Shown piece by piece: positions 1 to 41,397 of a stretch of DNA of 41,397 bases. The position numbers were made by a program, and so were the translations under genes. The notes under the pieces are model-generated. The model searched no databases and was not told the origin of the DNA. It worked only from the letters and a program-made list of their open reading frames with translations. How positions within the stretch are numbered: the stretch's first letter is position 1; every line of letters begins with the position of its first letter. This stretch comes from a virus: the IMG/VR virus record IMGVR_UViG_3300030329_004626, positions 1-41,397 of that record; one strand, 5' to 3'.

Positions 1-999
1 AAAGTTTCAAAAGAAACGTTAATAGACATTTGTGGTGGAGAAGATTTGTTTATTCAGCTTCAAAAAGAACATGGAAACAAACAACAAAAGTCTTTAGAAT
101 TATTTTCTGAATTTATAGAAGATTATAATGGAGACTTAGATTTTGTTTGTTATGCAGCCGAACAAAGTAAAAATAAAGTATTTGCTTCAAATTATCAACT
201 GTTAAAAGAACTAAAAGTTGATACGTCATTAGATGAATGGAATATAGATGTTAGATCAATGTCTTTTTCTGATATGGTTAGATCAAAAAAAGGATATATT
301 AAAAATAATGTAGTATCATGGACTGGTTTTAAAGAAAGAGTTGTTTTCTCAATAAAATCAACAAATAGTACATCTTCGAAACCAGAAACAAAAGAACGAG
401 GTAAGTATTATTTACAAACTAAGAAGTTTGCAAAAGCAACTGTCCCTAGTTATGTAAACTACTTATTCAATATGTTTCTTATTAAACAGAACAAAACAGT
501 TGACGAATCCGCATTAAGTAAATATCTAAATCGAGTTGTTGAATTAAAAGATATTTCTGTTAGTTATTATGCACTAGGATGGAATTTAACAAGAATACTA
601 GATGATAATATGTATAATGATTGGGTAGTGCAACCCATTACTATTGCAAAGAAAATTGAATTTACTTTAGTTCAGGAAGCATTGTTTCGATCTTCAATTA
701 AAGACTTAAATAAGTTTGCAAAAATAGTAAACACAATATCATTTAAAGAACATTGTTTAAACATATATAATGATTCAGAAGAACATAGAGAAGAAATGCT
801 ACGTGCTTTCTCTATTTCTAATCTACAAAATAAGTTTAAACAAACTGGTAGAAAGACTGATATTATTCAATATGCTGTAGATAATAAACTAGACTTTCCA
901 TTTAAAGATGTTTTTAATTCAACAGAACATGAATGGAAAGATTTGCAGGTAAAATCAGCTTATTTGAGTAAAGAAGAAATATATAGTAAAGACAAATAA
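1..999 (+). CDS. Hypothetical protein, 5' end outside the window
   Basis: The reading frame is open from the first base, so the true start lies upstream; the first in-window ATG (46) is unlikely to be the start. At least 332 residues are encoded. The protein is rich in Lys, Asn, Ser and aromatic residues, with no signal peptide, membrane segment or catalytic motif that I recognise. It ends just before a strong hairpin and converges on the HTH regulator gene, so it closes a rightward transcription unit. Function unknown. Confidence 0.8.
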   Translation, partial: KVSKETLIDICGGEDLFIQLQKEHGNKQQKSLELFSEFIEDYNGDLDFVCYAAEQSKNKVFASNYQLLKELKVDTSLDEWNIDVRSMSFSDMVRSKKGYIKNNVVSWTGFKERVVFSIKSTNSTSSKPETKERGKYYLQTKKFAKATVPSYVNYLFNMFLIKQNKTVDESALSKYLNRVVELKDISVSYYALGWNLTRILDDNMYNDWVVQPITIAKKIEFTLVQEALFRSSIKDLNKFAKIVNTISFKEHCLNIYNDSEEHREEMLRAFSISNLQNKFKQTGRKTDIIQYAVDNKLDFPFKDVFNSTEHEWKDLQVKSAYLSKEEIYSKDK

Positions 1000-1007
1000 A
1001 AGCCTAA

Positions 1008-1093
1008 AAAAAGGGGAACAGAAATTCAGTTTTTGATAAAACACAACTGCAAAACTGCAATAGGGTTTACTCTGAACCTTTGTTCCCCTTTTT
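1008..1093. terminator. Long-loop hairpin, probable bidirectional terminator
   Basis: AAAAAGGGGAACA (1008-1020) is perfectly complementary to TGTTCCCCTTTTT (1081-1093), a 13-bp stem around a 60-nt loop. Inside, TTCAG (1025-1029) can pair with CTGAA (1072-1076), lengthening the stem past an internal bulge. The T-run on one arm and A-run on the other give a U-tract in both directions. It lies between two convergent genes, which fits a bidirectional terminator, though the loop is far longer than in typical intrinsic terminators. Confidence 0.65.
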
Positions 1094-1099
1094 AAATAT

Positions 1100-1888
1100 T
1101 TAAGCCGTTACAATTACTGTTTTGGATTTAACGGTAACTGGTTTTTCACCCCATTCTAATAGTACGTAACAAAGAGTAGCACATATATTATTGTTATAGT
1201 CATAGACAACAGGAAAAGCCATATAATGAGAACCTACAATAAATTTCATGGATTCTAAAATTGCAGGCAAATTGTATGTTATTTTTCGAATTTCTTTTAA
1301 AGATTTATCGTTAATAATTTCATCTACGGGATGTTTTTCAAATATATACCATTTCCCTACAGACAAATAATCGTTATAGTAAACATCTGGATCTAAACCA
1401 AGTTTATCAGCAACAGTTTTATGCCCTTCTGCTCTTGAAATAACTCGCTCCATCGGTTTCATTGAAAAAATATTTTTAATTTGGACATCGGTTTCCATAT
1501 CTGCATCAATTTCATCAAATTTTCTTTTTTGCACAGGATTTTCAAGGGTTTGTTTTAATAAATAAATTTCTTTTTCCTGTCTTTCTATTTTTTCTTGTTG
1601 CAATTTGAGTACATACTCAGCATCCATTGAAAAATTATTATCTCTTTCATAGATATTCCCCATTTTTAACTCTCCTTCTGTGATTTTGAGTTGGTTATTT
1701 ATTTTGATTTCATTTTTATAAATGGTAAAAATCTTATTAATAGACTTTTTTCGGATATTTGATCCGTTTTTCCAATTATAAAGAGTTTTTCGAGATACTC
1801 CAGACTTTTTAGAAATAGTCGAAATAGGAATATCAGTTTCATTAAGCCAAGACAACACAACGTCTTGCTTTATTTCTTTATTACTCAT
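1100..1888 (-). CDS. HTH transcriptional regulator (candidate lysogeny repressor)
   Basis: A 262-residue protein. Residues about 20-45 form a helix-turn-helix of the Cro/CI or transposase-like type (ISKKSGVSRKTLYNWKNG). A Lys/Glu-rich coiled coil follows at about 90-115, then a C-terminal domain of about 120 residues that I do not recognise. No LexA/S24 Ser-Lys autopeptidase motif is visible, so induction would not be by RecA-driven self-cleavage. It is transcribed away from the early operon across an operator-like region, the usual place for a phage repressor. The start has AAGGA seven bases upstream. A second ATG at codon 76 (1663-1661) has a stronger Shine-Dalgarno (AAGGAGA) and could give a product lacking the HTH. 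Confidence 0.7.
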   Translation of the reverse strand: MSNKEIKQDVVLSWLNETDIPISTISKKSGVSRKTLYNWKNGSNIRKKSINKIFTIYKNEIKINNQLKITEGELKMGNIYERDNNFSMDAEYVLKLQQEKIERQEKEIYLLKQTLENPVQKRKFDEIDADMETDVQIKNIFSMKPMERVISRAEGHKTVADKLGLDPDVYYNDYLSVGKWYIFEKHPVDEIINDKSLKEIRKITYNLPAILESMKFIVGSHYMAFPVVYDYNNNICATLCYVLLEWGEKPVTVKSKTVIVTA

Positions 1889-1904
1889 GCTTTGTCCTTA
1901 CCAA

Positions 1905-1980
1905 TTGACACAAATTACACAAATTTAGCTTTATTTACATAAATTTTTTACATATTTACCTATTTTTTGCGTAAATATCC
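1905..1980. promoter_or_regulatory. Operator-like repeat cluster between divergent genes
   Basis: This gap between the regulator and the early operon contains tandem ACACAAATT copies (about 1908-1924), TTTAC half-sites at 1934-1938, 1947-1951 and 1955-1959, and an inverted GTAAA at 1971-1975. The last two form a perfect inverted repeat, ATATTTAC (1952-1959) and GTAAATAT (1971-1978), with an 11-bp spacer. Such clustered half-sites are expected of repressor operators. A TTGACA (1905-1910) could be a -35 element, but I see no well-spaced -10, so I name no promoter. Confidence 0.5.
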
Positions 1981-2063
1981 ATTTTTATATTACCCGTTTT
2001 TGTATAGTTTTAAATATTTAATTGTAATAAATGTGAACTTAACGTAACTTAAAAGGAGTTTAA

Positions 2064-2393
2064 ATGCAGTTACAACACCTAATAAACCACGAAACTAAAA
2101 GAAGTTTAATCGATTTTATAAATACATTAAGAATTGATTATAAAACAAATATAGATAAACAGCGTTCCCTCATAAAAGGTAAAGATTTTGCCAATGAAAT
2201 AATCAAAATTCGTTTTATGAAATTGCGTGAATTAAACCAGTATATTTCTAAAATTGTAAACGATTCAGATTATAAAGCTTCTAAGAAAATCAAAAATCCA
2301 TATATGTTTAACAAATTTGTAGATAAGTGTGTAATAAATAAACACAGTTTTTATCAATATGCCCTACATCGCAAATATTTATTAAACTCATAA
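2064..2393 (+). CDS. Hypothetical early protein, 109 aa
   Basis: First gene of the rightward early operon, preceded by a good ribosome binding site (AAAAGGAG, about six bases before ATG). The product is basic and predicted mostly helical, rich in Lys, Asn, Ile and Tyr, with no cysteine cluster or membrane segment. Its position next to the divergent regulator and operator-like repeats is where phages often place an early regulator or host-takeover protein. That is inference from position only; the family is not recognised. Confidence 0.75.
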   Translation: MQLQHLINHETKRSLIDFINTLRIDYKTNIDKQRSLIKGKDFANEIIKIRFMKLRELNQYISKIVNDSDYKASKKIKNPYMFNKFVDKCVINKHSFYQYALHRKYLLNS

Positions 2394-2397
2394 TAAT

Positions 2398-2464
2398 GAG
2401 TTAGGCTCTTGGTACTTACACACGCTTCCTTACCCCTTCCACTATCGAATCTAAGAGCCTACTC
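2398..2464. other. Long-loop intergenic hairpin
   Basis: GAGTTAGGCTCTT (2398-2410) pairs with AAGAGCCTACTC (2453-2464): 12 bp with one bulged T, around a 42-nt loop (2411-2452) that is pyrimidine-rich and poor in G. No U-tract follows, so it is not a classical intrinsic terminator. It fills the gap between two early genes and ends 16 bases before the next ATG. Confidence 0.6.
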
Positions 2465-2480
2465 TTATCTACATCAAATA

Positions 2481-2717
2481 ATGATAGATCATAAAAAATG
2501 CCCTCTTTGTAATGCTCCTACTGTCATAAGAGAAATGCCTGAACATTCAAAAGATGAAATTTTTCATCCTTATGAAATTGTACTTACTTGCACAGGTATA
2601 CACAAAGGGAAACAACTAGATATAGCAGATTGGTATGACCAAGAAAACAGCAAAAAGGATTACAATGAAAACATTGGAATTAGAAAAACTTCAAAAAGAC
2701 TGGCAAAAGATGTTTGA
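2481..2717 (+). CDS. Small protein with CPLC zinc-knuckle-like motif
   Basis: I place the start at ATG 2481, because the frame upstream of it runs through the hairpin and lacks protein-like composition. The 78-residue product begins MIDHKKCPLCN, with a further Cys near residue 40, so it could hold a partial zinc site (CxxC plus another ligand). The C-terminal tail is Lys-rich and overlaps the next gene by about 50 bases in another frame. Function unknown; a small DNA- or protein-binding factor is possible. Confidence 0.6.
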   Translation: MIDHKKCPLCNAPTVIREMPEHSKDEIFHPYEIVLTCTGIHKGKQLDIADWYDQENSKKDYNENIGIRKTSKRLAKDV

Positions 2718-2892
2718 ACATATAGATGAAATTATTGGATTAGCTAAACAAGTCAATAAAGATGCAGTTGAACTCATTTATGACGCTTCTATTATTGAAG
2801 AAGCAGTTCGAAGCACGCAAAAACTTGATTATTTGCTTGAACAAGCAAAAGAAATATCTCAAAACAAAAATCAAACTGAATTAAAACTGTGA
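2665..2892 (+). CDS. Hypothetical helical protein, 75 aa
   Basis: An upstream ATG (2635) exists, but ATG 2665 is preferred because AAAAGGA lies about six bases before it. The product is almost entirely helical and acidic, with heptad-like Leu/Ile spacing that suggests a short coiled coil. No enzyme motif is visible. It overlaps the preceding gene and its TGA overlaps the GTG of the next, so it is translationally coupled. Function unknown. Confidence 0.6.
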   Translation: MKTLELEKLQKDWQKMFEHIDEIIGLAKQVNKDAVELIYDASIIEEAVRSTQKLDYLLEQAKEISQNKNQTELKL

Positions 2893-3176
2893 GTTATTCT
2901 TTAAATGATGACATAATGGATGATATTGCAGAGACCGCTTTTGATGAATTGTATGAATTAAGTAAAGATAAAACATTAACAAAAAAAGACCTAATAATCG
3001 CATTAATGGAGGATTATAATATTGATGAGTTCATAGCAATTCAAGTATACGATGCTTGGGATCTCGAGAAAAATAGAAACAGAAATATTAAAATGGCTGA
3101 AGGCTTAAAAGAGCCTCATCCAGCGCATAAAAACAGATTAAAAACACTAGAAACCTTTGTAAAGGAAATTCTATGA
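2889..3176 (+). CDS. Hypothetical acidic protein, 95 aa
   Basis: Starts at GTG 2889, overlapping the preceding stop (GTGA). The N-terminal half is strongly acidic (repeated Asp/Glu) and helical; the C-terminal 30 residues are basic. The stop overlaps the start of the DUF932-like gene by four bases (ATGA), indicating coupled translation within the early operon. An in-frame ATG lies eight codons in. No known family is recognised. Confidence 0.65.
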   Translation: MSYSLNDDIMDDIAETAFDELYELSKDKTLTKKDLIIALMEDYNIDEFIAIQVYDAWDLEKNRNRNIKMAEGLKEPHPAHKNRLKTLETFVKEIL

Positions 3177-3898
3177 ATCAAAATCAAATGGTACTTCATT
3201 GTGGAGGCCGAGTAGCAAGTTATGAAGAAATTTGCTCTGTACCTCTTCCTGAAGAAACTGATACATATATACCGGTCTCTTTTGGAGACATCATAAAAGA
3301 TACACGATTAATGGCAGATAACTTTGCTAATCAAAATGGATTTGAATTTAAAGATGGGCAATATGCACTTGCCGCTAAAGACCAAAGAATGTTTGCTATT
3401 TTGCAATACATTGGTGACAATGAAAATATGGGATGGGCAATTGGTATACGATCCTCATATGACAAAAGTATGTCTAATGGCTTGGCGTTTGGATCTAAGT
3501 TGTTTGTATGTGACAATCTTTCATTTAAAGGAAAGGTAACTGTCATGAGAAAACATACCAGAAATGTAAAAGAAGATTTGCAAAAAGAAATATTGCATCT
3601 CTTATTTACAGAGTCTAACAACTTTCATGATATTGTAAAAGATCGTGAAAAGATGATCAATATTCCAATGAATGATGATAAAGCTTATGAATTCTTTGGC
3701 AGAATGTTAGGATACCGCATTATTACACCAAGGCAGGTAACAAAAGCTTTAAATCATTGGAGAAATGCTCCTTACGAGGAATTTAAAGAAAGAAATATGT
3801 GGAGTGTATATAACTCTTGTACAGAAAGTTTAAAAAGTACACCCCCTCAAAAAGTGCTTGAAAGCCATATCAAACTGCATCAAGCAGCAATAGCGTAA
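3173..3898 (+). CDS. DUF932-like phage/plasmid protein
   Basis: A 241-residue protein resembling DUF932 phage- and plasmid-borne proteins. It has an N-terminal segment with VSFGDIIKDTR, a central beta-rich stretch ending in GSKLFVCDNLSF, and a helical region beginning RKHTRN. The family's biochemical role is not settled; members occur in early or replication modules of phages and conjugative elements. Here the gene lies just upstream of the recombination/replication genes and is separated from them by a strong hairpin. Family assignment is by eye; the function is left open. Confidence 0.65.
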   Translation: MNQNQMVLHCGGRVASYEEICSVPLPEETDTYIPVSFGDIIKDTRLMADNFANQNGFEFKDGQYALAAKDQRMFAILQYIGDNENMGWAIGIRSSYDKSMSNGLAFGSKLFVCDNLSFKGKVTVMRKHTRNVKEDLQKEILHLLFTESNNFHDIVKDREKMINIPMNDDKAYEFFGRMLGYRIITPRQVTKALNHWRNAPYEEFKERNMWSVYNSCTESLKSTPPQKVLESHIKLHQAAIA

Positions 3899-3903
3899 AC
3901 TTC

Positions 3904-3970
3904 AAGGCTGGATGATACTCACAACTACACAACTATATATTGTTACCTAATATATATATCATCCAGCCTT
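3904..3970. other. Perfect 14-bp long-loop hairpin
   Basis: AAGGCTGGATGATA (3904-3917) is perfectly complementary to TATCATCCAGCCTT (3957-3970). The loop (3918-3956, 39 nt) is A/C/T-rich with almost no G. Only a short pyrimidine run (CTTTTC) follows, so it may be a weak terminator, a processing site or another regulatory structure. It separates the DUF932-like gene from the recombination/replication genes and ends 18 bases before the next ATG. Confidence 0.7.
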
Positions 3971-3988
3971 CTTTTCAAAGGATTGTAA

Positions 3989-4816
3989 ATGGAAAATAAC
4001 AACTCATATAATATATTAAGAAATGAACCATATAAAGGTGACTTAGATAAAAAAGGAAGATTTAGTTATATCCCCTGGGCAAACATTTGGGATAAAACAA
4101 AGAAAAACTTTCCCTATGTTAATCATAAGGTAAGAATGTTTACTGTGCAAATGGGAAACAACACTTTAGAACTTCCTTATTGCGTTTTACCAGACCATAC
4201 TGCATTGGTTATTGTAGATATTTCAGTAACAGATCATGAAGGTGATGAGCATGAATGTACAATGGAGCTTGCAGTTAGAGACCAAAGAAACAATGCAATT
4301 TCCAATCCAGATAGTGTTCAAGTAGCAAATACTATTCGTAGATGCCTTGCAAAAGGACTTTCTACATTGACTGGATACGGAATTGAATTATGGGCTGGTG
4401 AAGATATTGCAGACTTAGATTATACAAAACCTACTCATTTAGACGGCTCTCCTATTGTGCCAGGAAATGCAACAGCTAACCAATCAATTAAACTTGATGA
4501 ATTAATGAGAAACAGGAATATAGCTAAAGATGTTAAACAAAAACTTACAGATATAAAAAGTAACGGGTGGAATATTAGTGAAAATCATGCACAGATTTTA
4601 ATTAATGATGTTTCAGAAGGAATTCGAAACGCTAAAAGCCCAACCAGAACAGAAATTACAAAAGCTAAAAAACTTATTAAAGAAATTGACCCCGATAACA
4701 AACATCCAAAAAGAAAAGATTGGGATGCGTTTCTTGAGAACACAACTATAACAAGTGGAAAACTAAAAGCTTTTGTTGTCAGTCTAAACAACAAATACAA
4801 AGAAGGAGAACAATAA
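3989..4816 (+). CDS. Single-strand annealing protein, Sak3/DUF1071-like
   Basis: A 275-residue protein. The first 150 residues match the pattern of DUF1071 (Sak3-type) annealing proteins: an early FSYIPWANIWD segment, a beta-rich middle, then a conserved helix with VANTIRRCLAKGLS followed by GYGIELW. These proteins coat single-stranded DNA and anneal complementary strands in phage recombination and recombination-dependent replication. The C-terminal 120 residues are basic and helical and may contact partners. The stop overlaps the next ATG (TAATG), and the following genes are replication proteins, supporting the role. Confidence 0.7.
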   Translation: MENNNSYNILRNEPYKGDLDKKGRFSYIPWANIWDKTKKNFPYVNHKVRMFTVQMGNNTLELPYCVLPDHTALVIVDISVTDHEGDEHECTMELAVRDQRNNAISNPDSVQVANTIRRCLAKGLSTLTGYGIELWAGEDIADLDYTKPTHLDGSPIVPGNATANQSIKLDELMRNRNIAKDVKQKLTDIKSNGWNISENHAQILINDVSEGIRNAKSPTRTEITKAKKLIKEIDPDNKHPKRKDWDAFLENTTITSGKLKAFVVSLNNKYKEGEQ

Positions 4817-5430
4817 TGGGATTTAACGCAACTGTTAAACCAAACTACGACTACCCTGAGGGAGTTTATGTTGATAGGGTACAAGTAACCTCAATAGAAA
4901 ACGTTTTAAAAGATGATGATCAATTTGGAAACGATATTAATATTAAAATTGTTGGCACCACACCTGATAATCCAAACAATCAATACGATACCGTTATTTA
5001 TCTTGGTGGTAAACACGCAAAAGGGACAAACGGAATGGCAATAGGTTGGGGTTCTAAATATTCAAAACCACCTGTTGATAATTATGGTTCCAGAAGTATT
5101 GCGATTTTCTTGCAAACACTTGGACACAACCTTAGCGAAAATACATTAAATGAAGACTCTTCTTTTCTTAGTGAAGAATGTGTTCGTGACTGCATTGGCA
5201 GAAGCATATACATACTCCAATACGAAACTACAGAAGATAATCAAAACGGAAATCCTAAAAGAAGAACTTGGTGGAATTTTGCTAGTGAATCTGAAGGAAA
5301 AAAGAAATTGTATGAATTATGGAACAAGTCAAATAAACCTAAAATGTATCGTGCAAAACCAGATGAGAAACTTGCAAATATATTTGCCGATAAACCAATT
5401 GAAGGTGTAACTGAAATACCGGAGGTATAA
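4816..5430 (+). CDS. Replication-module protein, possible ssDNA-binding protein
   Basis: A 204-residue protein translated from AAGGAGAACAATAATG. The N-terminal 100 residues alternate beta-strand-like segments (VYVDRVQVTSI, INIKIVGTT), as an OB-fold would, followed by a helical Trp/Lys-rich region and a C-terminal tail with scattered acidic residues. Lying between an annealing protein and a primase-helicase, it could be the phage single-stranded DNA-binding protein. That reading rests on context and gross composition; I see no diagnostic SSB motif. Its TAA overlaps the next ATG. Confidence 0.5.
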   Translation: MGFNATVKPNYDYPEGVYVDRVQVTSIENVLKDDDQFGNDINIKIVGTTPDNPNNQYDTVIYLGGKHAKGTNGMAIGWGSKYSKPPVDNYGSRSIAIFLQTLGHNLSENTLNEDSSFLSEECVRDCIGRSIYILQYETTEDNQNGNPKRRTWWNFASESEGKKKLYELWNKSNKPKMYRAKPDEKLANIFADKPIEGVTEIPEV

Positions 5431-5741
5431 TGAAAATGCCACAAATAGCACACAATACAACGATTAATAAAGAAGCCCTTAATAGCGAAGAACTTATTTG
5501 CAGATATCTATCTCATGCAGTTCCTCATGGATCTATTATTGGATCTCATCATATTCAATTGGATTTACCAAGATGGATTGAGCAGCAATATGGACAAATG
5601 TTTAATCCAGATACATTGATGAGAAAATTCAGAGGGATTAAAAATACAAAGCAATTTATGCTGAGAAATGCAGGAGTTACTTTGGAAGAAGTGAATCAAG
5701 GAAGCAGAGAAAAGAATTGGAAAGTTCTGAACAATTTGTAG
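5430..5741 (+). CDS. Hypothetical protein, possible winged-helix
   Basis: A 103-residue product with GGAGG seven bases before the overlapping start. The centre (LPRWIEQQYGQMF, then DTLMRKFRGIKN) looks like a helix-turn-helix or winged helix with basic residues suited to DNA contact. Its end overlaps the start of the primase-helicase gene by 25 bases, so the two are probably coupled. A helicase-loading or origin-binding role would fit but is inference. Confidence 0.6.
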   Translation: MKMPQIAHNTTINKEALNSEELICRYLSHAVPHGSIIGSHHIQLDLPRWIEQQYGQMFNPDTLMRKFRGIKNTKQFMLRNAGVTLEEVNQGSREKNWKVLNNL

Positions 5742-7525
5742 AAATAGCTTCTGGTCATATTACCAATAGAGGTCGGGCAGATAAGATATCAAATCTGCCT
5801 AACCTTATTGGTAAACAAAACGACAAACACGAACTCTATCATAGTTGGTATGGATTTGATAAAGATCTTGATCGACACCTTGATGGTGTTAATAGGATTG
5901 GTACATATAAAGGTGTGTATTACGTAAATCAGATTATTTTGGATTTAGATTTAAAAAATCTATCTGAAAAAGAACTATTAGAAACAGTTCGTTTCTTTGT
6001 TAAAACAGAATTAATTGAAGATTTAGGAATAAAAGAAAATCATATTCAAGTCTGGTATAGTGGAACTGGATTTCACGTTGTGTTACCAGATTTATTTGGT
6101 TTTACCCCCTCTGTAAGTCTTCCTCTTTCTGTAAAAAGTACATTAATGGATGTGTTTCCTGATTGCGATAAAATCTATGATGGTGCAAGACTTATAAGGG
6201 CTCCATACAGCTACAATAAAAAATCGGGTTTATACAAAACACCGATCAGTTTACAAGAACTCTTTGCTTCGACTATGGATGATATTAAAAGAAAAGCTTC
6301 TACAATTCCTGACGAAATAAACCTTACTTATTTTCAATTTCATAAGACTGAACCTTATTTAAGAAAATATTTAAAGCTTTATACTGCAAAGATGTTAGAA
6401 AAAACTTCTGTTAAACGATCTACTTTTGATATTGATCCCACTACTGTTGTTACCTGCATGCAAAGTGTTCTTTCCAAACCACCTGTTCACGGTGAACGAA
6501 ATGAATCAATGATGAGATTAGCCGCATGGTTAAGAAGATCAGGAGTTCCTTATAATGTTGTCCAGGATACTTTAGAAAAATGGTCAGGAAATCACGAAGA
6601 AGCAAAGACGACTACTGATAGTGAATTTGAAAAAGGATATAATTATTGGTGCAACGATCATATTATGCACAAATATTGCGATCCTAAATGTATTCATTAT
6701 AAACGTAAAGATTATTCCATGGCAGTTGAAAATATGAAGACACTAGCTGAGAAATATAAAAAGTTTCTGAGTACAGGTATTTCTAAAAGTGCTTTCAACT
6801 TTAAAGATCTTTATGACTGGAACTTAGACTATTGGGTAATGCCCGGAGAATTAGTGATTTTATTAGGAGATACAGGAATGGGTAAATCTACTTATTTATC
6901 CAATTTAGCTGTAATGCTGAAGAGTCATAAAATACTATATGTGTCTATGGAAAACACATGGCATTTAACCTATAAGCGATTTACTCAAATTGCTCAACAA
7001 TACACGCAAAAAGAAACCAATAGATATCACAACGAATTAGATGATTTAACAAATCTTTACTCTTCGTTTGATCACATTAATGCAGTTCATATAAGACCAG
7101 AAATAAACAAACTGCAAGAAGAAGTAGCAAAAACAAATCCAGATATATTAATGATAGATCCTACGAATAAAATTCATGTTAAAAACATCCATAATGAATT
7201 TGATCGTATGAATGAAATTATAACCAAATTAAAAGATATTGCCGTTAATCAAGAATGTGTAGTCATTGCAGTTCATCATGTAAATAAAGAATCAGCAAAA
7301 ACAGGAGTAGTTGATATTAATTCCGCAAAAGGTTCTAGTACAGTTATTCAAGAAGCTGACAAAGTATGGACAATTAATGGAACACGAGTATATGGCACAA
7401 GAACTCTTGATAGTGGTAAGAATCGAGATGGAAAAGGAATCAGATTGAATTTTGAATTTGACAAAGAAAGAATGATTTTTAAACAAGTACCTCAAACATC
7501 TGAAGCGTTTGCTAAAGTATCATGA
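5717..7525 (+). CDS. Primase-polymerase fused to RecA-fold replicative helicase
   Basis: A 602-residue fusion. The N-terminal half has signs of the archaeo-eukaryotic primase (Prim-Pol) fold: a metal-binding DLD at residues 76-78 (ILDLDLK) and SGTGFH at 115-120. A Cys/His cluster (C312, C321, C325, H327) may bind zinc at the join. The C-terminal half is a DnaB/RecA-like ATPase with Walker A GDTGMGKS (384-391) and Walker B ILMID (D481), then an AVHHVNK segment typical of this fold. It would unwind DNA and prime or extend on the template at the fork. The start is probably TTG 5717 inside the preceding gene; no ATG lies near the beginning of the conserved region. Confidence 0.85.
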   Translation: MESSEQFVEIASGHITNRGRADKISNLPNLIGKQNDKHELYHSWYGFDKDLDRHLDGVNRIGTYKGVYYVNQIILDLDLKNLSEKELLETVRFFVKTELIEDLGIKENHIQVWYSGTGFHVVLPDLFGFTPSVSLPLSVKSTLMDVFPDCDKIYDGARLIRAPYSYNKKSGLYKTPISLQELFASTMDDIKRKASTIPDEINLTYFQFHKTEPYLRKYLKLYTAKMLEKTSVKRSTFDIDPTTVVTCMQSVLSKPPVHGERNESMMRLAAWLRRSGVPYNVVQDTLEKWSGNHEEAKTTTDSEFEKGYNYWCNDHIMHKYCDPKCIHYKRKDYSMAVENMKTLAEKYKKFLSTGISKSAFNFKDLYDWNLDYWVMPGELVILLGDTGMGKSTYLSNLAVMLKSHKILYVSMENTWHLTYKRFTQIAQQYTQKETNRYHNELDDLTNLYSSFDHINAVHIRPEINKLQEEVAKTNPDILMIDPTNKIHVKNIHNEFDRMNEIITKLKDIAVNQECVVIAVHHVNKESAKTGVVDINSAKGSSTVIQEADKVWTINGTRVYGTRTLDSGKNRDGKGIRLNFEFDKERMIFKQVPQTSEAFAKVS

Positions 7526-7713
7526 AATATTTTATTCAACTTTCAACGGTTAATGAAAAACAAGGAGTAGGTTTGCGTTTAGTTCTTCTTTCTTTAATAA
7601 ATATGTTTGTAGGAATACATACAACTAACGGGGATCACTTAAACATTGGCATAGGTTGTGGTCCAATGGAGATGAGTCTCACATTACATAGATGGAATAG
7701 GTGGTTACCTTGA
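7522..7713 (+). CDS. Hypothetical small protein, 63 aa
   Basis: The ATG overlaps the helicase stop (ATGA), and the end overlaps the likely TTG start of the resolvase, so it sits tightly inside the operon. The middle is hydrophobic (LRLVLLSLINMFVG) and could be one membrane segment or a core helix. No recognised family. Tight coupling is the main support for it being real. Confidence 0.45.
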   Translation: MKYFIQLSTVNEKQGVGLRLVLLSLINMFVGIHTTNGDHLNIGIGCGPMEMSLTLHRWNRWLP

Positions 7714-8012
7714 GCCATCCAAGTAAAGTCAAAGGCAATGCTTTTGAACGTGAACTTGTAAAAACCGCACAGGGCTGGGGTTTCTCAGCCCAACGTGCGT
7801 GGGGATCAAATGGTCAATCATTAGGACTGCACGAAGAAGTTGATTTAAAAATTGAAGAATACACCGTTCAGGCAAAACGCAGAAAAACATTACCTCAATA
7901 CCTAAAGTGTGAACATACAGATATAGTTGCATTTAGAGAAGATCGTGGAAATACATATGCTCTAATGCCTATGGATAAATTTTTAACACTTTTGAAAATG
8001 ATAAAAGGATAA
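7710..8012 (+). CDS. Holliday junction resolvase-like PD-(D/E)XK nuclease
   Basis: About 100 residues with the arrangement of Hjc/archaeal-type resolvases and related PD-(D/E)XK nucleases. KGNAFERELVK supplies the helical Glu, EEVDL the metal-binding Asp, and YTVQAKRR the (Q)xK strand, followed by a basic stretch. It would cleave branched recombination or replication intermediates before packaging, fitting the adjacent annealing protein and helicase. Start: GTG 7701 is possible, but TTG 7710 has AGGTGG at ideal spacing and gives the natural N-terminus MSHPSKVKGN; it overlaps the preceding TGA. Confidence 0.75.
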   Translation: MSHPSKVKGNAFERELVKTAQGWGFSAQRAWGSNGQSLGLHEEVDLKIEEYTVQAKRRKTLPQYLKCEHTDIVAFREDRGNTYALMPMDKFLTLLKMIKG

Positions 8013-8018
8013 ATATAA

Positions 8019-8267
8019 ATGTCGATACAAATTATTAAAAAAGAAGTAACAGAAATTGTTCATTTAGTATCTGTTGGATTTAAAATAAAAGATTTGGAAA
8101 AAATAACAGATTCTTTATACAAAACAGATCCTTCAGATCCTCTTTTACTTGAAATTAATTCAATTATAAAAGATGCAAAAGAACAAATAAAAAATGATAA
8201 TTCTTTTTCAGAAAACGAATATATAAAGTCTAATAATCCAAATTGTGCAACTGGAGAATGTGATTAA
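8019..8267 (+). CDS. Hypothetical protein, 82 aa
   Basis: A mostly helical acidic protein following the resolvase after six bases. The C-terminal dozen residues contain NPNCATGECD, two cysteines with Asn/Gly spacing that might bind metal with a partner. No recognised family. It is the last sizeable gene before a 320-base stretch of hairpins and tiny reading frames. Confidence 0.6.
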   Translation: MSIQIIKKEVTEIVHLVSVGFKIKDLEKITDSLYKTDPSDPLLLEINSIIKDAKEQIKNDNSFSENEYIKSNNPNCATGECD

Positions 8268-8274
8268 AAATTAT

Positions 8275-8364
8275 GGGAAATAGTTGTTGTAAGTTACCAG
8301 ATCCTTTCGGTTGTTGGTTGATATCATTGGCTTACACAGCGAATTAACGCCTACGCTATTTCCC
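8275..8364. other. Long-loop intergenic hairpin
   Basis: GGGAAATAG (8275-8283) is complementary to CTATTTCCC (8356-8364), 9 bp around a 72-nt loop. The loop contains a 24-codon frame (ATG 8273 to TAA 8347, beginning MGNSCCK) without a clear ribosome binding site; it may be non-coding. No U-tract follows. This is the first of three consecutive hairpins in the 8268-8586 stretch. Confidence 0.5.
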
Positions 8365-8369
8365 TAAAA

Positions 8370-8460
8370 TTGAGGTTCTATATTGAATAAAAATATTTTA
8401 ATAACAGTATGTTATGAGAATAAAGATTTCAACAAATGGTTGGCTGCCTTAGAACCTCAA
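8370..8460. other. Perfect 11-bp hairpin covering a ribosome binding site
   Basis: TTGAGGTTCTA (8370-8380) is perfectly complementary to TAGAACCTCAA (8450-8460), with a 69-nt loop. The left arm contains GAGGT, the only ribosome binding site for the small TTG-start frame at 8383, and the right arm lies inside that frame. Folding would hide the site, so a translation switch is possible. Confidence 0.55.
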
Positions 8461-8520
8461 AGATTTGGAAATCCATGGGCGGATTTTCATTGGAGAGAAA
8501 CCTGCGGAGAAAGACAATAA
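8383..8520 (+). CDS. Small TTG-start peptide, 45 aa
   Basis: TTG 8383 has GAGGT about seven bases upstream, and the frame runs 45 codons to TAA 8518-8520. Composition is protein-like (LNKNILITVCYENK at the start; Trp- and Pro-containing second half ending in GERQ), with no low-complexity runs. It is enclosed by two hairpins, one covering its ribosome binding site and one starting in its last codons. Function unknown. Confidence 0.4.
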   Translation: MNKNILITVCYENKDFNKWLAALEPQRFGNPWADFHWRETCGERQ

Positions 8521-8553
8521 GCAACATTCTACAGTGAGCTGACCTCTTTCTCC
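8506..8553. other. Intergenic hairpin
   Basis: GGAGAAAGA (8506-8514) pairs with TCTTTCTCC (8545-8553), 9 bp around a 30-nt loop. The left arm overlaps the end of the 45-codon frame. No U-tract follows directly. Third in the consecutive hairpin series. Confidence 0.5.
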
Positions 8554-8586
8554 AAGGGTTTTAACGATTAAAACAAGGAAAAAAAA

Positions 8587-8730
8587 ATGACACCTTTTTA
8601 TCTTTACGAAATAGCAATAACTGGAATTTTTGACGATTTAATACATATGGTATTTGATGTAGTGTTGTATTACATGATTACAAGATTATATCTAATGCCC
8701 CTAATTGAAAGAAAAATAAATAATGGCTGA
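8587..8730 (+). CDS. Small membrane-like peptide, 47 aa
   Basis: ATG 8587 follows AAGGAAAAAAA, an acceptable ribosome binding site. The 47-residue product is largely hydrophobic (ITGIFDDLIHMVFDVVLYYMI), consistent with one membrane or amphipathic helix, and ends in a basic stretch. Its TGA overlaps the start of the next gene by eight bases. Unknown; a small inner-membrane factor is possible. Confidence 0.5.
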   Translation: MTPFYLYEIAITGIFDDLIHMVFDVVLYYMITRLYLMPLIERKINNG

Positions 8731-8959
8731 TGTTTTTGATTCAGTTGAACCAGAAGAATATTGGAGAAATGAATTGAGCAAACTAACTGGTGTAATTATG
8801 GAATCAGAACTGGTAATTGGAAAACTGGTAATTGCGCTTAATAACATTAAAAAAGATATACAAAAAGCAGAACGATGGGAACCACATGATTATGGTTTAG
8901 AAACTATCGTAACTGAAATAGATCAGGTATTAAATGAAAACCAATTAAACGATTTATGA
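8723..8959 (+). CDS. Hypothetical helical protein, 78 aa
   Basis: An acidic, all-helical small protein with regular Leu/Ile spacing in its middle (VIMESELVIGKLVIALNNIK), suggesting a coiled coil. It overlaps the genes on both sides (eight bases upstream, ATGA downstream), so it is embedded in a coupled cluster. No recognised family. Confidence 0.6.
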   Translation: MADVFDSVEPEEYWRNELSKLTGVIMESELVIGKLVIALNNIKKDIQKAERWEPHDYGLETIVTEIDQVLNENQLNDL

Positions 8960-9084
8960 GTTTTATGGTATTAGAAATACCTCAAGTTCTTCTTTATTTC
9001 TTAATGGGAGGATTAGGATTTTGTTTCTTTTCCTGGGGAATATTCGGAATTATGTTGATCATAATTAGTAAGGGAAAAAATTAG
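8956..9084 (+). CDS. Single-pass membrane peptide, 42 aa
   Basis: Starts with ATGA overlap on the preceding gene. The product is nearly all hydrophobic from residue 10 to 36 (YFLMGGLGFCFFSWGIFGIM, then IIII-like), with a short basic end SKGKN; this is one transmembrane helix with the C-terminus probably cytoplasmic. Early phage membrane peptides of this size are often superinfection or host-membrane modulators, but nothing in the sequence selects a function. Confidence 0.55.
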   Translation: MSFMVLEIPQVLLYFLMGGLGFCFFSWGIFGIMLIIISKGKN

Positions 9085-9097
9085 TCGAAAGCGGTAA

Positions 9098-9130
9098 GGA
9101 AGCCAATATGGAGAAAATCATATGGTTTCC
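9098..9130 (+). promoter_or_regulatory. Hairpin enclosing a start codon
   Basis: GGAAGCCAATATG (9098-9110) pairs with CATATGGTTTCC (9119-9130): 12 bp including one G-U, with one bulged A and an 8-nt loop. The loop begins with the Shine-Dalgarno bases GAGAA, while the ATG of the next gene (9122) lies in the stem. In RNA this would present the ribosome binding site while masking the start codon, a possible translation control element. Confidence 0.5.
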
Positions 9131-9424
9131 AAAAAAGATTCCGAACGTTATAACAACCTAAGAATAGCAAGAACTTTAGACTTACTTCATTATTTCGGTA
9201 ATGAATGGGTAGATCTAAAATCTGTTAAAATAGAAAAATTAATTAAAGACTGGAGAGGCAGAACAGATATTGGTTTTCAACCATATCTTTGCCTTTCCTG
9301 TAATGAATATTGGTCACTTAGTCTGAATTGGAAGAAAGAAAAAATTACAGATTATTTGCCAAAATCAACATTTAATAACATTCGCTGTGATAAAAAAACT
9401 TGTGAGAAATGCAATAAACAATGA
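9122..9424 (+). CDS. Small zinc-ribbon protein, 100 aa
   Basis: The C-terminal half has CLSCNEYW followed about 35 residues later by CDKKTCEKCN, giving paired CxxC knuckles typical of a zinc ribbon. The N-terminal half is helical and basic. The same layout (CxSCNxxW, a PTF-like motif, KTCxxCN) recurs in the 61-residue protein at 9835, so they look like paralogues. Such small ribbons often bind nucleic acid or RNA polymerase; the target here is unknown. Translation may be controlled by the hairpin over its start. Confidence 0.65.
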   Translation: MVSKKDSERYNNLRIARTLDLLHYFGNEWVDLKSVKIEKLIKDWRGRTDIGFQPYLCLSCNEYWSLSLNWKKEKITDYLPKSTFNNIRCDKKTCEKCNKQ

Positions 9425-9630
9425 AAAAAGTAACACTAAACGTAGCAACTGATAGAACAAAAGAACTTATAATGCTTTTATCTGATTTAGAAGCTTGTGA
9501 TAGAGACAGATTATCAACTGATGGTAAACGTTATTTAGACGGTATATGGAGGTTATTAGGACAACCTACTTATGAAGAAATAGAAGCAAATAAAGAAAAA
9601 TCATTACCTTATCTTACAGAGGAAGAGTAA
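9421..9630 (+). CDS. Hypothetical protein, 69 aa
   Basis: ATGA overlap with the preceding gene. A compact, mostly helical protein with mixed charge and an acidic C-terminus (YLTEEE). The stretch DRDRLSTDGKRYLDGIWRLL suggests an amphipathic helix. No recognised family. Confidence 0.55.
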   Translation: MKKVTLNVATDRTKELIMLLSDLEACDRDRLSTDGKRYLDGIWRLLGQPTYEEIEANKEKSLPYLTEEE

Positions 9631-9632
9631 TA

Positions 9633-9827
9633 ATGATAATACAAAAAACAAAAATAAAAAAATTGTTTAATGATGAGGGAGTTCAAGTAAATCAAGAAAC
9701 CTTAGATTTAATCAATAGAGAAATTCTTTTCAAAGTAAAAAATATGGCTTTACGGTGCAAAAACGGAAACATTAAACGATTAACCCCTGATTTGTTTGGA
9801 TATGCTTTAGGTAACTACAATACATAA
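9633..9827 (+). CDS. Hypothetical basic protein, 64 aa
   Basis: Follows the preceding stop by two bases, with GAGGAAGAG upstream as ribosome binding site. The product is basic and probably helical, with a single cysteine. Unknown family. Confidence 0.5.
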   Translation: MIIQKTKIKKLFNDEGVQVNQETLDLINREILFKVKNMALRCKNGNIKRLTPDLFGYALGNYNT

Positions 9828-9834
9828 AAAATCA

Positions 9835-10020
9835 ATGAGACTTGCCGCAAAAAGCACAAAACAAAAGTATTACAATAAATTAAAATTTTGTAATTCTTGT
9901 AATTACGTATGGGAAGTATCAATAATCAAAAAAAATGGGAGCATTTGTAGGTATAACAATATGCCTACATTTGGTCTCCCTAGAAAAACTTGTAGAATAT
10001 GTAATGAGAAAAAAATATAA
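9835..10020 (+). CDS. Small zinc-ribbon protein, 61 aa
   Basis: Contains FCNSCNYVWEVS near residue 18 and PRKTCRICNEKK near the end, i.e. two CxxC knuckles of a zinc ribbon. The spacing and flanking residues (Trp after the first knuckle, PTF in between, KTCxxCN in the second) parallel the C-terminal half of the protein at 9122. No strong ribosome binding site is seen before the ATG. Confidence 0.55.
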   Translation: MRLAAKSTKQKYYNKLKFCNSCNYVWEVSIIKKNGSICRYNNMPTFGLPRKTCRICNEKKI

Positions 10021-10165
10021 CTTTATTTTTATTTCTACACCAGATGGAAATTTGATAAAAGCATTTTATAACTTTAAAAATAAAACTATCCAATCCTTTA
10101 CCAGAGGAGGCGTAGCAAAATTACGAGAATGGGGATGGTTAATTGAGAAAAGAAATAAACAATAA
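10004..10165 (+). CDS. Hypothetical basic protein, 53 aa
   Basis: The frame is open from 9935, but that part merely shadows the zinc-ribbon gene, so ATG 10004 (overlapping its end) is the likelier start. The product begins MRKKYNFIFISTPDGN and ends with a helix RGGVAKLREWGWLIEKR, resembling a small alpha/beta DNA-binding fold. No family recognised. Confidence 0.45.
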   Translation: MRKKYNFIFISTPDGNLIKAFYNFKNKTIQSFTRGGVAKLREWGWLIEKRNKQ

Positions 10166-10567
10166 ATGAATCATAAAATTATTGAATTAATCCAAAAAAG
10201 ATTGGAAATAGGAAAACGTGAATATGGCGGTGAAGTCAATATTGATGATGGGCGAAATTGGGAACAAGAAGCTTTAGAAGAAATGCTTGATGCAATTGTC
10301 TATTTATCAGCTCGTTTAATTCAATTAAAAAATAAAGGTGAATCAAATATGGTTGAAAATAAAATAATCGAAAATTATGAAAAATTAGTTACAAATCGCT
10401 TAATGAATGAAAAACATAAATTATTAAAAGAATTAACTAAAACTCCTTTATCGGCACATACTAGCGTTTTTACTGAAATAGTTGGTCAGATAGATGGAAT
10501 AAATATAGCTATTACAGCTATGGGTGTAACAAGGTTAAATAAAGATTCTCTTGCTATAAAAGGATAA
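10166..10567 (+). CDS. MazG-like N-terminal segment plus unknown C-terminal domain
   Basis: A 133-residue protein. The first 55 residues (KREYGG, then EALEEMLDAIVYLSARLI) resemble the all-alpha metal-binding helices (EExxD) of MazG/dUTPase-like nucleotide pyrophosphohydrolases, although only part of that fold is present. Residues 62-133 are a separate helical region ending IAITAMGVTRLN. An internal in-frame ATG at 10349 (residue 62) is preceded by AAAGGTG, so the C-terminal domain may also be made alone. Confidence 0.45.
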   Translation: MNHKIIELIQKRLEIGKREYGGEVNIDDGRNWEQEALEEMLDAIVYLSARLIQLKNKGESNMVENKIIENYEKLVTNRLMNEKHKLLKELTKTPLSAHTSVFTEIVGQIDGINIAITAMGVTRLNKDSLAIKG

Positions 10568-10571
10568 ATAT

Positions 10572-10742
10572 ATGGCTGGTTATATAGATATAATAGAGCA
10601 ATATGAAAAAGAAATTATTGCAAAAAAAGACAGAATAAATAAATTAGAAATAGTTATGCAAAAAATCCTAAATAAAACAACAAGTAATAAAATAAAAAAT
10701 TGGATTACTGCATTGTTTCCTGCAAATGAAACACGAACATAG
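10572..10742 (+). CDS. Small helical peptide, 56 aa
   Basis: ATG 10572 follows the preceding stop by four bases, with AAAAGGATAAATAT upstream as ribosome binding site. The product is a lysine- and isoleucine-rich helix (EIIAKKDRINKLEIVMQKIL), likely a short coiled coil, and overlaps the next gene by 17 bases. Function unknown. Confidence 0.45.
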   Translation: MAGYIDIIEQYEKEIIAKKDRINKLEIVMQKILNKTTSNKIKNWITALFPANETRT

Positions 10743-10956
10743 CTGCTTAATTACACTCGAACCAATAAAATGTATTCAATGTAATAACATTTGCGAAGAA
10801 AACCATATTACAATAAATAATAAACCGTATTGTTATTATAAAGAATACGGAGGTGACGTATACGGTTGTGGTAACATTTTTCTTCTAAAAAACTCTGAAA
10901 ACCTTAAAACGGACAAATCCGGCAATTTAATTACAAAGAGTTTTACTATAGATTAA
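10726..10956 (+). CDS. Cysteine-rich putative zinc-binding protein, 76 aa
   Basis: Contains KCIQCNNICEEN, then YCYYKEYGG and YGCGN, giving CxxC plus further cysteines spaced like a zinc-ribbon or LIM-like knuckle. It is the last rightward gene of the early block; its stop overlaps the stop of the convergent recombinase gene by four bases, and no terminator hairpin separates them. Function unknown. Confidence 0.5.
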   Translation: MKHEHSCLITLEPIKCIQCNNICEENHITINNKPYCYYKEYGGDVYGCGNIFLLKNSENLKTDKSGNLITKSFTID

Positions 10957-11849
10957 AGAAAAAAATCTTCTACATCTGTATTTAAAAAAGGGGCATAGTG
11001 ATCTTCTGTTATGCTAACTGCACTATGCCCTAATAATTTACTTACTTTAAATAATGGAATCTGTTGTTCAGTAATTAGCTTATAACCAAATGTAAAACGT
11101 AAATCTTCAAACTTTACATTGTCTATATTTAAGTTTTGTGTGTTTTTATAAAAGTTTCTAAAAATCTGTTGTTTGGTATAATTCCACATTCCTTCTTTTT
11201 GTTCCAGGATCATTCTGGCTTGCTTGTTTAGACGAACATATCTGATTTTTTTATCTTTTTCTACTTGAAAATGCAAAGGATAAAAATTGTAACTTTTTAA
11301 ACCAATAAGCTCTTCTATTCTACATCCTGTATAATAAGCAAAGTTCACAAATAATCTAAAATCTTCATCTTTACTACTCTTTAGAATCAAATTTATTTCT
11401 GCATTATTTAATATTCTTTTCCTTTTTTTAACATTGTGTAAATGAATGTATTTAGGTTGTAATGTTTTATAACGGTGTTTTAATCCCCAATTAATACATC
11501 TATTTACTGTTTTTTTAACTACAACTGCCCAGTTTTTACCATCAGGTATACCATGTACTAAAAATTCTTTTAATGCTTTTTCTGTAGTTTTTCGATATAC
11601 AGGTGACCAATCGTGATCGTGAGTTAAATATTTAGATACAAGCATTATAAAAGTAATTTCTTCAAAACCGTTTTTATCTTTATTGGGATTTTTTATGGTT
11701 TGTTTCGCTTGATATTCTAAAGCAGTATGTAATTTATTTGCAATAGACTCATCTTCTGTGTGAGTCATTAAAGTAACTGATTTTCCTTTAATTTGTTTTT
11801 GAAAATAAATGCTTCCAAGGTGATTTCGGTAAAGGTTCTTTTTTAACAT
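10953..11849 (-). CDS. Tyrosine recombinase A (His-to-Glu in HxxR box)
   Basis: A 298-residue phage-integrase-family protein with an N-terminal DNA-binding part and a C-terminal catalytic domain. Visible active-site positions are R177 (TGCRIEEL), the beta-hairpin Lys region (KDKKIRYVRL), R251, H275 (LLGHS) and nucleophile Y285 (HYAPF). The position normally held by His in HxxR is Glu248 (FEDLRFTF). It lies 19 bases downstream of a related recombinase with a different missing residue and could depend on it. The pair would integrate and excise the phage at the neighbouring attachment-like site. Duplication followed by divergence is the simplest origin. Confidence 0.85.
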   Translation of the reverse strand: MLKKNLYRNHLGSIYFQKQIKGKSVTLMTHTEDESIANKLHTALEYQAKQTIKNPNKDKNGFEEITFIMLVSKYLTHDHDWSPVYRKTTEKALKEFLVHGIPDGKNWAVVVKKTVNRCINWGLKHRYKTLQPKYIHLHNVKKRKRILNNAEINLILKSSKDEDFRLFVNFAYYTGCRIEELIGLKSYNFYPLHFQVEKDKKIRYVRLNKQARMILEQKEGMWNYTKQQIFRNFYKNTQNLNIDNVKFEDLRFTFGYKLITEQQIPLFKVSKLLGHSAVSITEDHYAPFLNTDVEDFFL

Positions 11850-11868
11850 ATTTTTCCTATATCTGTTT

Positions 11869-12714
11869 TTAAAATTCTATATCAGGTATTTGCATCACTA
11901 ATAAAGGAGCGTAATGCCTTTCTGTTATTCTAAGTGTATCTCCAAGCAGTTTGCTTAATTCATGTATGGTTCCTCCCTTTCTTAAATAATTTAAACCAAA
12001 AGTTCTTCTTAAATCGTGAAATCGGGCATCTTTAATCTCAAGTCTTCTGGCTTGTGCTTTAAATTCTTTAGTAATCTTATCTTCAGAATATGGATAATAA
12101 TCAAAAAAAGGTTCTGCATTTTTAAATAGCTTAACCATTCTTTTACCACCTTTTCCCCTTACCCACATAAACCCTTCTTGTTTTTCAAGTATATTAATCA
12201 GCTCTGATCTTCTTGCTCCTGTATAATATGCAAAATTAATAAAGTTTCTAAAAGTTAGATCTAAGCTTAATGTTTTTAATTTGATCAACTCTTTTTCACT
12301 ATAAACCCTAGTTCTACCTTTAGGTTCCTGTATCTTATAAGTCTTATAATTGCATTGATAGGTTTTATTACAAAAGTTGTAAAAAGCATTTATATGTCTT
12401 TTATAACTCATTTCTGTAGCAAAAGTTATATTGTCAAACTTGTCTTCTCTGGGTAGGATTTTATTTAATATATAAAAATAGGTTCTTCTGGTAGATAGTT
12501 TTTTTGTATTTAAAAAAAGATCAATTCGTTTTTGTAATTCAGGAGGTTGTTTTCTATCATCGTATTTTCCAGTAACAAGTTGACTGTAAATTTCCCGATG
12601 TATTTTCTTTTCTCTTAGCTTGGCTTCTCTTTTATCTGTGGTTTTTAAAGATCGTATTATTTTTCTGTTTTCATACGATATTGATGTATACCACCATTTG
12701 CCATTTTTGTACAT
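11869..12714 (-). CDS. Tyrosine recombinase B (Asp at second His position)
   Basis: A 281-residue phage-integrase-family protein, related to its neighbour through FAYYTGARRSEL, HDLRRTFG and RITERHYAPL. Catalytic positions seen: R168, a Lys-containing hairpin (GKGGKRMVKL), H233 and R236 of HDLR, and Y268. The position usually His or Trp (LLGH) is Asp259 (LLGDT). The N-terminus (GKWWYTSISYENRK) looks like the arm-binding beta-sheet of integrases. It starts a few bases from the GCTAC repeats and tRNA fragment, as integrases usually sit beside attP. Whether the Asp allows activity is unknown. Confidence 0.85.
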   Translation of the reverse strand: MYKNGKWWYTSISYENRKIIRSLKTTDKREAKLREKKIHREIYSQLVTGKYDDRKQPPELQKRIDLFLNTKKLSTRRTYFYILNKILPREDKFDNITFATEMSYKRHINAFYNFCNKTYQCNYKTYKIQEPKGRTRVYSEKELIKLKTLSLDLTFRNFINFAYYTGARRSELINILEKQEGFMWVRGKGGKRMVKLFKNAEPFFDYYPYSEDKITKEFKAQARRLEIKDARFHDLRRTFGLNYLRKGGTIHELSKLLGDTLRITERHYAPLLVMQIPDIEF

Positions 12715-12725
12715 TTATGCCCCAT

Positions 12726-12871
12726 AAAAGCTACATAACGGCTACTTCACGGGGTTTCCCCCACTGCCCCCTCAAGACAGCGTGTCTACCAGTTCCACCA
12801 CTTCGGCATCGACGAGAAAGCTTTATAAAGTAGCCAAATTTCACCTTAAAAAAGCTACACAGCGGCTACTT
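12726..12871. repeat. Attachment-site-like region with GCTAC direct and inverted repeats
   Basis: AAAAGCTACATAACGGCTAC plus TT (12726-12747) recurs at 12850-12871 with 20 of 22 bases identical; each copy itself holds two GCTAC pentamers. An inverted AAGTAGCC lies at 12828-12835. Between them sits a tRNA-Leu fragment (12750-12807). Repeats on both sides of a tRNA-derived core, beside an integrase gene, fit arm-type integrase binding sites around an attP core. The rest of the 12715-13022 gap has no protein gene. Confidence 0.6.
12750..12807 (-). pseudogene. 5' part of tRNA-Leu(GAG), probable att core
   Basis: Read on the minus strand from 12807, the sequence starts GCCGAAGTGGTGGAACTGGT and follows a bacterial tRNA-Leu through acceptor 5' strand, D arm, anticodon arm (CTGTC, loop TTGAGGG with GAG anticodon, GGCAG) and a long variable arm (GGGG AAA CCCC). 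After 12750 it abruptly stops resembling tRNA: there is no GTTCRA T-loop and no CTTCGGC to close the acceptor stem. It cannot be a functional tRNA and is best read as the host-identical core of an attachment site. Confidence 0.7.
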
Positions 12872-12900
12872 AAGCTTACGGGATGCGAAAATAAGTCTTT

Positions 12901-12931
12901 AAGTTGCAAAAGCATAGTGTAACTTTTTTTT
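12901..12931 (+). terminator. Terminator-like hairpin with T8 tail
   Basis: AAGTTGC (12901-12907) pairs with GTAACTT (12919-12925) through seven pairs (one G-U) around an 11-nt loop, running directly into eight T residues (12924-12931). This has the form of an intrinsic terminator for plus-strand transcription, yet no plus-strand protein gene lies between 10956 and here. It may end an unannotated short RNA across the attachment region or block readthrough into the late block. Confidence 0.5.
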
Positions 12932-13022
12932 AGTTTAATCATTCTACGTACAAAATATACAAAACATACATATCAGAAAAATAGTTGATATTTTAAACTT
13001 TATAAAACAGAAAGAAAGGTAG

Positions 13023-14129
13023 TTAAAAATCTTCTCTTATATAATATCCTTCATCATATACAGATCGTGGTCCAGGCTTTCTATATACTTTTTTGGCAGT
13101 ACCTTTAAACTCTAATGGTTTTAATAAAGCTTCTGCAAGACTTCTTTGTAAAAAAACAGGAGCTTCTGATAAATTAGATTTAACATCTTTTAAATAACTT
13201 AATAAAGATCTATTACGTGCAAAATCCCAATTATCATAATAATCTTCTTTATATACACCACCAAGATCCTTACTTCCTTTCATTTTTCTTTTTACATCAT
13301 AATTTCCAAATAATGAATGTAAACCTTCAGAATCTACTTCTCTAAAATAATCATCTGGATTTTTATAATGATAGTATTTTTTGCCATCTTCCATATGAGT
13401 CCCAAATTTATTCCAAATTTCATCTATAGGATTGTTTTTTACAAAATTATTAACAGTATACGCATATTGTTTTTTATCGCCATATATCTTTGTTCCATCA
13501 CCCATTACCTTTACTACTGGAGGGTTTTGTAGCCAAAATTTATTAGTCTGATATCTATGATATCCAGATGGGTCTAGTGCTTGACTGTATTTAAAATTTG
13601 GTTTACCTAATCCCAGTTTTGTTCTCCATGCAAACAACCTATCTTCTCCAAAAACTTGAGGTGCCCATTGTGGTATGTCATCTATAACAGATTCTTTGAA
13701 AACTTTTGGGTTAATTAATGCTCTTTTTATACCCCCCATTTTATTTTCGTATTTAAAAGGAGGAACATTATTTGCTATTAATCTACTTATTGGTGTACCA
13801 CCACTTACTGCATATCTCGCACCTTTTAAAGCCATATAAGGATCTGCACCAAATGATAAAGTTTCTCCAAACTTAGATTCAGGAGTTATAGATTCATAAT
13901 TACCACTTGGAAGTAGTCCAAATACAGTATCATCTGTTCCACGATATAATCCTTTTAATACTCCCCCAATACCTGTATCTGGAATTTTTCGACTAATTAA
14001 ATCAATTAAATTAGGTTTAGCAGTAGACATTTCTCCATAATAAGGATCATTACCTTTGTCTAAAACTATCTCAACTCTACTAGAAGAGGGTTCTTCTACA
14101 TTAAATCCTTTAAATCTATTCTGCGACAT
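13023..14129 (-). CDS. Probable virion-associated protein, 368 aa
   Basis: Last gene of the late operon; its start overlaps the end of the giant gene by 14 bases, so the two are coupled. The protein is rich in Tyr, Lys, Gly and Asp without a signal peptide; a Gly-rich stretch (IPDTGIGGVLKGLYRG) near residues 50-65 resembles short internal motifs of ejection proteins. No enzyme motif is recognised. Given the position behind three ejection-type genes, an internal virion protein is likely but unproven. Confidence 0.6.
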   Translation of the reverse strand: MSQNRFKGFNVEEPSSSRVEIVLDKGNDPYYGEMSTAKPNLIDLISRKIPDTGIGGVLKGLYRGTDDTVFGLLPSGNYESITPESKFGETLSFGADPYMALKGARYAVSGGTPISRLIANNVPPFKYENKMGGIKRALINPKVFKESVIDDIPQWAPQVFGEDRLFAWRTKLGLGKPNFKYSQALDPSGYHRYQTNKFWLQNPPVVKVMGDGTKIYGDKKQYAYTVNNFVKNNPIDEIWNKFGTHMEDGKKYYHYKNPDDYFREVDSEGLHSLFGNYDVKRKMKGSKDLGGVYKEDYYDNWDFARNRSLLSYLKDVKSNLSEAPVFLQRSLAEALLKPLEFKGTAKKVYRKPGPRSVYDEGYYIREDF

Positions 14130-17100
14130 TTTCTTCTTCCTTACGTGCTTTCTTCATTTTTTGAGCTAAGCGATGAATAGGTATTCCTGTCATTTCTTCT
14201 AACCACATTTCAGGTACTTCATATGTTCTATACATACTTCTTGCCAACCTACCAAAAGGCGCTAATGTCCAAGCTTGATAATTAAGAAATGGTTCCCAGT
14301 CATTATTAATAATTGCTTTTGTAGGTGCTAATACAAGCCGTAAAGATGGGCCTGTAACGGTAGATAATGGTGCGAGTGCAGGATGAGGCCATTGGTTAAA
14401 AAAAGCACGTTCTCGTTGTTTTTCATCACCAAATAACCAATCTGCAGTATCTTGCATATAGGACATGGGTGGTGGCAATGCAGAATCAAAAATAGAAGAA
14501 ACAAATATATTTGCCAATGCAAAAGCGAACATATCCAGCATCAAAACTCTTTGTAATCTTTTCCCAGGAATTGTATTTATATCAAACCCATAGGTTGCCG
14601 CTTTTTGGTATGCCAATCTTCTAAACCGAATTGAATTCCATGCAAAAGGCATAAAACGAGTTAATATTTTTCCTGTTGTAGTTCGAGAAAATGCTGGTCT
14701 TGCAGATGAATGATATAAAAACTGTGTTGCTTTAACCCCTTCAGTTGCCATTCTAAGCAAATATGGATTATCGTATTTTAAATTAGGAACAATGTCTTTC
14801 AGTATTTCGTAATTGGCTAAATAATGAGATAAAAAAGAATCTCTTCTTAACATACGTTCTGATTTTCTCATAAACCAAGCTCCACCATCGACAAACGCTT
14901 TGTTTAATCCATGTTTTTTTGCTATATCCATTAGAGATTGATCTGGCATATTATAATCTTTTTTAACTTCGCTTACAAAGTCTGATAAAAAGTTTTTTAC
15001 CTTTTTGCCTCGAAACCCTCTTTCTAAAGATGCTTCAGACACAATAAACGATTCCAAAGCTCCAGATTCTTCAGCGAATCTATTCAGCCACATATTTACA
15101 TTATCAGGGGTGATTTCTGTACCATCTTTTAATTTGCCACCTTTAAAAATATTGTATAAAAAAGCTTTGTCTTTTGTTCTGGTAAAATGCCGTAATCCAT
15201 TATTAGAAATAGTATTTACATTACCTCCTAACAAGTTACCTATAGCTGTTTTAGGGTGAGATAATAAAGAGATTAAAGACCACTTTGCTTCAAAAGCACC
15301 AATGTTTTTTGCTACTTGCATTAAAACTATTTTTCTGGCTTCAGGATCTTTTGGAAGATTATCCACTAAAGGTAGTTTAGGATTGGCTTTTCCACCTAGT
15401 TTAGTAGCAACACGTTCTAAAAACTTAGCAACTTGGTCATCACTTAAATGAAAATATGCAGTCTTTCTAATTTCTTTTAATCGTTTATCTTTTCTCAGAA
15501 TATCTTTTGCGTGTTTGTATTCATATAACTCTTCAGAAGTTGCTTTATCTGGTCTTTTTTCTATTCGTTCTATAAACTGTTTAGTGCGTGCTAATTGATC
15601 TTTATTTAAACCGATAACATCAGAAGAAAAAGAAGATGAGTATCCCATTACATCTCGTGCATACATCTTCATAAAGTTTTCCCAATCTTCTCTATCTTCT
15701 TTTGTATAAAGAACATTGTTTTTAGAAAACCTATTTATTGTATCGTGAGCAATTAAAGAAGTTAAATTTTTATAAAAAGATGCAATCCATTGTCCTGAGT
15801 ATTTTTCAGCTACTTCAAATTCTAAACTAAACCCAGGCATTGGCGTTTCTCCTCGTTCACGACCACTTCCAGGGCGATTGTTAAAGCCTACTTTTTCTAA
15901 AGAATTTCTTTCTGTTTTATTATTGTTTAACCACCGGATAGCGTGTTCTCCAGCTCCACCATCTTCAGAGGATCTTGATAAAAACGCTTTTTCAAATGCT
16001 ACTTCCTGTAATATAAGAATACGGTCTGCAAATTGTTCAGGTGTTAACACACCTTTTAATAATTCTGATACGCTGTCTTGTATATTTTTTGAAGTAATCC
16101 ATCTTTTCTTAATGTTGTACTTATCTGTAGACTCAACATTGCCATTAATTAAATCACGAGCATACCGCAACGCTTCATTTTTCAAAAGATACATTTGTTG
16201 ATCGATATGTTTTTTCACCTGATCTCTTCCTTTTTTGCTAGACCTATGATCCATCTGAGGCCAATAGAACTCTTCTACCTTTCCAATTCCTACATATCGT
16301 AAAGGATTGTATTCACCATCTTCTCTTCGTAAGGCTCGATTTCTTTCCCGAAATTTTTTAGCTTCTATTGAATCTCGACCTATATTTTCTTTTTTAGCCA
16401 GACGTTGTTCTAAAATAATTTCATATTGAATTCGATTTAATAAATCTACTGATAATGAAGTATTATTAATCAATCGTTCTACTATTCGTTGTTTACCAAA
16501 GGCGGCTGGTTTAAACAATTTATTTTGAATTCTTTCTATTTTTAATCTTCCACTTGGCGTGAACTCTACCAATTCGTCAATTACACCATACCTATTTTCT
16601 TTATCAATTCGATCCCATAATGATTCGCCAGTCTTTTTATCAATAGCAACTACCCATTTTTTATAAGTACTATCAAAAAAGTTTTTATGTTTTTCTGAAA
16701 TCCAATCCATTACTTGGGCTCCAGTTTTTTCAAAAGTTTTTCCTTCTTCTGTAATCTTGTATATTTTATTTTTTAACTCTTCGTAAAAGGGTCTGTTTTC
16801 TTCCCATAACTCATTATAAAATTTTCTACGACTTGTTTTTTCTGCTATATCCCCCATTGTTCCCACAGATTCTCTTTCTGCAAGCCGTTTGGAAATAGCT
16901 GCACGATGAAGTTTGCTAAATTCAGTAGTTCCATCTTCTAAATTTAAAATTTGCTCTCTCCAACCATAATACCTTTGTATATATTCTTGATTGTATTCTT
17001 TATCAATATTTTCAAAACCATATAATTGAGTAAAAGATTCACTTAAATAATTAAAAGTACTATACGGTAATCGAATATCTAAAAATCCAACTTTTCCTTT

Positions 17101-20100
17101 TTCATATTCTAAAGGTATAGTTCTTTTATATAACTGAGTTGCATCATACCGAAGTTGTTTTTCGCCTACTCTTTCCGGAAATAAATAATAATACATTTTT
17201 TTTACTCCCGGCTCTTTAGCCGTAGAAACTTTTATTCTTCGAATGTATTCCTGAAAGTTTCTTAAATCCATATAAGTAGCTTCTGAAATATTTTTTGCTT
17301 TTCCAAAAGCTTCAGTTTGGTAATTGGCAAACAGTTCTTCAATTCTAAAAGAAAACCCTTCTGGCATTGTGCGAAAGTCTTGTATTAGTTTATCTAAAAC
17401 TCTAGGTATATCTTCGGGTATTTTATCTTTAGGAATGTTTTCAATAGGCTTGTTTTGAAAAATATTATCAAACAAGCGTTCCAATACAATTTTTGCCTCT
17501 TGAGTTTTTTGAGATCCTGTAATGCCTTCTGTAGGTTTTATTTGCTCAGGAATCATTTGTTGTCCTGAAAATTCTTTCATTTTATTTAATACAGGACTGG
17601 AATAAACAACATTTACCATTTTGGCAAAACTTTGCATAAACTCTTTTTTTAAACGTTCAGGAACTTCTTTAGTTTCAAAGGCAAAACGGGTAAAGCTAGT
17701 CTTATTGTAAAACTTGCTCCAATCTGCAATGGTTTTTTCACCAAAATCAATAAATGCCTTATTGGCTTTTTCTGAAGGTTTTGCTTTTTCTTTTTCAATA
17801 TTTCTTTTTGCTAAAGATAATGTAGCTTGACTTGATCTGGCTTGAGGATAAATAGAACCCATCATATACCAATGGAAATAATCCAAAGCTTCTTGTCTAC
17901 TTACTCCTAAAGCATCTGCATCTTTTGCTATTTCTCTTTTAATCTCTTTAATACTTTTATTTACATCGTCCATAGCAAATTTTTGAGGTTCAAATGTTTT
18001 TCGTATCCCCTGTATTCTATCACGCCATTTTAATTTTGGAATAACTGCTCTTTCTGCCAATGTATATAAAAAGTCAAATGCCTGTTGTTCTGTTCCCCCT
18101 TTATCAATAATCTGATCTGCAATTGATTTACCTCTTTTTCCAAGAGTAATTGCACTATATAAATCGATCATATCATTTATTAACAATTTCGCTTCTGTTA
18201 TAGGATCGTGAGGAGTAATTAAACCATCTTTTTTAGCTTGATCAAACAATCGCTGATACCGTGGGTCTAAATTGGAATTTCTTTGCAAACCCTGTACCCG
18301 AAGATTGTTAATACTTATTTGATCTATAGGTCGATTGTTTTGCAATTCTGAATCAATTAAATCTTGAATTCTTAACTCCAATTCTTTACGATCTGTTTTC
18401 ATATAGAAAGGAGTAATAGAAAACTTTTTTCTACCAAAATAGTTTCTAATATCAGGAGATTTCCATTGTTCATTATATTGTTTAATTAAATTTCTAAACT
18501 TTTTATTTCCACGAATATATCGTTGGTTAATTGCACTACCTGACATTTGGTTGGCTAAATAAAACAAGGAATTCATGCGATATTCTGTAGAAGAAGCACT
18601 TTCAACCGCATCTTGTACTTCTTTAGCATTCCATTGTTTTCCTGTTTGCCAGTTTTTTCCATACAATTTACTGTTTACATTTACAAGGTCTCCATAAGAG
18701 GTATTGATCAAATCTTTGTATTTAAAATCTATTTTTTTGCCTTTATTATTCTTGGCTTTAATAGATGTAAATGCACTTTTTAATAACACCTCTCTCATAT
18801 CTAATGAGGGCATCATTTCCCAGTAATTTGAACTATCTGCTGTTCTACTAGAAGCTTCCCATGCCATTCTTCGAAACCCTCTAATTGAATCCAATTGGTT
18901 TTCATTGGTAATAAGCTCTACGGTTCCGTATTTATTTCCTTTATTATTTATTAAATCAAGGTTTACTTTCCCTTGTTTATTGCTAATAATATCTGCAGTT
19001 ACAAAGTTTAATACAGTTTTTGCATTAACAATTGCACCCATTCCCTCTTTTCCATTGTACGATGAAATTCCAGATTTACGTAATGCAAAAGGCATTATTT
19101 GAGATAATTTGCTTTTCATAAATTCAGGGGCTTCTGTAGTTCCAAAATCAGAGTTTAATTCTTTAGCTTTGTTTTCATACATTACCCATTCGTTTTTAAT
19201 CTTTACAGCAAGCTCGTTTGCATTTTTCTTAATATCTTTTTTGAATTCTTTAGGCAATCCCTGATATAGAAAAACTTTGTCTCCATCTACATCCATTCCA
19301 TCTAAATAAAAATGATCTTTAGGATGCAAATAAGCTCCATAATCTTTTTTTCCACTACTGTTTTCTATAAATCCATCAAAACGCAGTATTCTAGTTCCAC
19401 TCACAGCAGGAGAAGGAACTCTCATTACTGCAATTTCTAACATTTCTTCTATGTTATTTAATGTTTTTTGAATCGTTTTTTTATTGGCTTTTATCTTCGT
19501 AGAATCATATCTTTTTTTAACCGATTGATACTCAGCCCACAAATCTCCTAAAGTTTGATTTTTACCCCATTTTACGGGCATACCAGCCATATCTATTCCC
19601 AGTTTAAACGTTCCGTTTTTAACGGCTCCGTCTCTAACTTTGGTTACAGGATCATTACCCGCTCCCCAGACTTCTCCAGAATATTTCCATTCAGGATAAA
19701 GGTATTTATTTTTTCGATACCGCAAAACCATTGCATTGTATAGTTCTGGTTCAATCATTGTCACAATAGGGTCATAATTAGAATATTTAGACCATCGTTG
19801 TAATCGATTAACGTAATCTTCTAATTCAATTAAATGTTGCTCATCTCCAAACGCATCTGCACTTTCTTTAAATGCAGTTTGTTTGGTCATTCGCATTAAC
19901 AATCGTTTAAATAAAGGATGAGAAGGATTATTAACAAGATATACAAATTCAGCATCTCCTATGTCTCGAATACGAAACTTTTCAGGAATGGGAGTATTTG
20001 GATCGTTGGCTAAATCTCGAACTAATTGATTCGCTTCTTTAACGCCTTTAATATTTGGCTGAAACGCTGTTTCCATAAGCGAATTAAAACCTTTTTCACT

Positions 20101-23100
20101 TATTTGTAATTCATTAAGCAATACATGAAATTGTTTTTTAATCGTAAAGTTACCTTTGGAAGCTTTGGAGTTTTCAGCTACTCCGTAATCAATTCTTAAA
20201 TCTTCAAGTTTAATTGTTAAAACTTCAGGGTTTTCAATGGTTTTACTGTCATCTCCTAATTTTTTAAATTCATATTTTGTTGTACCATCTTTATTTTTTG
20301 AAGAAAGCCCGTGATATACTGTAGAGTTTTTAGGAAAAGCTTTGGCTGCACTCAACATTGCAATTCCTCTATTTGGTTTTTTTAAAGCTACATCATATTC
20401 TTTTTGAGACGGATGAAAACCACCTTTAAATAAAAACAATTCTCCGTCTATATAAGCAGAAATAGTAGGTTTTAACCTAGATGTTTCTGGAGAAAAGCCA
20501 TTTGCACGTAATAATTCATTGTAAAGTTCTGTAGGCAATACACCATATCCGTCAATTTCACTTAAATAAGGCTTTTCTTTACTTGCTGTTTTGCCGTCTT
20601 TTGTAGTTTTATAAGTTTCAATGGGGATTCCTTTAGAATGTGTTTTGTGATTTCCCCTGGGTTCATCATCGACCAACACAAATTCTATTTCTTTGTATTT
20701 TTTAATAATGTCTTGAGGAATTCCTTTACTGGCAATAATTGTTTCTCTTTTTACCCGATCAGGAGCATTTTTAAATTGTAATTTTGGTTCATACAAAAAA
20801 TTGGACATAATTTGTTTTTGCCAAATGTTTCTTGCTTGATTGTTTTTAGGATCTCCCCCACCGAATTCTTTTATCCAGTTTGTATAATCTTCAGCTAAAA
20901 ACAAACGTGCCATTGGATCTTCTTTTTGCAGTCTTTTAAGAAACCGACCATAGCCTTTTTTGGTTATTAATCCGTTACTATCTAAAGGAAGATTTGGATG
21001 ATATGGATATATCCGTTCAACTCCTTTATCTTTTTTGGGAATTTTTGCATATTTGTTTTCTTTATCTAATTGAATTGACAAATTAAGCCAGTCATTAGAT
21101 TTCATAACTTCAACAAATTTCTTTTGATCTTTATTATATGTTTTTCCATATAGATCTACAACATTATCTCCAACTTGAGTCGTTTTCAGTTCTTGAATTT
21201 TATAATTTGGAGAAAAGGCTTTAAAACCAAGATCATCAGAAGTTTTATCTTTAGTAGATAATTCTTTTATTTTTTTACCTTGCTTTAATAATTTATTAAT
21301 AGGCATTTCAAATATAACATCTGGGTTTTTTACACCAATCTGCTCTAGATTAAACTTTTGAAAAAGACCGTAATTTTCAAACTGTTCCTTTGTTAATACA
21401 TCTTCTATTCTTTTATAACCATCTTCTAGAGCAGCTAAGTAATTTTTTCTAAAATTTTCAGTCATTTGACCCGCAACGTCTTCTACCTCAAATATTTTAT
21501 ATCTTTTCCCGGCTATTTCCCATATATCATTTAATAAAGGTCTATCTTCACCGGAAACTCCCCATAAGGATTTCATTTTATTTTCAAATTCTTGTTGCTC
21601 GGGTGTTAATTTTTTTTGTTTAATTTTTCTAACGTTTAAATTTCTAAAATATATATTATCTGCACTTAAAGATTTGTTATCTGCTATTCTTTTCCCGCTT
21701 ATATCATGAGTTGAGCTAACTACTAAACGATTTCCAAAACGATCAAAATGAACCTGTGTATGCAATTCTTCTTTTATCATCCGATTGTAAACAGATCTCA
21801 TTTGCCTTTTGGTTTGTGGAGTGGCTATATATTCAGGATATGTATTATTTAACTCATTGAAAAAAGTTTCATACGATTCTTTTGTTTTTACAGATTTATT
21901 AAAAACAGATATAATATCATCCAGTATTTCTGCTCTTGCTTTGGGTTCTTTTTTAGAATAGGCTTCAGTACTTTCGATTTCTATTAGTACATTGCGAATA
22001 TGATTAGGGGCATCTAATTCCAGTTGATCTTCTACGGGTCTGTCTAAATTTTGAAGATCTCTTGCTTCTTTAGCTCCCATAGTAGTGTCTTTTTCGCCAG
22101 TAATTACATCATAAATAACATTAATATTGCCTTTTTTTATTTCTGCTTGTTGTTCTTTGGTTAGTTTATTTAAAACATCTTTTGATCGTTCACCAATAGG
22201 AGCTTTAGAACCATTAATACGATCTGTTATTTCAGAAGCAATGTTTCCAATTTGTATTCTTTGAAATTCAGCATCTACATCATTCATTGCCCGAACTTTT
22301 GCTAAATTTTCTTCTTCTTGAGATAATTTATCTTGTTTACGCTCTCTTAATAGTTCTTGTTCACGATCTTTAAATCTGGATTGTTTAAATCCTTCTAAAT
22401 ATCGATGTTGCATTAATAGAGATGCCGCAGTTGGATCTTGATAGTTCAGACCTAATTCTAATTGTTGAGGATTATAAAAACTAAATCTCTCTCCTATAGA
22501 ATTATTCCAATAATTTTTAACGTGTTCTTGGGATACAGGATGTAATTCTTTGAATTCCAGAGTTTCAAGCATTTCTCTTTCTTTTAAATGATGCCGTTTT
22601 CCATAAACATCATTTTCTGGATTGTAAAAAGAATCAATGTATTTTTTAGCTGATTTTATTTTTGCACTTGGATGCTTGTATCCAAAAAAACCACCTAATA
22701 AATACTCGTATAATTGAACAGAGGTAGGGGCATCTTGAGCAGTAGCAAGACCGCCTTGTAAGGCAGCACCAAGTCCGCCTCTTACTACTTTATTCCAAAT
22801 AAAATCTTCTGCCCCACTTCGAACACTTGGATTTGGATGTTTTAACATATTACCAAGATTTGTAAAATTTCCAATAGTACCAAATGCTCCACCAAAGATA
22901 GCACCATGGACATAAGAATTCATTATTTCATCTTTTCCACCCCACACACTGCTGATTGCAGAAGCTACTCCTAGTTCTTGAGCTGACTTTGCAATATCAG
23001 CATACACATTTCCCTTTTTTACATATTGATCTACATTTATTCCGGCTTTGGTTAAGCCTTTATAAATAGGAGTATTTATTTTATCCGCTAAATAAAAAGG

Positions 23101-23475
23101 AACCGATTTTGTTTGCGCTAAAAATTTTGCAGAAGTTTTTAAAGCTTCCGCTCCTGCTTTTTTTCCTAAAAACCCTAGTGGACCTGCAAGAATAGCTGGG
23201 GCAAATCCAATGAGATGCCCCATGCTGTGAGCAATTTGTCCAAATTCTGTTTTTGGATCTTCTGCCCATCCTAAGGTAGTAAAACCTTCACTAACACCTG
23301 ATACAAATTGATTAAGTAGGCTTTCTTGCTTGTCTTCCTCAACACTTACATTTCGGGTAAAAGGAACGTCAAAGTCTTTAGACGCTTTTTCTATTTCGTC
23401 TACAAGATCATCATCAAACAAATAAGGATTTTGATTGTAAACAGAAATATATCTCTGTAATTCATATGGATTCAT
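14116..23475 (-). CDS. Giant virion protein with two-barrel RNA polymerase core
   Basis: A 3119-residue protein. A hydrophobic segment lies at about 83-104 and another at about 2980-3000, suited to membrane insertion during ejection. Between residues 970 and 1560 motifs follow the order of QDE-1/YonO/crAss gp66-type RNA polymerases. DGYG (975-978) and a strand-turn with FKGG (K1017) match the first double-psi barrel and its substrate lysine. RVPSPAVSGTR and LHPKDHF lead into DVDGD (1395-1399), the Mg-binding Asp triad of the second barrel. GMGAIVNA (1478-1485) and ASSRTADSS (1541-1549) parallel RDR-family motifs downstream. The remaining two thirds is unrecognised. Its place among ejection proteins suggests it is packaged and injected to transcribe early genes. 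Assignment is by eye; alternative: a giant ejection protein with chance motifs. Confidence 0.7.
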   Translation of the reverse strand: MNPYELQRYISVYNQNPYLFDDDLVDEIEKASKDFDVPFTRNVSVEEDKQESLLNQFVSGVSEGFTTLGWAEDPKTEFGQIAHSMGHLIGFAPAILAGPLGFLGKKAGAEALKTSAKFLAQTKSVPFYLADKINTPIYKGLTKAGINVDQYVKKGNVYADIAKSAQELGVASAISSVWGGKDEIMNSYVHGAIFGGAFGTIGNFTNLGNMLKHPNPSVRSGAEDFIWNKVVRGGLGAALQGGLATAQDAPTSVQLYEYLLGGFFGYKHPSAKIKSAKKYIDSFYNPENDVYGKRHHLKEREMLETLEFKELHPVSQEHVKNYWNNSIGERFSFYNPQQLELGLNYQDPTAASLLMQHRYLEGFKQSRFKDREQELLRERKQDKLSQEEENLAKVRAMNDVDAEFQRIQIGNIASEITDRINGSKAPIGERSKDVLNKLTKEQQAEIKKGNINVIYDVITGEKDTTMGAKEARDLQNLDRPVEDQLELDAPNHIRNVLIEIESTEAYSKKEPKARAEILDDIISVFNKSVKTKESYETFFNELNNTYPEYIATPQTKRQMRSVYNRMIKEELHTQVHFDRFGNRLVVSSTHDISGKRIADNKSLSADNIYFRNLNVRKIKQKKLTPEQQEFENKMKSLWGVSGEDRPLLNDIWEIAGKRYKIFEVEDVAGQMTENFRKNYLAALEDGYKRIEDVLTKEQFENYGLFQKFNLEQIGVKNPDVIFEMPINKLLKQGKKIKELSTKDKTSDDLGFKAFSPNYKIQELKTTQVGDNVVDLYGKTYNKDQKKFVEVMKSNDWLNLSIQLDKENKYAKIPKKDKGVERIYPYHPNLPLDSNGLITKKGYGRFLKRLQKEDPMARLFLAEDYTNWIKEFGGGDPKNNQARNIWQKQIMSNFLYEPKLQFKNAPDRVKRETIIASKGIPQDIIKKYKEIEFVLVDDEPRGNHKTHSKGIPIETYKTTKDGKTASKEKPYLSEIDGYGVLPTELYNELLRANGFSPETSRLKPTISAYIDGELFLFKGGFHPSQKEYDVALKKPNRGIAMLSAAKAFPKNSTVYHGLSSKNKDGTTKYEFKKLGDDSKTIENPEVLTIKLEDLRIDYGVAENSKASKGNFTIKKQFHVLLNELQISEKGFNSLMETAFQPNIKGVKEANQLVRDLANDPNTPIPEKFRIRDIGDAEFVYLVNNPSHPLFKRLLMRMTKQTAFKESADAFGDEQHLIELEDYVNRLQRWSKYSNYDPIVTMIEPELYNAMVLRYRKNKYLYPEWKYSGEVWGAGNDPVTKVRDGAVKNGTFKLGIDMAGMPVKWGKNQTLGDLWAEYQSVKKRYDSTKIKANKKTIQKTLNNIEEMLEIAVMRVPSPAVSGTRILRFDGFIENSSGKKDYGAYLHPKDHFYLDGMDVDGDKVFLYQGLPKEFKKDIKKNANELAVKIKNEWVMYENKAKELNSDFGTTEAPEFMKSKLSQIMPFALRKSGISSYNGKEGMGAIVNAKTVLNFVTADIISNKQGKVNLDLINNKGNKYGTVELITNENQLDSIRGFRRMAWEASSRTADSSNYWEMMPSLDMREVLLKSAFTSIKAKNNKGKKIDFKYKDLINTSYGDLVNVNSKLYGKNWQTGKQWNAKEVQDAVESASSTEYRMNSLFYLANQMSGSAINQRYIRGNKKFRNLIKQYNEQWKSPDIRNYFGRKKFSITPFYMKTDRKELELRIQDLIDSELQNNRPIDQISINNLRVQGLQRNSNLDPRYQRLFDQAKKDGLITPHDPITEAKLLINDMIDLYSAITLGKRGKSIADQIIDKGGTEQQAFDFLYTLAERAVIPKLKWRDRIQGIRKTFEPQKFAMDDVNKSIKEIKREIAKDADALGVSRQEALDYFHWYMMGSIYPQARSSQATLSLAKRNIEKEKAKPSEKANKAFIDFGEKTIADWSKFYNKTSFTRFAFETKEVPERLKKEFMQSFAKMVNVVYSSPVLNKMKEFSGQQMIPEQIKPTEGITGSQKTQEAKIVLERLFDNIFQNKPIENIPKDKIPEDIPRVLDKLIQDFRTMPEGFSFRIEELFANYQTEAFGKAKNISEATYMDLRNFQEYIRRIKVSTAKEPGVKKMYYYLFPERVGEKQLRYDATQLYKRTIPLEYEKGKVGFLDIRLPYSTFNYLSESFTQLYGFENIDKEYNQEYIQRYYGWREQILNLEDGTTEFSKLHRAAISKRLAERESVGTMGDIAEKTSRRKFYNELWEENRPFYEELKNKIYKITEEGKTFEKTGAQVMDWISEKHKNFFDSTYKKWVVAIDKKTGESLWDRIDKENRYGVIDELVEFTPSGRLKIERIQNKLFKPAAFGKQRIVERLINNTSLSVDLLNRIQYEIILEQRLAKKENIGRDSIEAKKFRERNRALRREDGEYNPLRYVGIGKVEEFYWPQMDHRSSKKGRDQVKKHIDQQMYLLKNEALRYARDLINGNVESTDKYNIKKRWITSKNIQDSVSELLKGVLTPEQFADRILILQEVAFEKAFLSRSSEDGGAGEHAIRWLNNNKTERNSLEKVGFNNRPGSGRERGETPMPGFSLEFEVAEKYSGQWIASFYKNLTSLIAHDTINRFSKNNVLYTKEDREDWENFMKMYARDVMGYSSSFSSDVIGLNKDQLARTKQFIERIEKRPDKATSEELYEYKHAKDILRKDKRLKEIRKTAYFHLSDDQVAKFLERVATKLGGKANPKLPLVDNLPKDPEARKIVLMQVAKNIGAFEAKWSLISLLSHPKTAIGNLLGGNVNTISNNGLRHFTRTKDKAFLYNIFKGGKLKDGTEITPDNVNMWLNRFAEESGALESFIVSEASLERGFRGKKVKNFLSDFVSEVKKDYNMPDQSLMDIAKKHGLNKAFVDGGAWFMRKSERMLRRDSFLSHYLANYEILKDIVPNLKYDNPYLLRMATEGVKATQFLYHSSARPAFSRTTTGKILTRFMPFAWNSIRFRRLAYQKAATYGFDINTIPGKRLQRVLMLDMFAFALANIFVSSIFDSALPPPMSYMQDTADWLFGDEKQRERAFFNQWPHPALAPLSTVTGPSLRLVLAPTKAIINNDWEPFLNYQAWTLAPFGRLARSMYRTYEVPEMWLEEMTGIPIHRLAQKMKKARKEEENVAE

Positions 23476-23480
23476 TCAAA

Positions 23481-24659
23481 TTAATATTGAATTCTGGTTG
23501 GATTAACAAGTCTTTGAAATTGTTCTTCACGAGTTTTAGGAAGATTTGTTTCATACTCTTTAAGTTGTGCTTTACGTGCATTAATTAACGAATTTATACG
23601 AGTTATTTTTTCGTTTAGTTCAGAAACATTCAAATTTGGATTTGCTTGCAAAATGGTAGTATATGCGTTTAACCTCCCAATAGCCATTTCTGTATCTTCT
23701 AAAACATTTTTGTTAAAAAGCTTATCGTTGTTTAACAGTTGCTCTAAAAAATTATCAATTAATCGTACTCCTTTGTTTGAATCATCTAAAGAACGAAAAT
23801 TATTTGTTCCCGCTTGTTTAATTAAATTATAAATTTTTTGACCACCTGCACTATCATCATTTACAAGGGGGTTTAAAATATCTTTAGGAGAAGCTCCATA
23901 ACTATCTGTGTTTACTCCAGTTGTTTCTTCAAATACTCTTTTAGCGTTTCCTAATGGAATCACAGATTGTAGTCTATTTTGGTTATCTATTTCAGCATTA
24001 GTTTTTACGTCTTGTTGTTGTTGAAATTTTTCTAAAGCTTTTTCCAATGCTATTTGGCTTGCTATATTGCTCGATGTTACATATCTATTATTTTCAATAT
24101 CTACCGTTGCTCCAGTTGGCGCATTGGGATTTTTAATTCTATTTCCGTTTTTATCTATTATGGTAGGGGGAATAAAATTATTATCTGAATCAAAAACATT
24201 GCCTCCGTATTCAAGTATAAGAGTTTTTCTTAATTTATCTTGTTCGTTTTCAAGAACATTGGTTTTGTAGGTATAGTCGGCATCAAGTCTTGCTTTTTGA
24301 TTTTCAAGACTTGCCTGTCTAAAATCAGCAGTAGCTTTTTCTTGTTGCATTTGGCGTTCTGTTTGCAAAGTTCTCCAATTTTGATCACCTTCGAGAGTTG
24401 TCTTTCTAAAATCAGCAGTAGCTTGTTCTCGTTTAAAATCAAGATTTGCTTGTTGCTTTCTATACTCTTGATCATTACTTATTTTTATTTTTTGAAGCTG
24501 TAAAGTCTGATTGCGATAATTATTCAAGTTTTTATTATTTTTTTCGTCTTGTTTCATTCGAGCAATAGCAGAAATTGTTTCTGTAATATTTGCTTGTGAA
24601 CCCCACGTTGGTTGTACAAATGCTTGAGTCATAGATGGTGGTCTTATTCCGTTTGCCAT
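23481..24659 (-). CDS. Ejection/internal virion protein with coiled-coil repeats
   Basis: A 392-residue protein, soluble and Gln/Asn-rich. Residues about 45-140 form a long helix built from imperfect repeats (QATADFRKTTLEGDQNWR and KATADFRQASLENQKAR), with Asp-Phe-Arg at each repeat. The C-terminal third is a second set of helices with regular Leu spacing. Such rod-like proteins next to giant ejection proteins form the transperiplasmic channel in T7- and P22-like phages. No transmembrane segment is seen. It lies five bases upstream of the giant gene and would be co-translated. Confidence 0.65.
   Translation of the reverse strand: MANGIRPPSMTQAFVQPTWGSQANITETISAIARMKQDEKNNKNLNNYRNQTLQLQKIKISNDQEYRKQQANLDFKREQATADFRKTTLEGDQNWRTLQTERQMQQEKATADFRQASLENQKARLDADYTYKTNVLENEQDKLRKTLILEYGGNVFDSDNNFIPPTIIDKNGNRIKNPNAPTGATVDIENNRYVTSSNIASQIALEKALEKFQQQQDVKTNAEIDNQNRLQSVIPLGNAKRVFEETTGVNTDSYGASPKDILNPLVNDDSAGGQKIYNLIKQAGTNNFRSLDDSNKGVRLIDNFLEQLLNNDKLFNKNVLEDTEMAIGRLNAYTTILQANPNLNVSELNEKITRINSLINARKAQLKEYETNLPKTREEQFQRLVNPTRIQY
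24318..24424. repeat. Direct DNA repeat inside the ejection protein gene
   Basis: TCTAAAATCAGCAGTAGCTT occurs at 24318-24337 and again at 24405-24424, 87 bases apart (29 codons, in frame). It encodes the ATADFR core of the coiled-coil repeats, indicating tandem duplication within the gene. Confidence 0.75.
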
Positions 24660-24672
24660 AATTCTAACCCCC

Positions 24673-25518
24673 TTACTGTGTTATTGGATTTGGCATCATT
24701 AGATCTATATTTCTATTTGGATCTAAATTAAGTGGTAGTGTGTTTAATGATCCAAAATTGCTATATGCGCCAAAATTATTTCTTGGTAAAGCCATTGTTC
24801 CTGAGTTTATCGATGAAGCTGGTTGCTCCATCAGCGAACCAAGCATACTTGTTCCCCCAGTAAGAAATGCTGTTCCTATATCTACTCCAAGTCCTAACAT
24901 ATTATTTACCCATGCTTGTTGTGCATTTTGATTTCGTACTGCTTGATTATAGTTAGAGGTTCTTAAATATTGCTGATACGCATTTTGAGTACTTGCATTT
25001 TGCATGTCAGCAGATAACATATTTGCATCAATTTGCCCTAACAATCCTCCAGCTTGACCATACGCTTGTGAAGCACCGCTATATGCACCAGAAGCCAATC
25101 CTCCAAAGCTTGACGCCAATCCCATGCCTTGATTTAAAAGATCGGTTGTTCCTTTTCGAATTGCTTCATTAGATTGATTAATGTTAATTGCATTTAATAA
25201 CCCCGACATTCCACCTCTGTTTATTCCCCGTTGTGCCAACGCTTGATTCATATTGGATGCTGTTTGAGACTGCATATCCCCAACGTTTCTACGTAAGTTT
25301 CTAAACATTCCTTGATACCAAGAAGAACCGGGATCTAACATTTGGCGATATTGATTCATAGAGACATCGCCTAAATCTCTTTGTCTTGTACCAGAACCTT
25401 GTAAACTATCGATATTTTCTAACAATCCTTCACTTGGCTCATAATCAATTGTTTCAGGAGTAAAACTAAAATCTTGCTTTATTGGTTTTGGTCTTCCAAA
25501 TATGTCCGCTATACTCAT
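24673..25518 (-). CDS. Gly/Ala-rich ejection protein
   Basis: A 281-residue protein. After an N-terminal 90 residues rich in Asp/Gln, the centre is Gly/Ala/Ser-rich and weakly hydrophobic (ASSFGGLASGAYSGASQAYG), followed by a Gln/Asn-rich helix and another hydrophobic segment (GLGVDIGTAFLTGGTSMLG). This composition is typical of P22 gp7/gp16-like or T7 gp14-like ejection proteins, which insert into the host envelope. It is the first of three ejection-type genes leading to the giant. Confidence 0.65.
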   Translation of the reverse strand: MSIADIFGRPKPIKQDFSFTPETIDYEPSEGLLENIDSLQGSGTRQRDLGDVSMNQYRQMLDPGSSWYQGMFRNLRRNVGDMQSQTASNMNQALAQRGINRGGMSGLLNAININQSNEAIRKGTTDLLNQGMGLASSFGGLASGAYSGASQAYGQAGGLLGQIDANMLSADMQNASTQNAYQQYLRTSNYNQAVRNQNAQQAWVNNMLGLGVDIGTAFLTGGTSMLGSLMEQPASSINSGTMALPRNNFGAYSNFGSLNTLPLNLDPNRNIDLMMPNPITQ

Positions 25519-25523
25519 AATTA

Positions 25524-25790
25524 TCAGCTTCCTATTTCTTTTGTTGTCATTGCTACTTTAATCCATCCTTCGTCAGTTCTTCCTTGAATTTCATAACTTC
25601 CATCAGCCAACTTTGCCAATCGAATATCTCCACTTTTTCCTGAAAAAGAATCTCTTTCTTCTGTTGTATTTCCACGGTTTACCGCATTAATTATTTCGTT
25701 TAAATCATCATATATCAATTGAATAGTACGATTAATCTGTACTGGAATTGCTTCATTTACCATTAATGGTCTTTTTTTTGTTAAACTCAT
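25524..25790 (-). CDS. Small structural-type protein, 88 aa
   Basis: Overlaps the upstream nozzle gene by four bases. An N-terminal helix (LIYDDLNEIINAVNRG) precedes a strand-rich end that reads like a small beta-sandwich (GDIRLAKLADGSYEIQGRT). Similar short proteins sit between tail and ejection genes in other podoviruses, but the family is not recognised. A tail or neck accessory role is inferred from position. Confidence 0.6.
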   Translation of the reverse strand: MSLTKKRPLMVNEAIPVQINRTIQLIYDDLNEIINAVNRGNTTEERDSFSGKSGDIRLAKLADGSYEIQGRTDEGWIKVAMTTKEIGS

Positions 25791-28700
25791 GATGTTTGCT
25801 CTGCATTTACTATCTTACGTCTATATACCAAACCTAAAGCATCAACGGTTCCTGTTTGACCCGATAAAAACCATTGAACATATTTACCGCTTTTTGTGTC
25901 TGTAACAAAATTGCTAAAAACACTTCCACTTGCACTACTGTTATCGGTTTCAGTTACGTTATTGCCATCTATTTGAACATATACGTGTGTTCCTAAAGTC
26001 CCACTTGGATTTCCCGTAACGCTAAAGTTATTAAACCGTTTAAATTGAGTATGTTGACCAAGGGTTAAATGTTTACTGTGCCAATCGAAAGATCTTTTAT
26101 TTACAGTATTTCGCATTAGGTTAAATATTTTTCCATCTACATTTGCATATACGTGTCCATTGTTTCCAGTAAAAAAGGCATATGGTACTGCTGTACTTTG
26201 AGATCCTTGATATACATAAAACAACCTCCATAAATCCCAACGAGACAACATAATGTTATAAGCCCATGTGTTGTATGTACCAGAAATAGATTTAAAAGTT
26301 ATTAAAAAACTTTGCAACTTTTGATGATATACAATTTTTGGATCATAGGTAAAATCAATGCTTTCCCAGCTCCAGGAACTATTATTCCGATTAATTGGAG
26401 TAGAAATCAATTTTACATCTTTTCCATTAAACAGATATGCACCGGTTGTATTCAAAATGCAAATACCAAAGTCTGTAACACAAATAGTATCTTGGCTAAT
26501 AGCTCCTACTCCTGTAATGGTATTTTCAACGTATAAATTGTTTGGTTCAATCTGATAAATATTGTTTTCATCAAATACAAAAATACGATTATTAAACGAA
26601 GTTATAGCCGTTGGATAAGTAGGCAATACCATAAAATCTCTTGCCCAATTAAACTGATCAAAATTATAAGGTCTGGATTTAAACAAATAATTAGAAGCAT
26701 TTGTAATGTCCTTATGATAACATCTAGCCACAAACAAATGACTATTTAATTGAGTAGATAAGCCATAATTAACAATAGTTTTATCTAATACTTCAGAAAT
26801 TCCTGTTCGAGCTTCATATGAGGCTCCATTTGTTTGAGAATGAAGATATTTGTTACTATAATAGCCTCCCCAGTCTGGTGCTACTGCATTATCAGATACA
26901 TTTGTCCAAGTAGAATCTAAATTTATTGTAGCTACATAACGATAAAAGCCAGTTGGAGCCAAAGCCCCACTTGCACCTTCTGCCATGTAAATAATAACGT
27001 CTGTGACCCTTTTTGAGACGTTGGTGGCATTATGTGCCTGTATATCTATTACAACTTCTTTCCCAGTTGAAGTAATTTTTGTAGCATCGCTTAATGGTGA
27101 TTCTTGATAACCGTCATACAGAAATGAAAATTTATAAAAGTATTCTTTTGTATTGGTGTGAATTCCGCTTGTAACTGCATTTTCAGATAATACTAACGAC
27201 ACATTACTTTCTAACCGAGTGGTAAAAGCACCAACAGAACTTACATTTATTTGAGACATCCACCTTCCAACTCCTGATCCTGCAAATACGTGAAGATCAA
27301 AATAAGAAGAATTGTTTAAAACAACAGGAACCCCTTTATTAATATCGTAATCATCATTTGGATCGCCTTCATCGGTTAAAGATCTAAAATGAGCATCTCC
27401 TCCAGATCCACCACCAGAATATGCAGTATCGTGATCGTAAGCAACCCATGAATAAATATCAGTTAAAGTAGCATCTGAAGCGTTTTTTACAGTTAGTACA
27501 TTTGCATTTCCAGAATAAGCAACTTTTAAAGCTCTTCCTGCAAGATTAATTCCTTCTGTTGCTCCTCCGCCTCCGTCTAAAGCGGCAAAATTACTCAAAT
27601 TTGTACTTTGTGTTTGATCGTATTTTACACTAAAAACACCAGTACTAATTTTAACAATATCTGAAGCATTGGCTAAATTCCGTATCCCGTATCCCCCTGC
27701 AGTTAAGTTATTTCCATCGTCATCGTAAAGCTCAATAAGAACTGCGCAATATTCATTAGATCCGTGTTTTGGGTCTATTAAACAAACAGAAGGAATAATT
27801 CCTCTTGCCTGATGTACATCTTCTGCTGGGTCTGTACCAAGTTCAAAATCCCCAGCACCAGTACCTCCACCATCTTGTGAATTAAAATTACGCTGATCTA
27901 ATGTAACTGTAGTTGTATCGGTAAACGTAGAAGTTGTTTTATTTAATAACCACGTTCTACTGTATAATATTTGAGGTTGACCAGTAATTCCTACTGCGCC
28001 TGAAAACCAAAGATAGCTTCCAATTTCAATCATATCAGATATCACAAAATAATCAGTGCTACCTCCATTACTATCGGGGCCTACGTATCCATATCCGTTA
28101 AAAACATTACTGCCTACAGAACATTGCAAAACTCCACTTGCCATTATTTGCAACGTAGATCTATTGACTTTATACCAAGTTCCAAGTGTTTCTGTTCCTG
28201 TAGGCGCAGAACTGGAGTCGTATCCTTTATTGGTCAGCGAAACAAGCCATAAATTATTATCTGAGGCTAATGCTATTGCGCTAAATTGAGGTAACGTAGT
28301 ACTACTAGCACTATCTGGAACAATTTGTTTTGCTTCTGTTAAACTGTAGTCACTAATTGCCATTTTGTAAATAATGTTTCCACCCCATTCAATTCCATAC
28401 ATATGGGTTCCATCGCTGACTACTTTATGAAAATCAGGTATAATAGTAGGGCTTTTTAACTCAGCATCATCTAATTGAATTCCACTTGGAGCAGATCCTC
28501 CAAATTGACCATGAGAAATTATTCCTGTCCATCGAGGAACATTTGCAGATCCTTTTCCCATACCAATGTGAATTTCTTTATTGTTTTTTTCCATTGCAGG
28601 CAATCCAGTATGGCTTTCTGCCGAAGAAGATAAATTAGCTTGTGTTGGCAAAGTAGATACATGATGAAAATCGTCTATTTTTTTTAATTTGTTATCGCTA

Positions 28701-29176
28701 TCATCAAAATAAACAATTCGATGTGTTCCATCGTCATTAAACATTGATAACCTATCTGCCCGTACTGTAGATGCGCTATATTGATAAACATTTGCTCCGG
28801 CACCTAAATTTCCTATAGAAGACCATTCATCTACATTTTCCAGTTTATTGCTGGCTTTTCCACTATAGGACAATATTTGCGGATTTCCTGTATCGGTAGT
28901 AAAGGCAATTTGACCAGAAGAAGCAAAAGAAGAAGCATCCGCTAGATCTACATGACTGCCTCCTGAATTTTCTCCTCCATCTGCAGTAGAACTTGTTCCA
29001 TAAGCACTTGCTACAGGATGATACGAATCATACGTAATCCCTTGTAAAACTCCTTGTTCTGCCATAGGATCAACATTTAAACTGTATACGGGTGCTTCTT
29101 CAGGAATATCCGTTTCCGAAGCACTAAATACAATTCCTGAATTGAATTGTTTTAATTCGTGTACTTGTTTAGGCAC
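25787..29176 (-). CDS. Large tail hub/nozzle-like protein, 1129 aa
   Basis: A long beta-rich protein without signal peptide. The first 50 residues (ending VYSLNVDPMAEQG) and the C-terminal 350 resemble tail nozzle or P22 gp10-like stabilization proteins, with propeller-type strands such as FNNRIFVFDENNIYQIEP and GICILNTTGAYLFNGKDV. The middle (about 200-700) is an inserted-looking Gly/Ser/Asp-rich beta region. It would close the DNA channel below the neck and anchor fibres. Overlaps the metallophosphatase gene by eight bases. Assignment from pattern and position. Confidence 0.6.
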   Translation of the reverse strand: MPKQVHELKQFNSGIVFSASETDIPEEAPVYSLNVDPMAEQGVLQGITYDSYHPVASAYGTSSTADGGENSGGSHVDLADASSFASSGQIAFTTDTGNPQILSYSGKASNKLENVDEWSSIGNLGAGANVYQYSASTVRADRLSMFNDDGTHRIVYFDDSDNKLKKIDDFHHVSTLPTQANLSSSAESHTGLPAMEKNNKEIHIGMGKGSANVPRWTGIISHGQFGGSAPSGIQLDDAELKSPTIIPDFHKVVSDGTHMYGIEWGGNIIYKMAISDYSLTEAKQIVPDSASSTTLPQFSAIALASDNNLWLVSLTNKGYDSSSAPTGTETLGTWYKVNRSTLQIMASGVLQCSVGSNVFNGYGYVGPDSNGGSTDYFVISDMIEIGSYLWFSGAVGITGQPQILYSRTWLLNKTTSTFTDTTTVTLDQRNFNSQDGGGTGAGDFELGTDPAEDVHQARGIIPSVCLIDPKHGSNEYCAVLIELYDDDGNNLTAGGYGIRNLANASDIVKISTGVFSVKYDQTQSTNLSNFAALDGGGGATEGINLAGRALKVAYSGNANVLTVKNASDATLTDIYSWVAYDHDTAYSGGGSGGDAHFRSLTDEGDPNDDYDINKGVPVVLNNSSYFDLHVFAGSGVGRWMSQINVSSVGAFTTRLESNVSLVLSENAVTSGIHTNTKEYFYKFSFLYDGYQESPLSDATKITSTGKEVVIDIQAHNATNVSKRVTDVIIYMAEGASGALAPTGFYRYVATINLDSTWTNVSDNAVAPDWGGYYSNKYLHSQTNGASYEARTGISEVLDKTIVNYGLSTQLNSHLFVARCYHKDITNASNYLFKSRPYNFDQFNWARDFMVLPTYPTAITSFNNRIFVFDENNIYQIEPNNLYVENTITGVGAISQDTICVTDFGICILNTTGAYLFNGKDVKLISTPINRNNSSWSWESIDFTYDPKIVYHQKLQSFLITFKSISGTYNTWAYNIMLSRWDLWRLFYVYQGSQSTAVPYAFFTGNNGHVYANVDGKIFNLMRNTVNKRSFDWHSKHLTLGQHTQFKRFNNFSVTGNPSGTLGTHVYVQIDGNNVTETDNSSASGSVFSNFVTDTKSGKYVQWFLSGQTGTVDALGLVYRRKIVNAEQTS

Positions 29177-29930
29177 GTATTATTTTTCCTCCATACGAAG
29201 TAACTCCATTTACAATATCCAAGACCACAAGGTTAAACATTCCATTAGAAAACACATCTACAATACCCACATTGTGAGTCCAGTTAGTAGGTCTTCCTTT
29301 TAAGTATGATTTAGTCATATCAGTTAAGCATCCCATTGAATATGCCATGTGCGGTCCAGTAATATGGGTGATGACGGCTTTTTGGCTGTCGTGGGTGTGA
29401 CCATAGATGATGTTGCATCCCATTTGTAAGGCGTGAGTTCTTGCATGGGCAACTCCCATGTAGTGTCCTCCATGGTAAGCGTATAATTTGCTTCCGAACA
29501 CTTTAAAAACTTCGCCATACGGAAACCATTTATATCCACGCTCGTCAAATCGAAAAGCTTTTCTGGATCCGTAATGCTCAAGGTATGGGTTTTCTTCGAC
29601 AAAGTTGTCAAACCATATTTCGTGGTTTCCTTGCGCAAATTGTTTTTTCTTGCACCCCACCTTGTCCAAAACTTCATCAATTCGATCCAACCCTTCGTTG
29701 CCTTGTTTAATCTCTTTTTCAATGTATGGAAGTTGATACTCCAAAGGTGGACGTCTTTTCTTCCTCCATTGCCAATGGGAAACAGATTCACCATCAATCG
29801 TATCTCCTAATAATAAAAAGGCAGTAGGTTTTATTTCTGTAACTACTTTTAATGCACATTGTAATGCCTTTTCATCGTGATTAGGAAAATGAATATCGGG
29901 AAAAACAACTACTCTTTCTTTTATTACCAT
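29169..29930 (-). CDS. Calcineurin-like metallophosphatase
   Basis: A 253-residue protein with the full metallophosphoesterase motif set: PDIH (D12, H14), GDTID (D43), GNHE (101-104), a His in YHGGH and GHTHD near residue 175. Family members hydrolyse phosphomono- or diesters with two metal ions; substrates range from nucleotides to phosphoproteins and RNA or DNA ends. It is unusual in a late block between endolysin and tail hub. No signal peptide, so it acts in the cytoplasm or, if packaged, in the virion. Substrate cannot be told from the sequence. Confidence 0.85.
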   Translation of the reverse strand: MVIKERVVVFPDIHFPNHDEKALQCALKVVTEIKPTAFLLLGDTIDGESVSHWQWRKKRRPPLEYQLPYIEKEIKQGNEGLDRIDEVLDKVGCKKKQFAQGNHEIWFDNFVEENPYLEHYGSRKAFRFDERGYKWFPYGEVFKVFGSKLYAYHGGHYMGVAHARTHALQMGCNIIYGHTHDSQKAVITHITGPHMAYSMGCLTDMTKSYLKGRPTNWTHNVGIVDVFSNGMFNLVVLDIVNGVTSYGGKIIRA

Positions 29931-29953
29931 AGGGTATCCTCATTTGTTCTTCC

Positions 29954-30352
29954 TTACCCTCGTAGTTCAAAATGAACTAAATCGTCAAACCGATTATCTT
30001 TTGTAGTCCTTTGACCTTTAAAAAAACTTGAAGCGTTCCAATCTCCGCCCCACCGAACATCTACTCCCATTTGTTTTGCAGTTGCTAAAACAAAACCACC
30101 TAAATAATGAAAATCATCTCTACATTCCCAATCAATAGGATACGGAGCAATATCTACGGCTTTACCCAATACGTGTTTGCCAAACTTAGTTTTGCTTTTG
30201 CCTTGCGCTACTAATTCATTTTGTCTTTCCTGACTGCGCAATCCTTCGATAACGGTAATGTCAAAACTTTTTACTACTTCGTTTAACACGTTTACAAGTT
30301 CGCTATTAACGCCCTTTAGCCTATCTTTGCTTCGTTTTCCAAACCTTGGCAT
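29954..30352 (-). CDS. Endolysin, M15-family peptidoglycan endopeptidase
   Basis: A 132-residue protein with the metal-binding signature of M15 L-alanyl-D-glutamate or D-Ala-D-Ala peptidases: HVLGKAVD (H60, D67) and HFEL (H127), plus VRWGGDW before it. It cleaves peptide cross-bridges of peptidoglycan at the end of infection. No signal peptide or SAR segment, so it needs a holin. It is a lone catalytic domain without a cell-wall-binding domain, common for phages of Gram-negative hosts. The gene follows small membrane-protein genes, completing a lysis cassette. Confidence 0.85.
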   Translation of the reverse strand: MPRFGKRSKDRLKGVNSELVNVLNEVVKSFDITVIEGLRSQERQNELVAQGKSKTKFGKHVLGKAVDIAPYPIDWECRDDFHYLGGFVLATAKQMGVDVRWGGDWNASSFFKGQRTTKDNRFDDLVHFELRG

Positions 30353-30532
30353 TTATCCAATACCCAGTTTTTTTAAGAAAACAACTCTGATTATTTTCCA
30401 CAAAGCTTCCAATATTGCTTTTTCTGTCTTTTCAGAAATAATGGGAATATCAACTGCTTTGTTAATTTCGTCAATTAATTCGTCTCTTGTGCTATCTGAA
30501 AACAATTCATCAGCTACCATCTTCATTATCAT
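30353..30532 (-). CDS. Small amphipathic protein, 59 aa
   Basis: ATG 30532 opens 59 codons whose TAA abuts the endolysin ATG. The N-terminal half is acidic (DELFSDSTRDELIDEI), the C-terminal half hydrophobic-amphipathic and basic at the end (LEALWKIIRVVFLKKLG). Position inside the lysis cassette and this amphipathic tail suggest a holin or lysis accessory, but no family is recognised. Confidence 0.6.
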   Translation of the reverse strand: MIMKMVADELFSDSTRDELIDEINKAVDIPIISEKTEKAILEALWKIIRVVFLKKLGIG

Positions 30533-30535
30533 ATG

Positions 30536-30736
30536 TCATCTCCATGTTGTTATCGTCGTTAGTATCGCCATCGCCCCTAATATATAATTTCGCCAATTTT
30601 CTAAAGATCTAGTTCGACCATTAGATGTTTTTAATTCTTCTTTTATCCTTGGTAATTCATTGTTTAAAATAGTTTCTATCCTAGCCAGTCTTTCTTTTAT
30701 ATCACTTCGATATACATCAATTGGTTCATAATTCAT
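30536..30736 (-). CDS. XhlA/holin-like membrane protein, 66 aa
   Basis: A soluble N-terminal coiled coil (IKERLARIETILNNELPRIK) is followed by one C-terminal transmembrane segment (YILGAMAILTTITTW). This arrangement matches XhlA-type hemolysin/holin helper proteins, which insert in the inner membrane and work with an endolysin. The endolysin gene lies two genes downstream, supporting a holin role. Confidence 0.6.
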   Translation of the reverse strand: MNYEPIDVYRSDIKERLARIETILNNELPRIKEELKTSNGRTRSLENWRNYILGAMAILTTITTWR

Positions 30737-30745
30737 TTTGAATTA

Positions 30746-30838
30746 CTATTTTTTTCTTTTTCTTTTTTTGGCATACGCTTTAGCTTTTTTCTTACCAGCT
30801 TTTGTATACGAAAACTTTTTTTTACCTACTTTTGGCAT
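30746..30838 (-). CDS. Lys/Arg-rich 30-residue peptide
   Basis: The ATG overlaps the preceding stop (TAATG), and the 30-residue product reads MPKVGKKKFSYTKAGKKKAK followed by AYAKKRKRKK. About half of its residues are Lys or Arg, and there is one aromatic pair. Short basic peptides of this kind occur near lysis genes in other phage genomes. It could bind nucleic acid or membranes; function unknown. Too short for automatic gene calls. Confidence 0.6.
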   Translation of the reverse strand: MPKVGKKKFSYTKAGKKKAKAYAKKRKRKK

Positions 30839-31155
30839 TAGTGCCTCCCATTAATTCGACTTAAACTGCCTTCTATCCGAGAGCATTGGTTATCCAGGTC
30901 ATTAATTTCTTTTGTAATAGCGTCAAACTTTCTATCTAGCTTATCGTCAGAAGAATTCCATCTTGTAATAAGCTTAATAATCATTCCTTCCATGTTTTCA
31001 AGGGTTTCTGATTGTCCTTTGTTTTCTACTTTAAGATTTTCTAAAGTTTCTTGTTGTTTTGCAGATTTATTGCTTAAAGAAACGACTAGGTAAACAAACA
31101 TAGCACCTACTACTCCAATCATTCCCGCTTCGCCATATAGAGCCATAAAATCCAT
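30838..31155 (-). CDS. Membrane protein with coiled coil, holin candidate
   Basis: A 105-residue protein: an N-terminal transmembrane helix (AGMIGVVGAMFVYLVVSLSN) with the N-terminus likely outside, then a long acidic coiled coil. The TAATG overlaps at both ends bind it tightly to its neighbours. Single-pass membrane proteins with coiled tails serve as holins or spanin-like components; no outer-membrane lipoprotein partner is visible. Confidence 0.65.
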   Translation of the reverse strand: MDFMALYGEAGMIGVVGAMFVYLVVSLSNKSAKQQETLENLKVENKGQSETLENMEGMIIKLITRWNSSDDKLDRKFDAITKEINDLDNQCSRIEGSLSRINGRH

Positions 31156-31427
31156 TATTTCTTTCTCTTCTTTAACCAGTTTACTGGGTTCATATTTAGT
31201 TCTTTTTCATACCACCGAAGCTTTTCTTGCATCTGTATTATTTCTGCTTCATGTTTAGCTTCAAGGTCAATAACTCTGTGTTCAATTTCAGCAATTCTGC
31301 GTTCAGTTGAGCCAATTCTTGACTGTAAGTGTAAGAATGTGCTGACGAGTGTAGCCGTTGCAAGGATAAGATGGAAAATCCACCTGATATTAATATTAAC
31401 AGAAAGATTGTCATCAACCTTCGCCAC
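31155..31427 (-). CDS. Membrane protein with coiled coil, 90 aa
   Basis: The best start is GTG 31427, with AAGGAG seven bases upstream; the open frame continues further up, but that part shadows another small gene. The product is MAKVDDNLSVNINIRW, a transmembrane helix (IFHLILATATLVSTFLHL), a charged coiled coil and a Lys/Arg-rich tail. It resembles i-spanin or holin-accessory topology. A second GTG two bases upstream opens a shorter overlapping frame that looks like a shadow. Confidence 0.6.
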   Translation of the reverse strand: MAKVDDNLSVNINIRWIFHLILATATLVSTFLHLQSRIGSTERRIAEIEHRVIDLEAKHEAEIIQMQEKLRWYEKELNMNPVNWLKKRKK

Positions 31428-31462
31428 ACGATAACTCCTTGCAAGTTTGCTCCATCCATTAT

Positions 31463-31558
31463 TTATATGCTTCTTATCATCCATGCCATATAATAAACGG
31501 CTAATACCATTACAAGAATAAAGCCAATCCAAAAATGATATTCTCTATCTTCATCCAC
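31463..31558 (-). CDS. Single-pass membrane peptide, 31 aa
   Basis: GTG 31558 opens 31 codons: VDEDREYHF then a transmembrane helix (WIGFILVMVLAVYYMAWMI). The short acidic N-terminus and basic end suggest an inside C-terminus. An AAAGG lies about a dozen bases upstream, a weak ribosome binding site. It is too small for routine gene calling; the composition and location in the lysis cassette support it. Confidence 0.45.
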   Translation of the reverse strand: MDEDREYHFWIGFILVMVLAVYYMAWMIRSI

Positions 31559-31571
31559 AAATCATCTGCCT

Positions 31572-31775
31572 TTATTTTTCTAAATCAATTTTAAGGGCAT
31601 TTTCAAATGCCTGTTTGCCAAATCGTAATTGAGTCAGATTAAACTCTGAACTAGATATTTTTCTACTTAAATCGTTTATGTGATGTATCATAGCTATTTG
31701 TTCTTGACTTAATTCTGATTCTTTGTATTCTTTTCCAAACAAATTAATTGGCAGTTCTTTTTCTTTTTTTGCCAT
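31572..31775 (-). CDS. Hypothetical protein, 67 aa
   Basis: A helical, Lys/Glu-rich protein beginning MAKKEKELPINLFGKEYKES, with AAAGGAAAC before the ATG. The rest has spaced Ile/Leu suggestive of a short coiled coil (QIAMIHHINDLSRKISS). It lies between the fibre and lysis genes. Comparable tiny genes often follow fibre genes as chaperones or adaptors; no family recognised here. Confidence 0.6.
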   Translation of the reverse strand: MAKKEKELPINLFGKEYKESELSQEQIAMIHHINDLSRKISSSEFNLTQLRFGKQAFENALKIDLEK

Positions 31776-31789
31776 TATGTTTCCTTTTC

Positions 31790-32062
31790 TTATAGTGCTT
31801 TTATATCTGTGATTGCTTGTGCGTATCCATCTGATTTGTTTTGAAGACTTGCTATTTGTTCATCAATTTTGCCTTTTTGATACTCTAAATCATTTAGAGT
31901 ATTTTCTGTTACAATATCGTCTAATGCTTCTCCAGTTTCTGTGTCAAACCTTGATTCAGTTAATGCGATATACTCTACATCTGCACCAGCGATGTTTTTT
32001 GTCTTTTTAGAAAAAGACGCTTTACCAGCAGATTTTAGAGTTTTGTAGTTTTTGTAATTCAT
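31790..32062 (-). CDS. Hypothetical protein downstream of fibre, 90 aa
   Basis: A 90-residue protein with a basic N-terminus (MNYKNYKTLKSAGKASFSKK), a short beta stretch, and a C-terminal helix (DEQIASLQNKSDGYAQAITDIK) that looks like a coiled coil. It is separated from the fibre by nine bases. A fibre-assembly or attachment role is plausible from position only. Confidence 0.6.
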   Translation of the reverse strand: MNYKNYKTLKSAGKASFSKKTKNIAGADVEYIALTESRFDTETGEALDDIVTENTLNDLEYQKGKIDEQIASLQNKSDGYAQAITDIKAL

Positions 32063-32071
32063 TTTTAACTC

Positions 32072-34252
32072 CTATTTATTTTCCAATTCTGTTACTTTTG
32101 CAGATAATTCTTGCACAGCTTTTACAAGCAACGGAACAAGTTTCGATTGATCTATACCTTGTGGATCTATTTCACCTTTATCATTAACGGCATCCTTTAA
32201 TCCTACTATTGCTTCTGGTACAATTTCTGATACCTCATGGGCAAAAAATCCATCTACAGTTGTGTCTTTGTCGTGCTTCCAATTAAACCTATAAGGCTTT
32301 AGTTGGTTTATCCTTGTCAATCCATCTGAAATTGCAACTTCATTTTCTTTTAGTCTGTAGTCAGAAGATGTGGCATATGTACAAGATGTCCCAGATGTAG
32401 TAATGCTTCCAGAAACTCCACCCGTTGTTCTAAATGTCGCAATCGTTTCACCAGCATCACCACAAGTGTGGTCTAATACGCTTCCTTGATTTGCATTGCC
32501 ATTTAAAAATGTCCAACCGGGATTTGCCGTATCTTGAACACCAGCGCCATTTATTTTTACATTATTACTTGTGTCAAGAGCAACTAATGTATCAGTACCA
32601 TCGCCTATACCAGCACAATGAACAACTGCCCCACTATCTGAAGCCGCATAAACAGCGGTTACACTTGCATTTCCAAGAGTAACTGAGTTATCAGCTACAC
32701 CTGTTACTTCACTTCCTATTACAGTTTGATTAGTAGCTGAGTTATCATCTGTGTCTGAATCATATCCTATAATAGTATTCTGGCTTCCTGCTGTAAGTAC
32801 ATTTCCTGCTTGAAATCCGACAGCAACATTCTTCTGACCAGCTACATTTTCAGCCAAAGCATAAGCACCAACTGCTGTCACTCCACCAGATCCTACATCT
32901 CCAGCTCCACAAGCATAATAACCGATTGCAGTATTACTATCGGAATCGACTGTTTGAGCTAAGGCATAACTACCTAAAGAAGTATTTTGTACGCCAGTTG
33001 TAATTTGAGAGGAAGCCAATGCCCCGACGGCAGTATTTTCAGAAACAACTGGTTCACTTCCTGTTTTATTGGAAAGTTTTAATGCCTGATAACCAACAGC
33101 AGTATTATTATCTGCAACTGTATTTTCAACTAAAGTTTGATAACCAATAGCGGTATTTTTTACACCTGTTGTATTCTTTTGAAGTGCAGATTCGCCAATT
33201 GCTACTGTATTGTTTGTTGTATGTGCTTTAAGAGAATAACCTCCAATCGCAATATTAGAATATCCGTTTGAACCATCCTCTAAAGCATAAACACCAATAG
33301 CAATATTTAATTCATTACCACATACTCTTAAAGAATCTTGTCCGATAGCAATGTTATTATCATGTGCAGTAATTCCAGTACCAGCTCCACTACCTATAGC
33401 TACATTATAATCTCCTGTTGTAATACCACCTAGGGCAAAATAACCAAGACCAGTATTATTAGTATGCGAATTTCCACTTACACCAACACCTGCATCCGCA
33501 CCTAAAAATGTATTATTTGTACCAGTTACATTGTAGTATAAAGCAGTAGTACCGATTGCAGTATTTCGCATATGCCCTTGAGATCCACCAGATTTTGCTT
33601 GGTTTCCTGCGGCAGCAGTTCCAATAGCTATTGAACTTTGACCTACAGTTTCAGCTCCTAATGCTCCATTTCCCACAGCAATATTGTCATCCCCAATAGT
33701 GATAGCATCTCCTGCCTCTGGTCCGATTAAAACATTATCATTTGCCCCAGAAACTATACTCGCCCCTGCTGATTTCCCAAAGAGAGTATTATTCGTACCA
33801 CTATCGTTATTACTAAGGCTGATTCTAGAATTCGCATCAAGTTTCATGCGAGCAGAGGCAGAAGTGGTAAAAGTTAATGTATCGCCATCATGAGCATAAG
33901 TTATACCTCCTCTCTTATGGTCAGTTGGGGAGCCAAATAAAATGTTTTGATTGCTGGTAGCTGAACCAAGAATAGTCATACCCACTTCACTATTATCAGA
34001 TTCAAGAACCAGTTCATCTCCGTTAGCATGAGCAGTAACACTTCCTGCACTTCCTTCGTGAATATGAAAAAGCCCGTCTGTTGGTGCAAGTTCACCTACT
34101 CCTACCCTACTTGTATCTAAATATAATTTTGATGCTGTATCTTCTCCATCTGATACAACTCTTGCAGTACCATCTATACCACTATTTGAATTTGATATTT
34201 GTAATAAATCTTTATAGCTACTTGCTATACTTTGTCCAGTTAATGCCGCCAT
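32072..34252 (-). CDS. Tail fibre with adhesin-like beta-roll and S74 chaperone domain
   Basis: A 726-residue receptor-binding protein. The middle (about 160-540) consists of repeats of the type NTAIGxxAL and NIAIGxxAL, like the left-handed beta-roll heads of trimeric adhesins. The last 100 residues are an intramolecular chaperone autoprocessing domain (peptidase S74): SSDYRLKENE (629-638), a central FFAHEVSEIVPEA, then a C-terminal coiled coil. After trimer folding, self-cleavage before the serine (S629 or S630) releases the chaperone. It binds the host surface; the N-terminus would attach to the tail. Confidence 0.85.
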   Translation of the reverse strand: MAALTGQSIASSYKDLLQISNSNSGIDGTARVVSDGEDTASKLYLDTSRVGVGELAPTDGLFHIHEGSAGSVTAHANGDELVLESDNSEVGMTILGSATSNQNILFGSPTDHKRGGITYAHDGDTLTFTTSASARMKLDANSRISLSNNDSGTNNTLFGKSAGASIVSGANDNVLIGPEAGDAITIGDDNIAVGNGALGAETVGQSSIAIGTAAAGNQAKSGGSQGHMRNTAIGTTALYYNVTGTNNTFLGADAGVGVSGNSHTNNTGLGYFALGGITTGDYNVAIGSGAGTGITAHDNNIAIGQDSLRVCGNELNIAIGVYALEDGSNGYSNIAIGGYSLKAHTTNNTVAIGESALQKNTTGVKNTAIGYQTLVENTVADNNTAVGYQALKLSNKTGSEPVVSENTAVGALASSQITTGVQNTSLGSYALAQTVDSDSNTAIGYYACGAGDVGSGGVTAVGAYALAENVAGQKNVAVGFQAGNVLTAGSQNTIIGYDSDTDDNSATNQTVIGSEVTGVADNSVTLGNASVTAVYAASDSGAVVHCAGIGDGTDTLVALDTSNNVKINGAGVQDTANPGWTFLNGNANQGSVLDHTCGDAGETIATFRTTGGVSGSITTSGTSCTYATSSDYRLKENEVAISDGLTRINQLKPYRFNWKHDKDTTVDGFFAHEVSEIVPEAIVGLKDAVNDKGEIDPQGIDQSKLVPLLVKAVQELSAKVTELENK

Positions 34253-34256
34253 ATTT

Positions 34257-34388
34257 TTACCCCGTTAATTCTTCCCATTTTAAAGTTTGATCTTCCCATT
34301 TTAATTGAGACGCTTCTGCTCCAGCCCATCCAATATCGATAATAGCCTGAACAAACGTCGTTACTGTAACTCGTAATGCTCCTAACAT
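34257..34388 (-). CDS. Small protein upstream of fibre, 43 aa
   Basis: ATG 34388 overlaps the preceding stop (TAATG) and the frame ends five bases before the fibre start. Residues 1-24 are a hydrophobic helix (LRVTVTTFVQAIIDIGWAGA); residues 28-43 hold a repeated LKWEDQT/LKWEEL Trp motif. Could be an anchor for fibre attachment. Missed by length cut-offs; coupling on both sides supports it. Confidence 0.5.
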   Translation of the reverse strand: MLGALRVTVTTFVQAIIDIGWAGAEASQLKWEDQTLKWEELTG

Positions 34389-34669
34389 TATTTTAACGCT
34401 ATCATATTTGTTGCAGTTGTATTGGTTGCTTTTACATGAGTTACTTGAACTGGTAATAATTGACCACTTGCTAAGTTTTTAAATGTAAAGTCGCTTCCAC
34501 TTCCAGATAGAGTAACGACAACATCTCCACCTACTCCCACATAAATTGCGCTATAGGTAGCCCCTAACGCCTGATCGCTTCCTGCGTGTACTGCAGTAAC
34601 AACCAAACCGGTATCATAAACCATTTGATTTAACGACTCTTTAACAGAGTATTTTTGAAGGTTAGCCAT
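34388..34669 (-). CDS. Small beta-rich structural protein, spike-base-like
   Basis: A 93-residue protein dominated by beta strands: VYDTGLVVTAVHAG, AIYVGVGGDVVVTLSG, FKNLASGQLLPVQV and a final VTHVKATNTTATNM. The pattern resembles short spike-base or head-decoration beta proteins of phages and gene-transfer agents. It lies just upstream of the fibre operon and has AGGAGAAACAAG before the ATG. Likely the base to which fibres or spikes attach. Confidence 0.55.
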   Translation of the reverse strand: MANLQKYSVKESLNQMVYDTGLVVTAVHAGSDQALGATYSAIYVGVGGDVVVTLSGSGSDFTFKNLASGQLLPVQVTHVKATNTTATNMIALK

Positions 34670-34728
34670 CTTGTTTCTCCTATACTACGATATCTTACCG
34701 AGCTTGACTCTTCTCATGGATATCTTGG

Positions 34729-35337
34729 TTATGCTAAATATTTTTGGACTTCTTTATCGTATGTCGCTTCCAAACTTTGTAATTGAGCAAGAGTCATTCT
34801 TGCCAATTCCACATCTTCTTCTGTGTTAATTTGATCAGATAAAATTCTTTTTAAACACCGAACAGAAGCACCCATAATCATTAATTTTTCTGCTTCTAGT
34901 GGAAAAAATGCAGTAGCAGTTGAAGTAGCTGAAATTAAAGTTGTCCCATCTGTAGTAGGTTGAGTAGGTACGGACATTAATTTTCCCGATACTAAACTAC
35001 CAGCTTCTAAAACGTATATTTTTTCTCCACTAAAGTAAAAAACTGGATCTTTTGCCACTGCATAATGAATAGATGAACTGTCTTTTACTTTAGCAATATC
35101 AGAAGCACTGACAAATCTTGCTTTGTAATTGTCTTTATGTACTTCTAAAACTTTTTGATTTGAAACGTCAAAACCATTAACAGAAGAAATAGAGTTTTCA
35201 TTTGAAAACTTTAACAATCTGTTTAAAGGTGTAATCTCAATAATTTCTGCTCCTGCAGACAATAATGAATCCGTAATAAGCTGATCGTCTCCAACGGATC
35301 CAATTAAATCTTCTACTTGAACTTTAAAGCTTGACAT
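34729..35337 (-). CDS. Neck/tail completion protein, 202 aa
   Basis: An N-terminal helix region, a beta-rich centre (NYKARFVSASDIAKV, PVFYFSGEKIYVLEA) and a long C-terminal helix (EEDVELARMTLAQLQSLEAT). The composition and location between neck genes and fibre suggest a tail terminator or connector ring. It overlaps the next upstream gene by one base. No definite family. Confidence 0.55.
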   Translation of the reverse strand: MSSFKVQVEDLIGSVGDDQLITDSLLSAGAEIIEITPLNRLLKFSNENSISSVNGFDVSNQKVLEVHKDNYKARFVSASDIAKVKDSSSIHYAVAKDPVFYFSGEKIYVLEAGSLVSGKLMSVPTQPTTDGTTLISATSTATAFFPLEAEKLMIMGASVRCLKRILSDQINTEEDVELARMTLAQLQSLEATYDKEVQKYLA

Positions 35338-35588
35338 TAGGTTATTACCGTTTCTGTAAATGTTGGAATATCATTTGTTGTTTCTGAGAGAGACCCCATA
35401 TTTTTTAATGTAAAAGTTGTAAACGTAACAGAATCCATTGAAGGTTCAGATACGCTACTCATAGCTTTAAGATTTTGTGTTGTAAGGGCAACATAACTGT
35501 TCCAACTAAGTATGTTGTAAGTTTCCCAGGATTTATTAGCACTTGACCAATCGTATTTCCCTAATGAATTTTCAGTATAACTAGGCAT
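35337..35588 (-). CDS. Small structural protein, 83 aa
   Basis: An 83-residue Ser/Thr/Asn-rich protein with a Trp-rich N-terminus (YDWSSANKSWETYNILSWNS) and a beta-strand end. It overlaps both neighbours by one base (TAATG-type junctions), so it is translated in a coupled series of neck/tail genes. Function unknown. Confidence 0.6.
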   Translation of the reverse strand: MPSYTENSLGKYDWSSANKSWETYNILSWNSYVALTTQNLKAMSSVSEPSMDSVTFTTFTLKNMGSLSETTNDIPTFTETVIT

Positions 35589-35998
35589 TAGTAATCATAC
35601 CCAGCTACGCTATAAGGAGTACCATCTCTGTTTTGATTGGCGTATTTTTTTCCTTCACGAATAGATTCATTAAACAAAGATCGAAAATACTGCGCTTGTG
35701 GTATTCCGTCTTTTTTTAACTCATACCCTCTTGCAATTACAAAATTTGCCAAAGCTTCATGAAATTCTTCAGGTATGTTCGGAGATTCTCCCAAACGAAT
35801 ACCATCAGTTCCACCAGTACCAGCAGTTGCAATAAAATCTTCATCATACTTTACAACGTGAGCATATGCTGTTTTTCCAGTTCCCGATATACTGACATAT
35901 TTTGAGCTTGTATCCTCTGAACGCTTAACAATGCCAATAGCATCTCTTTCTACCCACCATGCGTGTTTTAAAGCGTTTGTTCTTACATCATCTGACAT
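35588..35998 (-). CDS. Neck/adaptor-type protein, 136 aa
   Basis: The C-terminal 55 residues (IPEEFHEALANFVIARGYEL, then YFRSLFNESIREGKKYA) follow the helical pattern of head-tail adaptor proteins that sit under the portal. The N-terminal part is beta-rich. It is coupled by one-base overlaps to the genes before and after. Together with the 87-residue gene it probably forms the connector ring. Confidence 0.6.
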   Translation of the reverse strand: MSDDVRTNALKHAWWVERDAIGIVKRSEDTSSKYVSISGTGKTAYAHVVKYDEDFIATAGTGGTDGIRLGESPNIPEEFHEALANFVIARGYELKKDGIPQAQYFRSLFNESIREGKKYANQNRDGTPYSVAGYDY

Positions 35999-36261
35999 TA
36001 TACAAGATCCGTTTTTTCAGGCGCATGAATTAATCTTGGTATTTGATATCCATCATAATCCAGTCGAGTTACTTCAGCCATATTTGATTCTAACTTATAA
36101 TACCGAACATCGTTTCCTGTAGAAAAAGAATAAACGCTCTTTAATATTCTTGTTTTTCTACAAAACTCTTTTAGAGCGTTGTTTAAATACAACCGTACTT
36201 GAGTATCGCTCATTTCAGGATGATGTTGCTGAACTGTTTCAATTAATTGTTGTTGTGTCAT
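35998..36261 (-). CDS. Head-tail connector-type protein, 87 aa
   Basis: An N-terminal helical unit (LIETVQQHHPEMSDTQVRLY, then LNNALKEFCRKT) resembles the start of portal-adaptor proteins, which have helices binding the portal and a beta segment (VRYYKLESNMAEVTRLDYDG) facing the tail. Short length suggests the family domain is split over this and the next gene. Confidence 0.55.
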   Translation of the reverse strand: MTQQQLIETVQQHHPEMSDTQVRLYLNNALKEFCRKTRILKSVYSFSTGNDVRYYKLESNMAEVTRLDYDGYQIPRLIHAPEKTDLV

Positions 36262-36277
36262 AGTATTTTTAATGTCA

Positions 36278-36296
36278 GGGGAGCATTACACTCCCC
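36278..36296 (-). other. Compact GC-rich hairpin after decoration gene
   Basis: GGGGAG (36278-36283) pairs with CTCCCC (36291-36296) around a 7-nt loop. It lies 20 bases downstream of the decoration-like gene in the direction of transcription. No U-tract follows, so it is more likely an mRNA-stabilising or processing hairpin separating abundant capsid messages from the neck genes than a full terminator. Confidence 0.5.
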
Positions 36297-36315
36297 CAAC
36301 ACGTTTTGTTTATGT

Positions 36316-36744
36316 TTATGATTCGTGAGCGTAAGTACCTATACCCCCAATAACAAACCAATCTGATCCATCACAAACAATTTTTATAAAATCGCCTTGA
36401 TGCCCAGTTGCTTTTGTTAATTGAACATATTTGTTATCTGCGCCATCCAAAACAGAAACCAATCCATCTGCTGTAGTAGCATCTGCATTACCACCTTCTT
36501 GTTGACTAACATACCCAATAATTTTTCCACCAACGGGAGTTATTCTACAAGTTGAACCAGCAGAAGCTTGAGTTTGGACAAAAGTATACTCTAGTCCTTT
36601 AGCTAATGCTGGTAATGTGATAACTACATTGTCTGCACCTGCGTTCATGAGAATTGTTTTCCCGTGATCGGCAGGAGTCAATGTAGTAGCCGCAGTTACT
36701 TCTTTAATCGCAGCGTTTGAACCACCTAAATAAGGTCTAGCCAT
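36316..36744 (-). CDS. Capsid decoration-like protein, 142 aa
   Basis: A Gly/Ala/Thr-rich beta protein (residues 15-140) with strands such as HGKTILMNAGADNVVITLPA and GSDWFVIGGIGTYA. Position immediately after the major capsid gene and the absence of enzyme motifs fit a capsid decoration or head-fibre protein. Good ribosome binding site (GGGAGG) before the ATG. Confidence 0.55.
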   Translation of the reverse strand: MARPYLGGSNAAIKEVTAATTLTPADHGKTILMNAGADNVVITLPALAKGLEYTFVQTQASAGSTCRITPVGGKIIGYVSQQEGGNADATTADGLVSVLDGADNKYVQLTKATGHQGDFIKIVCDGSDWFVIGGIGTYAHES

Positions 36745-36756
36745 AATAAACCTCCC

Positions 36757-38073
36757 TTATGATATTTGGAATAGTTTATGACTTTCAATTAGCGTGACAC
36801 CGATACCTTCATCTGAAAAGTATTGATCCTTTACACCATCGTAAGCATCATCCGTTAAGATGTTTGCTTGAAACTTTGGCGCTCTATACTGAGCATGGAA
36901 CAAGTTATCGTCAGATACAACAAGCATAGTTTTATTATACGCTTGACGTAGTACTGGTGTTGGAATTAACTGTAATGCACCATGAGGTGTTTCTAAAGTC
37001 CTATAGTTAAATCCCAGTGTATCACGTTTCATATCATCCAAGTTAACTGTCCAACCAGAGTTTCCAGCTAATCCTGAACTACCCGCCATTTTAGACCAGT
37101 AACTCATAGCACCCATTCCGCAAAAAGCACGCTTTATACCCGCTTCAGGAACGTACTGGAATACTTTTTCCATATCGTCCACAAAATTGCTATATGAATA
37201 ACTAGCTTCTGTTATAGCGAAACGATTCTGGTCATCACCAGATGTGGTACCGTGTTTCTCAATTGCAGGGATAATACCCATTGTTGAGCGAACCGCATTG
37301 CTATTTGCATCAGATAATGAATTGTCATCAAACCCGGCACTTATATTGATCGGTGAACGTCCAAATAAGAAAGCTCTTTCCTTTTGAATCTTATGTTCTT
37401 GTGATTTCTGGTCACGAAGCCTAGACAATTCAGATGATTCACCACGCAAGGCAGCTTGTAAAACTGTGCCTGTAATTTGTAATGGTGTTTTAAATATCTG
37501 ACATTGATTATAGACTACTGCAAGTTCATCAGCCCATGCAGTTCCGGCTACCGTACCTTCACCAAAGGCGTTACCAATTACAACTAAATAATCACCATCA
37601 GCCGAAACAATATTTCCTGTGTCATTCATGTTTTTTACAGAAAAATTGGCACTAGTACCACTTCCTGCTACTGCAGTAATTAAAACTACGCCTTTTTTAT
37701 TCGATCCGGGAGTTAAAGCGTCCCAGACTTCACATTGAAGCCCAATCCAACTATTGTAAGCGTAATCACCACCTTCACCTTCCATTCCTACAACCGAACC
37801 AGATTTAACAACAAAAGTATCTGGATCATTGTCTGGGTTACTTGTAACAGCTGTTCCTACTTGAAAGTATTGTTTAGCCCATGGGTTACGATGTTCAAAC
37901 ATTTTAAACTGTGGATCAGCCATTCCAGTCATAGTATTTTGATTGGCAATAACAGTTGTAAAAGGTGCAACATCGGTCCATAGCTCTTTAACTACATTTG
38001 GACGGATGTAAAAATCTCGTCTGTCGTTATATAGAACCCCACTTGACGCTAGGCTCTTGGCATTACTCGCCAT
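36757..38073 (-). CDS. Major capsid protein, SU10-family-like
   Basis: A 438-residue protein. The segment NQCQIFKTPLQITGTVLQAA followed by a Glu-rich helix (SQEHKIQKERAFLFG) follows the pattern of SU10/DUF5309-type HK97-fold capsid proteins, where it forms the spine helix. The N-terminus does not look like a cleaved delta domain, in line with a separate scaffold gene upstream. Strong ribosome binding site (GGAGGG) as expected for an abundant protein. Confidence 0.75.
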   Translation of the reverse strand: MASNAKSLASSGVLYNDRRDFYIRPNVVKELWTDVAPFTTVIANQNTMTGMADPQFKMFEHRNPWAKQYFQVGTAVTSNPDNDPDTFVVKSGSVVGMEGEGGDYAYNSWIGLQCEVWDALTPGSNKKGVVLITAVAGSGTSANFSVKNMNDTGNIVSADGDYLVVIGNAFGEGTVAGTAWADELAVVYNQCQIFKTPLQITGTVLQAALRGESSELSRLRDQKSQEHKIQKERAFLFGRSPINISAGFDDNSLSDANSNAVRSTMGIIPAIEKHGTTSGDDQNRFAITEASYSYSNFVDDMEKVFQYVPEAGIKRAFCGMGAMSYWSKMAGSSGLAGNSGWTVNLDDMKRDTLGFNYRTLETPHGALQLIPTPVLRQAYNKTMLVVSDDNLFHAQYRAPKFQANILTDDAYDGVKDQYFSDEGIGVTLIESHKLFQIS

Positions 38074-38093
38074 TTATTTACCCTCCTAAATTC

Positions 38094-38128
38094 AGAGGAA
38101 CTCAAATTCTATTGTATTGAGTTGCTCT
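38094..38128 (-). other. Hairpin in the leader of the capsid gene
   Basis: AGAGGAACTCAA (38094-38105) pairs with TTGAGTTGCTCT (38117-38128): 11 pairs with one mismatch and an 11-nt loop, between scaffold stop and capsid start. It ends about 20 bases before the capsid ATG. A stabilising or processing hairpin that raises capsid over scaffold expression is a plausible role. Confidence 0.5.
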
Positions 38129-38139
38129 AAATTATTTAA

Positions 38140-39057
38140 TTAAGCATTTCGTTTTTTTTGCATTAAACCAAGGTTAAATAAATCTTCATCAGAGTATTGT
38201 GGTTGATTCTCACCACCGCCTACACTTGGAGGAGGGGGAATATTTACTCTATTCTGACGATTCTTCATCATCTCAGCTTTTTGCCTCGTATCCACTTCTG
38301 CTGTACTTGGAGCATTTCTTAGTCTGTCTAAAGCAACAAGGTTTTCTAGCGAAACGCTATCTGGCGATGAATAATATTTAATAAAATCACTAGCTTTTTC
38401 CGGAGTGTAGCCGTAACTATTTACTAAATTATTTGCCATCGCTAATTGTTGTTGTTTAGCCATTTCCTCATTCTGTCTTTGTTGTTGCAGTTGATACTGC
38501 CTATCGGCTTCTTTTTGACGATAATTTTCCATGTTTTCTTGGTAGCTAACCAATTCTTCACGGTAGTTGTCTAAAGAATCACGATATTTAAAACTCGCAG
38601 ATTCAGGATCCATGTACGCTTCTGATGGATCATAATTACTTGGCTTATTAGGTCTTTCGGGTTTCTTTGGTAAGCCCTGAGATTCGGATTGACCGGCAAC
38701 CTTAGGGGTGTTACCAGAGAGTGATGATGCAACGTTATCTAAAACCCAAGGATTTTCCTGGATATGTTTTGCAATTGGCTCCACATTTTCCAGTTCTTTA
38801 ATCCGTTGTTCCATTTGGTTGTACTCACTCGCCTTCTGATCGTATTTACTTTGCCAATATTCGTAGCGGTTTTCTTGAGGCTGAACCTCTTGATCAGCTA
38901 CAGGTTGCTCAGATGCAACCTTTTCGTTTCCCGTAAATTGTCCCGTTTCAGGATTGAAATCTGGACTAAACGGTTCTAGAACGTCAGTTGCGTTCTCTTC
39001 AACTATTGTGTCGTTTGTAGTTTCCTCAGCAACGACATCCTGTACTTGTTGTTCCAT
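38140..39057 (-). CDS. Scaffolding protein
   Basis: A 305-residue acidic, Gln/Glu-rich, mostly helical protein: acidic N-terminal 60 residues, a coiled coil (EYWQSKYDQKASEYNQMEQR), a Pro-rich linker, a long Gln-rich helix, and a basic end (LMQKKRNA). Such proteins direct procapsid assembly; the basic C-terminal tail usually contacts the capsid protein. Placement between portal and capsid genes is canonical. Confidence 0.75.
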   Translation of the reverse strand: MEQQVQDVVAEETTNDTIVEENATDVLEPFSPDFNPETGQFTGNEKVASEQPVADQEVQPQENRYEYWQSKYDQKASEYNQMEQRIKELENVEPIAKHIQENPWVLDNVASSLSGNTPKVAGQSESQGLPKKPERPNKPSNYDPSEAYMDPESASFKYRDSLDNYREELVSYQENMENYRQKEADRQYQLQQQRQNEEMAKQQQLAMANNLVNSYGYTPEKASDFIKYYSSPDSVSLENLVALDRLRNAPSTAEVDTRQKAEMMKNRQNRVNIPPPPSVGGGENQPQYSDEDLFNLGLMQKKRNA

Positions 39058-39079
39058 CTTATTCTCCTATCCGATTTGT

Positions 39080-41248
39080 CTAGCTGACAGCAACCGGAGT
39101 TTCTGCTTCGTCATTCCGTTCCATTTTTAGTTGATCATTTAGACGAGCTTCATATAATTCAACTGCTTTTGCAGTTTTATCACTTGCTCGACCTAACTGA
39201 CGTTTAAATTTTTCTATTTCTACACGTTTTTTATCGTGTACGCTTTCACGTTCTGAGGTTTGTAAATCACCTCTAGTTCGTTTTAATTCTTCTTGTAATT
39301 GCTGTATCATTTGTTGTTGTTGCTGAAGGAGAGAAGTTCTTTCCAATACTCCTTCAGTATCAGCTACTTCTGTTTGCTGAAGTACTTCCACTTGATCAAT
39401 AATACCAGCTTGATATAATTGCATATAGTAATCAAATCTTGCCCAACGGTTTGATGGAAGTGTAGAACCGCTAACAACAATGAGATCGTATTTCCCGATA
39501 GTAACGTCATTTATTCTTCCTGCTAATTCTCCCGTAAAATCATCATATACGGGTTTGTTTAGTAACGCTTCACTTGTTCTTCCGTCTGGTTTCATTAATT
39601 GAATTAATTTTTGATCCGTATAGGTCTGTTGAATTAATTGAATTACTATTTTGCCAATTTGATTTAACATCCCATCAATATCATCTAATTTTGATTTAAT
39701 TCTTCGTTGAGCATATTCATCAATAGCAACTGTTCCCTTGTAGGTTTGTGGAGCAGACCCAGGATCCCCCTGAGACAAAGGATGAATACCAAGAATGTGA
39801 TAAATACTCATTTTGGCATCTTCTTTGTTTTTGTATAACTCATTAGGCAACGGTATTGGGCCCGCTACAATAGGTTGCCCCAGTTCTGGATCGTATTCAA
39901 TAACCCCTGTTCCAGCTCTACTCCATTCTTCTTCTAATTGCTTTCGATCCATCGATCCTCTGGGAATTAATAACTTTGTATTTGTAGAACTTGAAGCGTG
40001 AGCAATAATTAAAGAAGTCAGTTTGTTGATATATTCCTGAATTGGCTTTACAAATCGAACATCGCTCATAGGATAAGGGTTTCTATTGTGTCTGTTCATT
40101 AATGGAACAATAGGATAGTTATCTATGTCCATAATTGAATTATCTACCAAAATACCACCAACAGACAAAATACGCTGAATTCGGTCTACCATTACTTCAT
40201 TTAAAATAACAACTCCCATTTCAATCATTTCTTGATTGGTCACAGGTCGTAACGTAGTTGTGCTATTTGGAATAGCTCCTTCGTGTTCTTCTCCGGGCAT
40301 TATTTTAGGTTGCCCAGTTACGGGATCTGGCATCATATGATATACTCCACCAGTCGTTTCATATATTTGAAGAAGTTCCATTACTGCTTTATCTTCAGTA
40401 ACAGCTTGTGTTCCATTTGCTGTATCCATAAATATCGCTGGTTCTGACAGAAACTCATTAAATCCATCTTCGTTCATAATGTTTTCCTCTCCCGTAAGGG
40501 AATCCAGCAAATGGTAGTAAGGAAGTTTTATTTTTTCATATCGATCAATAATTTCATAATTACGATAATATCCATCTTCATCTTCTGTTGGGCCAATCTG
40601 TTGATCTTCTGAACCGTCTCGATTTGTAGAAGGATACCGATTGTTTGATGAAGAAGTCATCATATTCTCTAACTGATCGGTTAAAAAAGGATAAATAGTT
40701 TTTATTTGCTCATCGGTAATTCGTTTAGAAATAATCATACACGCTGAATCTCGAGCAAAAGGATCTTTGGCATTTGGATCTAAATAAAGGTCTAGGGGGT
40801 CGATGCTTTTTATCTTCACTTCACCTTTACCAAAATCAGCCATACCATCAACATAGGTTTGCATGACCCCCATACCTTTTACGTAGTAGTCGTCTACTAC
40901 TTGTTTTAGCTCTACATTCCCACTAGATACATCCCATATATATGCCATAATATCTGAAAACAGTCTACCGACTTTTCCGTCAGAATCATCTCTGCCAGTA
41001 GATTGAAATTTTGGTTTGTTTGCAGTCAGTAAGGCTTTTGCCTGTTCAACTGCGGGATAAATGATATTATCAACAATAGGCACTTGAGATCGAGCAGCAA
41101 GTACGTCTTTATGCTCTCGTTTCCATTGCTGATTATTGCGAAACTCGTCATCCTCCATGGCTTGCATTGCCCACGTGGATCGGTTTTCATGATAGTTGTC
41201 TAATAAGCGTTCTGATTTAGCGACTTCAGGATGCTTGTTGTGTGCCAT
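39080..41248 (-). CDS. Portal protein, P22-like
   Basis: A 722-residue protein, close to the length of P22 portal. The N-terminal 130 residues (NNQQWKREHKDVLAARSQVP, VDNIIYPAVEQ) and DPLDLYLDPNAKDPFARDSA are typical of P22-like portals; the C-terminal third is helical with a Gln-rich coiled barrel (LLQQQQQMIQQLQEEL). It forms the dodecameric DNA gate and docks the terminase and neck. A short leader hairpin (41252-41270) precedes its ATG. Confidence 0.85.
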   Translation of the reverse strand: MAHNKHPEVAKSERLLDNYHENRSTWAMQAMEDDEFRNNQQWKREHKDVLAARSQVPIVDNIIYPAVEQAKALLTANKPKFQSTGRDDSDGKVGRLFSDIMAYIWDVSSGNVELKQVVDDYYVKGMGVMQTYVDGMADFGKGEVKIKSIDPLDLYLDPNAKDPFARDSACMIISKRITDEQIKTIYPFLTDQLENMMTSSSNNRYPSTNRDGSEDQQIGPTEDEDGYYRNYEIIDRYEKIKLPYYHLLDSLTGEENIMNEDGFNEFLSEPAIFMDTANGTQAVTEDKAVMELLQIYETTGGVYHMMPDPVTGQPKIMPGEEHEGAIPNSTTTLRPVTNQEMIEMGVVILNEVMVDRIQRILSVGGILVDNSIMDIDNYPIVPLMNRHNRNPYPMSDVRFVKPIQEYINKLTSLIIAHASSSTNTKLLIPRGSMDRKQLEEEWSRAGTGVIEYDPELGQPIVAGPIPLPNELYKNKEDAKMSIYHILGIHPLSQGDPGSAPQTYKGTVAIDEYAQRRIKSKLDDIDGMLNQIGKIVIQLIQQTYTDQKLIQLMKPDGRTSEALLNKPVYDDFTGELAGRINDVTIGKYDLIVVSGSTLPSNRWARFDYYMQLYQAGIIDQVEVLQQTEVADTEGVLERTSLLQQQQQMIQQLQEELKRTRGDLQTSERESVHDKKRVEIEKFKRQLGRASDKTAKAVELYEARLNDQLKMERNDEAETPVAVS

Positions 41249-41275
41249 AGGTACCGTCTGAATTACGGTAGTGAT

Positions 41276-41303
41276 ATTATAAAATTACATTCGCTCTTCT
41301 CAA
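41276..41303 (-). promoter_or_regulatory. Consensus sigma70-type promoter for late genes
   Basis: On the minus strand TTGAGA (-35, 41303-41298) is followed by a 16-base spacer and a perfect TATAAT (-10, 41281-41276). Transcription would start near 41268, about 20 bases before the portal ATG, inside a 6-bp leader hairpin. This implies that host RNA polymerase can read the late block. Confidence 0.6.
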
Positions 41304-41312
41304 CAGGGAGTT

Positions 41313-41397
41313 TTATGCAATTTGCCAGTCTGCAGTAACAAGTCTTCTTACTTTTGTCAATAAAGGGGCATCTGCATCGTCAGAGCTATGATGTGGG
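41313..41397 (-). CDS. 3' end of upstream gene (possibly terminase)
   Basis: The minus-strand frame is open from the window edge to TAA 41315-41313, giving 27 residues ending KVRRLVTADWQIA. In tailed phages the gene before the portal is usually the terminase large subunit, so that is the likely identity, but the visible part carries no diagnostic motif. The stop lies upstream of the portal promoter. Confidence 0.5.
   Translation of the reverse strand, partial: PHHSSDDADAPLLTKVRRLVTADWQIA

Follow-up and report, generated by a model that had tools for sequence, protein, structure and literature searches.

A candidate single-chain, two-barrel RNA polymerase within a giant late protein of an apparently temperate, short-tailed phage

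Genome context of the giant late gene

The window (the whole stretch of 41,397 nucleotides analysed, positions 1 to 41,397 of IMG/VR record IMGVR_UViG_3300030329_004626) belongs to a phage that is apparently short-tailed and temperate, with a genome of ~46 kb. A short tail is suggested by the P22-like portal, which, in combination with tyrosine integrases and a repressor-like gene, agrees with the temperate-podovirus setting proposed in the initial annotation. The main features are as follows.

3989..7525 (+): early strand with a Sak annealing protein and a primase/helicase (family matches, synteny)
10953..12714 (-): tandem pair of tyrosine integrases, immediately downstream of the polymerase gene (PF00589, phrog_1; synteny)
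14116..23475 (-): giant gene of the late operon (3119 aa) with the predicted two-barrel RNA polymerase (ORF, full-length homologues)
14119..15378 (-): its C-terminal residues 2700-3119, with hydrophobic segment 2977-2995 (conservation, hydropathy)
22576..23475 (-): its conserved N-terminal region, residues 1-300, with hydrophobic/Gly-rich segments 85-103 and 184-202 (conservation, hydropathy)
25787..29176 (-): 1129-aa late protein, a syntenic partner of no family and candidate second ejection protein (family searches, synteny)
29169..29930 (-): metallophosphoesterase, ~80-90% identical across the phage group (phrog_221, PF00149)
39080..41248 (-): P22-like portal protein (PF16510, E 7e-52; phrog_156)

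In the late operon, the 3119-aa gene is the distal giant gene; it adjoins a conserved integrase and lies opposite the early replication strand, and this late-operon layout is syntenic in about 20 contigs. Full-length homologues of 2995-3682 aa occur in at least 20 IMG/VR viral contigs. The neighbouring proteins g1129, g281 and g392 matched no family and are presumed to be ejection proteins. Membership of the Crassvirales was considered and rejected, as the portal weakly matches those of Vibrio podoviruses with no crAss match, and tblastn found no match of the window's proteins in the structural region of phi14:2 (positions 50001-100000).

The protein family described here escapes Pfam, PHROGs and PDB sequence searches, which returned nothing relevant for the 3119-aa protein or its alignments. 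Outside the polymerase core, neither a Pfam or PHROG domain nor a metallopeptidase family was found, and the C-terminal region, the most conserved part of the protein, matched no Pfam family. From its hydropathy, the N-terminal region is possibly a membrane or ejection part. The tblastn search of the core and C-terminus against 50,697 phage records gave zero matches, while a prophage scan of genome collections with core and C-terminal profiles gave candidates, among which no relative was confirmed.

Predicted fold of the polymerase core

Sequence comparison alone detected no significant similarity to any known RNA polymerase. Profile comparison with gp66 and YonO was among the checks proposed in the initial annotation; hhalign to the single sequences of gp66, gp96 and YonO remained below significance. 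The gp66 alignment (P 0.026, probability 1.9%) correctly paired the catalytic loop and RxP residues; with two unrelated phi14:2 proteins as controls, P was 0.32 and 0.41. A search with PF00940 (T7-like RNA polymerase) gave no match, but neither did its control search; the structure matches given below belong to the other, two-barrel class.

For the structural comparison, residues 880-1700 were modelled without templates (m4f9733324b09; pLDDT 81, pTM 0.80) by AlphaFold, a predictor trained on the PDB, two-barrel RNA polymerases included. In Foldseek, the top match of the model is the virion RNA polymerase of crAss phage phi14:2 (E 5e-8), which is gp66 in the literature, 6vr4 in the PDB and Phi14:2_gp077 in KC821624. 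There were 26 PDB matches at E<=0.001, and each of the 50 matches listed (to E 1.7e-3) is an RNA polymerase of the two-barrel kind; the best also include the P23-45/P74-26 phage enzymes and RNA polymerase large subunits. An earlier, poorer model (pLDDT 60, fewer sequences), since replaced, had gp66 as its sole match under E 0.001.

The VIA Z scores were highest for QDE-1 (15.1 over 485 residues; Z ~15 over 419-485 residues across its matches) and RDR2 (13-14.3), followed by P23-45 gp64 (12.9), P74 gp62 (12.8), P23-45 gp96 (11.1) and gp66 (10.2 over 556 residues). The model aligns over nearly its whole length with QDE-1, RDR2, gp64, gp96 and gp66, and the matches to cellular beta'-type large subunits fall mainly in the second half (model residues ~361-765). 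With gp66 and QDE-1, the global TM-scores are low, at 0.38 and 0.37, so the domain arrangement differs from both. The near-full-length matches to single-chain two-barrel enzymes agree with a test by predicted structure that had been set in advance, and on the model a two-barrel fold of residues ~880-1655 is near certain. The initial annotation, which had placed the enzyme at 17900-20560, is thus right on the predicted fold and probably right on function; it had the correct region with slightly shifted limits.

Motifs and conservation

The features of the core are listed below, with the boundaries of the first barrel taken from secondary structure.

18511..20838 (-): polymerase core, residues ~880-1655 (AlphaFold model, PDB structure matches)
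20170..20553 (-): predicted first double-psi-barrel region (DPBB-B, beta-like), residues 975-1102 (model strand pattern, invariance)
20470-20472 (-): K1002, an invariant lysine (22 core homologues)
20425..20427 (-): K1017, proposed active-site lysine of DPBB-B (invariant, 22 core homologues)
19177..19680 (-): predicted second double-psi-barrel region (DPBB-A, beta'-like), residues ~1266-1433 (model strands, beta'-type alignments)
19414..19422 (-): RVP motif (R1352-P1354), corresponding to YRIP of crAss gp66 (invariant; hhalign pairing)
19279..19293 (-): putative metal-binding catalytic loop DVDGD, D1395, D1397 and D1399 (invariant; hhalign pairings)
18979..19092 (-): predicted bridge helix, residues 1462-1499, holding GMGAIVNA (DSSP of model residues 583-620)
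18832..18846 (-): RTADS, residues 1544-1548, beyond the bridge helix, where a trigger loop would be expected (invariant in the full-length set; presumed role)

All the motifs named in the initial annotation are present where it had put them: DGYG at 975, FKGG at 1016 (with K1017), RVP at 1352, LHP at 1383, DVDGD at 1395-1399, GMGAIVNA at 1478 and ASSRTADSS at 1541. Their conservation differs in detail. The aspartate triad, K1017 and RxP are invariant, whereas LHP varies (MHP, NPE, MHQ or MRG); in DGYG, within the first-barrel region, D975-G976 is invariant and the second glycine is replaced by L, A, I or V. Across a 22-member core alignment, in which identity reaches down to ~35%, the invariant residues are K1002, K1017, R1352, V1353, P1354, D1392, G1393 and D1395-V-D-G-D1399, and the same K, RVP, DG and DVDGD residues are also invariant in 21 full-length proteins. 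Invariance of DVDGD and K1017 in all 22 aligned homologues was the second outcome looked for in advance. Within the core, conservation peaks at residues 1381-1500, which take in the catalytic loop and the bridge helix, and the core is under purifying selection (dN/dS ~0.09-0.17).

In the alignments, hhalign pairs DVDGD with DFDID of gp66 and, at an insignificant score, with DFDGD of P23-45 gp96, and it pairs RVP with YRIP of gp66. The model has the domain order of the single-chain two-barrel superfamily, with a beta-like barrel first and a beta'-like barrel second, and the superfamily's features can be placed on it: DxDxD on the second barrel, lysines on the first and a bridge helix, predicted by DSSP as a single 38-residue helix, after the catalytic barrel. 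From the whole-domain alignment, K1002 and K1017 would face the DVDGD loop.

Proposed role in infection and alternative explanations

The best explanation of these observations, to which we give a probability of roughly three in four, is a packaged and injected single-chain two-barrel RNA polymerase that transcribes early genes. Residues ~880-1655 would form a DNA-dependent enzyme with two double-psi barrels: the second would coordinate the catalytic Mg2+ through D1395, D1397 and D1399, K1002 and K1017 on the first would face it, and helix 1462-1499 would act as the bridge helix. The 3119-aa protein would be expressed late, together with the virion genes, and packaged, probably in the head or ejection core; the hydrophobic regions at its N- and C-termini would help it to enter the cell along with the first DNA. 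Since the polymerase is encoded only among late genes, it could serve early genes only if carried in. Once injected, it would start the oppositely oriented early strand (recombination, primase/helicase and regulatory genes) before, or without, the host RNA polymerase. The analysis shows the sequence family, its conservation, the match of the predicted fold and the position of the gene; catalysis, packaging, injection and the early-gene target are presumed steps, and PMC10770324 and PMC7886860 provide precedents for packaging of, and early transcription by, phage RNA polymerases. In the early region, a search for repeats that could be promoter motifs gave just short, chance-like families, and sigma-70-like sites were not enriched (53, against 68.5 in shuffles), a count silent on who transcribes these genes.

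Among the alternatives, the least improbable, though still unlikely, is an active two-barrel polymerase that is not packaged, made late as a non-virion enzyme like P23-45 gp64 and used for late genes. The Z scores of the non-virion gp64 and P74 gp62 do lie slightly above that of virion gp96, but gp96 is without a clamp, which lowers its score. Moreover, gp64 is a stand-alone protein of ~590 aa, whereas the polymerase here makes up the central part of a protein of ~3000 aa, whose hydrophobic ends are conserved and whose gene lies in a structural operon, the architecture of an injected protein. Rather less probable is a core that kept the fold and lost polymerase activity, serving the ejection machinery as a structural element or as a guide for the DNA. 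This would fit the distance of its sequence from known RNA polymerases and the N- and C-terminal parts being conserved as much as the core, or more; it is countered by the triad, both lysines and RxP, which stay fixed in all core homologues against a largely variable core, and by the conservation peak at the catalytic loop and bridge helix.

The high scores of QDE-1 and RDR2 could also suggest a polymerase that copies RNA or makes primers, and that the phage uses to evade defences or to prime replication instead of transcribing early genes; we regard this as improbable. The Foldseek top match is the DNA-dependent crAss enzyme, itself described as structurally close to QDE-1 in PMC10770324, and the phage has its own primase/helicase, with nothing to suggest an RNA stage. 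Chance motifs in an unrelated structural protein can be practically dismissed. DxDGD alone does arise in 3.5% of shuffles of the 3119-aa protein, and no sequence match is significant; the loose ordered pattern DG..KG..RxP..DxDGD arises in 0.16%, a figure that serves as a guide only, the pattern having been picked post hoc. Conservation is the stronger test of the motifs, and their invariance, along with structure matches exclusively to two-barrel RNA polymerases among the 50 listed, already contradicts chance.

Relation to known polymerases

In the literature consulted, experiments have shown two-barrel virion RNA polymerases in the P23-45 group of Thermus phages and in crAss-like phages, in addition to the multisubunit enzymes of jumbo phages. 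We lean towards regarding the injected polymerase proposed here as an undescribed family, widespread in small integrase-bearing podoviruses with a P22-type portal, in which a two-barrel enzyme lies in the middle of an ejection protein; a temperate phage would thereby arrive with a polymerase of its own and govern early transcription, and possibly the lysis-lysogeny decision, before the host enzyme acts. The survey of viral two-barrel RNA polymerases in PMC10770324 may already include members. If the proposal is true, such a compact and divergent family, carried by temperate podoviruses of ~46 kb, would widen the range of phages that bring a cell-type polymerase. The single-chain clade, to which the RNA-interference polymerases belong, would gain a deep branch, and the family would offer a small system for the coupling of genome entry to transcription and for host-independent early transcription in a temperate phage.

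Like phi14:2 gp66, the core is predicted to be a single chain with two barrels, DxDxD, an upstream RxP and a bridge helix with G-x-G-x-x-x-N (KSGVGITAN in gp66), and giant structural proteins are encoded alongside. The two share only ~10% identity with no significant sequence similarity, however, and DVDGD stands in place of DFDID; phi14:2 is a ~100-kb member of the Crassvirales, whereas this ~46-kb genome has an integrase and a P22-type portal. The initial annotation had taken the crAss-like enzyme as the known phage precedent, which it is, but not the sole one, as the tape-measure-fused P23-45 enzyme is another (PMC10770324). P23-45 gp96 is likewise a two-barrel polymerase inside a giant, injected virion protein, with the motif DFDGD. 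In P23-45, however, the tail is long and the polymerase is N-terminal in a tape measure with a metallopeptidase domain, while here the phage is short-tailed, the polymerase occupies residues 880-1655 and no second RNA polymerase was recognised. A tape-measure polymerase of the gp96 type was rejected on the P22-like portal and the domain searches of the giant protein, which gave no metallopeptidase, Pfam or PHROG domain.

The RNA-interference polymerases QDE-1 and RDR2 also have two barrels in one chain, in the same order, and a bridge helix, but they are cellular eukaryotic enzymes that use RNA or DNA templates, and no sequence similarity to them was detected. In YonO of SPbeta, another phage single-chain RNA polymerase, the order DG-x-G, K-G, R-x-P, DxDGD is visible; unlike the giant protein, YonO is a stand-alone protein of 839 aa, and its hhalign score is insignificant. 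The N4-type virion RNA polymerase of the Schitoviridae is a functional analogue only, since this T7-like enzyme has an unrelated fold. It is a giant protein of ~3500 aa that is packaged and ejected with other proteins to start infection, as described in PMC12633501 and PMC5512222, and the primase/RNAP section of the latter, a 2017 survey of polyvalent proteins, describes solely N4-like virion RNA polymerases.

A predicted divergent RNA polymerase within a giant phage protein

The window takes in 41,397 of the 45,779 bases of an IMG/VR virus record and encodes a giant protein that gave no match in Pfam, PHROG and PDB sequence searches with the whole protein.

14116-23475, minus strand: giant protein ORF, 3119 residues
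14119-15378, minus strand: its C-terminal ~400 residues

The initial annotation had proposed, from motifs, a two-barrel RNA polymerase (RNAP) in this protein, and every named motif lies at its assigned residue. Iterated searches of viral_contigs recovered full-length homologues (2995-3682 aa) in more than 20 viral contigs, with identities of 50-65% at first and then about 35%; tblastn with the polymerase core (~880-1655) and the C-terminus found no homologue in the INPHARED phage collection. The full-length alignment contains three conserved islands, 1-300, ~780-1600 (the core) and 2700-3119, with conservation within the core island highest at 1381-1500. In the 22-sequence core alignment, D975-G976, K1002-P1003, K1017, R1352-V-P1354, G1360-T-R1362, D1387-H1388 and, in the predicted catalytic-loop region, D1392-G1393 and D1395-V-D-G-D1399 are invariant; two proposed elements differ between homologues, namely the LHP motif and the last residue of DGYG. 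Core dN/dS values of 0.09-0.17 (five pairs) indicate purifying selection on the gene. Across the whole protein, conservation peaks in the C-terminal ~400 residues (~50-84% identity), which matched no Pfam family.

Template-free AlphaFold2 prediction of residues 880-1700 gave pLDDT 60 from 10 sequences, and pLDDT 81 and pTM 0.80 from 22. The sole PDB match of the former with E <0.001 was the virion RNAP of crAss phage phi14:2 (gp66), which rose to E 5e-8 with the latter, followed by QDE-1 (4e-5) and RNAP beta' chains. On structural realignment of the 22-sequence model, all 50 matches listed were RNA polymerases, led by the RNA-interference polymerases QDE-1 (Z 15.1, 485 residues) and maize RDR2 (Z 14.3) and including the phage enzymes P32 gp64 (Z 12.9), P74 gp62 (12.8), P23-45 gp96 (11.1) and gp66 (10.2, 556 residues). 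Single-chain enzymes align from the model start to ~774 and cellular beta'-type large subunits mainly to ~361-765, which matches the expected order, a beta-like barrel followed by a beta'-like one. GMGAIVNA sits in a predicted 38-residue helix (1462-1499) and is accounted for as bridge helix, since this helix follows the catalytic barrel, as expected of a bridge helix; gp66 has KSGVGITAN at a comparable place. RTADS (1544-1548) would occupy the expected trigger-loop position.

Sequence-only links to known RNAPs are weak, yet the correct residues are paired. Against an 11-crAss-RNAP profile, the family profile paired RVP...DVDGD with YRIP...DFDID (weakly, P 0.026); the corresponding P values with two further giant proteins of phi14:2 were 0.32 and 0.41. 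Against P23-45 gp96 the family profile weakly paired DVDGD with DFDGD. The order DG-x-G, K-G, R-x-P, DxDGD is also readable by eye in YonO, with a non-significant score.

Single-chain two-barrel virion RNAPs are already known; hence this is no new kind of machine, but a very divergent new RNAP family, of which the survey in PMC10770324 may already include members. Several unnamed predicted viral proteins in BFVD are even closer in structure (best E 2e-29, TM 0.67, 15% identity), suggesting that such polymerases are probably common in uncultured phages and merely unannotated.

Packaging and genome context

The best reading is that the polymerase is carried in the particle and injected, and would then serve early genes. 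Encoded only among late genes, it could act on early genes only if particle-borne; its great length, a conserved hydrophobic segment at either end (85-103 and 2977-2995) and two precedents also favour this reading. P23-45 gp96 is a virion component that binds pre-early genes, and its proposed role is their transcription during DNA entry (PMC10770324); the crAss enzyme is stated to translocate with DNA, transcribing early genes (PMC7886860). We infer catalysis and targets, as well as packaging.

The portal encoded in the record is P22-like (PF16510, E 7e-52). Minus-strand genes also include a major head protein, tail spike, endolysin, metallophosphoesterase, large uncharacterised late proteins and a repressor-like gene. 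Last in the late series come the polymerase gene, a 368-aa gene and a pair of tyrosine integrases; the plus strand carries a Sak annealing protein, primase/helicase and other early genes.

29169-29930, minus strand: metallophosphoesterase
10953-11849 and 11869-12714, minus strand: two tandem, diverged tyrosine integrases

The order endolysin, metallophosphoesterase, large protein, polymerase, integrase, opposite the primase/helicase strand, recurs across relatives, indicating that these short-tailed phages with integrases form a coherent group. Sequence comparison, of the window's proteins with the 50-kb structural region of phi14:2 and of the portal, gave no link to Crassvirales. The phages that carry this family are small, have an integrase and a P22-like portal, and place the RNAP midway in an ejection-type protein. 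A virion RNAP in a temperate phage is not wholly unprecedented, as a temperate lifestyle has been proposed for epsilon crAss-like phages (PMC11054128) and prophages can contain N4-like RNAPs (PMC5512222).

Identity of the metallophosphoesterase stays at ~79-90% throughout the group, including relatives whose polymerase shares only ~33%, which is unusually high for a phage gene; the phi14:2 structural region also contains one. Most relatives have one integrase, against two in the window, possibly a recent gain or a two-recombinase switch. In two related contigs, a tRNA-Gly(gcc) gene, not found in the window, adjoins the integrase and possibly marks the attachment site.

L003 20764-20837 and L013 18110-18183: tRNA-Gly(gcc) gene

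Intergenic elements of the early region

8275-8364, plus strand: intergenic element, ~90 nt
1008-1093: near-perfect 22-nt inverted repeat (86% complementary, 42-nt spacer)

The ~90-nt element, flanked on the early strand by primase/helicase and small genes, is probably a structured RNA: a 10-pair closing stem, GGGAAATAG...CTATTTCCC, several pairs of which show compensatory changes, encloses a near-invariant ACAGYGAATTAACRYCTAYGC. An Rfam search found no family at the gathering threshold. The element also occurs in other viral contigs (L002, L014, L016, L029, L030, L031 and L050, together with the contigs L062, L063, L065, L067, L070, L073 and L075) and, by pattern scan, in contigs without detected relatives of the phage group's genes. 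The inverted repeat lies between the first plus-strand ORF and the repressor-like gene.
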